From Bacteroidota bacterium (GTDB lineage Bacteria > Bacteroidota > Rhodothermia > JANXDC01), in contig JANXDC010000010.1 of the NCBI GenBank assembly GCA_025059945.1, positions 1 through 64,000 on the forward strand: a stretch of 64,000 nt of DNA, in the 5' to 3' direction. Position numbers and translations under genes: made by a program. The number at the start of each line of letters is the position of its first letter. Position 1 is the first letter of the stretch. The notes beneath the pieces were generated by a model. The model was not told the origin of the DNA and made no database searches. It was given only the letters and a program-made list of their open reading frames with translations. Shown in pieces: positions 1-64,000 of this stretch.

Positions 1-177
1 ACGATAATTGCCGTTCACATCGGCCGTGGCGCCCAACGTGAGCGCCTCAATGAAAACGTTCGCCCCCGGCAAAGGCTCGTTGTTCACATCCCGCACCGAA
101 CCCCGAATCACCAAGTTCTGCGCCATGAGCCCTAGGGGCCAAAGAGAGAACAGCAACACCGTAGCAAAACGGGACAT
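1..177 (-). CDS. TonB-dependent receptor / CarboxypepD_reg-like outer-membrane protein (5' end only)
   Basis: The reading frame starts with ATG at 177 and stays open to the window edge, giving 59 N-terminal residues. It begins with a signal peptide (MSRFATVLLFSLWPLGLMAQ). After it comes the start of a carboxypeptidase-regulatory-like beta-sandwich, recognisable from the pattern I.G.V.D..NEPLPGANV and the G.T.D.NGNY repeat. In Bacteroidota and Rhodothermota this arrangement normally opens a SusC/RagA-type or other TonB-dependent receptor, but the barrel lies outside the window, so the substrate is unknown. A GGAGG site sits just upstream and a good promoter lies at 231-259. The exact family beyond the N-domain is inference. 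Confidence 0.75.
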   Translation of the reverse strand, partial: MSRFATVLLFSLWPLGLMAQNLVIRGSVRDVNNEPLPGANVFIEALTLGATADVNGNYR

Positions 178-230
178 AACACGACCTCCTCGTAAAAGGT
201 CCAGGGCCTCCTTGACGACACACATAGGTG

Positions 231-259
231 ATTCTATACGAATGTTTCACAAAAGTCAA
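231..259 (-). promoter_or_regulatory. Sigma-70-type promoter for the receptor gene
   Basis: On the minus strand the -35 element TTGACT (254-259) is followed after exactly 17 nt by the -10 element TAGAAT (231-236). Transcription would start near 224, leaving a leader of about 47 nt before the ATG at 177. This is close to the general bacterial sigma-70 consensus, not to the -33/-7 pattern known from Bacteroides. Confidence 0.65.
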
Positions 260-300
260 GAACACCTCCCCAAGTCATAGAGGGGGGAGTTCAAAGAAAA

Positions 301-321
301 ATTACCCCGAAAGATTACCCC
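301..321. repeat. Short direct repeat upstream of the receptor promoter
   Basis: ATTACCCC occurs at 301-308 and again at 314-321, a centre-to-centre spacing of 13 bp. It lies about 45 bp upstream of the -35 element at 254-259, where an activator could bind. The rest of 178-356 shows no coding pattern. The function is a guess; two 8-mers can also arise by chance. Confidence 0.25.
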
Positions 322-356
322 CAACGTTACAGGAACCGACCCCCGATGTAGACCGT

Positions 357-623
357 TTAGCGCTCGGGCTGCCACTCCTCGCTTGTGGGGGAGTCGCCTG
401 AGGGGTTTTCGGAGCCGCTTTGGGAGTCAAATAGAGAACAGCCTACCCACAGGCCGCCCAACAGCAGGACCAGCCACGTCCAACGCCTGAGGACGCAGGT
501 CCTCTTCGCAGCCGGGGAGGCCGGCTTTACGTTTTCGAGAACCTCCGAGAGGATCTCACGTTCGGGGGGCGTGTTCGCAGCGGGGCGCAAGGCTGATGAT
601 CTTGCCTGGATTGAGCACTTCAT
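357..623 (-). CDS. Possible small membrane protein downstream of glcD
   Basis: This is an 88-codon frame with ATG at 623, overlapping the 3' end of the glycolate-oxidase gene by 68 nt. The part beyond the overlap looks protein-like: a basic stretch (KRTCVLRRW), a hydrophobic segment at residues 49-61 ending in GC, then a polar Ser/Glu-rich tail. The cysteine at 62 resembles a lipobox, but the hydrophobic segment starts too far from the ATG for a normal signal peptide. It is more likely a single-span protein, or the start lies further in at a non-ATG codon. No family was recognised and it may not be expressed. Confidence 0.3.
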   Translation of the reverse strand: MKCSIQARSSALRPAANTPPEREILSEVLENVKPASPAAKRTCVLRRWTWLVLLLGGLWVGCSLFDSQSGSENPSGDSPTSEEWQPER

Positions 624-1971
624 TAGGATCTATGGCTTTGCGTAAGCGGCGCATAAGCTCCAGCGTGCCCGATGGGCTTAGGCGCTCTAGGAAGGGCTTC
701 TTGGCCAACCCCACCCCGTGCTCGCCCGTGATCGTGCCGCTCCGGCGGACGGCGGCTTCGAAGATCTCCTCCAGGGCTCTCTCCACACGGGCCATTTCTT
801 GAGGATCGCGCGCATCGGCCAGGATCGTTGGGTGCAGGTTGCCGTCTCCGGCGTGCCCAAAAGTTCCGATCGTGAGCTCGTAGCGGGCCGCGATCTCTTG
901 AATGGCCCCGACCATGCCGGGCAGCTCACTTCGGGGCACGGTGACATCCTCCAGAATCGCGGTCGGCTTCAGGCGGGCCAGGGCGCTGAAGGCAGCTCTT
1001 CGAGCGGTCTTCAGGGCTTCGGCCTGCTCCTGAGAAGCCGCCCGGCACAGTAGGCTGGCCTCACAAGCCCGGCAGATGCCCTCAACCAGTTCGGCCTCCT
1101 CCTGAACCTGGGCTGGATGTCCGTCAAGTTCAATGAGCAACAGCGCCTCAGCCTCCTGGGGTAAGCCTACGTGCGCATAATCTTCTACGCAGCGAACCGT
1201 GACCCGATCCAGAAATTCCAGCATGGCCGGCACGATACGGCGCTCTAAAATGGCCGCTACGGCCTCTGCGGCGGCCACCTGCCGATCGAAGACGGCCAAC
1301 AGCACCTCAGAGGCCGGGGGCTTGGGGATAAGCCGCAGCAAAATGCGCGTAAACACGGCCAACGTGCCCTCGGAGCCCACAAGCAGATCCGTCAGGTTGT
1401 ACCCGGCCACGTCTTTTACGCATTGCGATCCAGCCCGAAACCATTCGCCTGTGGGCAGCACCCCCTCGATGGCCAGCACGTAGTGCTTGGTCACCCCGTA
1501 TTTGAGCCCACGCAGCCCTCCGGCGTTTTCGGCCACGTTGCCGCCGATGGTGGAGATGCGCATACTGCCGGGATCAGGGGGGTAAAACCAGCCCGCCGCC
1601 TCGACGGTGGCATGCAGATGGGCCGTGATCACCCCAGGCTGCACCCATACGGTCGCGTTGGCCGTATCGAGCGCCTCTATGCGGTTCCACTCCGGAAACA
1701 GCAGCACCACACTGTGCTTGCTCGGCACAGCCCCGCCGCTTAGGCCTGTGCCCGATCCGCGCGGCACAACGCCAAAACCCAACTCGTTAGCAAGCCGCAG
1801 GACGGTTTGCACCTGCTCCACGTCTTGCGGCCGCACCACGGCCAAGGGCATAGCCCGCAGCAGAGGCGTGCCGTCGTAGGCGTAGGCGGCACGCACCTCG
1901 GGTTGATCCAGCACGCGCTCGGCGCCCAGCTGTTCGCGCAGGACGCGCACCGGATCCGAAGCGTTAGCCAT
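556..1971 (-). CDS. glcD: FAD-linked dehydrogenase, glycolate oxidase GlcD type
   Basis: This predicted flavoprotein oxidises a 2-hydroxyacid such as glycolate or D-lactate. The N-terminal FAD_binding_4 domain carries PRGSGTGLSGGA (residues 70-81) and GGNVAENAGG (143-152). The C-terminal oxidase domain has HAGDGNLHP and ends with the typical GEHGVG...DPNEVLNPGKI signature. At 471 residues it is full length for GlcD. I use ATG at 1971 instead of an upstream in-frame TTG at 1989. The ATG overlaps the stop of the preceding gene by 8 nt, which suggests coupled translation. No glcE or glcF partner is visible, so the electron acceptor and exact substrate are open. Glycerate kinase at 52.3 kb could sit in the same C2/C3 pathway, but that is inference. 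Confidence 0.85.
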   Translation of the reverse strand: MANASDPVRVLREQLGAERVLDQPEVRAAYAYDGTPLLRAMPLAVVRPQDVEQVQTVLRLANELGFGVVPRGSGTGLSGGAVPSKHSVVLLFPEWNRIEALDTANATVWVQPGVITAHLHATVEAAGWFYPPDPGSMRISTIGGNVAENAGGLRGLKYGVTKHYVLAIEGVLPTGEWFRAGSQCVKDVAGYNLTDLLVGSEGTLAVFTRILLRLIPKPPASEVLLAVFDRQVAAAEAVAAILERRIVPAMLEFLDRVTVRCVEDYAHVGLPQEAEALLLIELDGHPAQVQEEAELVEGICRACEASLLCRAASQEQAEALKTARRAAFSALARLKPTAILEDVTVPRSELPGMVGAIQEIAARYELTIGTFGHAGDGNLHPTILADARDPQEMARVERALEEIFEAAVRRSGTITGEHGVGLAKKPFLERLSPSGTLELMRRLRKAIDPNEVLNPGKIISLAPRCEHAPRT

Positions 1972-2650
1972 ATAACCAGCTCTGCGCAAGGGTCATCGCC
2001 GATCCGGCCGCGAGCGGAATGCGCAGGTTATCGTCCAAAGGTCTATCCAGGGCCTCTGCCAAGGTGGCCGCTACGGCTCCCACGAGCCCCACCAGAGGGG
2101 GTAGTCCGGGCGTACAGAGGGCCACCAGTAAGGCCGTTGCGCAGAAGGCGGCGGATCCGGCCACGGTCTTGTTCGGATTAAAGGGCAGCCTGCGGCGCCC
2201 CCAACGCCTTCCAACCAGGGCCGCAGCGATGTCGGAAAGAATAAGCATGGCGATGGCGGCCGCCCCGATTGGACGGGAGAACAGCCCCACCGTAAGCACG
2301 GCGCCCACAAGCAGCCAAGTGGCCCCGGTCAGGCGCAGCTTGCGATCGCCAAGATCGCGCTCATGCGGGCGCAACAGCGACCCAAAACAAGCCTCAAACC
2401 AGCGCCGAAACGGCCCCGAACGAGTCCGCATCACCTCTACGAGAAACGAGAGGGCCGCCATGGGGACCAAAACACCAAGCGCCAACGCACGCCCCAGCAC
2501 GTAGTAGCCGATCGCGATCGACAGCGAAAGCAGGTGTATGCCCTTGCGCTTGAGCTCTTCGGCAAACGGCAGCGACTCCGGCCGAGGCTCAGCGATCCAG
2601 GATGTAGAGGTGGCGCAGGTTGCGCCCCTTTTGAGCGTAGTCGAGCCCAT
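1964..2650 (-). CDS. Dolichol/phytol kinase-like polytopic membrane protein
   Basis: The protein resembles the CTP-dependent isoprenol kinase / CDP-diglyceride-synthase-like family (SEC59, VTE5 and bacterial relatives). It opens with the characteristic ELKRKGIHLLSLSIAIGYY, has about six hydrophobic spans, and carries the family's loop with ALVGRRWGRRR...NPNKTVAGS. It would phosphorylate a prenyl alcohol in the membrane. The start is unclear: the nearest ATG, at 2650, lies 62 nt inside hpt, and the first 25 residues encoded there read like an out-of-frame copy of hpt. No other ATG, GTG or TTG lies before the first membrane span, so translation may begin at a rare codon. The 3' end overlaps glcD by 8 nt. 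Confidence 0.7.
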   Translation of the reverse strand: MGSTTLKRGATCATSTSWIAEPRPESLPFAEELKRKGIHLLSLSIAIGYYVLGRALALGVLVPMAALSFLVEVMRTRSGPFRRWFEACFGSLLRPHERDLGDRKLRLTGATWLLVGAVLTVGLFSRPIGAAAIAMLILSDIAAALVGRRWGRRRLPFNPNKTVAGSAAFCATALLVALCTPGLPPLVGLVGAVAATLAEALDRPLDDNLRIPLAAGSAMTLAQSWLYG

Positions 2651-3161
2651 AGCCGATGACGAACAGGTTCGGAATCACAAAGCCCACGTAGTCGAGCTGC
2701 ACCGCATAGCGGGTCGCTTCGGCCTTGTGCAGCAACGTGGCCACGCGCAAGGAGGCGGGCTTGTGCGCTTCGATAAGATCACACAGATAGCGCACCGACA
2801 GGCCCGTATCGACGATGTCCTCGACAATGAGCACATCGCGGGCCCTGATGTCGGCGTCAAGGCCTTTTCGGACGGTAACCTGTCCGCTGGAGACCTTAGC
2901 GTCGCCGTAGCTGGAGAGCTTCAGGAAATCGACCTCGCAGTCGATTTTGAGGGCGCGCATCAGATCGGAGATGAAGATGAAAGAGCCATTCAGCACGCCG
3001 ATCAGAATGGGGACCTTGCCCGCGTAATCGCGGCTGATCTCCAAGCCCAGCTCCCTTACGCGACGCCGGATCTCCTTTTCGGGTAGATACAGCCGGAAGG
3101 GCTCCCCGTTACACCAGATCCGCCTCGGATGCGCTCGCGCCGTCTTCAGATGGTGCGCCAT
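2589..3161 (-). CDS. hpt: Hypoxanthine(-guanine) phosphoribosyltransferase
   Basis: A purine-salvage enzyme joining hypoxanthine or guanine with PRPP. The PRPP-binding loop VLIVEDIVDTGLS is at residues 110-122, the GVLNGSFIF loop at 55-63, and the C-terminal base-binding region contains VGFVIPNLFVIGYGLDYA. At 190 residues it is normal, with perhaps 15 extra N-terminal residues. The ATG at 3161 lies 53 nt inside tilS. The pair tilS-hpt side by side is a common bacterial arrangement, seen in Bacillus and many others. This gene also overlaps the next one downstream. Confidence 0.93.
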   Translation of the reverse strand: MAHHLKTARAHPRRIWCNGEPFRLYLPEKEIRRRVRELGLEISRDYAGKVPILIGVLNGSFIFISDLMRALKIDCEVDFLKLSSYGDAKVSSGQVTVRKGLDADIRARDVLIVEDIVDTGLSVRYLCDLIEAHKPASLRVATLLHKAEATRYAVQLDYVGFVIPNLFVIGYGLDYAQKGRNLRHLYILDR

Positions 3162-4524
3162 GAGGCTCCCAGACCAATTCTATACAGGGGCGATCGCGGT
3201 CGCGCACGCGAAACCGATCGTCGATGCGCCAGCCTACGACCCAGGCGATTTGTCCCGCGGATTCCAGTACCCAGACGCGGCTTCGCGCGGGGCCGGAGAG
3301 CCGAAGGTCCGTAAGAAAATCGCTTAGCTTCTTATTGCCCCGCATGCCAAGGGGCCGGAAGCGGTCCCCCGCCCGCCATCGACGAAGCCGCAAGGGGTAA
3401 GAAAGCGCCTCCCGATCCACGTATGCGCGGCGCGGATCTCGCGGCCATTCCGCCGGGGGCCTGGGCAGGGGCCGGATGCGGAGCCGACCGTCGGGCAGCT
3501 GAACCTCGGCTTGTCCTGGAACTATCTCTACGGCCAGCCCCGCTTCGGGCTCTTCCAGTCCAATCCAGAGCCGGTCTCGGTCGCGCCAGGCCCTCCACCC
3601 TCCTCGAAGCACCACGCTTCGGCCCGTGGGGCGATTCAACAGCTCCAGAAGACGCGCCACACCCTCGGCCTCCGCCGGAGCTCCCAGCGCCTTTAGGGCC
3701 CGGTGCAGAACCGCCCGGCGGGCGGATGCAAGGTAGCGCATGAGGCGGGGAATCTCAAGCGCCCAGCTTTTGCCTCGACGCTCGGCCGTGGCCTCCTCCA
3801 AGAGACGATCCCATGTGGGCTCTAGGTCCGCTAGAAGCTCGTGCACAAGCTCTGCAAAGCGCCCCAAGGTCCGCTCCGGCCGCGGCCCGAAGAACTCCTC
3901 CAGAACGGGCCAGAGCCTTTCTCGGAGGGCGTTGCGCCGAAAGCGCACGTCTCGGTTCGTCGGATCTTCGCGCCATGCGAGTCCGTGCCGCTCGGCATAG
4001 GCCCGGATTTCGGCTCGGTCGAAATCCAGCAAGGGGCGCAGCAGGCGCCCGGAGCGCCGGGCGATGCCGCGCAGCCCCCAAAGACCGGAGCCGCGCAGCA
4101 GATTCAACAGCACGGTCTCGGCCTGATCCCGCAAGTGGTGGGCCGTGAGGATCCAGCGCGCCCCGAGTGCATCGGCCATCTCCTCTAGGGCCGCATACCG
4201 AAGCCGCCGGGCCGCGGCCTCAACGCCTTGAGCCCTGCTGAGCTCTTCCGGTATCTGCAGGCGCCGAACGTAACAGGGCACATCCCAGGCGCGGCACAGG
4301 GCCTCCGTAAAGGCTGCATCCTGGCCGGAATCCGGACGCAGGCCGTGATCTATGTGGGCCACCAGCAGGGGGTTTTCAAAGCCAAAGCGCAGCGCATGCA
4401 GTAACACCACGGAATCCAGCCCCCCGCTTACGGCCACAAGCAGCCGATCAGCCGGAGCCCAAAGCCCATGGCGCTTTACCCGGGCCCGAAGACGCACGAT
4501 TAAGGGATCTGGCCGCGCCCGCAT
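3109..4524 (-). CDS. tilS: tRNA(Ile)-lysidine synthetase
   Basis: It attaches lysine to C34 of the AUA-reading isoleucine tRNA, an essential step in decoding. The N-terminal PP-loop ATPase motif SGGLDS is at residues 33-38, followed by HIDHGLRPDSG and LTAHHLRDQAET, which fit TilS well. The C-terminal TilS_C domain (FRPLGMRGNKKLSDFLTDLR) is present, so at 471 residues this is a full-length bacterial enzyme. The start is ATG at 4524, 60 nt after the Rieske gene. The coding end overlaps hpt by 53 nt, so the two are probably co-translated. Confidence 0.95.
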   Translation of the reverse strand: MRARPDPLIVRLRARVKRHGLWAPADRLLVAVSGGLDSVVLLHALRFGFENPLLVAHIDHGLRPDSGQDAAFTEALCRAWDVPCYVRRLQIPEELSRAQGVEAAARRLRYAALEEMADALGARWILTAHHLRDQAETVLLNLLRGSGLWGLRGIARRSGRLLRPLLDFDRAEIRAYAERHGLAWREDPTNRDVRFRRNALRERLWPVLEEFFGPRPERTLGRFAELVHELLADLEPTWDRLLEEATAERRGKSWALEIPRLMRYLASARRAVLHRALKALGAPAEAEGVARLLELLNRPTGRSVVLRGGWRAWRDRDRLWIGLEEPEAGLAVEIVPGQAEVQLPDGRLRIRPLPRPPAEWPRDPRRAYVDREALSYPLRLRRWRAGDRFRPLGMRGNKKLSDFLTDLRLSGPARSRVWVLESAGQIAWVVGWRIDDRFRVRDRDRPCIELVWEPHGAPSEDGASASEADLV

Positions 4525-4584
4525 GAGCGCACGCCCGCCTTCTGATCGTCCTTATGAATGCCCAAGCGGACGGCGCGTTCCATT

Positions 4585-5061
4585 TCAGGAGAGGCGAATC
4601 GTTACGAGGTCACCGGATCGGCTTACGCCGTATTCCCGCAACGGCTGCGCGGCCGGACCCTGCAGAACCTGCCCGCTTGTATTGAAGCGAGACCCATGAC
4701 AGGGACAGATGAGCTGGCCTCCTTGAAACTGGCTTACGTCGCAGCCCGCATGAGGGCAGACGCTCGTAAAGGCGCGAATTCGACTTCCGTCGAGGTTCAG
4801 GGCGATCGTGCGGGCTTGCCGGATGAACAGAAAACCGCCTGCGACCGCCAGCGGACGCGCATCCGGCTTCGTGAGATCAAGCCGAATCGTGTTGCCCTCA
4901 ATCGTGATGCCGGATTCCGAGTCGGAGGTGCGCTCCTCCACCGTGTCGCATCCGGCTAAGCCGGCCCCCAAACCCGCAAACAGAGCGCCCAAGCAGCCCA
5001 GGGAAGCGGCGCGTAAGAACTCACGCCGCGATGGACAGGAAAACTCCCGATGCGACGACAT
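4585..5061 (-). CDS. Rieske [2Fe-2S] protein with Tat signal and lipobox
   Basis: A small electron-transfer protein of 158 residues. The twin-arginine motif SRREFLRA is at 11-18, a hydrophobic stretch follows, and LAGC at 35-38 is a good lipobox, so it may be a Tat-exported lipoprotein. The Rieske ligands are visible: C102 and H104 in CPHAGC and C119 and H122 in CPCHGSRF, with C107 and C121 placed to form the family's disulfide. There is no cytochrome b next to it, so it is not part of a bc complex here. The start at ATG 5061 is fixed by AGGAGG at 5068-5073; an upstream TTG at 5067 overlaps that site too closely. Its redox partner is unknown. Confidence 0.9.
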   Translation of the reverse strand: MSSHREFSCPSRREFLRAASLGCLGALFAGLGAGLAGCDTVEERTSDSESGITIEGNTIRLDLTKPDARPLAVAGGFLFIRQARTIALNLDGSRIRAFTSVCPHAGCDVSQFQGGQLICPCHGSRFNTSGQVLQGPAAQPLREYGVSRSGDLVTIRLS

Positions 5062-5067
5062 GGCCAA

Positions 5068-5073
5068 CCTCCT
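5068..5073 (-). promoter_or_regulatory. Ribosome binding site that fixes the Rieske start
   Basis: AGGAGG lies 6 nt before ATG 5061, the ideal spacing. The alternative TTG at 5067 directly adjoins it, so the ATG is preferred. Confidence 0.75.
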
Positions 5074-5091
5074 CTCTGCCCTCGCAATATA

Positions 5092-7491
5092 CTACCGCCA
5101 TCGCGAAAGCCGCACTGAACCGGCCGGAAGCCAGAGCCACTCACCGTGCAGGCGCACCCAGAGCCCATCGGGCTCTTGTCGCAGAGCCGATAGCACGTAA
5201 CCCGCCGGAATCCGAACGAAGCCCTCAGCGCCCCAGGCCCACGTGTCGGCGATTATGGTGACCCTCTCTTGATAGCGCACGTGGCCTAGATAACCTAAAT
5301 AGGCCACGGCGACAAGCCCGCACAGAGGGGCTACGGCCGTCCGGAGGAGGTGCCGGCTGCGACGACGCCGAGACCACAATAGCAGGACCGCGCCCAACAG
5401 CAGGGGCGCGACGGCGAACTCAGGCCGGGCCCGCCAGAGCAGACGCTCCCAAGCGTTCTCCCGCAGGGCCAGCCGTCTTAGGACGAGCCCGCGGGCCCGC
5501 AGCATATCAGCCGCACCGGGCTCGAGCCGAAGGGCCTCCTCAAGGGCGTAACGGGCCGCTCCGTATTGACCCAGGCGCGCCTCTAGCAAGCCCAAATTGT
5601 AGAGCAGACCGGGACTGAGCCAATCGGATTCGCGCACGGCTTGGTAGAGCGCGCGCGCCTCCGCATAACGACCCTCCTCGATGCGGCGCAGGCCCTCCAG
5701 GAAAGCCCTTTGGGGATCAAGGCCGCCCTCCGCCCGGGCCCATGCGGTGAGGGCAAGCCCCAACAGAAAAAGGGGAAGCCAGAGTCCGTCTTTTGAGGCC
5801 AAGCCCAACAGGCGTCGTATACGCTGGGCCCAGGCGGCTAGTTCTTGAGGTCGCACCGGATCGGGCCGAAACCGGCGCGCCTCCAGCTCCTCTAGGAGCG
5901 CGCACCAGTCGGCATAAACTGCGCGCGTCCGCTCGGGAAGCGCCTCCAAGAGGGTCCGAAGGCGCGCCGCGCACAGCTGCTCGGGCTGCTGACCCAGTTC
6001 TCGGCCTAGGTGCCGTCGAAGGCCTTGGTACAAGGCCTCAAGGGCTCGCTCCGGGTTCGGGACCCGAAGCGCCGCGGCAAGAAGCGACCAGGCTCGCGCC
6101 CCCCCCATGCGCCTCGGGGCCTGATCTTGCGCGCGGACCGGACGAAGCACCCAGGCCAACACCAAGATCCACAGCCCGGCCAGAACGCCCCAACCTTCAA
6201 GGCGGGCCCACCAGGGCCGCTCCGGACGCACCCAACGTCCCGCTTGGCGGCGCCAATCAGGCCATGCGACCTCTTGCGGCCCCGCATTGGGTTCGGACGC
6301 CTGCGCGCTCGCTCCCTCCACGCGCAGCTCCGGACCCGAGGCCCGAAGCGTAACGTAGCGCTCTTGCACCGGATCAAAGTACGTCCAGCTGTACGGGGCA
6401 AACCGATACCGGCCAGGTCGTTGAAAGACGACGGGAAAGCGAAACTCCACCTCGTATTGCCCTTCGGCCAGCGTGCGCGTATGGCGTTCGGCCCCCAGCC
6501 AGATCACCCCCTCCTGAGGGTCGACGTGCGGCCTGCTTGGGGATATGGCGTGGGGGTTCCCCCTGCCCCATATGCGCACGCGCACCAGAGCGCTTGTGCC
6601 CGCGCGCAACGGCTCCTCTGGCCAGCTTACCGCCCAGGAGAAAAGACCGCTGGATCCAGAAAAGGAAGCTGGCGCCCCCTCCGGCCAGGGCCGCACGCGC
6701 AGGCGCGCCGGCTCGGCCAGAAGCCGCACCACATCCCGGGGTCGCATCCAGCGCCCCAGAAACTCACCGAGCGGGTCCTCCGCCTCCTGCTGCACTTCGC
6801 ATTCCAGCTCCGCCCCTCCTATGGCGTATTCGCCCGGCGCAAGCGGATACCACAAGGCCCGCTCCAAGACGGCGCGGCGGTACAGACGTCCCCCTATGCG
6901 CACGTCCGAAACGGGAATCGAGTCGGGTCGCGCCAGCACCTCCCACCATCCCCCCTGGCCCTGTCCAGCGCGCAATAGGTAGGGCCGCAGGATCTGCAAG
7001 CCGGGGTGGAAGTAGAGCGCCGTCTCCACGTAAACGGGCTCCTGCGGATAGGCGATCGAACGGCTAAGCTCGGTGCGCATCCAGAGCTCAGGCCCCTGGG
7101 TTTCGGAGGGGGGCGGATCCGCGGATGGGGTGCGCACCTCCAGATACAACTCCGGTGTGCGCAGCACATCGGCCCCGAAACGAAACAAAAGCGGAGGGAT
7201 CGCCCAGCGGCCGGGAGTCTCGGCGCGCAAGCGCCAGCGCCACCGCAGCATACGCCCCCCCGAGGGGCCGGCCGGCTCAACCGATACGTCCGGACGCGCA
7301 TCGAGCCATCGCAGCCCCCGTAGAACGGGCATCAGGGGGGGGTCAACCAGGCTTCCCTCGGGGGTCCAGACCCACAGCTCCGCCACCTCACCCGTTGAGA
7401 CGACGGACGGCCTTAGCTCAGCGCGCAGATCCTGCTGAGCTTGCGCAGGAAATAGAAGAAGCGCCCAGGACAACCAGAAGCTGGGCCCCAT
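5092..7491 (-). CDS. BatD-like protein fused to a BatE-like TPR/SH3 module
   Basis: A 799-residue envelope protein. It starts with a signal peptide ending AQAQQ, then a long BatD-type beta-sandwich region to about residue 400. A membrane span follows near 430-450 (WGVLAGLWILVLAWVL), then an alpha-helical cytoplasmic part. A second hydrophobic stretch near 568-585 leads into tetratricopeptide repeats (LLYNLGLLEARLGQYGAARY, about 640-680), another span, and a C-terminal SH3-like domain. BatD and BatE are normally separate genes in the Bacteroidota bat (aerotolerance) cluster with BatA/BatB and a MoxR ATPase, none of which is seen here. The ATG directly abuts the stop of the flavin reductase gene (TAAATG), so translation is probably coupled. 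The function in oxygen tolerance is known only loosely for the family. Confidence 0.75.
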   Translation of the reverse strand: MGPSFWLSWALLLFPAQAQQDLRAELRPSVVSTGEVAELWVWTPEGSLVDPPLMPVLRGLRWLDARPDVSVEPAGPSGGRMLRWRWRLRAETPGRWAIPPLLFRFGADVLRTPELYLEVRTPSADPPPSETQGPELWMRTELSRSIAYPQEPVYVETALYFHPGLQILRPYLLRAGQGQGGWWEVLARPDSIPVSDVRIGGRLYRRAVLERALWYPLAPGEYAIGGAELECEVQQEAEDPLGEFLGRWMRPRDVVRLLAEPARLRVRPWPEGAPASFSGSSGLFSWAVSWPEEPLRAGTSALVRVRIWGRGNPHAISPSRPHVDPQEGVIWLGAERHTRTLAEGQYEVEFRFPVVFQRPGRYRFAPYSWTYFDPVQERYVTLRASGPELRVEGASAQASEPNAGPQEVAWPDWRRQAGRWVRPERPWWARLEGWGVLAGLWILVLAWVLRPVRAQDQAPRRMGGARAWSLLAAALRVPNPERALEALYQGLRRHLGRELGQQPEQLCAARLRTLLEALPERTRAVYADWCALLEELEARRFRPDPVRPQELAAWAQRIRRLLGLASKDGLWLPLFLLGLALTAWARAEGGLDPQRAFLEGLRRIEEGRYAEARALYQAVRESDWLSPGLLYNLGLLEARLGQYGAARYALEEALRLEPGAADMLRARGLVLRRLALRENAWERLLWRARPEFAVAPLLLGAVLLLWSRRRRSRHLLRTAVAPLCGLVAVAYLGYLGHVRYQERVTIIADTWAWGAEGFVRIPAGYVLSALRQEPDGLWVRLHGEWLWLPAGSVRLSRWR

Positions 7492-7980
7492 TTACGCTTC
7501 CAAGAGCTTAAGGCCGTGATAGCGGCCGTCGTAATAAAGCAGCGGCTCCCCGTCGGTGCGCCAGCCTGCTTCGAGGACCTCGCCTACAAAGAGCGTATGA
7601 TCGCCCCCCGGGTAGGCCGCCCAAAGCCGGCAGTCCAAGTAAGCCAAAGCCTCCTCTAGAATCGGACATCCGGTCTGCGCGCTGCGCCAACGCACCCCCT
7701 CGAATCGGTCCTCCAAGGGAATACGGCCGGCAAAGCGCTCCGAAAGCTCCACCTGTTCGGCTCGCAAGAAGCTCACGGCGAAAAGACCGGTTCGGGCCAG
7801 CGGATCATGGCTTGTGGCGTTGCGGTCTATGGAGACGAGCACTAAGGGCGGGTTTAACGAGACCGAACAGAAGGCGCTCACCGTGATCCCGTAGAGCCTG
7901 TCCCCCTCCCGGGTGCTCACGACTGTTACACCGGAAGCGAAGCGGCGAAGCGCGCTCTTGAAGGTGCTGGCGTCAAGCAT
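7492..7980 (-). CDS. Flavin reductase-like domain protein (NADH:FMN oxidoreductase family)
   Basis: A 162-residue flavin-binding split-barrel protein. FKSALRRFASGVTVVST near the N-terminus is the hallmark of the HpaC/RutF-type family, followed by GITVSAFCSVSLNPPLVLVS, which forms the FMN pocket. It would reduce FMN or FAD with NAD(P)H, usually for a partner monooxygenase, but none is nearby. It is the first gene of the long minus-strand run ending with glcD. AGGAGGGCAT immediately precedes the ATG, and a plausible promoter lies at 8004-8032. The sequence does not show which partner uses the reduced flavin. Confidence 0.88.
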   Translation of the reverse strand: MLDASTFKSALRRFASGVTVVSTREGDRLYGITVSAFCSVSLNPPLVLVSIDRNATSHDPLARTGLFAVSFLRAEQVELSERFAGRIPLEDRFEGVRWRSAQTGCPILEEALAYLDCRLWAAYPGGDHTLFVGEVLEAGWRTDGEPLLYYDGRYHGLKLLEA

Positions 7981-8003
7981 ATGCCCTCCTGCAGATGGCG
8001 AAA

Positions 8004-8032
8004 GTTATACCGCATATCCTGCCTCAGGGCAA
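8004..8032 (-). promoter_or_regulatory. Putative promoter for the flavin reductase-to-glcD run
   Basis: On the minus strand TTGCCC (8027-8032) is followed after 17 nt by TATAAC (8004-8009). The -10 matches consensus at five of six positions and the -35 at four. It lies about 24 bp upstream of the start codon, in the divergent gap shared with cdaA. Confidence 0.5.
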
Positions 8033-8083
8033 ATCACAGGCGAGGGCTGAACCCGGACGAATCCAAACGGAAACCCGGGCGTC

Positions 8084-8112
8084 TTGCCCTGTCTCGCAGA
8101 GGGCCGTAATTT
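8084..8112 (+). promoter_or_regulatory. Putative promoter for cdaA-pcm-dedA
   Basis: TTGCCC (8084-8089), 17 nt spacer, TAATTT (8107-8112). The spacing is ideal but the -10 is weak. It is about 25 bp upstream of the cdaA ATG. The whole gap 7981-8136 holds only this divergent control region. Confidence 0.35.
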
Positions 8113-8136
8113 TTCGAAAACAGCGGCCGGGCGCGC

Positions 8137-8940
8137 ATGCGGCTCTTTCAGGTGGGCTTTCTCGAAGTTCGGTTGGTCGATCTGCTCGATATCGGACTTG
8201 TATCGTTTTTGTTCTACAAGCTTTACCAGTTCTTGCGGGGCACGTTGGCGGTGCCGATCCTGTGGGGGCTCCTGCTGTTATTTCTGGCGACCGTGCTCAC
8301 GGACCTGGTCGACATGCCCGTGCTTCGGTTTCTGTTCGGGCAGCTTTCGGGCATGGGGGTGCTGGCCGTGATCGTGCTTTTTCAGCCCGAAATCCGGCGT
8401 CTGCTTCTTCTGTTAGGCCAAACGCCCTGGCTGCAGCGCTTCGGCCGGCGGGAGCGCGAGCGTGACCTGATCGGGGAGCTCGTGGATGCGGCCCGAAACC
8501 TAGCTGCGGACCGCGTGGGGGCGCTTATCGTACTGGAGCGCACGGTGGGGCTGCAGTCCTACATCGAAACCGGCGAACCGATTGGGGCGCGGGTCTCCAG
8601 CCGCTTGCTGCAGGCGATCTTCACCCCTCGATCGCCGCTGCACGACGGGGCGGTGATCATCCGCAACCGGCGCATAGCGGCGGCCAAGTGCATCCTGCCT
8701 ATTTCCCAGAACCTACAGCTCGGGGCCTCCTTGGGCATGCGACACCGAGCGGCGGTTGGCATCACGGAAGTATCGGATGCCTTTGTGATCGTGGTCTCCG
8801 AGGAAACCGGCAAGATCTCCGTGGCCGAACGCGGCGCCCTGCAAAGCGGGCTTTCGCCCCTGGCCCTGCGAGAACGCCTGCTGGAGGCCCTCAGACCTAC
8901 TTTGCGACCTGAGGAAAGCTTGGCCTTTAGCCGCAGATGA
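8137..8940 (+). CDS. cdaA: Membrane diadenylate cyclase CdaA
   Basis: Makes the second messenger cyclic di-AMP from two ATP. Three N-terminal membrane helices (about residues 12-85) are followed by the DAC domain with its two signature motifs: LHDGAVII (DGA at 170-172) and GMRHRAAVGITE (RHR at 202-204). At 267 residues it has the standard CdaA length and layout (TIGR00159). Its ATGA end overlaps pcm by 4 nt. No cdaR or glmM follows, unlike Firmicutes. The probable degradative counterpart, PgpH, is encoded at 58.1-60.4 kb in the same window. Confidence 0.95.
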   Translation: MRLFQVGFLEVRLVDLLDIGLVSFLFYKLYQFLRGTLAVPILWGLLLLFLATVLTDLVDMPVLRFLFGQLSGMGVLAVIVLFQPEIRRLLLLLGQTPWLQRFGRRERERDLIGELVDAARNLAADRVGALIVLERTVGLQSYIETGEPIGARVSSRLLQAIFTPRSPLHDGAVIIRNRRIAAAKCILPISQNLQLGASLGMRHRAAVGITEVSDAFVIVVSEETGKISVAERGALQSGLSPLALRERLLEALRPTLRPEESLAFSRR

Positions 8941-9623
8941 ACCCTTCGCTAACATTTACTGAAGGGCGCCGCTTCCAGCGCCAACGCGAGGCGTTGATCG
9001 GACTGCTGCGCGAAAAGGGCATCGCAGACGAGCGCGTGCTAGAGGCCATGCGCGCGATCCCACGACATCTCTTCGTCGACAGCGCCCTCTGGCCTCGGGC
9101 TTACGAAGACACGGCCCTGCCCATAGGCTTTGGTCAGACGATCTCGCAGCCCTTCACCGTGGCGTATCAGACGCAGCTACTTGCCCCGCAGCCCGGGGAT
9201 CGGGTGCTGGAGATCGGCACCGGAAGCGGCTATCAGACGGCCATCTTGTGCGCCCTGGGAGCAGAGGTGTACTCCGTAGAGCGCATCGAGGCCCTAGCCC
9301 GGCGGGCGCAGGAGCGGCTGCGCGCGCTGGGGTTTGATGCCGTGATCCGGGTCGGGGACGGTTCGATGGGCTGGCCCGAGCACGCCCCTTATCAGGGCAT
9401 ATTGGTCACGGCTGGCGCTCCGCGCATTCCGGAACCACTTCTGGAGCAATTGGCCATAGGAGGTCGCCTGGTCATACCGGTCGGGGACGCGCAGGACCAA
9501 CGCATGTACCGTGTGCAGCGCCTCAGCCAAACCGCATGGCAGCAGGAGATCCGCTACGCGTTTCGTTTTGTCCCCCTCATTGGTGAAGAAGGCTGGCGAG
9601 AGGATCCGGAGGGTCTCCGGTGA
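8937..9623 (+). CDS. pcm: Protein-L-isoaspartate O-methyltransferase
   Basis: It repairs proteins by methylating L-isoaspartyl residues formed by ageing, which is useful at high temperature. The SAM-binding motif VLEIGTGSGYQTAIL and the upstream ALPIGFGQTISQPF region match the PCMT family closely, and VTAGAPRIPEPLLEQLAIGG matches the downstream family motif. The length of 228 residues is normal. The start ATG overlaps the cdaA stop (ATGA), and its stop overlaps the GTG start of the next gene, so the three genes form one translation-coupled operon. Confidence 0.94.
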   Translation: MNPSLTFTEGRRFQRQREALIGLLREKGIADERVLEAMRAIPRHLFVDSALWPRAYEDTALPIGFGQTISQPFTVAYQTQLLAPQPGDRVLEIGTGSGYQTAILCALGAEVYSVERIEALARRAQERLRALGFDAVIRVGDGSMGWPEHAPYQGILVTAGAPRIPEPLLEQLAIGGRLVIPVGDAQDQRMYRVQRLSQTAWQQEIRYAFRFVPLIGEEGWREDPEGLR

Positions 9624-10306
9624 CACGAAAGCTTCCCGAAGCCCAGGAAGGTGCACCCATCCTGAGCGCGGCCCATTATCGAGGTCCGCTGGGTTGGCTA
9701 TATCGGCTTAAAGATCGCGTGGAGGCCTTGGCCTACCGGCCATATGCTGTGCCCGCGCTGTTTGCGGTGGCTTTCGCCGAGAGCTCTGTCTTCCCCATCC
9801 CCCCTGACGTGCTGCTGTTGGCCCTGTGCATAGTTCTGCCGAGTCGTTCTTTCTATTTCGCCGCGGTAGCGACGTTGGCCTCGGTTTTGGGCGGACTTGC
9901 CGGCTATGGGATCGGCTACGGCCTATGGCATGAGCCCCAGACGGGCGCCTATAGCGGGCTGGCGCGGTTTTTCTTTGAGCATGTTCCCGGCTTTAGTGAG
10001 GCGCGCTTCGAGGCCGTCCAAGGGCTCTATGCGCGCTGGAGCTTTTGGGTGGTCTTTACGGCCGGCTTTACGCCGATCCCGTATAAGCTGTTCACCGTTA
10101 CGGCCGGAGTCTTCGAGGTGCCTCTTGTGCCCTTTGCCTTGGCCTCTCTAGTGGGCCGAGCCGCCCGGTTTTTCCTGTTGGCGGCCCTGTTGTACCGCTT
10201 CGGGCCCCCGATTCGGCGCTTTATTGACCGCCATTTGGGTTGGCTTACGATCGCCTTTACGGCCCTCTTATTCGGCGGCTTCCTGCTCCTGCGTTACGTA
10301 CTTTAA
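9620..10306 (+). CDS. DedA/VTT-family membrane protein (YqaA type)
   Basis: A 228-residue polytopic membrane protein. FAVAFAESSVFPIPPDVLLL and the re-entrant segment AGFTPIPYKLFTVTAGVF are the diagnostic VTT (SNARE-associated) motifs, closest in pattern to YqaA/YkoX-like members. DedA proteins are linked to phospholipid or undecaprenyl-phosphate flipping; the specific substrate here is unknown. Translation begins at GTG 9620, overlapping the pcm stop (GTGA). The last 39 nt overlap the 3' end of the convergent hydrolase gene on the other strand. Confidence 0.85.
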   Translation: MTRKLPEAQEGAPILSAAHYRGPLGWLYRLKDRVEALAYRPYAVPALFAVAFAESSVFPIPPDVLLLALCIVLPSRSFYFAAVATLASVLGGLAGYGIGYGLWHEPQTGAYSGLARFFFEHVPGFSEARFEAVQGLYARWSFWVVFTAGFTPIPYKLFTVTAGVFEVPLVPFALASLVGRAARFFLLAALLYRFGPPIRRFIDRHLGWLTIAFTALLFGGFLLLRYVL

Positions 10307-11080
10307 GAAAACGTCCAGCAGCCGATTGAAATGCTCCGGCTGCTCCAGCATGGGCATGTGCGCCGCGTAGGGGATCGTCTCCAGTCGGGCGTTGGGCAGA
10401 AGCCGGGCCATTTCCTCGGACCGTTCAACAGGGATGAGTACGTCCTCTTCTCCGTGGATGAGCAAGGTGGGCACGGAGATCTGTCCGAGAAACGGCCGGC
10501 TGTCCGGGCGCTCGGCCATCGCCAGCAGAGCATGCACGGCGGCTTGAACGGGCACACTAGGGATCCGGGCCAGGACCGCCTCCACGAGCTCCGGATGTTG
10601 CTGACGCGTGCGGTCGGCGAAGAGCTTCCGAAAGCGCTCCAGGAGCACCGCCGCGCTGCCGCTCTCCAGAAGCCGTTGCACCAGCTCCAGGCGGCCGGCG
10701 CGGGCCTCCTCGGAATCGGCCCGAGCTTGGGAACAGACCAGCACCAGACCTCGAATCCGAAACCGGTATCGGAGAGCCAGCCGCAGCGCCACGTATCCAC
10801 CCATGGAGTGGCCGATCACCACGGCCTGTGAGAGGCCCAGCAGATCCAGTAGCCCAACGACGTCCTGGGCCAGCTCCTCGATCGTATAGGGTGTCGGGGA
10901 GACCTGGCTTTGCCCGAAGCCCCGAAGATCAGGCTGAATAAGCCTAAAAAACGGGGCCAAGGGGGCCTGCAGATCCCATATCCGGTGATCTAAGGGAAAA
11001 CCGTGGATCCAGACCGTAGCCGGACCGCGGCCGATCTGGTGCACGTGCAAGGCCAACCCGTTGACGAGATACTGTTGCAT
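10268..11080 (-). CDS. Alpha/beta-hydrolase
   Basis: A 270-residue serine hydrolase. The oxyanion region is VWIHGFPLDHRIW, the nucleophile elbow is GHSMGG (about residue 92), and the acid and base are likely in HGEEDVLIP and YAAHMPMLEQPE. The sequence resembles the 3-oxoadipate enol-lactonase / BioH-like group, but substrate cannot be assigned. It is the last gene of the pilus-locus run, 12 nt after the RsbW-like gene, and its 3' end overlaps the DedA-like gene on the opposite strand. Confidence 0.85.
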   Translation of the reverse strand: MQQYLVNGLALHVHQIGRGPATVWIHGFPLDHRIWDLQAPLAPFFRLIQPDLRGFGQSQVSPTPYTIEELAQDVVGLLDLLGLSQAVVIGHSMGGYVALRLALRYRFRIRGLVLVCSQARADSEEARAGRLELVQRLLESGSAAVLLERFRKLFADRTRQQHPELVEAVLARIPSVPVQAAVHALLAMAERPDSRPFLGQISVPTLLIHGEEDVLIPVERSEEMARLLPNARLETIPYAAHMPMLEQPEHFNRLLDVFLKYVTQEQEAAE

Positions 11081-11092
11081 ATGCGTATCCGC

Positions 11093-11518
11093 TTAGCCGG
11101 TGCGCAACACAAGCTCAACGCGGCGTCCGCGATCCAGAAAGCGCACCTCGTCCATGAGCGCGCGCATGAGGAAGACGCCCCGTCCACCGGGGCGCATAAG
11201 GTTCTCAGGATCCGTGGGATCGGGCAGGGCCTCGACATCGAATCCCGGGCCTTGATCTTGCACGCTCACCACGAGCTGCCCCTCGCCCCAGCGGGCCTCC
11301 AGGTAAATGGGCAGAGCCCGTTGGCCGGCGTGAGCGTGCTCGATCGCGTTCGTGACGGCCTCCGTGACGGCCACCACGAGATCAAAATAACGGGAGTCGC
11401 TTAAGGCCACAACGCGGCGGATCTCCTCTAGAAGCCCCTCCACGCGCCCCAGAGCTTCGTAAGAGCTGGGCAGCTCTAGATACCAGAGGCGATGGGGCGA
11501 AGGGCTCAGAGGGTCCAC
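11093..11518 (-). CDS. RsbW-like anti-sigma factor / serine kinase (HATPase)
   Basis: A single GHKL ATPase domain of about 141 residues. The N box is AVTEAVTNAIEHAH, the G1 box is VQDQGPGFD, and the G2 region is PGGRGVFLMRALMDEV. This is typical of RsbW/SpoIIAB-type kinases that bind a sigma factor or phosphorylate an anti-anti-sigma protein. I place the start at GTG 11518, because an open frame upstream to 11680 lies entirely inside the barrel gene. The GTG overlaps that gene's stop by 13 nt. No sigma factor, RsbV-like STAS protein or PP2C phosphatase is nearby, so its target is unknown. Its place behind the pilus genes suggests switch control of envelope functions, an inference. Confidence 0.8.
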   Translation of the reverse strand: MDPLSPSPHRLWYLELPSSYEALGRVEGLLEEIRRVVALSDSRYFDLVVAVTEAVTNAIEHAHAGQRALPIYLEARWGEGQLVVSVQDQGPGFDVEALPDPTDPENLMRPGGRGVFLMRALMDEVRFLDRGRRVELVLRTG

Positions 11519-13368
11519 TGAAAAACCGCGCTCAGGTTGGGGATCTGCCGGCGATTTCGGGATCGGCCCGGACTGGGGGAGAACGGCCGCAGGCCGGAGT
11601 CCTGCCATTGTAGCCATCCTGCTACGCTCAGATGCCCGCGGGCGCTCAGTCGCCATTGTAGAGCCGCTGTTAGGCCCCATTGGCGCACAAACGACCGGGC
11701 CGGGGACTCCGAAAAGTACTGGGAACGCTCATAGAGGCGCAAACCGAGCTCCGCCTCCAATGGCCCTGGCCATGTGGCCTGCAATCGCGGCCACAGCTCC
11801 CAGGTGCGCACCGTGTCCGTGGGCGTCTCGGCGAAGTCCGGCCAGTACAGGCGCCCGATCAGAAGCCGGCTGTAGCTAAGCTGCCAGTTGAGACGCCAGC
11901 GAACGCCCAGCCGATGCTCCCCGCGGCCCTCGGCCCGCAGCTCACGGGCGGACTGCCCTCGGCGGGGGCTTCCCGGCAGAGTGAAGTCATCGACCGCGTA
12001 GTTGGCGCGCAGCTCGGCGATGGCCTCCAGGCGTTGCCCCTCTGTGGGGGTCCAAGTCCAGGAGGGGCTCAGGCGCAGCAGACGCTGCCATTGGTTTTCC
12101 GCGCTCCGAGCGGCCTTTAAATAGACCGTATGCAAGGCCAGGGCCTGAGCCAACAGGCGCCATGCGAAGTCCGCGCGCGTCCAAGGTTGGATCTGTAGTG
12201 TAAGCACGTACAGCAGCTCGTCGAAATCGTCGTCGTTTCCCTCTGGGGTGTCATGCCGTGCGATACGGGCTATTCCCTCCAGGCGAAACACGTCCGGCCA
12301 GGCGTAGAAGGCCCCGATTCGCGTCTGCCTGCCCCAATATCCGGCTTGCTCCAGCAAGCCGGCCTGACGTCGAGCTAGGCCCGGCGTCAGCCGATCCGCG
12401 TTGAGCAGGCTGCGCCCCTCCTCTTGACTGGCCAAGCGGGCCTCAAGACCAGCCCGACCCCAGGGCCCTTCGGCCTGTAAGGCCGCCTCGGCCTCTAGAC
12501 TTATCCGACGCAAACCCGTATCGAGCACTTCGACCTCGGCAGGCACGTGCCGGTGCCGCACCGTCCGGTCGAGGCGCTCGAAGCGCCCTCCGGCCCGGAA
12601 AACCCAGCCCGTACCGAGAGGATACAACAGACGCAAATCCGTCCACAGCGTATCGGCGCCCGTGGATTCGATCACCTCTAGACCCGCTATGCCGGCGTTC
12701 AGGAAACTGGCTGGCTGGTAGTACTCCCGAAGGGCGCGCACCCAGGAGCCACGCAGGAATAACTCGGCCGGCGCAAAAAGCCCCCTAATGACGCCCTCGA
12801 CGCGGCCGTCTACGAACCGACGCGGGCTAATCTGCAGGACCTGTCCGTAGAGGCGGCCAGAGAGCTCATAGGACCCCCATCGCCTGCCGCGTAGGTCCCC
12901 TGTGATGCGCAGACCTGGACCTATGTCCGCTTGCTGAGCCCGTCGATCCCATCCCCAGAGGGGGGAGAGGGCAAACTCTCCGGGGCCGACCGCCCGGGCC
13001 CAGCGCCCCCACAGAAGCCATTGTTCCCCGGAGAGGCGGTTCTGGAGCCCGGCGTGATGCAGGGACTCCAGCCCCAGCTCGAGAGTACCCCAGCTGAGGG
13101 CGCGCCAAAACGAGGCCCGCGCTCGCCAGTCGCTCCGACGCGGACCCGAACCGGTGGAGAAGAAAAGCTGTTCGGCCGTCCAACGGCTTTGGACCTGAGC
13201 GCCCCAGGCGCCTGAGCGGACCTGCCACCACCCGATGTGCCGGTGGCTGAGCGCCGTAGGGGAGCGCTCAAGCCCCACCTCCAGGGTCGGCTGTTGTGCC
13301 CCGGCGCGGCTACACAGAAGCAGCAAAAAAAGCAAAACGGCCCCAACGCGCACGGGGGCAAAATACAA
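11506..13368 (-). CDS. Predicted outer-membrane beta-barrel protein
   Basis: No family was recognised. The 620-residue product begins with a signal peptide (VGAVLLFLLLLCSRAGAQ). It is then almost entirely alternating, aromatic-rich strands with many Trp, Tyr and Arg residues and ends FQWTL, which resembles an outer-membrane barrel. It lies 25 nt after the secretin gene, so it may work with the pilus or secretion machine at the outer membrane. The start is uncertain: TTG at 13368, or GTG at 13353 which gives a more standard signal peptide (MRVGAVLLF...). The frame overlaps the RsbW-like gene by 13 nt at the 3' end. Confidence 0.7.
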   Translation of the reverse strand: MYFAPVRVGAVLLFLLLLCSRAGAQQPTLEVGLERSPTALSHRHIGWWQVRSGAWGAQVQSRWTAEQLFFSTGSGPRRSDWRARASFWRALSWGTLELGLESLHHAGLQNRLSGEQWLLWGRWARAVGPGEFALSPLWGWDRRAQQADIGPGLRITGDLRGRRWGSYELSGRLYGQVLQISPRRFVDGRVEGVIRGLFAPAELFLRGSWVRALREYYQPASFLNAGIAGLEVIESTGADTLWTDLRLLYPLGTGWVFRAGGRFERLDRTVRHRHVPAEVEVLDTGLRRISLEAEAALQAEGPWGRAGLEARLASQEEGRSLLNADRLTPGLARRQAGLLEQAGYWGRQTRIGAFYAWPDVFRLEGIARIARHDTPEGNDDDFDELLYVLTLQIQPWTRADFAWRLLAQALALHTVYLKAARSAENQWQRLLRLSPSWTWTPTEGQRLEAIAELRANYAVDDFTLPGSPRRGQSARELRAEGRGEHRLGVRWRLNWQLSYSRLLIGRLYWPDFAETPTDTVRTWELWPRLQATWPGPLEAELGLRLYERSQYFSESPARSFVRQWGLTAALQWRLSARGHLSVAGWLQWQDSGLRPFSPSPGRSRNRRQIPNLSAVFQWTL

Positions 13369-13393
13369 ACCAACCGGGCCCCCGGGCGAGCCT

Positions 13394-14629
13394 CTAGCGG
13401 CGTTCCTCTAGCAGGCGTCGAAAGCCCTGTTGACGCTCTCGTATCCGATCCAGGGTCGATCCCGCGGGCCGCCGCTCCGTCAGGGGGGACAGGAGCTGGG
13501 CGCGCAGGACGATAACGAGCTCTTTGCGCACCAAACTTTTCTTCTCATATCCGAAGAGATAGCGCAGGCCGAAAAACCAGGGCGGCAGGTCCTTTAGCAG
13601 GGGCACCCCGACGCGCGAGACGCTCTGCTCGGTGCTGAACAAGCCGCCGATGACCGTCTCCTCGCCGTCGAGCAGGAGCGCTCGGGTGGCGGCTCGGCTT
13701 TTGTCGACGGCCACGCCGGCGCCCACCACGCGGGGGGAGCTGCGCTCAACCTCGATGGCAAGGTGGATGAAGGGGATCGAATCCTCAACCACCACGGGCT
13801 CCACGCTCACGATCGTGCCCGTGCGCACGAACTGGGTGATCGTATTGCCGGCGAAATCGCGGGCGAAGATAGGCACATCGGAGCCCACCTGGATCTCCCC
13901 CTTTTGACCGGATTGAACGGTCACTTGTGGATTGGCCACAACCCTACCCAGGGCGAGCTCCTCTAAGGTCCGCAACACAAACTCCGTGGATAGCTCCCCC
14001 GTGCTGCGGCCGCTGCGTCCCAAGAGCCGTCTTAGGTCCGCGCTCAATTCAGGAGCACCAGCTTGAACCCGATCGGCGTTCGGTAGGCCCACGCCCAGAC
14101 CCGCTGTGGTCGAACGCAGCATGCGTGAAAGCAGACCCACCACGTTGATGCCCAGCTCCCGGGCCACCTCGGTGTTGACTTCGAAAAAGACGGCCGATAT
14201 CTCGACCTCGCGCGTACGCAGGGTCACGCCCTCCTGTGCCCGCGGTCCGGCTGCGGAGGGAGCCTCGGAGGGGAGTTCTTGAGCCGAAGCAAGCAGCCAA
14301 AAACTGGGGCGCTCGAGGAGGGCAAGCCGGTTTTGCCGCAACACGAGCTCCAAGGCGTCGCGCCAGGGCTGGCCGCTAATGGCCACGCCGATGGGCGTGG
14401 TGCGCTCCTCGGGATCCAGGATGGGTTTTTGCCCGGCTCGGCGTGCTAACTCGTTGATGAGGCCCAAAAATTGGTCGAAGGGCGTAGTGGGGGCAAACGA
14501 AACCAACTCCTCCGGCGGAATATAGGAGCGGAGCAGCCGCTCTGGAGGGCGCACCTGCGCCCATGCGCATCCAAGCGGCCCAAGAAGCAGCCCGAGCAAA
14601 AGAGCCTGGAGACGAACGGCGCGCATCAT
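13394..14629 (-). CDS. Secretin of a type IV pilus / type II secretion-like system (short form)
   Basis: The outer-membrane gate of the pilus/secretion machine. It has a signal peptide (to about residue 25) and a short secretin/TonB N-domain (about 50-110, with TTPIGVAISGQPWRDALELV). The conserved secretin core runs from about 140 to 390, with VVANPQVTVQSGQKGEI, SVEPVVV and GEETVIGGLFS. At 411 residues it is shorter than PilQ or GspD because it has no AMIN domains and few N-ring domains. Its ATG overlaps the stop of the pilO-pilP gene by 4 nt. Charged C-terminal residues (about 380-411) may bind a pilotin; none is evident nearby. Confidence 0.85.
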   Translation of the reverse strand: MMRAVRLQALLLGLLLGPLGCAWAQVRPPERLLRSYIPPEELVSFAPTTPFDQFLGLINELARRAGQKPILDPEERTTPIGVAISGQPWRDALELVLRQNRLALLERPSFWLLASAQELPSEAPSAAGPRAQEGVTLRTREVEISAVFFEVNTEVARELGINVVGLLSRMLRSTTAGLGVGLPNADRVQAGAPELSADLRRLLGRSGRSTGELSTEFVLRTLEELALGRVVANPQVTVQSGQKGEIQVGSDVPIFARDFAGNTITQFVRTGTIVSVEPVVVEDSIPFIHLAIEVERSSPRVVGAGVAVDKSRAATRALLLDGEETVIGGLFSTEQSVSRVGVPLLKDLPPWFFGLRYLFGYEKKSLVRKELVIVLRAQLLSPLTERRPAGSTLDRIRERQQGFRRLLEERR

Positions 14630-15561
14630 CGCATTTCCTCTTGGGTTTGCTGCCTTGTGGTGACGCTCGAGGAGCGCAGATCCAACTCCACGCGGTCTAT
14701 GATGCCCCCTCTATCGAGCTGAAAGACCGCCAAGCCGGCTAGAGGGTCTACGCCTAGCAGATGGCCCAGATATACCCGATCTCCAATGTGAAGCCGGTGC
14801 AGACGCTTGTGCTGATCGCGCAACAGCACCCAATCCTGTCCCAGCCCGAGCAACTCCGAGCGCTCCACGTCCGGTAGGTCCTCCGTGTTGGGCGGCACTT
14901 GGGCCAGAATGATCGGATAAAACGGGTTATGAGCAGCCCGGAACGGCACGAGCGCCTCCGGCGGCAAGACGGGACGGCGCTGGGGAGGCTTCAGCCCCCC
15001 GGCCTCGGTGAAATAGGCCCACAGGCGCAGGGAGAACTTCACCATCACCTCGAGCCGCTCGCGCCCGCTCCGGCGGTCCGGCTTGATCGTGCTGTGATCG
15101 GAGATCTGCAGCTCGCTTACCTTGTACAGCGGGGGGCTGTTCTCGAGGTTCCACAGAAACCGGTATAGGTAAACGAAGTACCCCTCGCCAGAGATGCTGT
15201 ACTTGTGAAAAGCCACGTTGCCGATCCGCTCTGTGCCTTCGTAGCGCACATCGAAGCGCTCAAAGCCCACGGGGGTGAGCTGATTCAGATACGCCATGGC
15301 CTCGGCCGTGCTGAGCCGCACGGGGATGAACTTATACTGCGCGTCCCACCTGGCTAAGGCCTGCTCATAGTAAGCCCGGGCTTGGGACTCCTCGATGCGC
15401 AGCGCCTCAAGCTTTCCGCCCGTACGACGCAGTTGCTCGAACTCGGCCTTACGCCGCCGAAGCTGCTCCGGCAGTTTCCAGAAAGTCAGCCCCACGCCGA
15501 CCCCGGAGATGAGAAGCCAGAGCAGGGCTAACAAGATGGTGTTGCGCGTAGCGGTATTCAC
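14626..15561 (-). CDS. PilO-like protein fused to a PilP/GspC-like domain
   Basis: A 311-residue bitopic inner-membrane protein. One span (residues 8-28) and a coiled coil (about 35-65) are followed by a PilO-like ferredoxin fold (about 75-195), with AMAYLNQLTPVGFERFDV and YFVYLYRFLWNLE. A Pro-rich linker leads to a beta domain at about 235-300 (LHIGDRVYLGHLLGVDPLAGLAVF...GIIDRVELDL) like PilP or GspC. In other bacteria PilO and PilP are separate proteins that link the inner-membrane platform to the secretin. The start is GTG 15561, overlapping the pilM-pilN stop as GTGA. Confidence 0.7.
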   Translation of the reverse strand: MNTATRNTILLALLWLLISGVGVGLTFWKLPEQLRRRKAEFEQLRRTGGKLEALRIEESQARAYYEQALARWDAQYKFIPVRLSTAEAMAYLNQLTPVGFERFDVRYEGTERIGNVAFHKYSISGEGYFVYLYRFLWNLENSPPLYKVSELQISDHSTIKPDRRSGRERLEVMVKFSLRLWAYFTEAGGLKPPQRRPVLPPEALVPFRAAHNPFYPIILAQVPPNTEDLPDVERSELLGLGQDWVLLRDQHKRLHRLHIGDRVYLGHLLGVDPLAGLAVFQLDRGGIIDRVELDLRSSSVTTRQQTQEEMR

Positions 15562-17231
15562 GGCGCACTCCGTTCCGCTTCCGGGTTCACCAGACTCCGG
15601 AGGTACTCCACGGATCGGGGTAGCCTTTCGGGAGTCGGCACGCGCATATGGTACTGGAACACACGGGCGCCGCGTATCTCATCAAAGGTCACCGCCTGGA
15701 TGGTCGCGTCAAGACGGCGGGCCAGAGCCACGATCCGGTCTCGGTCTAAGGCGTATCCGGAAAGGTCCACGTGCTCTTTGTCCGGCACCCACTCGCGAAT
15801 CCAAATACCCCCTACAACCCCGGTCGCCTCAGCGATCTGAGCTAGGGCCCTGCTCCAGCGATCCGAACCGAGAAGCAGGCTATCTAAGGCTTGGGTGGCC
15901 GCCTCGTATTGCAGCCCAAGCGCCCGCAGGCTGTCGATGCGCGCCCGCAGTTCACGCTCCAAAGAAGGGGAAAGGGGGGCAGCTGAGCGCACCGCCTCCT
16001 CCCAGCGGCGAAGCTCCAGGCGTTGCTGATGGAGCCGGCCCACAAAGAAGAGCGTACTTACGAAGAGCAGCAGCAAGAGCGCATACCCATGCCAGGCCAG
16101 CTCGATCTGGGCCGGCCTTCGCTCCAGATCCGGAGGAAGCAGGTTGACGTCGTAAAAGAGAGCGTGATCGTTGGTGATGAGCCGCAGGGCCACGGCGATC
16201 GGAATCGTGTACGCCTCGACGTGTTCAGGGTTTACGCCCTCATCGAGGACGATCGCCATATCCGACAGGCCCTCACTCAGAGGTACCACGTAAGCGCCCG
16301 GGAAATAAGCCTCCATCTGAGCCCGCAGCCGGTCGCTATCCCCCCCCTCAGCGAGCACATACAGATTATGTACCCGCTCCAGCCCCTCGTCATCCTGCAG
16401 AAGCAGGAGCCGGCTGCAGATCGTCTCGGGCGCGTCATAGATGGTGACCGCCTTAAGCGATTCCACGCGCAGAAGCGTCTCCCCCCGCAAAGCCAGCACA
16501 AGCGTCTCCTCTAGCCCCACGCGCACGATAAAGGAGACCTCATCCGCCATCATGAGATGACAGGCTCGGGCTATCCCGAGCAGCGTGGTGGGTTCGGCAT
16601 CGATTAGGCCGACTCGAGGAAAACGCCGACCCCATAGCTCCCGCAGGGTGTTAAGAGAGCTCAACACCGGGGAGGTGGGCATGCGCATAATGGCCAGCAC
16701 GGCCCGATCCTTAAAGGGCACGAAGCCCACCGCGTCGGGGGAGACGGGCTGATCTGAGCGCTCCCGCAATAGCCGAAATAGGCTGCGGAACTCCATCCGC
16801 TCCTGATCCCAATCGGCTGGGATGGCTAGCTCCTGTAGCAGGAGATCCGGCTCCGTAATACAGAAGCCCACCTGCAACCGATGCTCAAAAGCCTCTGTCT
16901 CCAAGAGCTCCCGCAGCTCGACCACAATATCCGATGGCCCAGGCTGTTCTATGAAGGGCGCATAGGCGAGGGACTCAGACGATTCGCTTTCGGCGAGCTC
17001 CATGGCCACAGAGTTCAAGGGCGAGGGAAGATCAAGAAACCCCACCCCGGAGGCCCTAGCCCCCTGCTCTTGAGAGTCGCCCGTGGCCAGAGCCTGGGCC
17101 ATCGAGCTGAAAGCCCGGGGCTTGCTCTCTAGGCGGTGCACTCGGATGCGACCGTTCTGGTAGGAGAGTACAGCCGCGTACACCCGCTGCGGGGTCACGT
17201 AGATGCCCGCCACGCGCTCCGAACGTCGCAT
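15558..17231 (-). CDS. PilM-PilN fusion (actin-like ATPase plus membrane assembly protein)
   Basis: A 557-residue protein. Residues 1-360 follow the PilM/GspL actin-like layout (GIYVTPQRVYAAVLS at the N-terminus, DAEPTTLLGIARA near 211-223). Then NLLPP at 363-367, the usual opening motif of PilN, a single membrane span at 380-398, a coiled coil, and a PilN-like periplasmic fold (GGIWIREWVPDKEHVDLSGYA) to the end. GspL of type II secretion has a similar one-chain plan, so this may be called GspL-like. It starts 5 nt after pilT and overlaps the pilO-pilP gene by 4 nt. The classic ATP-binding residues were not confirmed by eye. Confidence 0.75.
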   Translation of the reverse strand: MRRSERVAGIYVTPQRVYAAVLSYQNGRIRVHRLESKPRAFSSMAQALATGDSQEQGARASGVGFLDLPSPLNSVAMELAESESSESLAYAPFIEQPGPSDIVVELRELLETEAFEHRLQVGFCITEPDLLLQELAIPADWDQERMEFRSLFRLLRERSDQPVSPDAVGFVPFKDRAVLAIMRMPTSPVLSSLNTLRELWGRRFPRVGLIDAEPTTLLGIARACHLMMADEVSFIVRVGLEETLVLALRGETLLRVESLKAVTIYDAPETICSRLLLLQDDEGLERVHNLYVLAEGGDSDRLRAQMEAYFPGAYVVPLSEGLSDMAIVLDEGVNPEHVEAYTIPIAVALRLITNDHALFYDVNLLPPDLERRPAQIELAWHGYALLLLLFVSTLFFVGRLHQQRLELRRWEEAVRSAAPLSPSLERELRARIDSLRALGLQYEAATQALDSLLLGSDRWSRALAQIAEATGVVGGIWIREWVPDKEHVDLSGYALDRDRIVALARRLDATIQAVTFDEIRGARVFQYHMRVPTPERLPRSVEYLRSLVNPEAERSAP

Positions 17232-17236
17232 GCGCG

Positions 17237-18499
17237 CTAGCCCTCCGCCTGCTGCAGGAGCTGCTGCAGCCGTCGCTTATGGTTGGCGAAGTTCATCGCC
17301 GTCTCCCAGGCGATCTGCCGTTGCCGGTAGAGGCGAAACAAATCCTGTTCCATGGTGATCATGCCCACGGCGCCGCCCTCCCAGATCATCTGGTAGATCT
17401 CGGCCGTGTTGTTGTTCTTGATGGCCGCCTTAACGGCCGGGGTGACGAGCAACACCTCCTTGGCCAGCACCCGTCCGCCGCCGATCTTCGGGCAGAGCTT
17501 CTGCGATATGATCACGCGCAGAACGTCGGCCAGCCGATTGCGAACCCGGTCCTGCTCCTCCGGGGGACATTCCGCGATGATGCGATCGATGGACTCCACG
17601 GCCGAACAAGTGTGTAGGGTGGAGAAGACCTTGTGACCGGAGTCCGTCACCTCTAGGGCGGCCATGATGGTATCGGGATCGCGCATCTCGCCGATTACGA
17701 TGATGTCCGGATCCTGACGCAGGGCTTGTATGGTGCCCTCCTTGAAGGAGCGCACATCTCGGCCCACCTCACGGTGTCGGATCAGACAGCGCTTGGAGGT
17801 GTGCACATATTCGATCGGCTCCCCCAGGATGACGATATGCGCGTCCGAGGTCTGGTTATGGGCCTCTATGATCGCATCCAGGGTCGTGGATTTGCCCGAG
17901 CCCGTAACGCCCGTGACCAAGGTAAGTCCGTCGCGCACGTACTCGAACAGGAGGTGCTTGATGATGTTCGGATGAAAGCCCAGCGACTCCAAAGGCCGCA
18001 CCTGCTCCGGGAGGGCGCGTATATTCAACGCCAGGTACCCATCTTCCACGTAGACGGCGGCCCGAAACCGGCGCAGACGCCCCTGATGTTCGATCTCTAG
18101 GGAAAAGTCCGCGCTGAGCTTTTCGTAAAGGCGTTCGCGGATGCGCTGCGTGGTGATCGAGAGGATAAGCCAGTTGGCCTCATCGGGGCTGTAGCGGCCC
18201 ATCTCTGGACGCGGACGCTTGGCTCCGTCGATGCGATACCATATGTAGCCGTTCGAAGAGCGCCCTCCCAAGTCGATATCGGACGCTTGCCGCTCCAGCA
18301 TATCCCGCATCAGAGCGTGCACAATCGTGCGCAGGTCCGCGCGCGCGGATTCCGGTAGCTCCTCTAGTTCATCAGCTTGACGTCGGATGCGCTCTAGGTC
18401 CGTAACATGGGGGGGAAGTTTTGTAATACGCTGCCGCAGCCAATCCGGTAACTCCGCGTTACCGGGCAGAACCCTGCCGGCCTGAACCGTGGGGGGCAT
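17237..18499 (-). CDS. pilT: PilT-like retraction ATPase
   Basis: A hexameric AAA-type motor of the PilT/PilU class, 420 residues. Walker A GVTGSGKSTT is at 197-206, the Asp box contains GEPIEYVH, Walker B is IIVIGEMRDPDT, and the His box is VFSTLHTCSAVESIDRI. The N-terminal PAS-like domain is preceded by about 50 extra residues. The four-cysteine zinc site of PilB is absent, as expected for PilT. It would depolymerise the pilus. It follows the second minor-pilin triplet after a 72-nt gap and precedes pilM-pilN by 5 nt. Confidence 0.9.
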   Translation of the reverse strand: MPPTVQAGRVLPGNAELPDWLRQRITKLPPHVTDLERIRRQADELEELPESARADLRTIVHALMRDMLERQASDIDLGGRSSNGYIWYRIDGAKRPRPEMGRYSPDEANWLILSITTQRIRERLYEKLSADFSLEIEHQGRLRRFRAAVYVEDGYLALNIRALPEQVRPLESLGFHPNIIKHLLFEYVRDGLTLVTGVTGSGKSTTLDAIIEAHNQTSDAHIVILGEPIEYVHTSKRCLIRHREVGRDVRSFKEGTIQALRQDPDIIVIGEMRDPDTIMAALEVTDSGHKVFSTLHTCSAVESIDRIIAECPPEEQDRVRNRLADVLRVIISQKLCPKIGGGRVLAKEVLLVTPAVKAAIKNNNTAEIYQMIWEGGAVGMITMEQDLFRLYRQRQIAWETAMNFANHKRRLQQLLQQAEG

Positions 18500-18547
18500 A
18501 ACCTTTTCTCAACGGTTCGGATGGTGGATATTTTGAGAATGACCTCG

Positions 18548-18564
18548 GGGGAAGAATATTCCCC
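18548..18564. repeat. Small hairpin between the minor-pilin gene and pilT
   Basis: GGGGAA (18548-18553), a 5-nt loop, then TTCCCC (18559-18564). The minus-strand transcript would form a 6-bp stem 8 nt after the stop at 18572. There is no U-tract, so it is not a standard terminator. It may affect read-through or RNA stability before pilT. Confidence 0.3.
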
Positions 18565-18571
18565 TATGGCC

Positions 18572-19621
18572 TCAGCGGAGCCAGTTGGCAACTTCGATGC
18601 CGGTTGGGCCGAAGAAAAGCCGCTGGCGCAGCAAGGCCAAGGCCTCCGAGCTGTACAGAAGGCTCGGGTTGCCGTTTATACGAAACGCGATAGGACGCGA
18701 GGCGGTGTTGTATACCAGGAGCGCCCCGATAAGCTGGGGAGTGCCGGAGACGGTCTCCATCACCGTCAGGTCCTCACCGTTGCGCACGATCACCATGCCC
18801 CTCCAGCGCACGTTCCCAGATAGGCGCAGGTGCCCGTCTACGAGTAGGATGCCGACTCCGGAAACAGCCCCTGACAACTCCAGCCCATTCGGAGCTCGGG
18901 CCAGAACGGGTCGCTCCAGCGTGCCGATTTCCTGTGCACCGCTGAGCCGGCTGGGCAGGGAGAGCGCCTCCGCTTGCCATAACTGCTCAATCAGCGCGGC
19001 CGCATCGAAGCCTGCACCTTCAAAGACCACGTTCGGCACAAGATCGTTGCGGCCTTGTATGTTATCCCGCTGCTGATGGTTCAGGGCTCGGATGATCCGA
19101 TCCTGGATTGCGGCACGCGTGGCCAAAATCCCATAGGCGGCGCTGGAACCGGACCGCGGCCGGCCGTCTAGCCCGTGATCCCGGCCGTCTATTCGAAAGG
19201 CGTTGCCGCGGAAGTCCGGGGAGATTTCATCGGAGAAGGCGCTCACCAAGGTGATAGCGGCTGGCAACGTCGGTATGGGGCTTCCCGAACGGCGAACCAG
19301 AACCCCTGCCGTGTCCCATGTGCCTCCGTAACGCCCCACCGCGTAAAGCCGCACCACGGCGGGCTCTATCTCGCAGAAACGCACCGTGTAGCGCCCCCCC
19401 TGATAGGGACGCTCCTCTATGGGCGTGCGCGCGTTCCAGTCCTCCAAAAGCCGTCTTAGGCCGTGTCCGAGCCCTGTAAGCGCGATCTCCCGGGCCAAGA
19501 CCCGTTCATAGTAACGGCTTGAGAGCTGGGCGTCCCGCAGGTTCTGATCCCGCATCTGCCCGAGCAGAACGCCGAAGACCACCCCGGCCCCGGCTAGGAA
19601 CAACAACAACGCCCTGCCCAC
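18572..19621 (-). CDS. PilX-like pilus assembly protein, second copy
   Basis: A 349-residue protein with an N-terminal membrane helix (GRALLLFLAGAGVVFGVLL). The helix is followed by YYERVLAREIALTGLGHGLRRLL, the pattern of PilX/GspK-type minor subunits. A large soluble domain ends NPSLLYSSEALALLRQRL. It is a shorter paralogue of the product of 20816-22369, sharing the VLARE segment, the LTL/ITL...A..FSG.A..I.G region and the C-terminal YSS-AL motif. The start is GTG 19621, set by AGGAGG at 19628-19633. An upstream ATG at 19678 lies inside the preceding gene and is rejected. It closes the second minor-pilin cassette. Confidence 0.65.
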   Translation of the reverse strand: MGRALLLFLAGAGVVFGVLLGQMRDQNLRDAQLSSRYYERVLAREIALTGLGHGLRRLLEDWNARTPIEERPYQGGRYTVRFCEIEPAVVRLYAVGRYGGTWDTAGVLVRRSGSPIPTLPAAITLVSAFSDEISPDFRGNAFRIDGRDHGLDGRPRSGSSAAYGILATRAAIQDRIIRALNHQQRDNIQGRNDLVPNVVFEGAGFDAAALIEQLWQAEALSLPSRLSGAQEIGTLERPVLARAPNGLELSGAVSGVGILLVDGHLRLSGNVRWRGMVIVRNGEDLTVMETVSGTPQLIGALLVYNTASRPIAFRINGNPSLLYSSEALALLRQRLFFGPTGIEVANWLR

Positions 19622-19627
19622 TGGTGG

Positions 19628-19633
19628 CCTCCT
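19628..19633 (-). promoter_or_regulatory. Ribosome binding site that fixes the GTG start at 19621
   Basis: A perfect AGGAGG lies 6 nt before GTG 19621. This excludes the in-frame ATG at 19678, which lacks such a site and overlaps the upstream gene. Confidence 0.75.
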
Positions 19634-19634
19634 A

Positions 19635-20168
19635 TCAAGGCATGAGATTAGGAGGTGCGACTGTAGAGCGCCATACAAGAGGGGGAGCTTCGGGCTGCCA
19701 AGGCAAGCGGTAGCGCAGGGTGATGCGGAGCAGGCGAACCTGCTCCAGGGCCTGAGTCAGACGTCCGGTCTCATCCAGGGGCTCCAGCTCGAAGCGCTCC
19801 AGCCCCTCTGCGGTCTCTCCGTCCAACAGGCCATTTACCCAACGCCTGAGCCGTCCCGTCGAACCCGAATCCCGGACCCAACGATAGCAGATGGAATCGG
19901 GTCGGCCATCTTCGTTCAGGTCAGCCCGAAAGACCAGACCCTCCCGATCCAAGGCGAGGAGCATCTCGGACCGATGGTGCACTCCTCGGCCCAGGCGGCG
20001 CAGGTCCTGCTCAAGCTGTTCGATGAGCTCTAGCGCGTGGGCTTTCTGTGTGGTTTGAGCAAATAGCTCCAGGCGTACACGCTTCAGCGTGTGCTCTAAG
20101 TGCAACAGGGCTACCGTGGCGGTGCCAAAAAGCAGGCTCACGGCGATTGAGCTCAACCAGCCTGTCAT
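19635..20168 (-). CDS. PilW-like minor pilin/pseudopilin, second copy
   Basis: A 177-residue protein with an N-terminal hydrophobic helix (WLSSIAVSLLFGTATVALLHL) followed by an amphipathic helix (ALELIEQLEQDLRRLGRGV). This is the arrangement of PilW/GspJ-type subunits. The soluble part (DREGLVFRADLNEDGRPDSICYRW) resembles the corresponding region of 22390-22950. A classic prepilin cleavage site (G-F-T-L-x-E) is not present. The start codon follows the previous stop by 2 nt, and the next gene starts 13 nt after its stop. Assignment rests on position, topology and the paralogue, not on strong motifs. Confidence 0.6.
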   Translation of the reverse strand: MTGWLSSIAVSLLFGTATVALLHLEHTLKRVRLELFAQTTQKAHALELIEQLEQDLRRLGRGVHHRSEMLLALDREGLVFRADLNEDGRPDSICYRWVRDSGSTGRLRRWVNGLLDGETAEGLERFELEPLDETGRLTQALEQVRLLRITLRYRLPWQPEAPPLVWRSTVAPPNLMP

Positions 20169-20170
20169 AA

Positions 20171-20659
20171 TTAACGGTAATAGGCGTAGGTGCGCCGAAG
20201 CCGAATGGGGGCTTCTAAGTGCGGGCTATGCACAGCCACCTCGAGGGTCTTAAAAAACGTGGCCTCCAAGGCGGGGCGCTCCAGATCCTGAGGATCCGCG
20301 TAATAGACCGAGGCGACGATCCGATAGGGGATCCCGCCGAGGCTATCTAAGCGAAGGAACCCGTGAAAATCGTCCAGGTCGTCAAACTGATCGGGATACA
20401 CCTCACCCGCTTCGGGGCCCAAACCGTGCAGGGGAGTGAGCGCCGAGGCCTGCGCGCACCATCCGCTGCGGGTGCGTTCGTCAAAAGCCCGCGTGCTGCA
20501 TTCCTCCAGTAGGCCCTGGGCTAAGGAGACAGCGGCTGTCGTGACCCGCTCCCGCTCCTGGGTCCGGATGGCCGCGCCGACCCGATCCAGGGTGCCATAC
20601 GTCAGTAGACCCAACAGCACGAGCGCCCCAACACCTTCGATCCACTGGGACCGGTCCAC
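20171..20659 (-). CDS. PilV-like minor pilin/pseudopilin, second copy
   Basis: A 162-residue protein with an N-terminal membrane helix (WIEGVGALVLLGLLTYGTL) and then a helix of the type VSLAQGLLEECSTRAFDERT. Its middle carries DDLDDFHGFLRLDS, matching QDIDDFHGIQPYTY in the product of 22963-23487, and both end with a beta-rich stretch finishing RLRRTYAYYR or RLSRVYTYP. I infer these two genes are paralogues. It begins at GTG 20659 and opens the second three-gene cassette. Its function in the pilus tip or initiation complex is inferred from the family. Confidence 0.6.
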   Translation of the reverse strand: MDRSQWIEGVGALVLLGLLTYGTLDRVGAAIRTQERERVTTAAVSLAQGLLEECSTRAFDERTRSGWCAQASALTPLHGLGPEAGEVYPDQFDDLDDFHGFLRLDSLGGIPYRIVASVYYADPQDLERPALEATFFKTLEVAVHSPHLEAPIRLRRTYAYYR

Positions 20660-20772
20660 GGGTTGCTGCCACCTGATCGACGCTAGCTGGCCAGCTGGGG
20701 CACAAAAAGCGGACCAGCTAGGACCCAGAGGCGTTTCGGAAGAAGGAGGAGGCCTTCATCAGAGCAGGCGAT

Positions 20773-20802
20773 ACGTTTTTACCCAGGCTCGGGTGCAAAC
20801 GT
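20773..20802. repeat. Interrupted inverted repeat between the two minor-pilin cassettes
   Basis: ACGTTT (20773-20778), TT, ACCC (20781-20784), a 6-nt loop, GGGT (20791-20794), GC, AAACGT (20797-20802). In RNA this gives a 10-bp stem with one 2x2 internal loop. It lies 14 nt after the stop of the first cassette (20816) and upstream of the second, inside the 156-bp gap 20660-20815. There is no U-run, so it may be an attenuator or protein site and not a simple terminator. Confidence 0.4.
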
Positions 20803-20815
20803 AACGTCACCGGCC

Positions 20816-22369
20816 TCAGCGCTCCAGCTCCTCCAGAGGCAGGAGCTGGTTTAAGTTCCCCAGCCTGGGCAGATAAGAGCTTAGCCGCTGCAGAGCGGCG
20901 GAGCTATACTGAATTTGCACGCTGCCGCTCATGGACAGCAGCACCTTGCCCGATGCGAGCTCCGTGGGCAAGGGGCTGGAGCCGCCCCCTGCCGAAGAGT
21001 TCTTCTTGAGGTGATGATAGATCGCCAGCTCATATACGAGCCGGTTGGTGGACGCGTTGTATACGCGCACCGTTAATGCACCGTCGCGCCCCACAGGGTC
21101 TTCCTGGACTTGCTTGGGCTCCGTTCCCCGAAGGGCCCCAAGGGAGCGAAAATCGATGCGCAGAGCCCGCACCTGATTCCGAGGCACGGTGACGGTAAAG
21201 GAGCTTGGCAGTGTGATTCGCTGAGGTCCAGAACCCCCGTCAAAGGTAAGAACGCCGCCGCCGTGATGTTGGGTGTTGATCAGCTCGATGCGAATCGTGC
21301 TCGCCCCCGACTGGTGCACCAGATCCCAGCGCAGACGGCTATCGTTGAGCAGGTCCACATAGGTCACGTTGTACTTGTCATCGTATTCGTGCTCGTGGTA
21401 GACCTCCTTGGTGCTGTTGGGCCGATCAAAGACATCCACGTCGAAATGGCCGCCGGGCAACCCCGGATCGGTGTTGCGTATCACGAAAGCCCCATAAATG
21501 GAGGGGTTTCCGGAGAAGCTCACCTGTTTATGTCCGCTGTTTTGCACGAACACAAGCCCCTCCCAACTGAAATTACCGGAGCAGACGAGGCTGCCCTTCA
21601 CAAGCAGGGCCCCATAGCCCCGCACGGTACCGGAAAAGGCGGCGTCACCGTCTATGAGCACGATGGCCGGCTGGGTGGGGGAGCCGAAAACCTGATTGCC
21701 GCTAAAGGCCTGGTTACCCGTGTAGCGCTGCGTGGCGCGCGTCTCCAGCTCCTGAGCGAGGCTGGTCAGGTCCCATGCCAGGCTGCCGTTGCGCACGTCG
21801 CGCTGCCCGCCGGTGCCTGTCACGGTGTTGGGGGGAAATTTGTTAAGCGCCGCCAGCAAGATGTTGGCGACATCCGTATTGGTGCTCCAGGCCCCGTGGG
21901 CGTGGGGGCCCGGCCCTGAGCCTCCCCCCATGCTGGGAGGGCGTTGATCGTATCCGGAGATGCTGTAAGCTGATCCCGAAAAAGAGGCGGCAAGCGCGGG
22001 CACATCTAAGGTGAGCGCGGCGGGGAAGCCAGAGGCCGTAGCGAGCCGGCTGCGAATCTGAACTGTGGCTGAGCCGTATCGGCCGGTGGCCACAAGCTCC
22101 AGCTGACCCGACCCCACCTCTTGGATTGTCACATCCATTCGAGCCTCTTTATAGGGTCGGTTGGTCCAGCCGGCACGCCAGGATAGATCCCGCTTAAGCT
22201 GGCTTAAAGCCAAGTTGAAAGCGCTCCGCGCCGCCTCGCGCGCCAGCACGCGTTCTTCATGGCGTAGCAGCTTCTCCTCGGTGTGGAACAAGGTATGGCG
22301 CATGCCATACAACAGGCCCCCCAAACTCAGCAGGGCCAGCAGGACCGCGATCAACGTTGCTTTGCCCAT
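20816..22369 (-). CDS. PilX-like pilus assembly protein, first copy
   Basis: A 517-residue protein. It begins MGKATLIAVLLALLSLGGLLY, a membrane helix, followed by LREARVLARE-like sequence and ARSAFNLALSQLKRDLSWR. A large beta-rich region rich in Gly, Ser and Asn (repeated F-S-G-N/T elements such as NQAFSGNQVF and FSGNPSIYGAF) leads to a C-terminus with QIQYSSAALQRLSSYL. It is the longer paralogue of 18572-19621 and carries an insertion of about 130 residues (around 320-450) with a His/Asp/Tyr-rich segment. The start at ATG 22369 has AAGGA nearby; an upstream start at 22432 would overlap the previous gene. Confidence 0.65.
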   Translation of the reverse strand: MGKATLIAVLLALLSLGGLLYGMRHTLFHTEEKLLRHEERVLAREAARSAFNLALSQLKRDLSWRAGWTNRPYKEARMDVTIQEVGSGQLELVATGRYGSATVQIRSRLATASGFPAALTLDVPALAASFSGSAYSISGYDQRPPSMGGGSGPGPHAHGAWSTNTDVANILLAALNKFPPNTVTGTGGQRDVRNGSLAWDLTSLAQELETRATQRYTGNQAFSGNQVFGSPTQPAIVLIDGDAAFSGTVRGYGALLVKGSLVCSGNFSWEGLVFVQNSGHKQVSFSGNPSIYGAFVIRNTDPGLPGGHFDVDVFDRPNSTKEVYHEHEYDDKYNVTYVDLLNDSRLRWDLVHQSGASTIRIELINTQHHGGGVLTFDGGSGPQRITLPSSFTVTVPRNQVRALRIDFRSLGALRGTEPKQVQEDPVGRDGALTVRVYNASTNRLVYELAIYHHLKKNSSAGGGSSPLPTELASGKVLLSMSGSVQIQYSSAALQRLSSYLPRLGNLNQLLPLEELER

Positions 22370-22389
22370 AGCGTCCTTCTTTGCTATGA

Positions 22390-22950
22390 CTATGACTGCG
22401 CCAACGCTCGAGGTCGATACGTGGCCTGCCACCGGGTGTGCGGCAGGTAGCCCTTCTGCTGGTCAAACGGATAGGCCGCGGCCAGATAGACCCGGATCTG
22501 ACGCACCTCGGAGGCAATCGTGGTGGGTTGCCCGGCGTCGTTTAAAAGCTCAAACCGAAAGGCCCGAAGCGCGCTCGGGCCTGAACCGGCGGGCGCCCCA
22601 TCGAGGTATCGACGGACTTCATACAGCGGCCTGCCATCAGGGCCGTATCGGCTAAATAGGCGCACATAGCGCACGGTGCGGATCGGCCCGTTGGCCTCTA
22701 TGCGACGTCGGAACTCCAGATGCAAGCTATCGCCCGAAAGTAGCTTCGCCTCCCCAGCCGGCACCCCGGAGCCGATGTTCGCAAGATCGGCCTCGAGCAT
22801 CTCCACGAACGCCATGAGCTCCGAGCGGGCCATGACGTACAAAGTGGCCTCTGTGCGGGCCTCGCGAGCGCGCTCCTGAATACCCAACAACAACAGGAGC
22901 GCGATCATACCGATCACAACACCTTGCGCATGATCCCAGAGCGCTTGCAT
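22390..22950 (-). CDS. PilW-like minor pilin/pseudopilin, first copy
   Basis: A protein of about 186 residues. It has an N-terminal membrane helix (GVVIGMIALLLLLGI), an amphipathic helix (ARSELMAFVEMLEADLANIGSGV) and a soluble domain with LEFRRRIEANGPIRTVRYVR. The arrangement and several positions match 19635-20168. I use ATG 22950; an in-frame TTG at 22959 would add three residues and sits 3 nt from the previous stop. The lack of a prepilin leader is shared by all pilin-like genes of the locus. Confidence 0.6.
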   Translation of the reverse strand: MQALWDHAQGVVIGMIALLLLLGIQERAREARTEATLYVMARSELMAFVEMLEADLANIGSGVPAGEAKLLSGDSLHLEFRRRIEANGPIRTVRYVRLFSRYGPDGRPLYEVRRYLDGAPAGSGPSALRAFRFELLNDAGQPTTIASEVRQIRVYLAAAYPFDQQKGYLPHTRWQATYRPRALAQS

Positions 22951-22962
22951 ACGGATCAACCG

Positions 22963-23487
22963 CTACGGATACGTGTATACGCGAGAAAGCCGTACAGGCG
23001 CGCGCAGCTCAGGATGGGTGACGGTGACCGTGGCTTCCTTGGCAAACGTGGGCGTTGAGGAGCCCTGCGTGGGGTCGTCGGGGTTGACGTACCGAACCTG
23101 CACCTGTACCTCGAAACGCAGCCCATCAGGGGTGGTGTAGGTATAGGGCTGGATGCCATGAAAATCGTCTATGTCCTGACACTGCTCAAAGCGCCTGCCG
23201 GTTGGAAACGGAGGCCAAGTGAGCTGTGTGGGGCTCGTGATCGCGCTTACGGATACGGAGCCCCCCAAGCTCGCCGTGCCCAAATCCCGGCCCCCTGAGG
23301 TCATCACCGCTGCGTCAAAGGGCTTGGTGCCGATATGTTCCAAGACTTCGCGCGCCACTTCCACGGCAGCCCCCTCAAGCTCTCCACGCATCATGGTGAG
23401 CCTGCCCTCCAAGATGGCGCGCTGCTGGGAAAGCCCCCACAATCCGGCTATCAATATGGCGCAGAAAGCCAGTAGCGTCTGTTGCAT
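22963..23487 (-). CDS. PilV-like minor pilin/pseudopilin, first copy
   Basis: A 174-residue protein: N-terminal membrane helix (LLAFCAILIAGLWGLS), then LEGAAVEVAREVLEHIGTKP, then a beta-rich domain with QDIDDFHGIQPYTY and a terminal strand APVRLSRVYTYP. The pattern matches 20171-20659. It lies 45 nt after the pilB-like ATPase and 12 nt before the PilW-like gene, and opens the first of two equal three-gene cassettes. Role as a minor pilin or pseudopilin is inferred from context. Confidence 0.6.
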   Translation of the reverse strand: MQQTLLAFCAILIAGLWGLSQQRAILEGRLTMMRGELEGAAVEVAREVLEHIGTKPFDAAVMTSGGRDLGTASLGGSVSVSAITSPTQLTWPPFPTGRRFEQCQDIDDFHGIQPYTYTTPDGLRFEVQVQVRYVNPDDPTQGSSTPTFAKEATVTVTHPELRAPVRLSRVYTYP

Positions 23488-23532
23488 CTTGGGTCTCCAT
23501 TTGAGCCGCCTTCCCCGGTATCGAAGCCCATT

Positions 23533-25389
23533 TCAGCCCTCATCAGCCGTTACGCGCAGGACCTCCTCGACAGACGTCTCCCCCTGCAAAGCCAGTGCCC
23601 GAGCCGAGGCCCGAAGCGTGAGCATACCTTCGCTGATGGCCTGCCGCCGGATGGCGTCTTCGTCGATATCGCCGCCGGATTGTACGATCAAGCTTCGGAT
23701 CGCGCGGCTAAAGTAGAGGGCCTCGGCGATGGCGCGCCGACCTTTGTATCCCTTGCCGCCGCAGCGCTTGCAGGAGGACTTAGAGCTGGGCTTATACAGG
23801 ACGGCCCCCCGCAGCTCCTCTTCGGTGAAACCCAACGCCTCGAGCAGTTCAGGGGGACTTTCGCGGTCCTCCACCTTACACTGCGGACAGAGCACGCGCA
23901 CCAGACGCTGCGCCATGACGAGATTGATGGCGTAGGCGATCAAAAACGGCTCGATGCCCATCTTGTACAGACGCGCGACGGCGCTTGGGGCGTCGTTCGT
24001 ATGCAGCGTGGCGAACGTGAGGTGTCCCGTGTTGGCCAGCTTGATCGCCAGCTCGGCTGTCTGGCGATCGCGCATCTCCCCTACCATTACGACATCGGGG
24101 TCGTGCCGCAGAATAGCTCGGAGGGCGTCTTCGAAGCCGAGCTTGTGGCTAAGCCGGATCTGGCGCGCCCCTTTGATAATGTACTCCACGGGATCCTCGA
24201 CGGTGAGCACGTTTAGTTCAGGCCGAATGACGTGGTGCAGCGCGGCGACCAGAGTGGTCGATTTGCCCGATCCCGTAGGGCCCGTGACGACCACCATCCC
24301 ATAAGGTTGGCTAATGGCCCGCTGAAAACGCTCCAGGGCCGAGGGCAGTAGCCCCAGTTGCGTGAGGTCCGTGATCACTTTGCGATCGTCCAGGACCCGG
24401 ATGACGATCGACTCCGCGCGCATCTCCTGATGGGCGCTGGCGATCGGCAGCACGGACACCCGATACCGAATCAGGGCTCCATCAACCCAGCGTTGGATGA
24501 AGCCATCTTGGGCGCGGTCGCGTTCGAAACGGTCCACGTTACCGGCCAGGTCCTTGGCCACGGCCAGGATGGCCTCCGGGTGCAGGTTCTCCTCAGCATG
24601 CCAAAGCTCAAGCCGTCCATCGAGACGAAAGTGAAACTCCGTGCGGCGCGATTCGGTGGGGAAGATGTGAATGTCGCTGGCTCCGAGCCGAACCGCCTCC
24701 ACAAGCGCACCTTCCAGCAAATTGATGATGGCGCTCCGGTTGATCTCGGCCTCGATACGCTCCTCGTCGACGACCGAACCTCCCTCAGCGTAGGTGGCCC
24801 CCAAGTCGTACGGGATGCCCTGCTCGCGGATGCGCTCTAGGTACTCGTTTTTGCTCGGGGAGACGAGCGCCAGCAGGTCCGAGACGACCTTTCGAGGCGC
24901 GTACCGCACTTCATAGCGCTCCAGGCTCAACTCCCGCAGCAGGCGCATTAGCCGGGGATGGGCGGGATCGGGGGTGACGAAAATGAGCCGCAAGTAGCCC
25001 TGCTGCTCGACCTCATAGGCCAGGGGCAAGACCTTGAGCGCAAGCAGCTCCTCGCGAAGCGGCTTGGGGAAGGAATCCAGCACCTGCCGAATAAAGGTTG
25101 GGTCAACGCGGGATTCCTCCACATGCGCCTGCCGAAACGCATAGATGCGCGCCGCCTCGTCCAATACCAGATCCGGATCGGCGTTCAGGTCCTCCATGAG
25201 AATGCGCCACAAAGCGCGACGCTCCCCACGTTCCCGGCGTTGGATCTCGAGGGCTTTGCGTATGTGCTCGACAGAGATGTAGCCTTGCGCCAGTAGGGAG
25301 GCCACGACGCGATCCTGAATGGGAAGGCGTGCGCTCTCCGCCTCGCCGTTTCCCCCAATCGTATGATGCTGGCGCGTCCGAGCCTCCAT
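23533..25389 (-). CDS. pilB: PilB/GspE-type assembly ATPase
   Basis: The motor that powers pilus or pseudopilus extension, 618 residues. A helical N-domain of the MshEN/GspE_N type spans about 25-180. The motor domain has Walker A TGPTGSGKST near residue 370, Walker B VVMVGEMRDRQT, and the His box TFATLHTNDAPSAVARL. The zinc-binding pairs CPQC and CKRC, typical of PilB and GspE, lie near 500-540. It follows gspF/pilC by 13 nt. The name pilB is chosen because a pilT-like gene is in the same locus; gspE would fit equally on sequence. Confidence 0.9.
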   Translation of the reverse strand: MEARTRQHHTIGGNGEAESARLPIQDRVVASLLAQGYISVEHIRKALEIQRRERGERRALWRILMEDLNADPDLVLDEAARIYAFRQAHVEESRVDPTFIRQVLDSFPKPLREELLALKVLPLAYEVEQQGYLRLIFVTPDPAHPRLMRLLRELSLERYEVRYAPRKVVSDLLALVSPSKNEYLERIREQGIPYDLGATYAEGGSVVDEERIEAEINRSAIINLLEGALVEAVRLGASDIHIFPTESRRTEFHFRLDGRLELWHAEENLHPEAILAVAKDLAGNVDRFERDRAQDGFIQRWVDGALIRYRVSVLPIASAHQEMRAESIVIRVLDDRKVITDLTQLGLLPSALERFQRAISQPYGMVVVTGPTGSGKSTTLVAALHHVIRPELNVLTVEDPVEYIIKGARQIRLSHKLGFEDALRAILRHDPDVVMVGEMRDRQTAELAIKLANTGHLTFATLHTNDAPSAVARLYKMGIEPFLIAYAINLVMAQRLVRVLCPQCKVEDRESPPELLEALGFTEEELRGAVLYKPSSKSSCKRCGGKGYKGRRAIAEALYFSRAIRSLIVQSGGDIDEDAIRRQAISEGMLTLRASARALALQGETSVEEVLRVTADEG

Positions 25390-25402
25390 GGCCTGTTCTC
25401 CG

Positions 25403-26749
25403 CTAGCGCAGGTACGAGCCGGAATTCGGCGAAACCAAGGCTATCTCGGAGGAGATGAGCGTAAGGATCAGGATCGCGATGGTGAGCAAAAACGCGATCG
25501 CAACCTGGATCGCCTCCACCGCAACCTTAAGCCGCAGCCCCGTCTCCCGCTCATAGTAATCGGCCATTTGCTGAGCAGACTTGCGCACCGTGCCCGTTTC
25601 CGCTCCAGCCCGGAAACGCGCCAACGCCATGGGGGTAAAGACCCCCGAGGCCTCCATGGCGCGCACCAGGTCCAGGCCCTGGCCGAGTAGCAGCGGGATG
25701 GTGCGCGTCTTAATCTGCCGCTCCATATGGGCGTTTCCGCAGGCTTCTGCGGCAAGCCGCATGACCTCGATGTTCTCTCCCGCCCCGGAGTAGAGCACGC
25801 CAAAGACCCGACAGAAGATTTCGATATGGATCTTGTGCAGCAGAGGCCCGATGACGGGGATGCGTATCAGCTGCCGGTGCACGAACAGGCGCCCCTGCGG
25901 AGTGCGCGACCAGGCCCAAAAGCCGGCTAGCAGCAGCCCGAAAGCCGCGGCCAGCCCCAGTCCGTACCGATCGAGCCAATCGGCTAGGCGCAGGGTGGCG
26001 GCCGTAAGGGGGGGAAGGGCCATGCCGAATTTCTGAAACAGGCGGGCTGTTTCCGGGAAAATATGCCAAATGTAGTAGACGAAAGCCCCTATCAAGACCA
26101 AAAGCGTAATGGCCGGCGTGATGAGCGCGCTGCGCAGGCTTTTGCGAAAGTCCTCACGTCGTTCCAGAAAACGGGCCGTGGCCTCGAAGATCTCGGCCAT
26201 GTTGCCCGATTGGGTGCCCATGCCCAGCATGTAGGCCGTAAACCGACCCAGAACGTGCTGATGCTTCATGAAGGCCGTGCGCGCATCCACGCCGCGCTTC
26301 AGATCCCCCTGGATGTCGCGGATCGTCTGCTTCAGCACGGGACTTTGGACATCGTGTACGAGCAGGCTCAAGACCTCATCAAAAGGCAGCTTCTCCTGCA
26401 GCAGATTGGCCGCCAGGCGCACAAACAAGATCACCTCGGCCGAGGAGGGCTTGAGCTGCAGCTCCAGGAGCTTTCGCTCTACCCGGATAACCTGCAGGCC
26501 CAGGTTCTCAAGAGCCCGAACCAGCTCCGCTTTGCTGTAGGCGCGCTGTTCCCCCTTTACGAGGCGCCCCGACGGGTGGCGAGCCTTATATAGGAAGACC
26601 TGACGCGGCTCCAAGGAGCGAAGGCTAAACCGGTGCTGTCGGGCCAGCTCGCGCGCCTTCTGGCGCGCCGCGCGCCGATTGGGGGCAAACAGTACCCCCT
26701 GCACCAGCTGCCCCGTCGGGGCGACCCCTGTGAATCTGAACTCTGGCAT
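25403..26749 (-). CDS. pilC: PilC/GspF-type inner-membrane platform protein
   Basis: A 448-residue polytopic protein. Two GspF repeats are visible: the first near LFVRLAANLLQEKLPFDEVLSLL with MLGMGTQSGNMAEIFEATARFL, the second near EIFCRVFGVLYSGAGENIEVMRLA with RFRAGAETGTVRKSAQQMADYY. Membrane spans occur near 225-250, 275-295 and 415-440. The first 110 residues form a basic N-domain typical of PilC. It lies 7 nt after the pilin stop and 13 nt before pilB, so pilin, platform and motor are co-transcribed. Confidence 0.92.
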   Translation of the reverse strand: MPEFRFTGVAPTGQLVQGVLFAPNRRAARQKARELARQHRFSLRSLEPRQVFLYKARHPSGRLVKGEQRAYSKAELVRALENLGLQVIRVERKLLELQLKPSSAEVILFVRLAANLLQEKLPFDEVLSLLVHDVQSPVLKQTIRDIQGDLKRGVDARTAFMKHQHVLGRFTAYMLGMGTQSGNMAEIFEATARFLERREDFRKSLRSALITPAITLLVLIGAFVYYIWHIFPETARLFQKFGMALPPLTAATLRLADWLDRYGLGLAAAFGLLLAGFWAWSRTPQGRLFVHRQLIRIPVIGPLLHKIHIEIFCRVFGVLYSGAGENIEVMRLAAEACGNAHMERQIKTRTIPLLLGQGLDLVRAMEASGVFTPMALARFRAGAETGTVRKSAQQMADYYERETGLRLKVAVEAIQVAIAFLLTIAILILTLISSEIALVSPNSGSYLR

Positions 26750-26756
26750 GAGGGGG

Positions 26757-27173
26757 CTAGTTGATGTTCTCGAAGACCGTGTTCTTGATCTTCAAAGCGT
26801 TGAAGGTGACCTTGACCCTGTTGTTCTCTTGTCGGTTCTCCCCGACCAGCGTCACATCCGTGCTGGATGCGTCTCCGGAGGGCGTGCTTTCGAATTTGTA
26901 TATGCCGTTGGCGTTGGTATCCGCCGTCCAAGCGGGGTTCTTGCCGACAAGCTTCCCGATGGTCAGGCCGTTCCATCTGCCGCCCCCGCCGCCGAACTCC
27001 GTGGGCTTTTTAACCCAAGCCTGGGCGTCAGTAGCCAAGCGCAAAAGATCCTGCAGCATGGCATCCTGATTGGCCTTCTTGGCGTTAGCCGAAAAGGCCT
27101 GAATGCCCACCACGATCGCGGTCCCCACGATCACGGTTCCGAGCACGAGCAAAAGCAATTGCTGCTGACCCAT
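26757..27173 (-). CDS. Atypical pilin-like protein, probable major subunit
   Basis: A 138-residue protein beginning MGQQQLLLLVLGTVIVGTAIVVGIQAF. The long N-terminal hydrophobic helix and the following NQDAMLQDLLRLATDAQAW are pilin-like, and the C-terminal part is a Gly/Asn-rich globular domain. If cut after Gly2, as in class-III-like prepilins, the mature protein would start with Gln and lack the usual Glu5. There is no positively charged leader. It has its own AGGAG site and a roughly 300-nt leader (27174-27470), and is the first gene of the pilus run, consistent with a highly expressed major subunit. Confidence 0.7.
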   Translation of the reverse strand: MGQQQLLLLVLGTVIVGTAIVVGIQAFSANAKKANQDAMLQDLLRLATDAQAWVKKPTEFGGGGGRWNGLTIGKLVGKNPAWTADTNANGIYKFESTPSGDASSTDVTLVGENRQENNRVKVTFNALKIKNTVFENIN

Positions 27174-27470
27174 AGCGATACACTCCTTTTGTTTGGGTTG
27201 TAGGGTTTCAACAGGCCGGCCGCACTGGCGGCTTTTTCATACCCGGGGCAGAGCAGTTTTCATGCCGCACTTCGCCTGCGCTCTTTTCGCAGTGGCTTTT
27301 GACTGGAGCAGACACTCCGAACAGATGATTCGTTACGAAAAGAAACCTCCCTCCATGCGCCCGCCTTGGGGGTGCGTTGCGTCGACTCGCTCCCCTGGCT
27401 CCCCTCGGCAGGCGCTTGCCCATCTCAAGACAAGACCCGTATTTCAAAACGAAGAGGGGGAGCTTAGGCG
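27174..27470 (-). other. Structured 5' region upstream of the pilin gene
   Basis: No convincing gene is present. On the minus strand it can fold several hairpins. A 9-bp stem closes 27357-27415 (GCGCCTGCC with GGCGGGCGC). A CTGCG/CGCAG stem lies near 27270-27290. A GCCGC/GCGGC stem lies at 27219-27232. TTCGTTACGAA at 27329-27339 is a perfect dyad. The region also contains the control signals for the divergent gene at 27471. It did not match a riboswitch class I know. Confidence 0.4.
27219..27237 (+). terminator. Terminator-like hairpin facing the pilus locus
   Basis: On the plus strand GCCGC (27219-27223), ACTG loop, GCGGC (27228-27232) and T5 (27233-27237) form a short intrinsic-terminator shape. 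No plus-strand gene lies upstream, so it would stop antisense RNA leaving the pilus genes, or it acts only as a hairpin in the pilin leader. Confidence 0.35.
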
Positions 27471-27878
27471 ATGCGTGCACACCTTAAAACCCTCGCTTGG
27501 GCGGCCGGGACGGGGATGCTGGTCTTCCTGGCCACGTATGTTCCGATGCGCTTGGAGTGCGCCACCCAGGCGCAGAGGCGGCATGCAATCGAAGGGCAGC
27601 TGCAAGCGGCCCGGGCGCTGGCGCAGCTGGGCGCGGTCCTGGAGCGCGTAGCGCAAAACAACTACGGATGGGCTTTAGATGAGGCGGGGCGTTTTTTCGA
27701 CAGTCTGCAAGCCATCCCGGCTACAGTGGTTCCAGCCGACACCGTGCGCGCTCTATACGGGCTGCGGGATCTCGTCATCGGAGACCTGAACACGCTCAAC
27801 CCTGAAGTCAGCCGCGTGCTCTGGAGCATATACCGCCGTCTACGCCCCTACGTGCTGCGCCAAGAAAGCGCACCTTAA
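27471..27878 (+). CDS. Small single-span membrane protein, unknown
   Basis: No family was recognised. The 135-residue product has a basic N-terminus, one membrane helix (LAWAAGTGMLVFLATYVPM, about 8-26) and a long helical, Gln/Ala/Arg-rich region that is probably outside the membrane (QAQRRHAIEGQLQAARALAQ). GGGGAG precedes the ATG at a suitable distance. It is divergent from the pilin gene and ends 15 nt before the promoter of the oxidase operon, so it is probably a monocistronic gene. Coding status is supported by a clean ribosome site and the structured protein. Confidence 0.6.
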   Translation: MRAHLKTLAWAAGTGMLVFLATYVPMRLECATQAQRRHAIEGQLQAARALAQLGAVLERVAQNNYGWALDEAGRFFDSLQAIPATVVPADTVRALYGLRDLVIGDLNTLNPEVSRVLWSIYRRLRPYVLRQESAP

Positions 27879-27893
27879 AGCGAGGGCCAAAGC

Positions 27894-27922
27894 TTGACAT
27901 TACCTACCGCCGCGGTTATATT
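27894..27922 (+). promoter_or_regulatory. Strong sigma-70 promoter of the cytochrome oxidase operon
   Basis: TTGACA (27894-27899), 17-nt spacer, TATATT (27917-27922). This is the best promoter match in the window. The expected start near 27929 gives a leader of about 123 nt before the cupredoxin-domain gene, which itself has an AGGAGG site 5 nt before its ATG. Confidence 0.8.
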
Positions 27923-28052
27923 CCGAGCGGCCTCCAGAAGGTCGTCTGTGCTGCAGATCTGGTGCAGGGGTTAGCAACATCGTGTATCGCATAGAGCAGA
28001 ACCATCTCTTGCAGGCCGTTTTTCCCGCACCCCATCATGTGAGGAGGTCATC

Positions 28053-28775
28053 ATGGGCGTACGCGCTATATCGGTCGGTCTGAGTTGCCTTTTCTTGCTG
28101 GGAAGCGCCTCCGTCCTATGGGCTCAGGGAGGCACGATCCGGGGCAAGGTTTACTTTGAGGGCAACCCCATTCGCACCCGCCCCATCAGCATGAAACAAG
28201 ACAAAGCCTGTGACGCCCTGCATGGGGGCAAGACGATCGATTCCGAAGAGTTTGTGCTCAACTCTGACAACACCCTGCAGAATGTGATCGTGTACGCCAA
28301 GACGGGCACGCAAGGTAAGGTCTTCCGACCCGTGCGCACAGTGGCCGTGCTGGATCAGGTCATGTGCATGTACACGCCCCGGGTGCTGGCCGTGATGACG
28401 GGGCAGCCAGTAGAGATCCGCAACTCCGATCCCCTGCTACACAATGTGCATTTTACAAGCCGCGCCAACGGCGAATTCAACATCGGCCAGCCCACCAAAG
28501 GGGTCAAGATGACCCGGCAGTTCGACCGAGCAGAGGGTCCGGGCTCGGCCACGTTCAAGTGCGATGTGCATCCCTGGATGCGAGCCTACCTGGCCGTCTT
28601 CGATCACCCTGTCTTCGCCGTAACTGGAAAAGATGGATCCTTCACCATTCGGAATGTGCCCGCGGGCACCTACGTGCTGGAAGCCTGGCATGAGCGGCTG
28701 GGTGCGATCAGCCAGAACGTTACGGTGCGAGCCGGGCAGACCGTGGAGGTCGACTTCAAATTCGTGCGCCGCTAG
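28053..28775 (+). CDS. Cupredoxin-domain secreted protein with carboxypeptidase-regulatory C-domain
   Basis: A 240-residue exported protein. The signal peptide ends near SVLWAQ. A plastocyanin-like domain follows, with possible type 1 copper ligands H130 (PLLHNVHF), C170, H173 and M176 (FKCDVHPWM). The last 55 residues form a carboxypeptidase-regulatory-like fold (GKDGSFTIRNVPAGTYVLEAWHE). It leads the cytochrome oxidase operon, 24 nt before subunit II. It may pass electrons or copper to the oxidase, since subunit II has no haem c. This role is inference; the copper motif is directly visible. Confidence 0.82.
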   Translation: MGVRAISVGLSCLFLLGSASVLWAQGGTIRGKVYFEGNPIRTRPISMKQDKACDALHGGKTIDSEEFVLNSDNTLQNVIVYAKTGTQGKVFRPVRTVAVLDQVMCMYTPRVLAVMTGQPVEIRNSDPLLHNVHFTSRANGEFNIGQPTKGVKMTRQFDRAEGPGSATFKCDVHPWMRAYLAVFDHPVFAVTGKDGSFTIRNVPAGTYVLEAWHERLGAISQNVTVRAGQTVEVDFKFVRR

Positions 28776-28799
28776 GTCAACCCAAGGGAGGGGCGATTC

Positions 28800-29624
28800 A
28801 TGTTCCACCCCAAGCAAGGGCAGGCGCTAGCCCTTTTCATAGGGCTCTTTGTGCTCGTGGCCGTCATCACCATAGCCGGAGGGTTTTGGTGGCTGCCGCC
28901 TCTGGCCTCCGAGCACGGAGCGGCCATGGACCGGCTCTTCACGGTCACGCTCATCGTTACGGGGGTCGTCTTCGTGCTCGTACACACCCTGCTCGCTTAC
29001 TTCGTCTGGCGCTTTCGGGGTAGCCCCGAGCGGCGCGCTGAGCACATCCGCGAGCATCGGGGCCTGGAGATCGCCTGGACCGTCATTCCCGCCGTGATCC
29101 TGACAGCGCTCATCGTAAGCGGGGGCCGACTGTGGCTTCAGATCCACCGCACCCCGCCTCCGGAGGCGTTTCAGGTCGAGGTCTGGGGAGAGCAGTTCAA
29201 GTGGGGCTTTCGCTATCCGGGCGCGGACGGCCGCTTCGGCCGCACCGACCCGCGGCTCATCTCAGATGACAACCCTTTCGGTATCGATTTAGAGGACCCC
29301 GCTTCGCGGGACGACATCTTCTTCCCGGCCGGACAGGGAGAACTCTACTTGCCTGTGGGCCGACCCGTAGTGGTCTATCTGCGCGCCAAGGATGTGCTGC
29401 ATAGCTTTTTTGTCCCCCATCTGCGCGTCAAACAAGACGCCGTGCCGGGCATGACTACGCGCTTTCTGTTCACCGCCACCCGGACGGGAGACTTTGAGAT
29501 CGCCTGCGCTGAGCTCTGCGGGCTGGGCCACTACACCATGCGTGGACTGCTCACAATCGCCTCCGAGGAGGAGCTCACACGATGGCTGGCCGAACAGCCC
29601 ACGGTGGCGGATTTGTTCTTCTGA
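28800..29624 (+). CDS. coxB: Cytochrome c oxidase subunit II
   Basis: A 274-residue subunit that carries the CuA centre and accepts electrons. Two N-terminal membrane helices (about 10-32 and 48-72) are followed by the CuA cupredoxin domain. Ligands: VLHSFFVPH, then C236, C240, H244 and M247 in CAELCGLGHYTM, with GEQFKWGFRYPG as the aromatic entry region. No CXXCH haem c motif is present, so this is not a caa3-type fusion. It lies 27 nt before subunit I. Confidence 0.95.
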   Translation: MFHPKQGQALALFIGLFVLVAVITIAGGFWWLPPLASEHGAAMDRLFTVTLIVTGVVFVLVHTLLAYFVWRFRGSPERRAEHIREHRGLEIAWTVIPAVILTALIVSGGRLWLQIHRTPPPEAFQVEVWGEQFKWGFRYPGADGRFGRTDPRLISDDNPFGIDLEDPASRDDIFFPAGQGELYLPVGRPVVVYLRAKDVLHSFFVPHLRVKQDAVPGMTTRFLFTATRTGDFEIACAELCGLGHYTMRGLLTIASEEELTRWLAEQPTVADLFF

Positions 29625-29651
29625 AAACACGCAAAAACGGGAGAAGGCCCC

Positions 29652-31463
29652 ATGGCACATGAAGCATCCGCCCACGTGCATGAGCCCAAAAGCTTCTGGA
29701 CCCGATACATCTTCAGCCAGGATCACAAGGTCATCGCCGCCCAGTACATCCTGACTTCGCTCTTGATGGGCTTCTTGGCCCTTGTGCTCTCTTGGCTTAT
29801 GCGTCTGCAACTGGGCTGGCCCGAAGAGCCCATCCCGATCCTATCTAAGCTTTTCCCCGGCCTATACCAGGACGGTATCCTAAAGCCCGAGGCCTACCTG
29901 GCGCTCATCACCATGCACGGCACGCTCATGGTCTTCTTCTTCATTACGGCCATCCTGCTGGGGGGCTTCGGCAACCTGCTCATCCCCCTTCAGGTCGGGG
30001 CCCGCGACATGGCCTTCCCCTTCGTGAACATGCTCAGCTACTGGGTGTTTCTGCTCTCCTGCGTCGTGATCCTGGCCTCGTTTTTCGTCACCGGCGGAGC
30101 GGCCGCGGCGGGCTGGACGGCCTATCCGCCCCTGAGTGGCGTGCAGAAGGCCGTTCCGGGCTCCGGACTGGGGCAGGACCTTTGGCTTGTGGCCATGGCC
30201 ATTTTCATCGTCTCCTCCGTCATGGGGGGGCTTAACTACGTGACCACGGCGCTGAACATGCGCACCCGGGGCATGTCCATGGGCCGGCTGCCCCTTACGG
30301 TCTGGGCCCTGCTCATTACGGCCATCTTGGGTCTGCTCGCCTTCCCGGCTCTGTTTGCGGGAGCGGTGCTGTTGCTGCTGGACCGGCATCTGGGCACGAG
30401 CTTCTTTGTGCCCTACGTTGTCGTGGGCGGCCAACACATCCCCCATGAGGGCGGCAACCCTTTGCTGTGGCAGCACCTGTTCTGGTTTTTGGGCCATCCG
30501 GAGGTCTACATCGCCATCTTGCCTGCGATGGGGATCGTATCGGAGGTGATCTCCACCAACGCGCGCAAGCCCATCTTCGGCTACCGGGTGATGGTGCTCT
30601 CCATATGCGCGATCGCGTTCTTGAGCTTCATCGTCTGGGGGCATCACATGTTCATTAGCGGCATGAACCCTTATCTGGGGACCGCCTTCATGGTGACCAC
30701 GCTGCTTATCGCGGTGCCCTCGGCGATCAAGACCTTCAACTGGATCGCTACGCTCTGGCGCGGCAACCTGCGCTTTACGCCCGCCATGCTCTTCGCCATA
30801 GGCTTCGTATCCGTCTTCGTCACCGGCGGGCTTACCGGAATCTTCCTTGGCAACCCCCCTGTGGACATCCAACTTACGGATACGTATTTCGTGGTGGCCC
30901 ACTTTCACATCGTCATGGGCATGGGGTCCGTGTTCGGCATCTTCGCCGGTCTGTACCACTGGTTTCCCAAGCTATTTGGCCGCATGATGAACGAACGGCT
31001 GGGCCGGTGGCACTTCTGGCTCACCTTCGTGGGCGTCTACGGGATCTTCTTCCCCATGCACTACCTGGGCTTTCTGAACGTACCGCGCCGCTATTACGGC
31101 TTCTCGGGTTATGAGTTTATCCCGCCCGATGCGCAGACCATTCAGGCGATTATCTCCGTTGCCGCGCTCCTTGTGGGGGCAGCCCAGCTGATCTTCTTAT
31201 ACAACTTCCTGCATAGCTGGATACGAGGCCCCAAGGCGCCGGCCAACCCCTGGCAGGCGACCACCCTGGAGTGGCAGGCTCCCTCGCCACCGCCACACGG
31301 GAACTGGGGTCCGGAGCTTCCCGTTGTGCACCGGTGGGCCTACGATTACGCTGTACCCGGAGCGGCCGAGGACTACGTCCCCCAGACGACCCCCGTAGAG
31401 CCTGCACAGATTCCTCAAGAAAACGGGGCCGGGAAACCGGCTTCAGAACAAAACGGAGTCTAG
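29652..31463 (+). CDS. coxA: Cytochrome c oxidase subunit I
   Basis: The catalytic haem-copper subunit of 603 residues with 12 or more membrane helices. The haem a ligand is in TMHGTLMVFF, the CuB ligands and Tyr cross-link are in FLGHPEVYI and HHMFISG, and the high-spin haem ligand pair is in VAHFHIVMGMG. The Glu in GHPEV places it among A1-type oxidases, with a D-channel. A C-terminal extension of about 60 residues is rich in Pro and Gln. It is followed after 16 nt by the first subunit III-like gene. Confidence 0.96.
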   Translation: MAHEASAHVHEPKSFWTRYIFSQDHKVIAAQYILTSLLMGFLALVLSWLMRLQLGWPEEPIPILSKLFPGLYQDGILKPEAYLALITMHGTLMVFFFITAILLGGFGNLLIPLQVGARDMAFPFVNMLSYWVFLLSCVVILASFFVTGGAAAAGWTAYPPLSGVQKAVPGSGLGQDLWLVAMAIFIVSSVMGGLNYVTTALNMRTRGMSMGRLPLTVWALLITAILGLLAFPALFAGAVLLLLDRHLGTSFFVPYVVVGGQHIPHEGGNPLLWQHLFWFLGHPEVYIAILPAMGIVSEVISTNARKPIFGYRVMVLSICAIAFLSFIVWGHHMFISGMNPYLGTAFMVTTLLIAVPSAIKTFNWIATLWRGNLRFTPAMLFAIGFVSVFVTGGLTGIFLGNPPVDIQLTDTYFVVAHFHIVMGMGSVFGIFAGLYHWFPKLFGRMMNERLGRWHFWLTFVGVYGIFFPMHYLGFLNVPRRYYGFSGYEFIPPDAQTIQAIISVAALLVGAAQLIFLYNFLHSWIRGPKAPANPWQATTLEWQAPSPPPHGNWGPELPVVHRWAYDYAVPGAAEDYVPQTTPVEPAQIPQENGAGKPASEQNGV

Positions 31464-31479
31464 AACCTACGAGCCCCCA

Positions 31480-32142
31480 ATGCCCGACACCCTGCAACGA
31501 GTGCGGCCGCGCCCCCCTCTTCCCCCTTTGCGAAGGGGCCCGGGTCGAAACGGTTTCGGAGATAATGGAGAGGGACCCTGGAAAAATCCGTCCCCCGCTC
31601 CCCGATCTGTGCCGGTGGGCCAGTTTGGCATGTGGCTTCTGTTGGGTAGCCTAACGATCCTATTTGCCGCCTTTTCAAGCGCCTACATAGTGCGCGTCGG
31701 GCCTTTGAGCGAGCGCCTGACGCTTCCGGCCATTTTATGGTGGAATACAGCCTTGCTTGTAGCCGGAAGCGGGCTTCTAGTGGGGGCTGTGCGGGCGGTA
31801 CGGCGATCCGCCTGGTCCAAGGGGCGCCGGCTCTTGGGCATGGCTCTGCTTTGCGGGGCTCTTTTCCTGGTGGGCCAGTTGGAGGCTTGGCGTTCCCTGG
31901 CCGCGCAAGGGGTGTTTCTGCAGACCCACCCGGCCAGCAGCTTCTTTTATGTGCTCACCGCCGTACACGGGCTCCACCTGCTGGGCGGGCTCATAGCCCT
32001 AGGATGGGCCTTGGGGCAGAGCGCGCGGCCGCAAGCCCCGGTGAGTTCCCGACTACGCCGCGTTGTGGAAAATGCGGCCCTTTATTGGCACTTTTTGGGA
32101 CTGATTTGGCTCTGGGTCTTCGCCTTGCTTGGGCTTCTTTAG
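31480..32142 (+). CDS. Cytochrome c oxidase subunit III-like protein (first)
   Basis: A 220-residue membrane protein of the COX3/CyoC family. The first 45 residues are Pro/Arg/Gly-rich (RRGPGRNGFGDNGEGPW), a feature often seen in Bacteroidota subunit III proteins. Five hydrophobic spans follow, with FLQTHPASSFFYVLTAVHGLHLLGG and ENAALYWHFLGLIWLWVF as family motifs. The start at ATG 31480 has no clear ribosome site; a start nearer the first span is possible. It is followed by a second subunit III-like gene, so the complex probably has two such proteins. Confidence 0.85.
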   Translation: MPDTLQRVRPRPPLPPLRRGPGRNGFGDNGEGPWKNPSPAPRSVPVGQFGMWLLLGSLTILFAAFSSAYIVRVGPLSERLTLPAILWWNTALLVAGSGLLVGAVRAVRRSAWSKGRRLLGMALLCGALFLVGQLEAWRSLAAQGVFLQTHPASSFFYVLTAVHGLHLLGGLIALGWALGQSARPQAPVSSRLRRVVENAALYWHFLGLIWLWVFALLGLL

Positions 32143-32160
32143 TAGGTGGGAGATTGGCTC

Positions 32161-32835
32161 ATGGCGCATCCCTCTAGCATGCCCCTCGCCACCGCCGAGC
32201 GGACCCCATGGGGCGACTGGAGCGGCGGCAGGTCCCCGTTCGGCGTGAGCTGGCAGAAACTCATGATGTGGATCTTCGTGGTCTCGGACGCCTTCATCTT
32301 TGGCAGCTTTCTCGTTAGCTACGGCACCACACGGACTACCCTAACGAATTGGCCCAACGCAGCCGAGATCTTCGCGCTACATGTCGGAGGCCAGGAGATC
32401 CCCCTACTGCTTATCGCGATCATGACCTTTATCCTGGTCTCCTCCAGCGGCACCATGGCCCTGGCCGTGCACGCGGCCTACGAGCGCAACCGCAGGCGAG
32501 CCGCTTTGTTTCTGGTCCTGACCATGCTCCTAGGCCTAACCTTTGTGGGCTGTCAGGCTTACGAGTGGACGCACTTGATCAAGGATCTGGGCGTTAGGCC
32601 CTGGCAGAACCCCTTCGGCGCTCCCCAGTTCGGGGCCTACTTCTTTACCCTGACAGGCTTTCACGGCTTGCACGTCCTAAGCGGGGTGATCCTGCTGGGC
32701 TTTGTGGCGCGCCGCGTGCTGCAGGGCGCCTACGAACGGGCGGGCTCCTATGAGATGGTGGAGATAGCCGGCCTCTACTGGCATTTTGTAGATCTGGTAT
32801 GGGTGTTCATCTTCACCTTCTTTTACCTGTTCTAA
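32161..32835 (+). CDS. coxC: Cytochrome c oxidase subunit III (second, canonical)
   Basis: A 224-residue COX3 protein. The family motifs are QKLMMWIFVVSDAFIFGSFL, CQAYEWTHL, YFFTLTGFHGLHVLSG and IAGLYWHFVDLVWVFIF. It is closer to standard subunit III than the gene before it. The start at ATG 32161 is preceded by GGTGGGAG; an in-frame GTG at 32146 overlaps that site. It lies 18 nt after the first subunit III-like gene and about 16 nt before subunit IV. Which of the two is required for oxidase stability cannot be told. Confidence 0.92.
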   Translation: MAHPSSMPLATAERTPWGDWSGGRSPFGVSWQKLMMWIFVVSDAFIFGSFLVSYGTTRTTLTNWPNAAEIFALHVGGQEIPLLLIAIMTFILVSSSGTMALAVHAAYERNRRRAALFLVLTMLLGLTFVGCQAYEWTHLIKDLGVRPWQNPFGAPQFGAYFFTLTGFHGLHVLSGVILLGFVARRVLQGAYERAGSYEMVEIAGLYWHFVDLVWVFIFTFFYLF

Positions 32836-32851
32836 GGCGGAGGCCATAGTG

Positions 32852-33166
32852 ATGGTGGATCATACGAAGGCGGGCGCACACCCCCATCCCCCCACGCGGG
32901 TGTACTTGGTGGTCTGGGGTTGGCTGTTTGTCCTGAGCACCCTAGCCTATTTCATCGACATCTGGCATGTGCCCCAGCCGTTTAAGGCGATCCTGCTTAT
33001 CGCGGTGGCCCTGATGAAGGCGGGTCTTATTGTGGCCTATTTTATGCACCTGCGCTTTGAGCGGCTGAACCTGGTCTACGCCATCCTGGCCCCGTTGATC
33101 CTGCTTCTGGCCATGGCGGCGGGGTTCCTGCCTGATGGGGTGAGCGTGCTCCTCAATCGACCCTAA
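32852..33166 (+). CDS. Cytochrome c oxidase subunit IV (prokaryotic type)
   Basis: A small 104-residue membrane protein with three spans: VYLVVWGWLFVLSTLAYFID, FKAILLIAVALMKAGLIVAYFMHLRFE and LNLVYAILAPLILLLAMAAGF. The phrase KAGLIVAYFMHLRFE is the hallmark of CtaF / Cox4-like subunits. GGCGGAGG lies upstream. ATG 32852 is preferred over the in-frame GTG at 32849. Its role is assembly or stability of the oxidase, known from the family. Confidence 0.88.
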   Translation: MVDHTKAGAHPHPPTRVYLVVWGWLFVLSTLAYFIDIWHVPQPFKAILLIAVALMKAGLIVAYFMHLRFERLNLVYAILAPLILLLAMAAGFLPDGVSVLLNRP

Positions 33167-33177
33167 AGGAGATCTCG

Positions 33178-33405
33178 ATGCGCTGGCCTTGGATCGCGGT
33201 CTTGAGCCTGCTTGCGCTGGCGGAACCCGGATGGGCGCAGTGCGCCATGTGCAAATCCGCCTTGGAAAGCGCCGATAGCGCCTCCCTAGCTCAGGCCTTC
33301 CGAGGTGGCATTGGGCTCCTACTGGCCACCCCCTACGTGGTCGCTCTGGTCGTAGGAATCGTATATTGGCGGCGTCTGCGCCGAGCAGCGCAAGAAGAAC
33401 CATGA
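33178..33405 (+). CDS. Small CxxC membrane protein of the oxidase operon
   Basis: A 75-residue protein with a signal peptide ending GWAQ, immediately followed by CAMCKSALESAD. A second hydrophobic helix (GIGLLLATPYVVALVVGIVYW) leads to a basic tail. Proteins of this plan occur next to oxidase genes in Bacteroidota-like genomes. The CxxC pair is exposed on the periplasmic side and could bind copper or act as a thiol partner for SCO, which overlaps its stop (ATGA). The function is not established. Confidence 0.7.
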   Translation: MRWPWIAVLSLLALAEPGWAQCAMCKSALESADSASLAQAFRGGIGLLLATPYVVALVVGIVYWRRLRRAAQEEP

Positions 33406-34028
33406 AGCGCAACCGGACTCTCTGGATCGCAGGCGGCCTTCTTGCGGCCGCCGGACTCATCCTGTACTACGCGATCGCCGATCGTGGTCGGTCAACCGCA
33501 GAGCTCCCCGTCTACGGACAAGTGCCCGATTTCCGGCTTATCAATCACGACGAGCAGCCGATCTCGCTAGCCGATCTTAAGGGGCGCTACTGGGTGGCGG
33601 AGTTTTTTTTCGCCTCCTGCGCCGGCATTTGCCTGCAGATGAACCAAAATATGACGCTCGTGCAACAGGCCTTTCGGGATCAGCCTGACAGGGTCAAGAT
33701 CGTAAGCTTCACCGTGGACCCCGAACGGGACACCCCGGAGATCCTCAAGGCCTACTCCCGTAACTGGAACGCCCGCCTGGAGCAGTGGATCTTCGTGACC
33801 GGCCCTAAACCGGAGATCTACCGCCTGGCTCGATACGGCTTTCGGCTCGCCGCCGACGAAATCCCCCCGCAGGAAGAGGGCGGCCCCTATGATTTTATCC
33901 ACTCAAGCAAATTCGTGCTCGTCGACCCCCAGGGCCAAATCCGGGGCTATTACGACGGAACGGACCGCAAGGCGGTCGAAACGCTTATCCGAGACCTCAG
34001 GAGCCTGCTGCGTAAAGACAGCGCTTAG
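33402..34028 (+). CDS. SCO1/SenC family copper chaperone
   Basis: A 208-residue membrane-anchored thioredoxin-like protein for CuA assembly. An N-terminal span (LWIAGGLLAAAGLILYYAIA) is followed by VPDFRLINHDEQPISLADL, the copper/thiol motif CAGIC (CxxxC) and the later His in YDFIHSSKFVLVD. This matches the two-Cys one-His SCO site. The start is ATG 33402, overlapping the previous stop as ATGA. An upstream start at 33366 is rejected. The stop overlaps the convergent topA stop by 4 nt, so no separate terminator exists. Confidence 0.92.
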   Translation: MKRNRTLWIAGGLLAAAGLILYYAIADRGRSTAELPVYGQVPDFRLINHDEQPISLADLKGRYWVAEFFFASCAGICLQMNQNMTLVQQAFRDQPDRVKIVSFTVDPERDTPEILKAYSRNWNARLEQWIFVTGPKPEIYRLARYGFRLAADEIPPQEEGGPYDFIHSSKFVLVDPQGQIRGYYDGTDRKAVETLIRDLRSLLRKDSA

Positions 34029-36319
34029 GAGGAAGAAGCCTCAACCGGCGCGGATTCCACCTGCGCCCCACAAGCGGGACAGCTGAGCACGGACCCCCTG
34101 CGTCGGCTCTTCTCAAGCAGGTATCCGTGTCCGCACTGCGGACAGCTCTGGGCTACGGGCCGATCCCAACTCGTAAAACCGCAATCCGGATATCGCGTGC
34201 AGCCGTAAAAACGCCGACCTCGCTGGGTGCGCCGCTCCACCACGCGCCCCTGCCCGCACTGGGGACACGGCGGAGCGCTCTCCTCTATATAGGGCTCCTT
34301 GTGTGCGCAGGCGGGAAAGCGCGCACAACGATAAAACTTCCCGTATCGGCCGTTGTACAACAGCAGCCCCCCCCCACAGCGCGGACAGGATCGATCCGTC
34401 TCTAGGGCTGTGCTGGCCTCCAGAGGGCGTCTGTAGCGGCAGGCGGGGAAACCCGAACAGCCGTAAAAGCGCCCGTATCGACCGGGCCGGATGAGGAGCA
34501 TCCGACCGCAGATCGGACAGCGCTCAGCGGTCTGCTCGATCTGCTGGGCTCGGATGTGATCCAGTTGGGCCGTGGTCGCCTCAAGAGCCTTGAGCAGATG
34601 ATCGTAGTAAAAAGAGCGCAGGATCGCCTCGTATTCGGCCTCTCCGGAGGCGATCCGGTCCAGATCCGCCTCCATGCGCGCGGTAAAGGAGACGTCGAAA
34701 AAGTCCGGAAAATGCTGCACCAGAATGTCGTTTACCCGCATGCCGAGCTCTGTGGCTACAAACTTGCGGCCCTCCATCTGCACGTAGCGCCGCTCTCGAA
34801 GCGTGCTCAAGATCACGGCATACGTGCTCGGCCTGCCGATCCCGTACTCTTCGAGGGCCTTGACGAGGCTTGCCTCTGTGTATCGGGGAGGGGGTTTGGT
34901 GAAGTGTTGTCTGGGCTCTACCTGCTCCAGGTGGGCCGGCTGACCCTGGGCCAGCCCTGCGGGGAAGGGAGAGCGTCCCTGTTCTTCTTCATCGGGCTCC
35001 CGTTCGGGCTCAGGCTCTTCATAAACGAGCATAAAGCCCCGGAAAAGTACGATCGAGCCCGTGGCCCGAAACCCGTAGCGGCCGTCGGCGCTCTCTATGT
35101 CCACCGTAACCTGCTCCAGTTCGGCCGGGGCCATTTGGCAGGCCACAAAGCGCTGCCAGATGAGCTCGTAAAGTTTGTATTGGTCGGCCGTCAGAAAGCG
35201 TTTGATCGACTTCGGATCCCGCCGCACATCCGTGGGCCGGATCGCCTCATGGGCGTCCTGCGCCCCCTGCTTGACGGCGTATTGAGGGGGCCGATTCGGC
35301 AGACACTCCAAGCCGAAATGATCGGCGATATAGGCCCTGGCGGCCTCTACAGCCTCCGCGCTCAGCCGGGTGGAGTCGGTGCGCATGTACGTGATAAGCC
35401 CTACGGGCTCCCCTCCCTCTAGCTCGATGCCCTCGTACAGTTGCTGGGCTATGGCCATGGTCCGGGCAGCCGTAAAGCCGAGCCGATTGGCCGCGGCCTG
35501 TTGCAGGGTGCTCGTCGTAAACGGTGGAGGGGGTTGGCGTTTGAGGCGTTTGCGTTCAAGGTTTGCGATGCGATATGGTCCGGCCCCGCGTGCAGCCTCG
35601 GCCTCTTGAAGCGCGGCGGCCTGATCGGGCAGGTGCCGGTGCCCTTTTTTGTTGCTGGGCGGTCCGATGAGCTCCCCCCCGATGCGGTGCAGACGGCCCA
35701 GAAGCGCTCCACCCGGGACGGCAAAACGCCCCCAGAGGCTCCAGTACTCCTGCGGCAGGAAAGCCGAGATCTCGCGTTCGCGTTCGCAGATCAGCCGCAA
35801 CGCCACGGACTGCACCCGGCCAGCCGAAAGGCCCTTATAGATGGCCTTCCATAGAATGGGGCTGATCTTATAGCCCACGAGTCGATCCATCACGCGCCGG
35901 GCCTGCTGGGAGCGCACCAGGCGTTCGTTGATCTGCCCCGGCTCCTGAAGGGCCGCCTGCACGGCCTGACGCGTGATCTCGTAGAACAGCACCCGGTAGA
36001 TCGGCTTCTGGGCGGCGCGCAGCTCCTCGGCGATATGCCAGGCGATGGCCTCTCCTTCCCGGTCGGGGTCCATGGCCAGGTAAATGGCCTCGACTTTTGA
36101 GGCCAGCTCGCGCAGCTCCTTGAGCAGAGCCCGCTTGCCCCGAATTGTCACGTATCTCGGCAGAAACCCAGCCTCGATATCCACCCCGAGCTCAGATTCG
36201 GGAAGGTTTTTGACATGCCCCGCGGAGGCCTTGACCCAAAAGCGCTCGCCCACGTACTTGCTGATTGTTTTGGCCTTAGCCGGGGATTCCACAACGATCA
36301 AGGACCGGGATACAGCCAT
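34025..36319 (-). CDS. topA: DNA topoisomerase I (type IA)
   Basis: Relaxes negative supercoils; 764 residues. The Toprim domain starts at RSLIVVESPAKAKTISKYVG and includes AMDPDREGEAIAWH. The active-site Tyr is in ITYMRTDSTRLS, preceded by GRVQSVALRLI. The C-terminus has three clear zinc fingers with CPxC...C pairs (CPICGRMLL, CPRCGGGLL, CPQCGQGRV) and a fourth, CPQCGHGYLL...CPACGA. This is a normal bacterial TopA. It ends the minus-strand run that starts at the DUF2723 gene, 24 nt after ybeY. Confidence 0.96.
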   Translation of the reverse strand: MAVSRSLIVVESPAKAKTISKYVGERFWVKASAGHVKNLPESELGVDIEAGFLPRYVTIRGKRALLKELRELASKVEAIYLAMDPDREGEAIAWHIAEELRAAQKPIYRVLFYEITRQAVQAALQEPGQINERLVRSQQARRVMDRLVGYKISPILWKAIYKGLSAGRVQSVALRLICEREREISAFLPQEYWSLWGRFAVPGGALLGRLHRIGGELIGPPSNKKGHRHLPDQAAALQEAEAARGAGPYRIANLERKRLKRQPPPPFTTSTLQQAAANRLGFTAARTMAIAQQLYEGIELEGGEPVGLITYMRTDSTRLSAEAVEAARAYIADHFGLECLPNRPPQYAVKQGAQDAHEAIRPTDVRRDPKSIKRFLTADQYKLYELIWQRFVACQMAPAELEQVTVDIESADGRYGFRATGSIVLFRGFMLVYEEPEPEREPDEEEQGRSPFPAGLAQGQPAHLEQVEPRQHFTKPPPRYTEASLVKALEEYGIGRPSTYAVILSTLRERRYVQMEGRKFVATELGMRVNDILVQHFPDFFDVSFTARMEADLDRIASGEAEYEAILRSFYYDHLLKALEATTAQLDHIRAQQIEQTAERCPICGRMLLIRPGRYGRFYGCSGFPACRYRRPLEASTALETDRSCPRCGGGLLLYNGRYGKFYRCARFPACAHKEPYIEESAPPCPQCGQGRVVERRTQRGRRFYGCTRYPDCGFTSWDRPVAQSCPQCGHGYLLEKSRRRGSVLSCPACGAQVESAPVEASSS

Positions 36320-36343
36320 GGTCTTTCTGCTATCTGCGCCAGG

Positions 36344-36820
36344 CTATAACGGTGAGCGCTTGGATCGGGTTTCCCGCACCACAAGCCGCAGGGGAGGCCT
36401 CTGCGGAGGGGGGTTCTGCAAGTAGGCCTCCTGGCGTGCGAACATACGCCGGCGCTCCGCCTTGGTCTGATCGCTATAACCGCAAAGGTGCAACAGCCCG
36501 TGCACCAAAAGCCGCAAGAGTTCCTCCTCGGGGTCCACCCCGTGGTGAGCCGCCTGGCGCAGGGCCTGATCCAGCCCGATGTAGACCTCTCCCACCACCC
36601 TGGGGCCCTCGTTGAGGCGAAAGGCCATGACGTCCGTCACCGTGTCCCGGCCCAAATAGTCCCGGTGCAGCCGTCGGATGTAGGCGTCGTCAACCCCGAT
36701 GACACCCACCGAGGCGGGCTCGTAGCCCTCAGCACGCAGCACATAAAAGACCCAAGTCCGCAGAGCGGCGCGCGAAAGGCGAATCCGCGGGTGTGCAAGC
36801 GCAACATAGACCCTACTCAT
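36344..36820 (-). CDS. ybeY: Endoribonuclease YbeY (Bacteroidota-type variant)
   Basis: A 158-residue rRNA maturation/quality-control RNase. The motif HGLLHLCGYSDQTKAE replaces the usual H-G-x-L-H-L-x-G-Y-D-H, so only two of three zinc histidines are kept. A similar GYKDK form occurs in Bacteroidota YbeY proteins, so this looks like a lineage feature, not damage. The rest (DYLGRDTVTDVMAF) matches the family well. The ATG overlaps the stop of the gene before it as ATGA. Confidence 0.88.
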   Translation of the reverse strand: MSRVYVALAHPRIRLSRAALRTWVFYVLRAEGYEPASVGVIGVDDAYIRRLHRDYLGRDTVTDVMAFRLNEGPRVVGEVYIGLDQALRQAAHHGVDPEEELLRLLVHGLLHLCGYSDQTKAERRRMFARQEAYLQNPPPQRPPLRLVVRETRSKRSPL

Positions 36821-37254
36821 CCGGGCCCCTCGAGGGTCTCCGTGAGGGACAAGACCACGCTGGCCATGAGGATCTCCGGAGGCAGGACCGTGAAATCCGC
36901 GCTCAGCCAGCGCTGCAAGACGTTGGCGTACAGCGAGCAGCCCGCTTCGCGCTCCACCACAAGCCCTGAAACGTGCCCCCCGGATCGACCGAAGAAGAGC
37001 ACCTCCCCTAGTTCCTGACTGGCCACGTAGCCCGTGCAGTCGTGCAGCTGCAAAAAGGCGCCTGGAGCAAAAACAGAGATCAGATTATGCACGCCTCCCT
37101 CGAGCTGTAGCTCGGGACAAATTTCCAGAACCAGCTTGCGCCCCTCGACCGCGTTGTGCAGGGCAAAGCGCACGGTGTTGCCCTCGCGTCGGTAGGGCGC
37201 CCCTAGCACCTGGGCGATGCGGCCGAAATCTTCCTCCGTAAAAGTGTGGGGCAT
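36817..37254 (-). CDS. Conserved-looking protein of unknown function
   Basis: No family was recognised. The 145-residue product is soluble, has no signal peptide and is mostly beta-strand by pattern (NTVRFALHN, RKLVLEICPELQL, GEVLFFGRSGGHVSGLVVE). It has three Cys but no metal motif, and a C-terminal helix. It lies 11 nt after the DUF2723 gene and overlaps ybeY by 4 nt, so it is co-translated. A role related to RNA maturation or envelope glycosylation would be only a guess from the neighbours. Confidence 0.6.
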   Translation of the reverse strand: MPHTFTEEDFGRIAQVLGAPYRREGNTVRFALHNAVEGRKLVLEICPELQLEGGVHNLISVFAPGAFLQLHDCTGYVASQELGEVLFFGRSGGHVSGLVVEREAGCSLYANVLQRWLSADFTVLPPEILMASVVLSLTETLEGPG

Positions 37255-37265
37255 TGCAGGTCCCC

Positions 37266-40061
37266 TTAATTCACGGTGTCGGACTCTAGCGTGTCGCGCC
37301 TTAAAAGCGTACGCGCCAACTCACGCATTTGCTCCGGGCTTTGTGCGTAGTTGGGATCCCCGGTCAGGCGCGCCAGGCGCTGGCTGAGCCGAGCGGCCTC
37401 TTCGTAGGCCTCCATCTCCAGGTAAAGCCGCTGCAAGAAGAGCAGCATCTGCACGGATCGGCTCGGGTCTTCTATCTGGGCTTCTATGCCGGCAAAAATG
37501 GTCTTTTCGGCCTCGCGGGCCAGCGTGCGCGCCGCCTCTTGAGCGCCCGCCTGCAGGTACTCCTGAGCCATGAGTAAGTAGGAAACCCCATCGCTTGGAA
37601 TAACGGAAAAAGGGATGAGCTGCTGCGCCCGATCGAGCGTGGCCACGGCCTGCCTGAGGTTGCCCGCTTTCCGATATGCCCCCGCCAGGGCGATGAAAAA
37701 GTTTCGGTAGTTGTCAATGAGCCGCCTTGCGTTCTCATCGTAGTAGACGCGGCCGTTGTCCAAGTTTCGGAACCGAAACCCCGACAGGCGGGCCTCCAGC
37801 AGCTCTGGGATGACGCGCCCCAGGGGCTCTTGGGTCCTCACGGGAACCACCCGATAGGCCAGCCCTTCTAGTTGAAAATGCTGTTGTAGCCCCGCCTGGT
37901 TGTCTCGGGATACCGTGGTGGCGAAGTATATCGGACGCTCGTTAAGGTTTTGCCGCACGATGTCCAGCACCAGCAGATCCGAAACGATCACATAGGAGCG
38001 GTTCTGATCCAGCCTTCGGCCCTCGTAGCGCCATTCTAGGGCCTCGGGGGCGGACTCGCGCGCGCGCACAAGCCCGATTCGGCGCGCGGCGGCCGAATCC
38101 AGGGGTACGCGGATCGTCTGAGGCCGCCATTCCTGCGGGGCCAGGGCGCGGATCTGTTCGTCGCTGAACGAGATCCGCACCGGAGGGGCTTGCCGAGAGG
38201 CCTGATGCTTGAGCTGTAAAATGTACCAGGTCGTATTGAGCAGGCTTAAGTTCACCACGCGCACGTCCCGGCGTACGCCCTCGACCTCCTGCAGATACCA
38301 GAGAGGGAAAGTGTCGTTGTCCCCGTTGGTGAACAGGATCGCGTTCGGCTCGCAGGAGTTGAGCAGGTTGTAGGCGTAATCCGGGGGCACGTAGTTGCCG
38401 CTTCGGTCGTGATCGTCGTAGTTGACCGCTAGCATCCGCACGGGCACAAGGGCCAACAGAAGCACCCCTGAAAGCGCCCACAGCAGAGCCCGGCGCTCTT
38501 GCCAAGCGAGCCGAAGTTGACCTACGAGGAGCTCCACAAGACCCGTAACCCCGATGCCGACCCAGATGGAGAAGGCGAAGAAGCTTCCCACGTAGGAGTA
38601 GTCGCGCTCCCGGGGCTGTAAGGGGGTCTGGTTGAGATACAAGATGATCGCCAAACCCGTCATGAAGAAGAGCACCAGCACGGCCAGCGCTCGGCGTCGG
38701 TCGCGCATGAAATGATAGGCCATGCCGATAAGGCCCAGCAGCAAGGGAAGGGCGAAGTAGGTGTTGTGGCCCGGATTGCCCTCGTTGCCGGTGCGCGCAA
38801 AGCCGGCCGTCCAGGCGGCGTCCTGCACGTCGGCATCGCGGCCGACGAAGTTCCAGAGGAAATAGCGCAGGTACATGTGCCCGACCTGATAGCGCCAGAA
38901 GAAGTCCCAGTCGCTCGCGTACTGGCGGTAGACCTGTACGTGACTGGGCTCCTCGCTCCAACGCCGAGGGAAGAGCTTGCCGTCTACGAACCAGCCCGTG
39001 CGGTTATCGTAGGAACGGCCCACAAGCAGGGGAGTGTAGCCATACTGTTCTCGCTTGAGGTAGCTAACAAAGGCCTCGGCCGTTTCAGGGTCGTTCTGGT
39101 CAATAGGGGGATCAGCTTGGCTGCGGATCACGATCAACGCGTAGCTGGAGTACCCGATCAGAAGCAGCGCTAAGGACAGAGCGATGAGATTGAGCGCGTA
39201 GCGCCGCTGCTTCTGGGTCCAGTAGACGAACGCAGTCGTTCCGCCGAGCACAAGTATCGAGAAGGGCACAAGGCCCAAATCGTCGGCAATCGTGGGTAGC
39301 CATTGCACAATGCCCGGATAGATGGCCAAGAAAAACCCGATCGAAACCAAACCCGTCAGGGCCACCCCCCTCCAGTTGGGCCAACTTTCCAGGGGTTGAT
39401 ACGCCTCGAAACGACGGAAATAGTAGATAAGCGTAACGAAAAAGAGCGCAAGCAGGTTAAGCAGATGCACCCCGATGGCCAGGCCAAACAGGTAGACGAT
39501 CAGCAAAAGCCAGCGTTCGTGATGCCGCTCTTCGGCGCGCGTATGCCAAACGAGCGCCAGGTACACAACCAGAGCCGTAAAAAGCATCGAGGGGGCGTAG
39601 ACTTCGGCCTCTACGGCGTTAAACCAGAACGAATCCGAGAAAGCGAAAACCCATGCGCCTACGGCCGCTCCCCCGAATGTGGCCACAGCCTCGGCCGGAT
39701 TAAGCACGGGCCCGGAGGATCGCTCCAAAAAAAAGGCCACATCCTGGCCTCTGTAGAGTAGTATGAGCCGCCCGATCGTCAGATACAGGAGCAGCACCGT
39801 AAAGGCGCTAGCCAGCACGCTGATTAGATTAACCGAAAGGGCCACATGCGAGGCCGGGACCCAGAGGCTGAAAATACGGCCCACAAGTAGATAGAAAGGC
39901 GCCCCGGGTGGATGGGGGATCTGCAGCCCGTGCGCTGTGGCGATGAATTCCCCGCAGTCCCAAAAGCTGGCCGTGGGGGCCATGGTGCTCAGGTACAGCG
40001 CAAGAGCGCTGAGCAGCACAAGCCCCCCCAGGGCCCGGTATAGCAAACGATCGAAAGTCAT
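37266..40061 (-). CDS. DUF2723 polytopic membrane protein, predicted GT-C-like glycosyltransferase
   Basis: A 931-residue protein. The first part contains about 10-14 membrane spans. The GT-C-like motif SFWDCGEFIATAHGLQIPHPPGAPF (around residue 30) carries the acidic D-E pair. The soluble C-terminal part (about 560-931) includes TPR-like helices (AYRKAGNLRQAVATLDRAQQL). DUF2723 proteins are common in Bacteroidota and Rhodothermota and are related to protein O-mannosyltransferases. The start is ATG 40061 (MTFDRLL); an upstream frame to 40199 has low-complexity sequence, no homology signal and covers the divergent promoter. The sugar donor and target are unknown. Confidence 0.85.
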   Translation of the reverse strand: MTFDRLLYRALGGLVLLSALALYLSTMAPTASFWDCGEFIATAHGLQIPHPPGAPFYLLVGRIFSLWVPASHVALSVNLISVLASAFTVLLLYLTIGRLILLYRGQDVAFFLERSSGPVLNPAEAVATFGGAAVGAWVFAFSDSFWFNAVEAEVYAPSMLFTALVVYLALVWHTRAEERHHERWLLLIVYLFGLAIGVHLLNLLALFFVTLIYYFRRFEAYQPLESWPNWRGVALTGLVSIGFFLAIYPGIVQWLPTIADDLGLVPFSILVLGGTTAFVYWTQKQRRYALNLIALSLALLLIGYSSYALIVIRSQADPPIDQNDPETAEAFVSYLKREQYGYTPLLVGRSYDNRTGWFVDGKLFPRRWSEEPSHVQVYRQYASDWDFFWRYQVGHMYLRYFLWNFVGRDADVQDAAWTAGFARTGNEGNPGHNTYFALPLLLGLIGMAYHFMRDRRRALAVLVLFFMTGLAIILYLNQTPLQPRERDYSYVGSFFAFSIWVGIGVTGLVELLVGQLRLAWQERRALLWALSGVLLLALVPVRMLAVNYDDHDRSGNYVPPDYAYNLLNSCEPNAILFTNGDNDTFPLWYLQEVEGVRRDVRVVNLSLLNTTWYILQLKHQASRQAPPVRISFSDEQIRALAPQEWRPQTIRVPLDSAAARRIGLVRARESAPEALEWRYEGRRLDQNRSYVIVSDLLVLDIVRQNLNERPIYFATTVSRDNQAGLQQHFQLEGLAYRVVPVRTQEPLGRVIPELLEARLSGFRFRNLDNGRVYYDENARRLIDNYRNFFIALAGAYRKAGNLRQAVATLDRAQQLIPFSVIPSDGVSYLLMAQEYLQAGAQEAARTLAREAEKTIFAGIEAQIEDPSRSVQMLLFLQRLYLEMEAYEEAARLSQRLARLTGDPNYAQSPEQMRELARTLLRRDTLESDTVN

Positions 40062-40101
40062 CCGGTTCGTCCTTAACCCGATCTTCAGGGGGTGCGGCAA
40101 C

Positions 40102-40131
40102 AAGATAAGCGCCCTCAAAAAGCCTGGGCAA
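40102..40131 (-). promoter_or_regulatory. Putative promoter for the DUF2723-to-topA run
   Basis: On the minus strand TTGCCC (40126-40131), 18-nt spacer, TATCTT (40102-40107), about 41 bp before ATG 40061. It is back to back with the complex I promoter. Confidence 0.45.
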
Positions 40132-40141
40132 GAAAAGGAAA

Positions 40142-40171
40142 TTGACAATCGAAAAGCACCCCCAGTAACTT
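40142..40171 (+). promoter_or_regulatory. Putative promoter for the nuo operon
   Basis: TTGACA (40142-40147) is a perfect -35; after 18 nt TAACTT (40166-40171) is a weak -10. The start would be near 40178, about 30 nt before nuoA. The gap 40062-40208 holds only the two divergent promoters. Confidence 0.45.
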
Positions 40172-40208
40172 CATCAAGCTTCCGCGGCAAGGGGTGCAAT
40201 CCGTTGCT

Positions 40209-40652
40209 ATGTTAGAGGCCTATCTGCCGCTGCTGCTGCTGCTGCTGCTCGCCATCGGGGTGGCGGTTTTTCTGGCCGCGCTCTCCGAAAACCTCGGCAT
40301 CCGCAAACCCAACCCGCGCAAGCTCATCCCCTACGAAAGCGGGATGGACCCCGTAGGCACGACTCGGGAACGATACTCGGTGCACTTCTATCTTATCGCC
40401 ATGCTCTTTATCGTCTTCGACGTCGAGGTCGTACTCCTATACCCCTGGGCTGTGCAGCTGCGTGAACTGGGATGGCCGGTGTTTGGGGCCGTGATGATCT
40501 TTCTGCTTGTGGTCATGATCGGGGACTGGTATTGCTACAAGAAAGGGGTCTTCGATTGGGATAAAGAGGCGCGCGAGCGCCAGAGCACGGAAGCGGCGCG
40601 CCAGCAGAGGCAGCAAGCCCCTCAGCCTCAGGAGGATACCCTCGCAGCCTAA
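40209..40652 (+). CDS. nuoA: NADH-quinone oxidoreductase subunit A
   Basis: A 147-residue three-span membrane subunit of complex I. Motifs: KLIPYESGMDPVGTTRERYSVHFYL (with the conserved loop Cys replaced by Met) and FIVFDVEVVLLYPWAV. The C-terminal tail of about 35 residues is rich in Gln and Arg and unusual in length. I use ATG 40209; a GTG at 40194 is possible. It is the first gene of nuoA-H. Confidence 0.95.
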   Translation: MLEAYLPLLLLLLLAIGVAVFLAALSENLGIRKPNPRKLIPYESGMDPVGTTRERYSVHFYLIAMLFIVFDVEVVLLYPWAVQLRELGWPVFGAVMIFLLVVMIGDWYCYKKGVFDWDKEARERQSTEAARQQRQQAPQPQEDTLAA

Positions 40653-40706
40653 TGGAACGACTCAGATGGCCTGCGGAGTTGTAACGGCAACCGGAAAGTA
40701 AGAGCT

Positions 40707-41201
40707 ATGAGTTTAGAGCAAGCCTTGCGCCAGGGGTTTTTCACTACGCGCCTGGAGGCGCTAGCGCGGTGGGCGATGTCGAATTCGGTCTTCCCCATGC
40801 CCATGGGGCTTGCCTGCTGCGCCATCGAGATGATGGCCATGGCCGGCCCCCGCTACGACGTAGCCCGCTTCGGGAGCGAGGTCTTCCGGTTTTCCCCCCG
40901 CCAAAGCGACTGCATGATCGTGGCTGGCTGGTGCACGTACAAGATGGCGCACGCGATTCGGCGCATCTGGGATCAGATGCCTGAGCCCAAATGGTGTATC
41001 GCCATGGGCGCCTGTGCCTCCACGGGGGGCATGCACCGCTGTTACGGGGTCGTCCAAGGGGCCGATCAGTTTCTGCCCGTGGACGTATACGTGCCCGGTT
41101 GTCCTCCTAGACCGGATGCGGTCCTACATGCTATCCTGGAGATCCAACGCAAAATCCGCGAGCGTACCGAACCGGTATTTGCCTTTCCCGAAAAAGAATG
41201 A
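40707..41201 (+). CDS. nuoB: NADH-quinone oxidoreductase subunit B
   Basis: A 164-residue peripheral subunit that holds cluster N2, next to the quinone site. The ligands are visible in [10 protein letters not shown] (adjacent Cys37-Cys38), [10 protein letters not shown] and [11 protein letters not shown]. The region [18 protein letters not shown] is also conserved. It starts 54 nt after nuoA, the largest internal gap in the operon, and overlaps nuoC by 4 nt (ATGA). Confidence 0.96.
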
Positions 41202-41695
41202 CCTTCGACGACGTTATCGCCCACCTAGAGGCGCGTTTTCCAGGCGGAATACGTGAAATCCGCCGCGCTTTGGGAGAGACCACAATCTTAGTGCGCACCG
41301 AGCTGATTCGGGACGTTTGCCGCGTGCTCAAAGCGGAGTTGGGCTTCAATTATCTGGTGGACATCGCGGCCGTGGATCGGTTCACCGAGCAGGAGCGCTT
41401 CGAGGTCGTCTACAACCTCGTCGCCCTGGCTCACGGGCTTCGGCTGCGGCTTAAAGTCCGCTGCGAGGAATCCGACCCTGTCGTGCCCAGCATCACGCCC
41501 GTATACCCCAATGCGAATTGGCATGAACGGGAAGCCTGGGACATGATGGGGATCCGTTTTGCGGGTCATCCCGATCTGCGGCGGATATATCTGCCGGAGG
41601 ACTTCCGCTATCATCCCCTGCGCAAGGAATTCCCCTTGCTCGGCATCCCGGGTAGCCTACCGCTGCCGGAAAAACCCGAATCTCCAGCTCGCTGA
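41198..41695 (+). CDS. nuoC: NADH-quinone oxidoreductase subunit C
   Basis: A 165-residue hydrophilic subunit of the connecting arm. Its motifs are [42 protein letters not shown] and [23 protein letters not shown], all standard for the 30-kDa subunit. It is separate from nuoD (4-nt gap), as in most complex I operons outside the enterics where C and D are fused. Confidence 0.95.
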
Positions 41696-41699
41696 TCTT

Positions 41700-43010
41700 A
41701 TGGAAGCCACCTCGCAGACACACGCCCGGCTTGAGGCCCTCATCGAAGGCAGCCACTTGGAGATCTGGCGGGAGCACAACCGGGCTCTGCTGCGGCGTCT
41801 GGAGTCAAAGCACAGCTCCGCCACGTTTATCGAGGACGCCCTCAGCACAGAGATGATCCTCAACATCGGGCCTCAGCATCCGGCCACCCATGGCGTCCTG
41901 CGCGTGGTGGCGCGACTAGATGGGGAAATCATCCGGTCCTGCGTGATCGACATCGGCTACCTGCATCGAGGCATCGAGAAGGTGGCTGAATACAAAACCT
42001 TTCAGGAGTTCATGCCCTATACGGACCGGATGGACTACCTTTCCCCCTATTCCAACAACGTGGCCCTGTGCCTGGCTGTTGAAAAGCTAGCGCAAATCGA
42101 GGTGCCCGAACGGGGCCAGTACATCCGAACCATCGCCTGCGAACTGGCGCGGATCCTGGCGCACCTACTCTGGTTGGGCTCCATGGTCATGGACTCTGGG
42201 GCCGTTTCCATGTTCTTGTGGACCTTCCGGGAGCGGGAGAAGATCTACGACCTCTTTGACCTGATCGCCGGGGCTCGCCTGACCGTATCGCACGCGCGCA
42301 TAGGGGGTGTGGCTTCCGACCTGACCCCCGAGGCGATCGAGGCGATCCGCAGCTTTATCCGCAGCTTTCCGCGGGAGCTGCGCGACTGGGAAAAGCTGCT
42401 CAACAAAAACCGAATTTGGCTGGAGCGCAACGAGGGCATCGGCGTGGTCTCCGCCGAACGCGCCTTGGAGCTGGGCCTTACGGGACCCAACCTGCGCGCC
42501 TCGGGCGTGCCGTACGATGTGCGCACTTTTGAACCCTACTTGGTCTATGACCGTGTGGAGTTCGACGTGCCCGTGCGCACCGAAGGCGATAACCTAGCCC
42601 GCTACTACGTGCGCATGGAGGAGATGCGCCAATCGGTGCGCATCATCGAGCAGTGTCTGCGACAACTGCCCCCGGGTCCGATCCGCAACGAGAACGCCAA
42701 GCTCAGCTACCCCCACAAAGCCGAGGTCTACTACTCCATGGAGGGGCTCATTCACGACTTCATGTACACGGACTGGGGGGTATGCCCGCCCAAAGGGGCT
42801 GAAGCCTACGCCGCTATAGAGGCCCCTAAGGGAGAGCTGGGCTTCTACATCCAAAGCGACGGAACGGGCTTCCCCTGGAGGCTTAAAATCCGCTCCCCAT
42901 CTTTCTGCAACATCCAGGCCCTAGAGTCCATGCTAGAGGGCGCCATGGTCTCCGATGTGGTCGTGCTCATCGGGGGGGTGGATCCCGTAATGGGTGAGGC
43001 AGACAAGTAG
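41700..43010 (+). CDS. nuoD: NADH-quinone oxidoreductase subunit D
   Basis: A 436-residue 49-kDa subunit forming the quinone pocket. Motifs include NIGPQHPATHGVLRVV, DIGYLHRGIEKVAEYKTF, MDYLSPYSNNVA and the C-terminal GPIRNENAKL and KIRSPSFCNIQALESML with DVVVLIGGVDPVMGEADK. The first 40 residues are a poorly conserved extension (ARLEALIEGSHLEIWREHN). The start is ATG 41700. An upstream frame to 41559 inside nuoC is a reading-frame artefact. Confidence 0.96.
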   Translation: MEATSQTHARLEALIEGSHLEIWREHNRALLRRLESKHSSATFIEDALSTEMILNIGPQHPATHGVLRVVARLDGEIIRSCVIDIGYLHRGIEKVAEYKTFQEFMPYTDRMDYLSPYSNNVALCLAVEKLAQIEVPERGQYIRTIACELARILAHLLWLGSMVMDSGAVSMFLWTFREREKIYDLFDLIAGARLTVSHARIGGVASDLTPEAIEAIRSFIRSFPRELRDWEKLLNKNRIWLERNEGIGVVSAERALELGLTGPNLRASGVPYDVRTFEPYLVYDRVEFDVPVRTEGDNLARYYVRMEEMRQSVRIIEQCLRQLPPGPIRNENAKLSYPHKAEVYYSMEGLIHDFMYTDWGVCPPKGAEAYAAIEAPKGELGFYIQSDGTGFPWRLKIRSPSFCNIQALESMLEGAMVSDVVVLIGGVDPVMGEADK

Positions 43011-43020
43011 GGAGGGCACC

Positions 43021-43578
43021 ATGGAACCGGAGTACGCTTTCACGGCCGAAGAATTGGCCCGTATTGCGGAGATCAGGCGCCGCTATCCGACGGCGCGCGC
43101 AGCGCTGATGCCCGTGCTGTGGATGGCCCAGGAGAAGTTCGGCTGGCTCTCCCGCGAGGTGATCGAGCTTGTGGCCCAGACCCTGAGCCTAAACCCAGCA
43201 GAGGTCTATGGGGTCGCCACCTTTTACACGATGTACCACACGCAAGCCTGTGGCCGATACGTGCTGGACCTCTGCACCTGCCTGAGCTGCCAAGTCCTGG
43301 GGGCTGAGGATCTATTGCGCCACTTAGAAGAGCGTCTGGGGGTGCGCGACGGGCAGACCACCCCAGATGGGCTTTTTACCGTGCGGCATACGGAATGCCT
43401 GGGCGCCTGCGGCTCCGGCCCCGTGCTTATGATCAACAACCGGCGCTACGTGCACCGGCTGAGCCAAGAACGCCTGGATCAGCTCATAGAGGAGCTGCGC
43501 CAGGGCCGCATGCCGGAGTTCGCATCCATCCCCTTGCCCGAGCGCCCATGGGAGCAGGAGGCTTCATCGGATTCGTAG
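43021..43578 (+). CDS. nuoE: NADH-quinone oxidoreductase subunit E
   Basis: A 185-residue 24-kDa subunit with a thioredoxin-like fold that holds [2Fe-2S] cluster N1a. The N-terminal helical part contains MPVLWMAQEKFGWLSREVI and AEVYGVATFYTMY. The cluster region includes CTCLSCQ and ECLGACGSGPVLMINN. It begins at ATG 43021 after GGGAGG, 10 nt after the nuoD stop. The chain is of usual length with a short acidic tail. Confidence 0.95.
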   Translation: MEPEYAFTAEELARIAEIRRRYPTARAALMPVLWMAQEKFGWLSREVIELVAQTLSLNPAEVYGVATFYTMYHTQACGRYVLDLCTCLSCQVLGAEDLLRHLEERLGVRDGQTTPDGLFTVRHTECLGACGSGPVLMINNRRYVHRLSQERLDQLIEELRQGRMPEFASIPLPERPWEQEASSDS

Positions 43579-43612
43579 GGAACCGCCTGTGCTCAGAGGA
43601 ACAGAAAGCGCC

Positions 43613-44908
43613 ATGGAATGGAAACGCTACAGAGCTCTGTTGCTGCCCCCGATTCCGAACCTGCGCGACATCTCCGTATACGAGGCACACGGGGGTTATG
43701 AGGCGCTTCGGCGCGTGCTCACGGATCCGGCCTGGAGCCCTGAGCGCCTCATCGAAGAGGTTAAGGCCTCGGGCCTGCGCGGCCGGGGCGGGGCCGGCTT
43801 CGCCACGGGGCTCAAGTGGAGCTTTATGCCTCCGCCGGATGGGCGCCCCCGATACCTATGCGTAAACGGAGACGAATCCGAGCCCGGCACCTTCAAAGAC
43901 CGCCAGATCCTGGAGTACAATCCGCACCTGCTCATCGAAGGGGCCCTGCTGGCGGCCTACGCGATTCGAGCTTCTGCGATTTACGTCTACATCCGCGGCG
44001 AGTACGCCGACTGGATCGACCGCTTTGAGGAGGCCCTGGAACAGGCCCGTGCGCGCGGCTATGTCGGCGCGCGCATCTGCGATACGGACTTCGGGGTGGC
44101 TTTTTACGTGCACAAAGGGGCTGGCGCCTACATCTGCGGCGAGGAGTCGGCTCTAATGGAATCCATCGAGGGCAAACGGGCCTATCCCCGCCAGAAACCG
44201 CCTTTTCCGGCTCAGCGAGGGCTCTGGGGCAGGCCCACGACGATCAACAACGTGGAGACGCTGGCCAACGTGCCCCTTATCGTGCGCCACGGGGCCCAAT
44301 GGTACAGCCGGATCGGCGCCCCCAAGCACCCGGGCCCCATCTTGTACGGGATCTCGGGACATGTGAACCGTCCGGGCGTCTACGAGCTTCCCTCGGGCAT
44401 GCCCATAGAGACGCTCATTTACGAAATAGCCGGAGGTGTGCGCGGGGGCAAACGCCTCAAGGCCGTCATCCCCGGGGGCTCCTCCACCCCGCCCTTGCGA
44501 GCCGATCAGATCGCCGGGATCACCATGGACGCCGAATCGCTCCGGGCCGCGGGCTCCATGATGGGCACGGCCGGAATGGTCGTGTTGGATGAAGACACCG
44601 ATATGGTGCGCGTGCTGCTCCGTATCGCAGAGTTCTATCACCACGAGTCCTGCGGCCAGTGCACGCCCTGCCGGGAGGGCACGGGCTGGCTGGTCAAAAT
44701 CCTGCGTCGCATCGCCCAAGGAGAGGGCAAACCTTCGGATCTAGACCTGTTGCTGCAGATTTGCGACCAGATGGAGGGGCGCACGATCTGCGCCCTAGCC
44801 GACGCCGCAGCCTGGCCCGTTCGGCATACCGTTCAGCGCTTCCGCGAGGAATTCGAGGCCCGCTGCCGGCCGAGCCTTGTGGCCGTCCCGGAAACGATCC
44901 CCTCATAA
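43613..44908 (+). CDS. nuoF: NADH-quinone oxidoreductase subunit F
   Basis: A 431-residue 51-kDa subunit that binds FMN and NADH. The dinucleotide motif GRGGAGF is at 57-63, the NADH-binding segment includes GAGAYICGEESALMESIEG, and the [4Fe-4S] N3 ligands are in ESCGQCTPCREGTGW plus a later Cys near GRTICAL. I use ATG 43613, with an in-frame GTG at 43589 as an alternative. It is followed by nuoG after 18 nt. All catalytic residues are in place. Confidence 0.96.
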   Translation: MEWKRYRALLLPPIPNLRDISVYEAHGGYEALRRVLTDPAWSPERLIEEVKASGLRGRGGAGFATGLKWSFMPPPDGRPRYLCVNGDESEPGTFKDRQILEYNPHLLIEGALLAAYAIRASAIYVYIRGEYADWIDRFEEALEQARARGYVGARICDTDFGVAFYVHKGAGAYICGEESALMESIEGKRAYPRQKPPFPAQRGLWGRPTTINNVETLANVPLIVRHGAQWYSRIGAPKHPGPILYGISGHVNRPGVYELPSGMPIETLIYEIAGGVRGGKRLKAVIPGGSSTPPLRADQIAGITMDAESLRAAGSMMGTAGMVVLDEDTDMVRVLLRIAEFYHHESCGQCTPCREGTGWLVKILRRIAQGEGKPSDLDLLLQICDQMEGRTICALADAAAWPVRHTVQRFREEFEARCRPSLVAVPETIPS

Positions 44909-44926
44909 AGGCTTGAGGACGCCGCT

Positions 44927-46666
44927 ATGCCCAAGGTTTACATAGACGACGACGTCTTCGAATTCGAAGGCCGCCCCAAGATCCTGGAGTTCTGTCTGCA
45001 GCATGGCATCGAGCTGCCCTACTTCTGCTACCATCCGGCCCTGTCCATTCCGGCCAACTGCCGGCAGTGCTTGGTCGAAGTCGGCCAGCTTGTGCTCAAC
45101 CGGGAAACCGGCCAACCCGAGCTCGACGCAGAGGGCAAAGTCGTGGTGCGTTTCTTCCCCAAGCTCATGCCCTCTTGCGCCACGGAGATCACCGACGGCA
45201 TGGTCGTGCGCACGCACCGCAGTTCGGCCCTCGTGCGTCGGGCCCAACGGGAAAACCTGGAGTTTATCCTGCTCAATCACCCCCTGGATTGCCCGATCTG
45301 CGATCAGGCTGGAGAATGCCCCCTGCAGGAGCTAACGTACAAGTTCGGGCCCGACTCCTCGCGCTTTGAATTTGTGAAAGTGCACAAGCCCAAGCGCATC
45401 CCACTGGGCCCACGAGTCGTGTTGGATGCTGAGCGCTGCATCAACTGCACCCGGTGCGTGCGCTTTACCGAGGAGATCTCCCGCTCGCGCCAACTTACGA
45501 TCATCCAACGGGGCGACAAGAACTACCCCTTCACGGCCCCCGGCATGAGCTTCGACGACCCCTACTCGATGAACACGATCGACATCTGCCCTGTCGGAGC
45601 CCTCACGAGCGCGGACTTTCGCTTTCGGGCCCGGGCCTGGGAGATGGCCTCTACGCCGAGCATCTGCACGGGTTGCGCTCGAGGTTGTTCGATCTACATC
45701 TGGACCCGGCACAACCGCGTAGAGCGCTTCACCCCCCGCCATAACCCGCTCGTAAACGACTACTGGATGTGCGATGAGGGTCGGCTGAGCTATCGGCGGC
45801 TTAACGAAAACCGGCTCGACGGCCCCCATGTTCGCGAATTCGAAGGGCTCCGGGCCGCATCCTGGGAGGAATCCCTGCGAAGGGCGGCCCATTTGCTGCG
45901 CTCTGCGCCCCCAGAGCAGATCGCCGTCTTGGCCTCGGCCTCCTTGTCGCTAGAGGACCTTTACGTGATCCGGCGCTTGGCCTTCGAGGTGCTCGGCACG
46001 CCCCATCTGGACTTCCTGCGGCACGAAGACCCCAGCTTCGAGGATGCCTTTTTGCGCCTGCGCGATCGCACGCCTAATCGGACGGGCTGCGAGCTTGTGG
46101 GCATCTCCCCCGGACCAGACGGGCTTCCCGTGCAGCAGTGGCCGCAGGCGCTGCGCGACGGGCGGCTGCGCCTTGTGCTCGTCTTTGGCGATGACCCCCT
46201 GGGCACCGGCGCCTGGCCCGTTCCGGAGGCGGGCGAGTGGATCGTGGCCTCCAGCCACTGGACCGAAACGGCTAGCCGTGCTCAGGTGCTGCTGGCCCTA
46301 TGCACGCACGCTGAGGCCACAGGCTGCTTCGTAAACCAGCAGGGGGTGCTGCAGCGCGTCCGGCCCGCCAAAGCCAGTAAAGGCATGGATCGGACCCTTG
46401 TCCCCGAGATGGGCAAAAGCCGCCTGGACCATCACGCCACTCCGTTCGATCGATGGTGGGGCCATGAGCACTACTTCGATTGCCGGCCCGGTTGGGAGCT
46501 GGCTCAGGGCCTTATGCGGGAGCTCGGTTCCCCGGTCGACTATACGGGTCCGGAGGCGGTTTTCGCGGAGCTAGCGCAGGCCATACCCGCCTTGCGCGGA
46601 CTGAGCTACGCCGCAATCGGCCTGCAAGGCGTGCGGCTGGACCTTCACCCGCAACCTGTGGCGTGA
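44927..46666 (+). CDS. nuoG: NADH-quinone oxidoreductase subunit G
   Basis: A 579-residue 75-kDa subunit. The N-terminal Fe-S clusters are visible: C34, C45 and C48 (N1b), HPLDCPICDQAGECPLQ (N5) and CINCTRC (N4). A further 4Fe-4S-like motif CTGCARGC opens the molybdopterin-like domain, which is short and probably does not bind a cofactor. E. coli NuoG has about 900 residues, so the C-terminal domains are reduced. It ends 2 nt before nuoH. Confidence 0.94.
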   Translation: MPKVYIDDDVFEFEGRPKILEFCLQHGIELPYFCYHPALSIPANCRQCLVEVGQLVLNRETGQPELDAEGKVVVRFFPKLMPSCATEITDGMVVRTHRSSALVRRAQRENLEFILLNHPLDCPICDQAGECPLQELTYKFGPDSSRFEFVKVHKPKRIPLGPRVVLDAERCINCTRCVRFTEEISRSRQLTIIQRGDKNYPFTAPGMSFDDPYSMNTIDICPVGALTSADFRFRARAWEMASTPSICTGCARGCSIYIWTRHNRVERFTPRHNPLVNDYWMCDEGRLSYRRLNENRLDGPHVREFEGLRAASWEESLRRAAHLLRSAPPEQIAVLASASLSLEDLYVIRRLAFEVLGTPHLDFLRHEDPSFEDAFLRLRDRTPNRTGCELVGISPGPDGLPVQQWPQALRDGRLRLVLVFGDDPLGTGAWPVPEAGEWIVASSHWTETASRAQVLLALCTHAEATGCFVNQQGVLQRVRPAKASKGMDRTLVPEMGKSRLDHHATPFDRWWGHEHYFDCRPGWELAQGLMRELGSPVDYTGPEAVFAELAQAIPALRGLSYAAIGLQGVRLDLHPQPVA

Positions 46667-46668
46667 CC

Positions 46669-47670
46669 ATGGCGATCCAGACGCTTTACCCGAAACTCGT
46701 ACTCCTTGGCGCAGCCCTTCTTGTGCTTTTCACGATGGCCGCCTATGCGACGTACTTCGAGCGACGCATCAGCGCTTGGATCCAAAACCGCATTGGGCCT
46801 AATCGCGTGGGGCCGTATGGGCTGCTGCAGCCCCTTGCCGACGTCCTTAAGCTCCTCCTCAAGGAGGACATCGCCCCGAGCACGGCCAACCGGTGGCTGC
46901 ACCGACTGGCCCCGATGATCTCGGTGGCGGCCTCCCTGGCCCTGATCGGCGTTCTGCCCTTTGCGCACAATCTGATCGTAGCGGATGTGCACATCGGGAT
47001 CCTGTACATCTTGGCCATCACCTCCCTCAACGTCTACGGCATCACGTTGAGCGGCTGGGCCTCCAACAGCAAATACTCGCTCTTGGGCGGCTTGCGCTCT
47101 TCGGCTCAGCTCATCAGCTACGAGATCCCGATGGGGCTAGCCGTCTTGAGCGTGATCATCCAGACGGGCTCGCTTATGACCACCCAGATCGTGGCGGCCC
47201 AAGAGGAGCTCTGGAATGTGCTGCGCAACCCCCTGGGCTTTTTGATCTTTCTCATTACGGCTTTCGCCGAAACCAACCGGCTGCCCTTCGACCTGCCGGA
47301 GGCGGAACAGGAGCTGGTGGGCGGATACCACACGGAATACAGCTCCATGAAGTTCGGCATGTTCTATGTGGCCGAATACATGAACATGATCCTTTCGAGC
47401 GCCGTGATCGTGACGCTCTTCTTCGGCGGCTATCTAGTACCCTTCGGGCATCTGTTCATGTCCGACCTGCCCGTTTGGGCCCAGACGGCGCTGGAGCTGC
47501 TGGCCTTCTTGCTCAAAACGAGCTTCTTCGTCTTCGTCTACATCTGGGTGCGCTGGACGATCCCCCGCTTCAAATACACCCAACTCATGCGCCTGAGCTG
47601 GGTGTATCTTTTTCCGCTTTCCGTGCTGAACCTGGTGCTCGTATCCCTGGGCGCGATGCTGTTAGGCTAA
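46669..47670 (+). CDS. nuoH: NADH-quinone oxidoreductase subunit H
   Basis: A 333-residue membrane subunit with about eight spans that forms the quinone chamber with NuoB and NuoD. Motifs: [32 protein letters not shown], with [45 protein letters not shown] and [15 protein letters not shown]. It is the last nuo gene here. NuoI, J, K, L, M and N do not follow; the next gene is glgB after 20 nt. Confidence 0.95.
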
Positions 47671-47690
47671 GCTGCGCGGCCGCCTGCGCG

Positions 47691-49880
47691 ATGCACCCTG
47701 ACCCAGCGCTCATAGAGGCCCTTTTCGAGGCCCGACACGGAGACCCGTTCGCCATTTTAGGGCCTCAACGAGATGAATCCGGCTGGGTGGTGCGCGCCTT
47801 CTGGCCCTCGGCCCGCCGGATGTGGCTGCTTACCGGCTCTGGCGAGCTCATAGAGCCGGCGTACGTGCCGGCGCCGGGCTGCTTCCTGTTTCGCTGGCCC
47901 GGCCCGGATCGACCCAGAGCCCAAGAGTACACGTTGCGCATCGCCGAGCAGACAGGCCCCATTTGGGAGACCTACGACCCGTACGCTTTCGGGCCCGTGT
48001 TGGGGGAGCTGGACCGGTACCTGTTAGCCGAAGGTCGGCATTGGCGCCTGTACGAACGGCTCGGAGCGCACTGCTTAGAACATGAGGGGGTTCGGGGGGT
48101 GCATTTTGCCGTTTGGGCTCCGAACGCCGAACGGGTGAGCGTGGTCGGAGACTGGAACGCCTGGGACGGACGCCGGCACGTGATGCGTCTGCATCCGGGC
48201 TGCGGAGTCTGGGAGATCTTCATACCCGGCCTTGGACCCGGAGCCCGCTACAAATACGAAATCCGCACCCGCTCAGGCGAGATCCTGCTCAAGGCCGATC
48301 CGGTCGCGTTTTACGCCGAACAACGACCCGCCACGGCCTCGATCGTCTACGCCCCCTCCTATACGTGGTCCGATGAGGCCTGGATGCGGCGCCGCGCTCA
48401 GGGCCACCGGTTCGACGAACCGCTGCTCATATACGAAGTGCATTTGGGCTCCTGGCGGCGGGTGCCCGAGGAGGGGGATCGGTGGCTTTCATATAGGGAA
48501 CTGGCCGAATGGCTCATCCCCTACGCCGTGGAGATGGGGTTTACGCACCTGGAACTGTTGCCCATCATGGAGCATCCCCTGGACACCTCCTGGGGATATC
48601 AAGTGACGGGGTACTTTGCGCCCACCTCCCGCTACGGGGAGCCGGATGAGCTGCGCTACCTTATAGATTGCTGCCACCAGGCCGGACTTGGGGTCATACT
48701 GGACTGGGTGCCCGCCCATTTTCCCACCGACGCACACGGCCTGTATCGCTTTGACGGCACGCACTTGTACGAACACGCCGATCCCCGTCAGGGATATCAT
48801 CCGGACTGGCATACGGCGATTTTCAACTACGGCCGCTACGAGGTGCGCAACTTTCTCATCGCCAACGCCCTATTCTGGGCCGAGGCCTATCATATAGACG
48901 GCCTTCGGGTTGACGCAGTGGCCTCCATGCTGTATCTGGACTATTCGCGCCGCGAAGGGGAGTGGGTACCCAACTCCTACGGAGGCCGCGAAAACCTGGA
49001 GGCGATCGCCTTTTTGCGGGAACTAAGCGAGGTCCTCCACGCCCAACATCCCGGGGTGATCCTGATAGCCGAGGAATCGACGGCCTGGCCCATGGTCTCT
49101 CGGCCCACCTATGTCGGAGGCTTGGGCTTCGATTACAAGTGGAACATGGGCTGGATGCACGATACGCGGCGCTACTTCAGCCGAGACCCCGTTTACCGAA
49201 AGTACCACCAGCATGAGCTGACGTTCTCGATGCTATATGCCTTTAGCGAACAATACGTTCTGCCGTTTTCTCACGACGAGGTGGTCCACGGCAAGGGCTC
49301 ACTAGTGGGCCGCATGCCGGGAGACCGATGGCAGCGGTTTGCCAACATGCGCGCGATGCTGGCCTATCAGTACGCCCATCCGGGCAAGAAGCTTCTCTTC
49401 ATGGGCCAGGAGTTCGCGCAGGAGCGCGAATGGGACTATCGAAGAAGCCTCGACTGGCACCTGCTTGAAGATCCCCTGCATCGGGGCGTGCAGCGCTTGG
49501 TGCGCGACCTCAACCGGTTGCTGCGTCAAGAGCCCGCCCTGCACGCGGTCGACTTCGACTGGTCCGGATTTGAGTGGGTGGATTTCCACGACGCCGACCA
49601 GAGCGTGCTCGCCTTCCTCCGACGAGCGGGATCGGAGCACATCCTCGTGGTGCTCAATCTCACGCCCGTGCCCCGATACGATTACCGAGTGGGAGTCCCG
49701 ATCCCGGGGTTTTACCGAGAGCTGCTGAACACGGACTCAGCTTACTACGGGGGGACGAACATGGGCAACTTAGGAGGGCTCTGGGCGGAGCCTGTGCCGT
49801 ATCACGGAAGACCGCACTCGCTGCGCCTTCTTCTGCCCCCGCTGGCCGCGCTTTTCCTCAAACCCGAACCCGCTGCCTAA
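47691..49880 (+). CDS. glgB: 1,4-alpha-glucan branching enzyme
   Basis: A 729-residue GH13 enzyme that adds alpha-1,6 branches to glycogen. Two N-terminal beta domains (CBM48-like; the second has [24 protein letters not shown]) are followed by the catalytic barrel. Catalytic residues are expected in [11 protein letters not shown] (Asp nucleophile), LIAEESTAW (Glu) and [13 protein letters not shown] (Asp). [19 protein letters not shown] is diagnostic for GlgB. The length equals that of E. coli GlgB. It directly follows nuoH and is 3 nt before malQ. Confidence 0.96.
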
Positions 49881-49883
49881 GGC

Positions 49884-51392
49884 ATGCGCTTTCCCCGCTC
49901 AAGCGGTATCTTACTGCACCCCACCTCGCTTCCGGGCCTCTACGGATCCGGCGATCTGGGCTTAAGCGCCCGCCGCTTCGTGGACTGGCTCTCTGAAGCC
50001 GGCCAATCCCTGTGGCAGATGCTGCCCATAGGGCCGGTGGGCCCCGGAAACTCACCCTATGCGGCCCTTTCGGCCTTCGCCGGAAATCCCCTGCTCATCG
50101 ACCTGGACGATTTGGTCCAACGCGGTTGGCTTGAGCCGGATCCGGAGCCGCCGTTTCGGGGCCTTAGTCCGCATCGCATCGACTATCCCGCCGTGACCGC
50201 CTACCGGATGCGCCGGCTGCAGGAGGCCGCGGAGCGCTTCTTCTGGAACGCCTCCTCCAGGGAGCGTGAGGCCTTTGAAGGCTTTTGCGAACGGGAGCGC
50301 GCGTGGTTGGACGATTACGCGCTGTTCATGGCCCTGCACGAACACCATCGGGGAAGCCCATGGAACAGCTGGGATACCCCTCTTGCCCTGCGGCAACCGG
50401 ATGCGCTGGCAGAGACGCGCAAGCTGCTGGCGGAGCGCGTGCGTTTTCACGCGTTTACACAGTGGATCTTTTTTCAGCAATGGGACGCGCTAAAGCGCTA
50501 CGCCAACGAGCGCGGCGTGCGGCTCTTTGGCGATGTGCCGATCTTCGTCGCCCATCACAGCGCGGACGTCTGGGCCCATCAGCGGTTTTTCAAGCTGGAC
50601 AAATACGGGCACCCCACCGTGGTCGCCGGCGTGCCGCCGGATTACTTCAGCCCTACCGGACAGCGTTGGGGCAACCCGTTGTATCGTTGGGAGACGATGG
50701 CCCATGAAGGCTATCGCTGGTGGATCGACCGCCTGCGGCACGCCCTTTCGCTTATGGACCTGATCCGCATCGATCATTTTCGCGGCTTCGTCGCCTGCTG
50801 GGAGATCCCCGCATCGGAACCCACGGCCGAGCGCGGCCGCTGGGTCGCAGGCCCCGCCGAGGCTCTTTTCGACGCCCTGGAGGCCGCCCTGGGTCGTCTG
50901 CCGATCGTGGCCGAGGATCTGGGGGTGATCACGGACGAGGTGCGGGCTCTTCGCGAGCGTTACGGCTACCCCGGCATGCGCGTGTTGCAATTCGCTTTCT
51001 CAGGCGGGCCCGAGAACACCTTTCTTCCGCATTGGTACGAGCCAAACACGGTCGTCTACACGGGCACCCACGACAACGATACCACGCGCGGCTGGTTCGA
51101 ACGCGCCACAACCCACGAACGCGCCTTCGCCTGCCAATACGCCAACTCGGACGGGCGCGAAATCCATTGGGATCTAATCCGGCTGGCCCTGGCTTCGGTG
51201 GCCGATCAGGCCGTTTTCCCCCTCCAGGATGTGCTGGGCCTGGGATCGGAGGCCCGCATGAACTACCCCGGCACGTCCGAGGGAAACTGGACGTGGCGTT
51301 TTAGCTGGGATCAGATAAGCCCCGAGCATACGCGGCGGCTATATCAACTCACGGCCCTTTACGGCCGGTGCGGGCCAGATCGGCTCTTTTAA
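49884..51392 (+). CDS. malQ: 4-alpha-glucanotransferase (amylomaltase)
   Basis: A 502-residue GH77 enzyme that rearranges maltooligosaccharides. Family motifs: RSSGILLHPTSLPGLYGSGD at the N-terminus, GDVPIFVAHHSADVWAH, LIRIDHFRGF (Asp nucleophile), VAEDLGVIT (Glu) and YTGTHDNDTTRGWF (Asp). The compact length is like the Thermus enzyme and unlike the larger E. coli protein. It is joined to glgB with a 3-nt gap, consistent with joint glycogen/maltodextrin turnover. Confidence 0.95.
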   Translation: MRFPRSSGILLHPTSLPGLYGSGDLGLSARRFVDWLSEAGQSLWQMLPIGPVGPGNSPYAALSAFAGNPLLIDLDDLVQRGWLEPDPEPPFRGLSPHRIDYPAVTAYRMRRLQEAAERFFWNASSREREAFEGFCERERAWLDDYALFMALHEHHRGSPWNSWDTPLALRQPDALAETRKLLAERVRFHAFTQWIFFQQWDALKRYANERGVRLFGDVPIFVAHHSADVWAHQRFFKLDKYGHPTVVAGVPPDYFSPTGQRWGNPLYRWETMAHEGYRWWIDRLRHALSLMDLIRIDHFRGFVACWEIPASEPTAERGRWVAGPAEALFDALEAALGRLPIVAEDLGVITDEVRALRERYGYPGMRVLQFAFSGGPENTFLPHWYEPNTVVYTGTHDNDTTRGWFERATTHERAFACQYANSDGREIHWDLIRLALASVADQAVFPLQDVLGLGSEARMNYPGTSEGNWTWRFSWDQISPEHTRRLYQLTALYGRCGPDRLF

Positions 51393-51443
51393 GGCCCCCT
51401 AAGAGAAACCCGCGTTCTGTAAACGCCGTTTCATCGGCTGTAG

Positions 51444-52256
51444 ATGGGCTGTATCCACGCATACGCGGCGCATCTTATGTTGCCGGTGCCCCTAAAGTGG
51501 GCGCCGCGAGCCCATCGCCCCCTGTTGGAGTCCCTGTATCGCTGGACCGCGCACCTGCAGCATCTGGCCCGAAGCCCGGAGCAGACCCCCGCGGAACGCT
51601 GCGCCCTCCTGGAGGCCCTGGCCGAACTGGATCCCCGGGCGACCTCTCCTGTGGCCTCTTCTCTGGAAGCGCTCTTAGAGGCAGGGGTGCCGGATTCGTG
51701 CTTAAAGCGCATTGCGCGGGGATGGCGGCTGCTAAGCGTTCCCCGTTCCTTTGCGCGTTTCCCTGAGCTGCTGCAGGTGGGCATGGACGTCGGCTATGCC
51801 GCTGTGGTGGCCTTTCACCTTTTGGGCTACCCGCGCTCCCGCTACCGTGAGGCCCTCATGGCTTACGGAGCGGCGCGCGCGCTAACGGGCCTGCTTGTGC
51901 AGCAGAGCCAAGACCGCCTGGATGGCTTTTTGTACGTCTCTCAAGAGGACGCCGATCGCTTTCCGGGCAGTCTGGAGCTATGGCAAAACGGGCTTCCGGG
52001 AGAACCGCTGCGCCGTCTATTGTGGCTGCACTTGGTGCGCCTACGAGAGCTTTACGCAGAGGCCTGGAGCGGGCTCCGCCAGGAGCTTGAAAACCCCGTG
52101 CGCCGCGCCTTTCGACGTTCCTGGCTTGAGGGGCTTGATGCGCTGGTACGCATCGAAACAAGCGGTCACCGGTTTCTACTCCATGTCCCCGAGCCCCGAC
52201 CTTGGGACCGGATCCGGCTGTTCTTCCAGGTCTGGATGAGTCGGACGCCTCGATGA
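51444..52256 (+). CDS. Degenerate squalene/phytoene synthase-like protein
   Basis: A 270-residue, all-helical, soluble protein. Its pattern follows the squalene/phytoene synthase family: LLESLYRWTAHLQHLARSPE at the first helix pair, a central VGYAAVVAFHLLGYPRSRYR, then AYGAARALTGLLVQQSQDRLDGFLYVSQED, which aligns with the usual A.QLTN.LRD..ED...GR.YLP.ED. The two Asp-rich motifs that bind magnesium-diphosphate are lost (TADDIAD-type becomes TAHLQHLA; LRD..ED becomes VQQSQDR). It is therefore probably not a synthase. The start (ATG 51444, no clear ribosome site) could also be ATG 51477. Its ATGA end overlaps glycerate kinase. Confidence 0.6.
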   Translation: MGCIHAYAAHLMLPVPLKWAPRAHRPLLESLYRWTAHLQHLARSPEQTPAERCALLEALAELDPRATSPVASSLEALLEAGVPDSCLKRIARGWRLLSVPRSFARFPELLQVGMDVGYAAVVAFHLLGYPRSRYREALMAYGAARALTGLLVQQSQDRLDGFLYVSQEDADRFPGSLELWQNGLPGEPLRRLLWLHLVRLRELYAEAWSGLRQELENPVRRAFRRSWLEGLDALVRIETSGHRFLLHVPEPRPWDRIRLFFQVWMSRTPR

Positions 52257-53539
52257 AGGACGTGCTGTTGCAGCTCTGGCAGGCCGGGCTGGAGGCTGTG
52301 CACCCCGAAGCATGCCTGCCCAGCCGACTGCGGCGCCACGGGCCCTACCTAACGTGGTCCGCCGGGCGTTTGCGCATGGATCGATTTCGGGCTATCTGGG
52401 TTTTCGGCATCGGAAAGGCCGCTACTCAGGTTGCACGCGCTTTACTGCCCCTTATCGCGGACCGGCTCGCAGGGGGCGCGCTGCTTACTGCACCGGAGTA
52501 CGCCGCAGACGCCCGTCCCCTGGAAGTCCTCTACGGAGCACATCCCCTACCTACCCCAGAGGCCGAATCGGCCGCCTGGCAACTCTGGGAGGCCCTGGGG
52601 CGAGCACGGCCTGAGGATCTGGTAATCTGGATCACAACAGGGGGCGGCTCGGCGCTTTGGGCCCTGTACCATGAACCCCTGCGGGCGGAAGAGGCCGCGC
52701 AAGGCTTCTGGCTCCTTCAGCGCGCCGGGCTTCCGATCTACGAGCTAAACCTGGTGCGACGGACCCTTCTGCGCTGGGCCAATGGGGGCCTGCTGGAGCG
52801 CCTAGCTCGCACGAAAGTGCTGGAGCTGATCCTCTGCGACGTGCCCGGTCGAAGGCTAGAGGCCGTGGCCTCGGGTCCCACGTACCGGATTCCCGAGGCC
52901 CGGAAGCGGGCCATAGAGCTGCTGCGCGAGCGCGGCCTGTGGGAGCGCCTGCCGAAGGCGGCGCGACGGGCCCTGGAGCGGGAGCCTTCACGGCAGGGCT
53001 CTGCGTCTACCGTGCTAGGGCGCATCTGCCTGGCCTCGGCGCAGAACGCGCTTCAGGCCATGCGCAAGCGGGCCCGCGCACTGGGGCTTCGGGCCTGGAC
53101 GCTCACGGATCGCCTAGAGGGGGAGGCGAGCGAGGTCGGTCGTCTGCTTGCCCTGCTGGCCGACGGGCTTCGGCCTCGAGGCCGAGGCCGCGTGATCCTC
53201 TGGGCCGGGGAGACCACGGTGAGCTTGGGAGAACAACACGGACTGGGTGGTCGCAATCTGGAGCTGGCCTTATCCGCGGCGCGCTTCCTTGAGGGCCGCA
53301 AGGGGGTTGCGCTTCTATCCGCCAGCACAGACGGCCGCGACGGGCCCACAGACGCGGCAGGGGCCGTAGTGGACGGCTATAGCACGGCGCAGGCCCGCTC
53401 CCGGGGTTGGAATCTGGAACGGGCCCTGCGGGAGCACAACAGCTACCCGCTTCTAGCGGACCTTGGTGCCCTTATCCTTACGGGTCCTACGGGCACCAAC
53501 GTAGCCGATCTTGGAGCCCTGCTTGTATGGCCCAGTTGA
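52253..53539 (+). CDS. Glycerate 2-kinase (MOFRL family)
   Basis: A 428-residue enzyme phosphorylating D-glycerate to 2-phosphoglycerate. The N-terminal DUF4147 domain has VFGIGKAATQVARAL, a hinge ITTGGGSALW and LILCDVPGRRLEAVASGPTY. The C-terminal MOFRL domain has GRVILWAGETTVSL, GLGGRNLELALSAA and STDGRDGPTDAAGAVVDG. All hallmarks are present. The start at ATG 52253 overlaps the preceding stop (ATGA), so the two genes are coupled. It could use glycerate formed from glycolate or hydroxypyruvate. Confidence 0.92.
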   Translation: MKDVLLQLWQAGLEAVHPEACLPSRLRRHGPYLTWSAGRLRMDRFRAIWVFGIGKAATQVARALLPLIADRLAGGALLTAPEYAADARPLEVLYGAHPLPTPEAESAAWQLWEALGRARPEDLVIWITTGGGSALWALYHEPLRAEEAAQGFWLLQRAGLPIYELNLVRRTLLRWANGGLLERLARTKVLELILCDVPGRRLEAVASGPTYRIPEARKRAIELLRERGLWERLPKAARRALEREPSRQGSASTVLGRICLASAQNALQAMRKRARALGLRAWTLTDRLEGEASEVGRLLALLADGLRPRGRGRVILWAGETTVSLGEQHGLGGRNLELALSAARFLEGRKGVALLSASTDGRDGPTDAAGAVVDGYSTAQARSRGWNLERALREHNSYPLLADLGALILTGPTGTNVADLGALLVWPS

Positions 53540-53582
53540 AGACGAAAAGGGGCCCAGCGGGGCCTTGCAATCTGATGAGGGC

Positions 53583-53942
53583 TCACCCGAGGGTTTCGCC
53601 TGCCTCCGAGTCCGCCAATCCCGCTTCGAGATCGCGGCGATCCGGACCGATCCTGCGCCGACGGCGCTCTTTGTAACGCACCAGCTGCCTGCGCAACTTC
53701 TCCACCGCCTCATCGATGGCTAACTCGAAATCCGGAGCTCGGGAAGTGGCCTTTAAAATCTGATCATAGACCGTGATCCAGATCTCGCTGCGCTTGCGAT
53801 GAGCCGCCCCTTCATCCTCTAGCACCACGTTGCAGTCCACAATCCCGTTGTAGAGCCGCTCCAGACGGGTTACGGCTTGCTCGGCGTACCGCTGCAGCTC
53901 AGGACGGGCTTTGAAATGCCGGGCGGTGAAGTAAACCTTCAT
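53583..53942 (-). CDS. hpf: Ribosome hibernation-promoting factor (short HPF/YfiA type)
   Basis: A 119-residue ribosome-associated protein. It begins MKVYFTARHFKARPELQRYAEQAVTRLERLY, then IVDCNVVLEDEG and DFELAIDEAVEKLRRQL, the S30AE domain; a basic tail (YKERRRRR) follows. It lacks the C-terminal dimerisation domain of long HPF. The start is ATG 53942 with AGGAGG 6 nt before it. It lies 19 nt after xerC and is convergent with the glycerate kinase gene, 43 nt away. Confidence 0.92.
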   Translation of the reverse strand: MKVYFTARHFKARPELQRYAEQAVTRLERLYNGIVDCNVVLEDEGAAHRKRSEIWITVYDQILKATSRAPDFELAIDEAVEKLRRQLVRYKERRRRRIGPDRRDLEAGLADSEAGETLG

Positions 53943-53948
53943 GATAGA

Positions 53949-53954
53949 CCTCCT
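53949..53954 (-). promoter_or_regulatory. Ribosome binding site that fixes the hpf start
   Basis: AGGAGG ends 6 nt before ATG 53942, so the in-frame upstream start at 53972 is not used. Confidence 0.75.
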
Positions 53955-53961
53955 CTTTGGC

Positions 53962-54858
53962 TCACTCCGCACGGGGGTGCGCCCGCCGGTAGAGGGCCTT
54001 TAAGTGCTCTAGGCTCGTGTGCGTGTACTGTTGGGTGCTCACCAGGCTCTGATGCCCCAGGAGCTCCTTGATGGCCACTAGATCAGCGCCGCGGTCCAGT
54101 AGATGCGTGGCCATCGAATGCCGCAGCACGTGAGCCCCTTTGCGCGTTAACTCCGGAAACAAAGCCCGAATGGCCCGTCGCACATACCGGTACACCGCAA
54201 GACGACTCAGAGGAGATCCCGAAAGCGAGAGCAACGGGTCTTGGGGTCGAAGCGAGCCGCGATCCGCCAAGTGGGCCTTTAGGGCGTCGGCCGCCGTCCG
54301 GCCCACGGGCACCAGGCGCATCCGCCCCCCCTTGCCCCGCACCCGCAGCAGGCGAGCGTAGGGATCCCAATCCTCCAAGCGCAGGCCGACGAGCTCGCTT
54401 GTACGCACGCCGGTGCTGTAGAGGAGCTCCAATATGGCGCGCCGCAGCCGACCCTTGGGGCTTTGGGTATCCGTGGATTCGATCAGGCGGCGCACGGCCT
54501 CTTCGTCCAGAAACACCGGCAAGGTCCGCCCCACCTTCGGCGTGGGCAAAGCCTCCAGGACCTGGCGTCTAATGTAACCCTGTCGATACAGAAACCGAAA
54601 GAACGTGCGCAGCGCCACCCCCTTTCGGGCTATCGTCCGGGGCCTTGCTCCTGCGCCGCGAAGAGCGCCCAGCCAAGCGCGGGCCCAAAGACGCGCGCGG
54701 GTCTCCAAGACCTCGGGTGCAAACGTCGTCTCCTGGAAGCGTTCGCGGATGAAGCTGAAGAATTGCTGCAGATCCCTCCCGTAGGCCGTGCAGGTGTGGG
54801 CAGAATAGCGCCGGACCGCGCGCAGATGTTCCACGTAAGCGCTGATCCAGGTATCCAT
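53962..54858 (-). CDS. xerC: Tyrosine recombinase XerC/XerD type (downstream copy)
   Basis: A 298-residue site-specific recombinase. The N-terminal SAM-like domain (about 1-95) starts MDTWISAYVEHLRAVRRYS. The catalytic domain has GVRTSELVGLRLED (first Arg), KGGRMRLVPV (Lys region), HVLRHSMATHLL (His243, Arg246), LGHQSL (His269) and Tyr278 in TQQYTH. It is full length and closely resembles the chromosome-dimer-resolution enzymes. The XerC name is a guess to tell it from the paralogue at 57259. It precedes hpf. Confidence 0.88.
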   Translation of the reverse strand: MDTWISAYVEHLRAVRRYSAHTCTAYGRDLQQFFSFIRERFQETTFAPEVLETRARLWARAWLGALRGAGARPRTIARKGVALRTFFRFLYRQGYIRRQVLEALPTPKVGRTLPVFLDEEAVRRLIESTDTQSPKGRLRRAILELLYSTGVRTSELVGLRLEDWDPYARLLRVRGKGGRMRLVPVGRTAADALKAHLADRGSLRPQDPLLSLSGSPLSRLAVYRYVRRAIRALFPELTRKGAHVLRHSMATHLLDRGADLVAIKELLGHQSLVSTQQYTHTSLEHLKALYRRAHPRAE

Positions 54859-54933
54859 GTGCGGATTTTAGCTGCCGTATACGGGCTTTCGCGAAATCCT
54901 CCGAGCCTTCGCACCGCTCCCTGCCGCATGCAA

Positions 54934-54964
54934 GGGGGGCCGTCTCGATCCGAAACGGCCCCCC
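54934..54964 (-). terminator. Strong hairpin after the histone-like gene
   Basis: A 13-bp stem with one G-U pair (54934-54946 with 54952-54964) and a 5-nt loop. It begins 15 nt after the stop at 54980 and lies upstream of xerC. There is no U-run after it on either strand, so it may be a processing or stability element. Because it follows a short, highly expressed-looking gene, termination is the simplest reading. Confidence 0.5.
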
Positions 54965-54979
54965 AGGATTCCAACACAC

Positions 54980-55165
54980 TTAGGCGCCTTTTTGTTGGTT
55001 TTTAATCTGCTGCACTTCCACCCGAATCGCCTGAGCTTTGGCCTTCAGCTCCTGCATGGCTTTGCGCAGCCGGGTACCGGCCGCTTTGTTCCCCTTCTCG
55101 TAAAAAGCCCGAAAGTCCTTTTCCAAGGACTCCACGAAGCCTCTGAGCTCCTCAAAGCGGCTCAT
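54980..55165 (-). CDS. Histone H1-like DNA-binding protein (Hc1 family)
   Basis: A small 61-residue basic protein. The pattern SRFEELRGFVESLEKDFRAF then YEKGNKAAGTRLRKAMQELK is the Hc1-like histone H1 family found in Bacteroidota, Rhodothermota and Chlamydia. It is a probable nucleoid protein. AGGAGG lies 7 nt before the ATG, a good promoter is at 55236-55265 and a strong hairpin follows, so it is a self-contained and probably abundant transcript. Confidence 0.88.
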   Translation of the reverse strand: MSRFEELRGFVESLEKDFRAFYEKGNKAAGTRLRKAMQELKAKAQAIRVEVQQIKNQQKGA

Positions 55166-55235
55166 AAGCGTACCTCCTGCTTGGGGTTAGACGGTGACGC
55201 GTATTGGGCACTGGCTCCTTTCAGGCTCGGAGCGG

Positions 55236-55265
55236 AACATACACAAATGACGCCAACGCTGTCAA
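55236..55265 (-). promoter_or_regulatory. Promoter of the histone-like gene
   Basis: On the minus strand TTGACA (55260-55265), 18-nt spacer, TATGTT (55236-55241). The start would be near 55229, giving a leader of about 64 nt. The -35 lies only 15 bp past the stop of the MBL hydrolase gene. Confidence 0.65.
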
Positions 55266-55279
55266 GCATTTTGGCCCTT

Positions 55280-56074
55280 TTAGAGGGTTACCTCTTCCCA
55301 GTACGCTCCTTCCGTCCCAGCTTGGGGGAAGACGCGGATAGCCGTCGGATGTAGGCCATGATAGAAGAGCACAACCGTTCCGGCCCGATCTCGGAGGCGT
55401 TTTGTGAGAGCCGTGCGCCAGGCGTACGCCCGCTCCGGGTCCGTGTCGTATTTGGCGCGGAATCGACGCCCGAACTGGGACAGGCTAGCGAGCACGTCCC
55501 CGGCTAGCAGAGCCGAGCCGTCGCGTCCGTGCACCCAGATGGCCTGATGCCCTGGCGTGTGCCCCCCGGTGAGTTCCAGCTCCAGGTGGGCGTTTAAGGC
55601 CATGGAGCCCTCCACAAGCCGCAGCTGATCGGATCGTTCTAGGAGCCGGAGTAACGGCTCTAGGGGGGGCTTATGAGGGCGGATGCGAGCGTAGTCCCAT
55701 TCGGCGCGCTGTATGACGTACTCAGCCGCCGGAAAGGCAAGCTGCCAGAAGCCGTCCTCCTCGAGCAAAGCCCCTCCGACGTGGTCGGGATGCAAATGGG
55801 TAAGCACAACACAGCTTATGTCCTCCGGCTCTACGCCATGAGCCTCTAGATTGGCGTACAGCTCCCCCCATCCCTCCGATCCCCAGCCACCCAGACCCGT
55901 ATCCAACAAGGTTATATGGCCCGGAGCGATCACGAGAAACGGGCGCACGGTCACACGTAGCGCACCTGGCCGGCGGGGGGCCCCCTCTTGAACGGGCTGG
56001 AACCGCTTATCGCCCGCTACCTCATAGAGGCCTTCCTGCAAGCCGAAGATCGAGATCCCGCCCAGCTCCATCAT
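55280..56074 (-). CDS. MBL-fold metallohydrolase (lactonase-like)
   Basis: A 264-residue zinc hydrolase. HLHPDH (HxHxDH) is the first metal motif, with VVLTHLHPDHVGG; a second His is in GHTPGHQAIWV, and GDVLASL carries the bridging Asp. The overall plan resembles AHL-lactonase / YtnP-like MBL proteins, but the substrate is unknown. The start is ATG 56074 after GGGAGGG; a longer frame to 56206 overlaps hisI and is rejected. It lies 7 nt after hisI. Confidence 0.85.
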   Translation of the reverse strand: MMELGGISIFGLQEGLYEVAGDKRFQPVQEGAPRRPGALRVTVRPFLVIAPGHITLLDTGLGGWGSEGWGELYANLEAHGVEPEDISCVVLTHLHPDHVGGALLEEDGFWQLAFPAAEYVIQRAEWDYARIRPHKPPLEPLLRLLERSDQLRLVEGSMALNAHLELELTGGHTPGHQAIWVHGRDGSALLAGDVLASLSQFGRRFRAKYDTDPERAYAWRTALTKRLRDRAGTVVLFYHGLHPTAIRVFPQAGTEGAYWEEVTL

Positions 56075-56081
56075 GCCCTCC

Positions 56082-56441
56082 CTACGCTCCTGTGTCGGCC
56101 TCCGGCTTGCGCCACTGACCGTCTTGCCAAGTCCGGTAAAAACATGTGGGATGCCCTGTATGGCAGGCGATCCCCCCCACTTGCTCGACTTCAAACAGCA
56201 GGGCATCGCCGTCGCAATCGACCCAGATCCGGCGCACCAGCTGATAGTGGCCGCTTGTTTCGCCCTTAACCCAGACCCGGTTCCGGCTGCGGCTCCAGTA
56301 CGTCATGCGGCCGCTCTGCAGGGTCTGCTCCAAGGTCTCGGCGTTCATGTAAGCGACCATGAGCACAGCCTTTGTGCGCGCATCCTGAACCACGACTGTG
56401 ATCAGGCCCTTTTCGTCGAATTTGAGTCCATCGAGCGCCAT
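56082..56441 (-). CDS. hisI: Phosphoribosyl-AMP cyclohydrolase
   Basis: The third step of histidine biosynthesis, 119 residues. Motifs: [41 protein letters not shown] and [29 protein letters not shown] with the metal-binding Asp and Cys residues. It is a stand-alone HisI, not fused to HisE. No other his gene is nearby, so it is separated from its pathway and joined with a ZIP transporter (15 nt upstream). HisI needs zinc, which may explain the pairing; this is inference. Confidence 0.94.
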
Positions 56442-56456
56442 AAACGTCCCGGAAAG

Positions 56457-57188
56457 TTAGTGGGTAAGGAGCGCGGTCACCGCGGCCGTGCCGATGCCGG
56501 CCAGAAAAACCATAAAACGAGTCCGGATTAGCCGGTGGCCGCGCACGAGGTTTTCCATGAGCAGAAACACGGCAAGATAGAGGAAAATCCCTGCTGAGAC
56601 GCCCAACAGAACCCCTAGCGCCGCGGGGGGAAGTTCCTGAACGACGAGCGTGGCCGCCGCAATACCGAGCAAGGGCATTGAGGCTAGCAAGCTTATGGCA
56701 GTCCAAATACGCCGGCTTGCCCAGTTTGCGGAGCGCAATAAGTGTACGAGCATGAGCCCCATGGGCGTTTTGTGCGCCAAAATAGCCAGAAAGAGCAATC
56801 CGATTGTCTGAGGATAGGCGGCGGCCAGCGCCAGGGGCCAGGCCTCGATGAAGCTATGCAGACACACCCCTACAAGCACCCCCATTCCCTCGAGGGGGCT
56901 AAGGGATCCATATGGATGGGCGTGCTCCAGTCCTCCGGTCATCTGGTCAAGAAGCAGCTGCAGCCCAAAACCCAGCAGCAGCGCGACCCCCGCCCATCCC
57001 CGAGCAGCTGCGACAGCCTCTGGGATCAGGTGCAAGAAGCCTAAGCCCAACAGAAGCCCGGCGCTGTAGGGGAGCCAACCCTGCAGACGCTCAGCCGAGC
57101 GAGCCCATCGATCGCCCAACCAGCCACCTAGCAAGACAGCCAGGGCGAGTACAAAGCCCAAGGATATGCCCGGTAGTGACGTTGACAT
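56457..57188 (-). CDS. ZIP-family metal transporter
   Basis: A 243-residue membrane protein with about eight spans. The conserved ZIP metal sites are visible: LLGLGFLHLIPEA (first His/Glu pair) and GVCLHSFIEAWPLALA plus AHKTPMGLMLVHLL. The His-rich loop between is short (GLEHAHPYG). It would import zinc or a related divalent metal. It is the first gene of a small run with hisI and the MBL hydrolase; both products are metalloenzymes. A weak promoter lies upstream at 57222-57251. Confidence 0.88.
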   Translation of the reverse strand: MSTSLPGISLGFVLALAVLLGGWLGDRWARSAERLQGWLPYSAGLLLGLGFLHLIPEAVAAARGWAGVALLLGFGLQLLLDQMTGGLEHAHPYGSLSPLEGMGVLVGVCLHSFIEAWPLALAAAYPQTIGLLFLAILAHKTPMGLMLVHLLRSANWASRRIWTAISLLASMPLLGIAAATLVVQELPPAALGVLLGVSAGIFLYLAVFLLMENLVRGHRLIRTRFMVFLAGIGTAAVTALLTH

Positions 57189-57221
57189 TCAGGCCAAGGG
57201 CTTTCCTGAGGGGGCCGGTGC

Positions 57222-57251
57222 AAAATAGCGCTTTTCGGGAGGCCCAAACAA
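57222..57251 (-). promoter_or_regulatory. Weak putative promoter for zip-hisI-MBL
   Basis: On the minus strand TTGTTT (57246-57251), 18-nt spacer, TATTTT (57222-57227), about 34 bp before the ZIP ATG. The match is modest and the location is the 70-bp gap after xerD. Confidence 0.35.
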
Positions 57252-57258
57252 CCGGCCT

Positions 57259-58161
57259 TTAGGGGCGCGGATGACAGCTTCGGTGGATCTCGATCAGATC
57301 CGTTCGGTCCAGATGCGTATACAGCTGCGTGGTTGTGATAAAAGCATGCCCCAAGAGCTCCTGCACGGCCCGCAGGTCCGCCCCACCCTCTAGCAGATGG
57401 GTGGCAAAGGAGTGCCGCAGGGTGTGCGGGGAGACAGGCTTGGTTATGCCAGCCCGGCGGGCGGCTTGGGCGACGATCGTCCAAATGGCCATGCGGCTCA
57501 TGGGACCCCCACGCGCGTTAAGAAAGAGCCGGTTTGAGGCTCTGTGGGGGCGTCGCACCAGATGCGGCCGCACCTCCCGCTGATAGCGCTCGGCCCATTC
57601 GATGGCCATACGGCCCATCGGAACCAGGCGCTCCCGGGCCCCCTTGCCCACGAGGCGCACAAAGCCCAATTCCAGAAAGAGCTGATCCTGCTCAAGCGCC
57701 GTAAGTTCGGATACGCGCATGCCGGTGGCGTACAACAGCTCCAGTATGGCCCGGTCCCGCACCCCCAACAGGGTCGAGGTGTCGACGGCCGCAAGCAACC
57801 GCTCTACCTCCGGCACCTCCAGCACCACGGGGAGCCGTCGCGTCAAGCGGGGTGGCTCTATTGCTTCGGTGGGGTCGGATCGCAGAAAACCTTCGGCTAT
57901 GCAGAAGCGGTAAAAGCCTCTGAGCGCAGCAAGATTGCGCGCCAGGGATACTTCCGACAGCCCCACTTCCGCAAGGGTCGCCACATAACGACGCAGCGTC
58001 GCGCCGTCGGCTCGCTCTAGGGGCACCTCCTCTGCTTCTAGATAGCTCAGGTAACGATGCAGATCACGCGCGTAAGCCTCCTGCGTAAGCGGGGAGAGGT
58101 GCTTCTCCGCGCTCAGAAAATCCAGATAAGCCCCTAGAAGCTCATCCGCGTCCCGTCGCAT
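57259..58161 (-). CDS. xerD: Tyrosine recombinase XerC/XerD type (upstream copy)
   Basis: A 300-residue site-specific recombinase. The N-terminal domain (1-95) begins MRRDADELLGAYLDFLSAEKHLS. The catalytic domain includes GMRVSELTALEQDQLFL (Arg), GKGARERLVPMG (Lys region), HTLRHSFATHLL (His246, Arg249), LGHAFI (His272) and Tyr281 in TQLYTHL. It pairs with the recombinase at 53962 for dimer resolution. The name XerD is provisional. Its ATG lies 20 nt inside the pgpH stop region. Confidence 0.9.
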   Translation of the reverse strand: MRRDADELLGAYLDFLSAEKHLSPLTQEAYARDLHRYLSYLEAEEVPLERADGATLRRYVATLAEVGLSEVSLARNLAALRGFYRFCIAEGFLRSDPTEAIEPPRLTRRLPVVLEVPEVERLLAAVDTSTLLGVRDRAILELLYATGMRVSELTALEQDQLFLELGFVRLVGKGARERLVPMGRMAIEWAERYQREVRPHLVRRPHRASNRLFLNARGGPMSRMAIWTIVAQAARRAGITKPVSPHTLRHSFATHLLEGGADLRAVQELLGHAFITTTQLYTHLDRTDLIEIHRSCHPRP

Positions 58162-60448
58162 CGCTTTTTGTATCCGCTTCGACCACGGAGGGGTTAGATT
58201 CTGGCTCTGGATACGGAACGCGCTGATGATAGAAGGCCAGCAGCTGATCCCGGAAAGCCGCCTTGATGCGCTCTAGATCGCGGAAAGTAAGGGGGCTTTC
58301 GAGCAGCTGCCCGTCGGCCAAACGCTCCTGAAAGACGCGCTCGATGGCGCGCTCGATGCGCTCCGGATCGGGTTGCCGCAGCGCTTTTACAGCTGCCTCC
58401 ACCCCATCGGCGAGCATGAGAATGGCTGTTTCACGCGAACGCGGCTTAGGACCGGGATAGCGGAACCGAGACTCATCTAGGGGGCCCTCTCCGAGCGGAC
58501 GCCCCTCACGGGCCTTTTCGTAGAAATAGCGCACCAACGTGGTGCCGTGATGCATCGGGATAAAAGCGATTACCGGATCTGGAAGCCTGTAGCGACGGGC
58601 TAGCTCCAGGCCGTCGGATACGTGCTGAATCACGATTTGCGCGCTCTGCTCTGGGCTGAGCTGTTCGTGCGGATTGAAGGTCTGCTGGTTTTCGACGAAG
58701 TACAAGGGGTTGCGCATCTTGCCGATATCGTGGTACAGGGCCCCTACGCGCACCAAAAGCCGGTGGGCTCCAACGGCCGAGGCGGCCGCCTCGGCCAGGG
58801 CCGCGACCTGCAGGGTGTGGGTGAACGTGCCGGGCGCCCGTATCGCCAGCTCGCGCAAAAGCGGGTGATTCGTATCGGAGAGCTCCAGCAGGGTCAAATC
58901 GGTGGTAAGGCGAAAAAGCCGTTCCACGATCCACAACAGCGGATAGGCTAGGAGCGTCAGCACAGCGTTGCCGCCGATATAGGCCAGCATTCGACCGAAG
59001 TCCTCCCAAGGCGCAGAGCGCAGCAGGGCAAAGCCGATCCATACAGCCGCATGGGCCGCGAACACAAGCCCCGCGGTGGCAAAAAACTGCCCCCGATGGG
59101 TGATGTCGCGCACGCTGAAGACGGCCAAGGCCGAACCGAAGAGCACGGCCAGGGCGAGCTCAAAGTCCTTGCCCCAGAACAGGCCGCTCAAGAGAGCTAG
59201 CGTCACAGCCCCGAAAAAACCCAGCCGGGAATCGAAAACGACCGTAAGCAGGATCGGCACAAGGGCCACCGGCACGCTCCACCGGGCCTGCGGGGCGATA
59301 GAGGAGGCCAGCGTGTGAAGGGTCATCGCAAAGCCAAACAACAGGACCAGGAGCCCCAGCTGAAGGTTGTCCCGGAAGATGCGAGCGCGAAACAGGTACA
59401 GATAAAGCCAAAAGATGAGGAGCACAGCCACGACAAGCAGGCTCTGTCCGATCCGAAGGAGCAGATGAGAGCTCCATCCGGCCCGCTCCCGGTAGGCGCG
59501 TTCCAGCGACTCCAACTGCGCGTATGCTTCGGGGGTGATCTTGTCGCCGCGTCGGATCAGAATCTGGCCTTGCTCGACTTTATCCCGCGTGGGAGAGATC
59601 AGCTCCAGGCGCGCCCGCAGCTCCACCTGGGTCTGGGGCGCATCGTAACGCCAGTTGGGCTGCAGCACGGCCCGATAGAGCGCAAAGCCCAACCCGAGTG
59701 ACGGCCCATCCAGGCGCTCATCCAGCCTCTGGTAGCCCGCCTGCAAAGCCCCTTCCAGATCCAGAACACCCTCCACGGGAACAAGCCGCTCTAGGCGGCT
59801 CTCCGGAAAACGCACGGCTATCTGGGGGGCCGAAACGGCGCTTCGCGGCACATCTACGACCCCTCGCTCCAAGGCGGCCTCAAGGGCTTCCTGCACCGCG
59901 TACAAGATCCGACGGCGCTTGCCCGGGTCAGCCCACAAGTCTTCCCAGAGCTCCCAGTCCGCCTGCGAAGCGGGCCGAAGCGGCAGCGCTTCACGTAAGG
60001 TGCGACAGCGGGCGGAATCCTCCGGTTGTGTTCGGATCGCGCGGCAGACAGCAAAGGCCTCCTCCAAGCGCTGCGATAGCGAATCTAGCCGGCCTCGCGC
60101 CTCAGAAGAGGCCCCCGCATGGCCCCGGAAAACAGGAGGGGTCTGACGGCGAACCTGCTCCCGCTCACGCTCAAGCTCGGCCTCTGTCTTGTATATGGCA
60201 AAGTCAAAGGGGGCCTCCACGTCGGCGCGCCGCCAAACATCCCCCACCTGATAGGAAAAGTCATAGGTCTCGATCCCCGGAAAAAGCGCCCAGATCAGCC
60301 CGGCCCAAAGAAGCAGCAGCAACAGCCGTATCCCGGGCTGTTTACGCCATGGGGCTAGGGGGGCTTCGGGTTCCGACACCTCAGGGCCCCTGCCTTTAGG
60401 GGCTAGGCCCAGGGGGCGCATCCAGGAAAAGCGGCCGAATCCGAACAT
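58142..60448 (-). CDS. pgpH: 7TM-HD family c-di-AMP phosphodiesterase (PgpH-like)
   Basis: A 768-residue membrane protein with the PgpH plan. A first span (LLLLLLWAGLIWALF) is followed by a large extracellular 7TMR-HDED domain (about 60-330). Seven spans follow (about 340-520), then an HD domain with TFTHTLQVAALAEAAA, VRVGALYHDIGKMRNP and a further HHGTTLVRYFYEKA. The HD signature and metal residues are visible. In Listeria and Bacillus this family hydrolyses c-di-AMP to pApA, so it would balance CdaA at 8.1 kb. Confidence 0.93.
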   Translation of the reverse strand: MFGFGRFSWMRPLGLAPKGRGPEVSEPEAPLAPWRKQPGIRLLLLLLWAGLIWALFPGIETYDFSYQVGDVWRRADVEAPFDFAIYKTEAELEREREQVRRQTPPVFRGHAGASSEARGRLDSLSQRLEEAFAVCRAIRTQPEDSARCRTLREALPLRPASQADWELWEDLWADPGKRRRILYAVQEALEAALERGVVDVPRSAVSAPQIAVRFPESRLERLVPVEGVLDLEGALQAGYQRLDERLDGPSLGLGFALYRAVLQPNWRYDAPQTQVELRARLELISPTRDKVEQGQILIRRGDKITPEAYAQLESLERAYRERAGWSSHLLLRIGQSLLVVAVLLIFWLYLYLFRARIFRDNLQLGLLVLLFGFAMTLHTLASSIAPQARWSVPVALVPILLTVVFDSRLGFFGAVTLALLSGLFWGKDFELALAVLFGSALAVFSVRDITHRGQFFATAGLVFAAHAAVWIGFALLRSAPWEDFGRMLAYIGGNAVLTLLAYPLLWIVERLFRLTTDLTLLELSDTNHPLLRELAIRAPGTFTHTLQVAALAEAAASAVGAHRLLVRVGALYHDIGKMRNPLYFVENQQTFNPHEQLSPEQSAQIVIQHVSDGLELARRYRLPDPVIAFIPMHHGTTLVRYFYEKAREGRPLGEGPLDESRFRYPGPKPRSRETAILMLADGVEAAVKALRQPDPERIERAIERVFQERLADGQLLESPLTFRDLERIKAAFRDQLLAFYHQRVPYPEPESNPSVVEADTKSDATGRG

Positions 60449-60467
60449 GACACTTTACGGGCTAATA

Positions 60468-61916
60468 CTACGCCCCCCCGCTACCAGAAGACAATCCGTA
60501 GCGCACTTCTGCGCGCAGAAAACGCAGGTTGCGCGTGCGCCCGGTGCTCAAGCGCATCTCAAGCACGCGTCCCTGCGGGTCGCGCAAAAACTCTACGCGG
60601 CCCACGGGTAGCTGAAAAACGTCTTCCTCCAGGGGCAGAAGCGTCCACTCTTCTTTGGGATGCCGCAGCCGAAGGCTATCGCCCACCAAGGCGATGCGGT
60701 AGAAGACCTCTAGCTCTGGGCTATAGTAGAAGCCCTCATAGGCGCGAAGCTGCTCGCGCGAGGGCCTACTAACCGTTCGGGGTGGTCTGACGGAGGGCTC
60801 CTCTGCGGCCTCTGCGCGGGCCGGCTGGGGAAAGCGATCCTCCAACACGATATCGGCCACCTGGTGCGCCAGGGCCAACGTGTTTACGTTTGAAGCGTTG
60901 GCCAATATGATCACGCTAAAGCGCGCCTCAGGCAACCGAAACAGAATCGCGCGGTATCCGGCGATGCTGCCCGTATGCCAGACGGCGACAAGACCCCTGT
61001 AGGAGCCGATCATGAGCCCCGAGGCGTAATTTAACTCCCGGCCGTCCGCCAAGCGTCCCCGCTCCTGCAAGGCTTGCAGGAGCTTAGCCCCGCCCACCGT
61101 GTGCGTGTAGAAGTTCTCATCCCACTTGGCCAGATCCCGCAACGTGCTCACTAGGCCTCCAGATCCCACCGTACCGTAAGGGTAGTGCACCTTGACCCAG
61201 CCGTCTTGCGTGCGCGCATAAGATTGGGCCCGGTTGGGGGTGATCATCCGGTAGTCCTCGTGAAAAAACGTATCCCGCATATCCAGGGGCTCGAAGATCC
61301 GCTTGCGGGCAAAGACCCCCAAGGACTGACCGCTCACCCGGCGCACAAGCTCGGCCAGGAGCACGTAGCCGAGATTGCAGTAGGCGTATGCGGTTCCGGG
61401 CTCGAAGTTGAGCTCCCGTTGGCCATAGGCCAAACGCAGCACGTCGGACATGGTCAGCACATCCTCGGGGCGCCATCCGGCCAGGCGCGCAAGATCTAGC
61501 GACTCTCGCAGGCCGCTGGTGTGGTGCAACAGGTGACGCACCGTGATGCGCGCCTTAAGATGGGCCAATTCGGGAATATACTGGCGCACGTCCCCGTCCA
61601 GATCAAGGCGCCCCTCGGCGGCGAGCAAGTGCACGGCGAAAGCCGTAAATTGCTTGCTGACCGAGGCGAGCACAAAGCGTGTAGAGTCCGTAATCGGCAC
61701 CCGATGCTCCAGGTCGGCCATCCCGAAGCCGCGCCAGTATCGGATCCGCCCCTCCCAGACGATGGCCAAACCCAAACCGGGGCTATCGGTCCGATCCCAC
61801 GGGGCGAAGATGGCCTCAACGCGGCGGATTTGATCCGACCGCAGCACAGGCTGGGCGAAGGCCACGCCGGTTACGACAAGCCCCCAGATAAGCAGTCCCC
61901 ATCCCCTGGCTCTCAT
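60468..61916 (-). CDS. Serine hydrolase of the beta-lactamase class C/PBP4* family
   Basis: A 482-residue exported serine enzyme. The signal peptide ends VTGVAFAQ. The active-site SxxK is SVSK (85-88), the second motif is YCN in GTAYAYCNLGYVLL, and the third motif is HTG in AVWHTGSIAGYR. A C-terminal domain of about 110 residues (from about 375) has a beta pattern and PRTVSRPSREQLRAYEGFYYS. The start is ATG 61916 with GGAGG 10 nt before it. Substrate (peptidoglycan stem peptide, ester or other) is unknown. Confidence 0.87.
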   Translation of the reverse strand: MRARGWGLLIWGLVVTGVAFAQPVLRSDQIRRVEAIFAPWDRTDSPGLGLAIVWEGRIRYWRGFGMADLEHRVPITDSTRFVLASVSKQFTAFAVHLLAAEGRLDLDGDVRQYIPELAHLKARITVRHLLHHTSGLRESLDLARLAGWRPEDVLTMSDVLRLAYGQRELNFEPGTAYAYCNLGYVLLAELVRRVSGQSLGVFARKRIFEPLDMRDTFFHEDYRMITPNRAQSYARTQDGWVKVHYPYGTVGSGGLVSTLRDLAKWDENFYTHTVGGAKLLQALQERGRLADGRELNYASGLMIGSYRGLVAVWHTGSIAGYRAILFRLPEARFSVIILANASNVNTLALAHQVADIVLEDRFPQPARAEAAEEPSVRPPRTVSRPSREQLRAYEGFYYSPELEVFYRIALVGDSLRLRHPKEEWTLLPLEEDVFQLPVGRVEFLRDPQGRVLEMRLSTGRTRNLRFLRAEVRYGLSSGSGGA

Positions 61917-62016
61917 AGATGAAGACCCTCCAAGTTCCGGGTTGTTATATACGGCTTTGCGGGCAAAAGAGCCACCCGCTTGCGCGGCGGTGGCGGCCGG
62001 GACCATTTTGGCGTCG

Positions 62017-62472
62017 ATGCAGCAGGTAGTGTGGTTGGACTTCGCCATACGGGCCCCGATCGACGCGGTCTATGGGGTTTTTACGGACCCCAGAAGCTGG
62101 CCAAGGGGCCTGCTATGCCGAAGGAGCGAGCCCGCCGGAGGCTGGAGCCCGGGCGCGGAGTTTGAACTCCGGGTGCTGCGCTACCGGGGACGCTTTTGGA
62201 TAGCAGAGCATGAGCCCCCGTTTAGCTGGGTGGCCGAGCAACGGGAAGGGGCTTGTCCGGAGTGCGTGCTGGGACTGCAATGCCATCCTTTGCGCGGACG
62301 TCTGGGCACACGCGTGCACCTGGAATTGAGCTGGATATCCAAGCCCAAGTGGGCTTTGCTGGATCGGTGGCTGCTTAGGCCCTGGCTGGGGTGGCGCCTG
62401 TGGCGCTGGGCGCAGGGACTGCGGCGCGATCTGGAGGGCCGCTACGGGGTGTCCTCTCCAGAGGCCTTGTAG
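62017..62472 (+). CDS. SRPBCC (START-like) ligand-binding domain protein
   Basis: A 151-residue protein with the Bet v 1/START-like pattern. It starts MQQVVWLDFAIRAPIDAVYGVFTDPRSW, has a central WSPGAEFELRVLRYRGRFWIA and ends with a long amphipathic helix (WLGWRLWRWAQGLRRDLEGR). It may bind a lipid or another hydrophobic ligand; the real ligand is unknown. There is no clear ribosome site and the start at 62017 is the first plausible ATG. Its 3' end overlaps phoH by 31 nt on the other strand. Divergent from the serine hydrolase. Confidence 0.65.
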   Translation: MQQVVWLDFAIRAPIDAVYGVFTDPRSWPRGLLCRRSEPAGGWSPGAEFELRVLRYRGRFWIAEHEPPFSWVAEQREGACPECVLGLQCHPLRGRLGTRVHLELSWISKPKWALLDRWLLRPWLGWRLWRWAQGLRRDLEGRYGVSSPEAL

Positions 62473-63461
62473 GCGGCGCGATAGCGCTCGTAGGCCTCGA
62501 TAATATCCTGCACAAGCCGGTGGCGCACCACGTCTTCGCGGCCCAGGTACACAAACGCGATCCCTTCGATGCCGGCTAGCACCTCTTGAACCTGCACTAG
62601 GCCCGAAAGAGAGCGCCGCGGCAGATCGGTCTGCGTTACGTCTCCGGTTATGATGGCGCGGCTGTTGGCACCTAGGCGGGTGAGGAACATCTTCATCTGC
62701 ACCGTGGTGGCGTTTTGCGCTTCGTCCAGGATCACGAAGGCGTTGTGCAGGGTCCGACCTCGCATGTAAGCCAAAGGCACGATCTCGATCGTGTTGCGAT
62801 CCAGATACAGCCTCAACTTGTCCGGGGGCAGCATATCCTCCAGCGCATCATAGAGCGGGCGCAGGTAAGGGTCGATCTTCTCACGCAGATCGCCCGGAAG
62901 AAAGCCCAGACTTTCGCCGGCCTCGACAGCTGGACGCGTGAGCACAATCTTTTTGACCTCGCGCGCCTGCAGGGCCGCCAGCGCGAGGGCTACAGCCGTA
63001 TAGGTCTTGCCAGTTCCGGCTGGACCGATGGCGAAGACGATGTCGTTTTCCCGAGCAGCCTCCACAAGGGCCCGCTGGCCGGGCGTTTTGGCCACCACGG
63101 CACCGCCATTGTACGTGTACAGGATGACCTCCTCGGCCTCCCCGTGGCTGGGGGATCGCCCCCCGGTGACGAGCTCGATGACCGTGTCGACGTCCTGTTC
63201 GTAGAGCTGGCCGGTTCGATTGAGCACATACTGCATCTCCAAAAGAATCCGTTCGGCCTGCTCCACTTCAGCGGCCTGACCTCGCAGGATGACCTCTTTG
63301 CCACGTGCGATGAGCTGTAAGGCGGGAAAGGTGCGTTCGATTTTGCGCAGAAACTGATCGTTAAAGCCAAACAGCAACAGCGGCTGACTGCTGGTGACGG
63401 TAAAGCGGCGTTCGATCAAGGAAAGCCCGTTCCCCTGATGCCGGAGTTCGGATTTACGCAC
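62442..63461 (-). CDS. phoH: PhoH-like ATPase
   Basis: A 339-residue PhoH family protein. The N-terminal KH-like part (about 25-100) is followed by Walker A GPAGTGKT (146-153), KIVLTRPAVEAGESLGFLPGD, and Walker B VILDEAQNAT with TGDVTQTDLP. Family members are ATP-dependent RNA-interacting proteins, often near ybeY, which here is elsewhere. The start is GTG 63461; AGGAGG lies 13 nt upstream, so another start is possible. Confidence 0.93.
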   Translation of the reverse strand: MRKSELRHQGNGLSLIERRFTVTSSQPLLLFGFNDQFLRKIERTFPALQLIARGKEVILRGQAAEVEQAERILLEMQYVLNRTGQLYEQDVDTVIELVTGGRSPSHGEAEEVILYTYNGGAVVAKTPGQRALVEAARENDIVFAIGPAGTGKTYTAVALALAALQAREVKKIVLTRPAVEAGESLGFLPGDLREKIDPYLRPLYDALEDMLPPDKLRLYLDRNTIEIVPLAYMRGRTLHNAFVILDEAQNATTVQMKMFLTRLGANSRAIITGDVTQTDLPRRSLSGLVQVQEVLAGIEGIAFVYLGREDVVRHRLVQDIIEAYERYRAAYKASGEDTP

Positions 63462-63495
63462 GTAAACTATCGCGCCTCCTGCTCTTTGTCAACGC

Positions 63496-63771
63496 TCACC
63501 ACGGCATAGGTGGGGCATTGGAAATGGCCTCCACCCGCTGGATCTCGGGCACCGCGCGCCGAAGGGCCTGCTCGATCCCGGCCCGAAGCGTCATCACGCT
63601 CATGGGGCAGGAACCACAAGCACCCTGTAGCTCGAGTTCCACCACGTAGTCGTCCGTGATGTTCAGGAGCTCCACGCTTCCTCCGTCGGCTTGCAGATAG
63701 GGTCGAATCATCTCCAGAGCGCGCTCGACGCGCTCGTAGACGTCCTGTGGGATGTTGGGATTGCGCTGCAT
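63496..63771 (-). CDS. NifU-like C-terminal domain Fe-S carrier
   Basis: A 91-residue protein of the Nfu/NifU C-terminal class. It begins [29 protein letters not shown] and carries the cluster-binding CGSCPMS motif. It transfers Fe-S clusters to target proteins. It follows mrp by 11 nt, and both are Fe-S carriers, which supports the assignment. The window has many Fe-S clients (Nuo subunits, Rieske protein). A gap of 34 nt separates it from phoH. Confidence 0.93.
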
Positions 63772-63782
63772 AAGCGTTGCTC

Positions 63783-64000
63783 CTATCGGAAGATGATCTC
63801 TACTTTCTCGGTAGGAGGGACTGTGGCGTTGCGAATGGCCACCTGTTGGGCCACGCGCTGGGCTAGCTCCCGAAAGGCCTGCGCCGAGGGGCCTTCGGGG
63901 TCGCGGATCACCACGGGAACCCCTTCATCGCCCCCCTCGCGGACGGCCTGCTCCAGCGGGATTTCACCCAAAAACGGCACCCCGAGTTCCTCTGCCAACC
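63783..64000 (-). CDS. mrp: Mrp/ApbC-type Fe-S carrier ATPase (C-terminal part only)
   Basis: The frame enters from the window edge and stops at 63783, giving 72 C-terminal residues. [26 protein letters not shown] is the characteristic end of Mrp/NBP35-type P-loop ATPases, followed by [20 protein letters not shown]. The N-terminal P-loop lies outside the window. It probably loads or transfers [4Fe-4S] clusters together with the NifU-domain protein that follows after 11 nt. Confidence 0.85.

Follow-up and report, generated by a model that had tools for sequence, protein, structure and literature searches.

A doubled minor-pilin-like cassette in the operon of a probable type IVa-like pilus with leaderless subunits in Rhodothermia

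Introduction

A prepilin peptidase is thought to be essential for making type IV pili. Type IV filaments are defined, and searched for in genomes, by their cleavable class III leader and its peptidase (PMC4471445), and the peptidase has been placed in the ancestral system (PMC6668835). The prepilin leaders known so far run from 6 to 26 residues, and certain systems tolerate the shortening of their leaders (PMC4471445). In Myxococcus xanthus, PilY1.1 of cluster 1 and PilY1.3 of cluster 3 were each found to be sufficient on their own for pili to form (PMC13190605). ComZ of Thermus thermophilus is a solenoid pilin for which a position at the tip and DNA binding have been argued, and it has been proposed as a DNA receptor (PMC6561018). 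For Melioribacter roseus, pilT, pilQ, pilB and pilC were reported and pilA and pilD were not found, which was read as an incomplete set (PMC3534657).

Here, we analysed a 64,000-nucleotide stretch of DNA from a Rhodothermia genome (the window), in which two three-gene minor-pilin-like cassettes, V1-W1-X1 and V2-W2-X2, stand side by side in a type IVa pilus (T4aP)-like operon. It is quite likely that the locus encodes two priming or tip cassettes for a single T4aP-like pilus with leaderless subunits.

Results

Organization of the operon

The genes form one T4aP-like operon in the order MP-PilC-PilB-V1-W1-X1-V2-W2-X2-PilT-PilMN-like-PilO-like-PilQ (Table 1). The initial annotation had described two PilV-, PilW- and PilX-like blocks in matching order and strand, and all six reading frames were found as described, on the minus strand. 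The start codons of W1 (ATG, 22950), X1 (ATG, 22369), V2 (GTG, 20659) and X2 (GTG, 19621) are consistent with the orthologues in the nearest named relative, the MAG Bacteroidetes bacterium KatS3mg041 (L031), which has the same doubled arrangement. The intergenic distances are 45 nt ahead of V1, at most 20 nt within each cassette, 156 nt between the cassettes and 72 nt ahead of PilT. At the site equivalent to the inter-cassette gap, L031 has 151 nt, with 99 of 180 aligned columns identical. A promoter scan of the locus gave no signal above chance, the PilMN-like protein had no match in Pfam or the PDB, and the PilO-like protein had none in Pfam.

Table 1. Features of the T4aP-like operon in the window
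Feature	Position	Strand	Remarks
MP, major pilin-like, 138 aa	26757..27173	-	leaderless MGQQQLLLL start; AF2 mean pLDDT 94.4; no upstream start codon
PilC/GspF-like platform protein	25403..26749	-	PF00482 E=1.7e-30
PilB-like assembly ATPase	23533..25389	-	PF00437 E=8.9e-98
V1, minor pilin-like, cassette 1, 174 aa	22963..23487	-	MQQTLL start, without leader; paralogue of V2
W1, minor pilin-like, cassette 1, 186 aa	22390..22950	-	paralogue of W2; start matches L031 orthologue
X1, beta-solenoid tip pilin-like, cassette 1, 517 aa	20816..22369	-	insert ~308-453; paralogue of X2; ComZ match
Inter-cassette gap, 156 nt, predicted stem-loops	20660..20815	-	fold z-score -2.0; possible regulatory junction
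V2, minor pilin-like, cassette 2, 162 aa	20171..20659	-	GTG start; paralogue of V1
W2, minor pilin-like, cassette 2, 177 aa	19635..20168	-	paralogue of W1
X2, beta-solenoid pilin-like, cassette 2, 349 aa	18572..19621	-	GTG start (MGRALLL); paralogue of X1; start as in L031 X2
PilT-like retraction ATPase	17237..18499	-	best PDB phmmer matches PilT, E=7e-73
PilM/PilN-like alignment protein	15558..17231	-	named by position and size only; position conserved in relatives
PilO/PilP-like protein	14626..15561	-	named by position only; position conserved
PilQ-like secretin	13394..14629	-	PF00263 E=1.6e-27

Paralogy of the two cassettes

Pairwise alignment by BLASTP was significant for all three pairs, with E=3e-14 and 31% identity over 144 columns for V1 and V2, E=5e-14 and 27% over 164 columns for W1 and W2, and E=1e-27 and 31% over 315 columns for X1 and X2. 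In a shuffle test that kept the N-terminal 30 residues separate, the z-scores were 21.5 for the V pair, 20.8 for the W pair and 42.3 for the X pair, whereas every cross pair stayed at or below 1.5, indicating that the pairing is specific and is not caused by shared hydrophobicity. Because all cross pairs lie at background, the whole V-W-X order was duplicated, rather than one fold being reused. V1/V2, W1/W2 and X1/X2 are thus genuine paralogues with order and strand kept. A blastn comparison of the two blocks gave no significant DNA similarity (best E=0.057), which suggests that the copies are old.

Cassette number and history in relatives

In Rhodothermia, Ignavibacteria and other contigs of the Fibrobacterota-Chlorobiota-Bacteroidota (FCB) group, the conserved order is MP-PilC-PilB-V-W-X-PilT-PilMN-PilO-PilQ, with one cassette. 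In 80 contigs retrieved with PilB, PilB and PilT usually flank a single V-W-X, two cassettes occur only in L031 and the window, and one contig (L033) carries V-W-X-X; across the class, extra cassettes recur. A V-profile search found V in 128 of 196 class genomes, many of them with two to seven copies, and this class survey ruled out the impression from the 80 contigs that doubling is unique to the window and L031. Among 20 fetched stretches, complete tandem cassettes are present in seven (L141, L144, L147, L149, L150, L151 and L152), and elsewhere the cassettes are dispersed; L141 has three in tandem, L144 has three inside the operon, and in L150 two follow PilB directly, which is also the arrangement of the window. 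In a tree built from 100 cassettes, nearest relatives among the tandem cassettes are c1 and c2 of L144, L150 with L142_c2, those of L147 and of L152, and c1 and c3 of L141. Since several tandem pairs are nearest relatives, the doubling events were separate and repeated, and on this sequence evidence the multiplication of the putative tip cassette is a recurrent habit of the system.

The identity between the window and L031 is 65-67% for cassette 1 and 51-65% for cassette 2, and since both copies are shared, the duplication is older, within the genus of the window, than the separation of these two members. Concatenated trees place cassette 2, on a long branch, outside cassette 1 and the other Rhodothermia with starred support, and AU tests on the concatenated data speak against sisterhood of the two cassettes (p=0.011 and 0.0006). 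With single genes, a genus-level duplication was not rejected by W (p=0.30) or X (p=0.19), and V gave p=0.02. A simple genus-specific duplication is therefore disfavoured by the concatenated trees and V, though not by W or X. The same branching and the rejection of sisterhood would also be expected if cassette 2 had come from a distant relative and been inserted beside cassette 1, without any duplication in this lineage, and cassettes have been moved and inverted in other relatives (L066, L091, L094 and L099). We regard such an origin as possible but doubtful, because neither W nor X alone rejects sisterhood, X1 and X2 are 29% identical, above the ~21% between X1 and other Rhodothermia, and long-branch attraction may have shaped the trees. 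The segmental duplication proposed in the initial annotation is supported; its great age is less certain, as cassette 2 could, judged from these trees, be a duplicate that dates back to the class, a cassette gained from elsewhere or a younger copy that evolves fast.

Major subunit and X, V and W proteins

The AF2 model of MP, built from 64 homologues, has a helix at residues 2-55 (54 residues) followed by a beta sheet. In a PDB profile search, 8 of 10 matches were type IV pilins, the best being the marginal match to Thermus PilA5 (E=0.0046). Foldseek against the PDB was weak (best pilin E=1.1, TM 0.42-0.45), and of the matches near the top, only that to Shewanella PilA covered nearly the full length. 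In Pfam, MP members most often matched the pilin family ComP_DUS (14 of 64 members, best 9.4e-5). MP was found in 73 of 198 genomes of the phylum, and several of the families concerned lie outside the class.

X1 was modelled from 38 homologues with a mean pLDDT of 82, and the model runs from a helix (2-60) through an antiparallel sheet (to ~111) and a beta-solenoid-like part (to ~300) to an insert (~308-453, modelled with less certainty) and a C-terminal return. The X1-specific insert accounts for the roughly 170 extra residues that had been noticed in the first PilX-like protein and is absent from X2 and most relatives. The best PDB matches by Foldseek were all Thermus ComZ chains (6qvi; E=4.4e-5, probability 1.00), so that both the model and the search point to a pilin framework with an inserted beta-solenoid. 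Identity to ComZ is ~10% and global TM-scores are ~0.2, indicating that the likeness lies in domain order and not in precise geometry. Relatives of X match DUF7305 (8.4e-21) and DUF4900. The label PilX-like is supported in the sense of a ComZ/DUF7305-type protein, rather than of the small Pseudomonas PilX. The labels PilV-like and PilW-like depend on gene order, on size and on the N-terminal helix, and no profile search established them: V had no profile relatives in the profile searches, the sole profile match of W was Thermus TTHA1219 at E=0.97, and Pfam and NCBIfam scans of the seven pilin-like proteins of the window, taken singly, gave nothing useful.

Leaderless starts and the prepilin peptidase

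In all seven pilin-like proteins of the window, the hydrophobic helix begins at or near residue 1 (residue 1-5). The MP start MGQQQLLL occurs across several FCB phyla, and 89 MP frames begin with M (89), G (88), then Q, S or T, then Q (88) and Q (89), followed by an L-rich segment. No ATG, GTG or TTG lies between this Met and the upstream stop in 85 of the 89 frames, the stop being at a median of 5 codons, and 42 of 43 further MP frames from the loci of 30 relatives likewise have no start codon before the upstream stop; the combined 127 of 132 open frames are frames and not independent species, some genomes being in both sets. Misannotated start codons as the source of the missing leader are ruled out by these upstream stops. 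A similar pattern holds for V, W and X, in which the transmembrane window starts within the first five residues in 36 of 42, 33 of 41 and 44 of 50 proteins, respectively.

The genome of the window is 100% complete and has no match to PF01478, PF06750 or PF07963, an absence at the sensitivity of these profiles, which matched 12, 8 and 8 of 14 controls, respectively. Neither a class III signal peptide nor a prepilin peptidase, both type IVa characters, was thus found. MP and a strong PilT co-occur in the identical 48 of 60 relatives, and 41 of these 48 are without PF01478. PF07963 was matched in 7 of 7 PF01478-positive genomes vs 2 of the 53 others (Fisher p=9e-8), and these seven relatives, going by their profile matches, probably carry a second, canonical system of the Cytophaga-type T2SS sort. 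PF01478 is also missing from 26 of 30 FCB genomes reached via PilB loci, many of them MAGs of unstated completeness. We read this as a conserved T4aP-like machine that probably works with leaderless pilins. The missing leader on every subunit and the missing prepilin peptidase match were overlooked in the initial annotation.

The subunits could be processed after all, by a prepilin peptidase divergent from Pfam or by another membrane protease cutting MG^QQQ with a two-residue leader. Gly2 is conserved in MP (88 of 89) and most X proteins (40 of 50), which is reminiscent of the prepilin Gly-1, and the tolerance of some systems for shortened leaders (PMC4471445) would fit. We nevertheless consider processing unlikely: V1, V2, W1 and W2 have no Gly2, the proposed leader is shorter than the 6-26 residues known so far (PMC4471445), and the two peptidase profiles are silent in a complete genome although they detect most or many of the controls. 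We found no description of leaderless pilins in the open literature, subscription papers and preprints being outside the search, and we claim no priority.

Discussion

The operon contains one assembly ATPase PilB, one platform protein PilC and one secretin PilQ, as expected of a type IVa system. It also has the PilT retraction ATPase, the absence of which would be expected of a T2SS; PilT structures gave the best match, and PilB/GspE matched at far lower significance (~1e-19). A genome-wide search with the PilT query found only PilT and PilB, so that, as far as that search sees, no machine other than this one is available to serve either cassette. The initial annotation had offered two roles for the cassettes: they would provide a single pilus with two alternative complexes for its tip or for priming, or one set would belong to a pilus and the other to a secretion pseudopilus. 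A true PilT together with a single PilB and secretin favours alternative tips on one retractable pilus, and the multiplication of cassettes in relatives makes this the best reading of the locus. T2SS and T4aP do have common core minor pilins in this order (PMC7248040), so cassette 2 might be imagined to serve a T2SS-like pseudopilus while cassette 1 serves the pilus, but no second machine was found, the PilT query recovering only PilB and PilT genome-wide, the operon has just one PilB, PilC and secretin, and its second ATPase is a true PilT, which makes this division of labour highly improbable.

From gene content and comparison with known systems, the two V-W-X sets probably build alternative tips for one retractable pilus. 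We propose that V and W form a short priming stack, which X, a pilin helix bearing a beta-solenoid, would cap; the MP filament would be extended through the secretin by PilB and drawn back by PilT. The two cassettes would give two tips, used alternatively or together, with cassette 1 providing the larger X head. The leaderless subunits would insert N-in in the inner membrane and enter the filament without a prepilin peptidase, and in MP and X, Gly2 should permit ordinary Met removal. ComEC is present in the genome, which is compatible with possible DNA binding by X. A PilY1 search was uninformative, as it found no match in the genome and none in any control either.

Both cassettes might instead form one mixed, larger tip complex in which one block is an accessory layer. 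Both known members of the genus retain the two blocks side by side, in a single operon and with short gaps, and the long branch of cassette 2 would be expected for a changed role. However, each block has all three genes in order, as expected if each is a complete set, and the complete cassettes that stand apart in relatives point to units able to work on their own; we judge a mixed tip improbable and prefer alternative tips.

More broadly, it is reasonably likely that Rhodothermia, Ignavibacteria and other FCB lineages make retractable leaderless-pilin filaments without a prepilin peptidase, each subunit being fit for assembly on translation except for the loss of its Met, and tune them by multiplying exchangeable three-gene tip cassettes. 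If this is true, processing and N-terminal methylation would not be intrinsic to assembly, the "incomplete" pili reported in this group would be explained, and a pilus family missed by standard searches would be added. The recurrent cassette duplications would also provide natural series in which to study what a pilus tip determines.

The locus resembles that of a type IVa pilus in that it combines both ATPases, the platform and the secretin with a gene for a major pilin-like subunit and with a block of three minor-pilin-like genes. It differs in that there is no class III signal peptide, no peptidase was found, Glu5 is lacking, MP and X start with MG, and no FimU/GspH-like gene was recognised in the operon. 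The Cytophaga-type putative T2SS of Bacteroidetes (PMC5553014) is likewise a type IV filament family locus with divergent minor pilins, but there a Peptidase_A24 gene is present and the pseudopilins are identifiable from homology. ComZ of T. thermophilus (6qvi; PMC6561018) shares with the X1 model the pilin helix, sheet and beta-solenoid, whereas X has no leader and is distant in both identity and global TM-score. Clusters 1-3 of M. xanthus (PMC13190605) are alike in providing several divergent minor-pilin cassettes as alternative tips for one T4aP; they consist of four minor pilins and PilY1 at separate loci, unlike the three leaderless genes that stand here in tandem within the core operon. 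For M. roseus, which belongs to the same wider group, the leaderless MP would fill the vacant place of pilA, and the pilus may do without pilD.

Results and discussion

Because the minor pilin-like V-W-X cassette is oriented opposite to the pilus operon in four contigs of relatives (L066, L091, L094 and L099), where it lies between PilB and PilT or, in L099, upstream of the leaderless major pilin-like gene (MP), it is suggested that the cassette moves as a unit. We also found a V-W-X-X arrangement in a Rhodothermus MAG (L033), in which only X is duplicated. Long X proteins of 636-663 aa, resembling X1 of the window in this form, occur in contigs L072, L083 and L084, that of L072 sharing 30% identity with X1 over 492 columns, and most Rhodothermia have no such long form.

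Coordinates of features flanking the pilus operon and on other contigs
Feature	Location	Positions	Strand or direction
620-aa protein, directly after the secretin	window	11506-13368	same as secretin
Genes for cytochrome c oxidase subunits II and I, preceded upstream by one for a secreted carboxypeptidase-regulatory-like protein	window	28053-31463	+
Stand-alone MP-like protein	L192 (G000 contig 5)	5061-5486	-
V-W-X-X	L033	4817-7165	

The cytochrome c oxidase gene group borders the operon. The 620-aa protein has an outer-membrane beta-barrel-like composition, gave no match in the Pfam search and was not observed as a conserved neighbour.

A second MP-like protein (MGQGHMLAFALGAMVVALAIVVGIQAF...) is encoded apart from the pilus operon and adjoins a large PD40-type protein on the opposite strand; the MP search returned a second match in the sister genome too. 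Seven class relatives (G016, G020, G042, G043, G044, G045 and G051) have a Peptidase_A24 gene as well as N_methyl pilins, the two lying near each other wherever one contig holds both, and this set is probably a separate canonical filament system beside the leaderless one.
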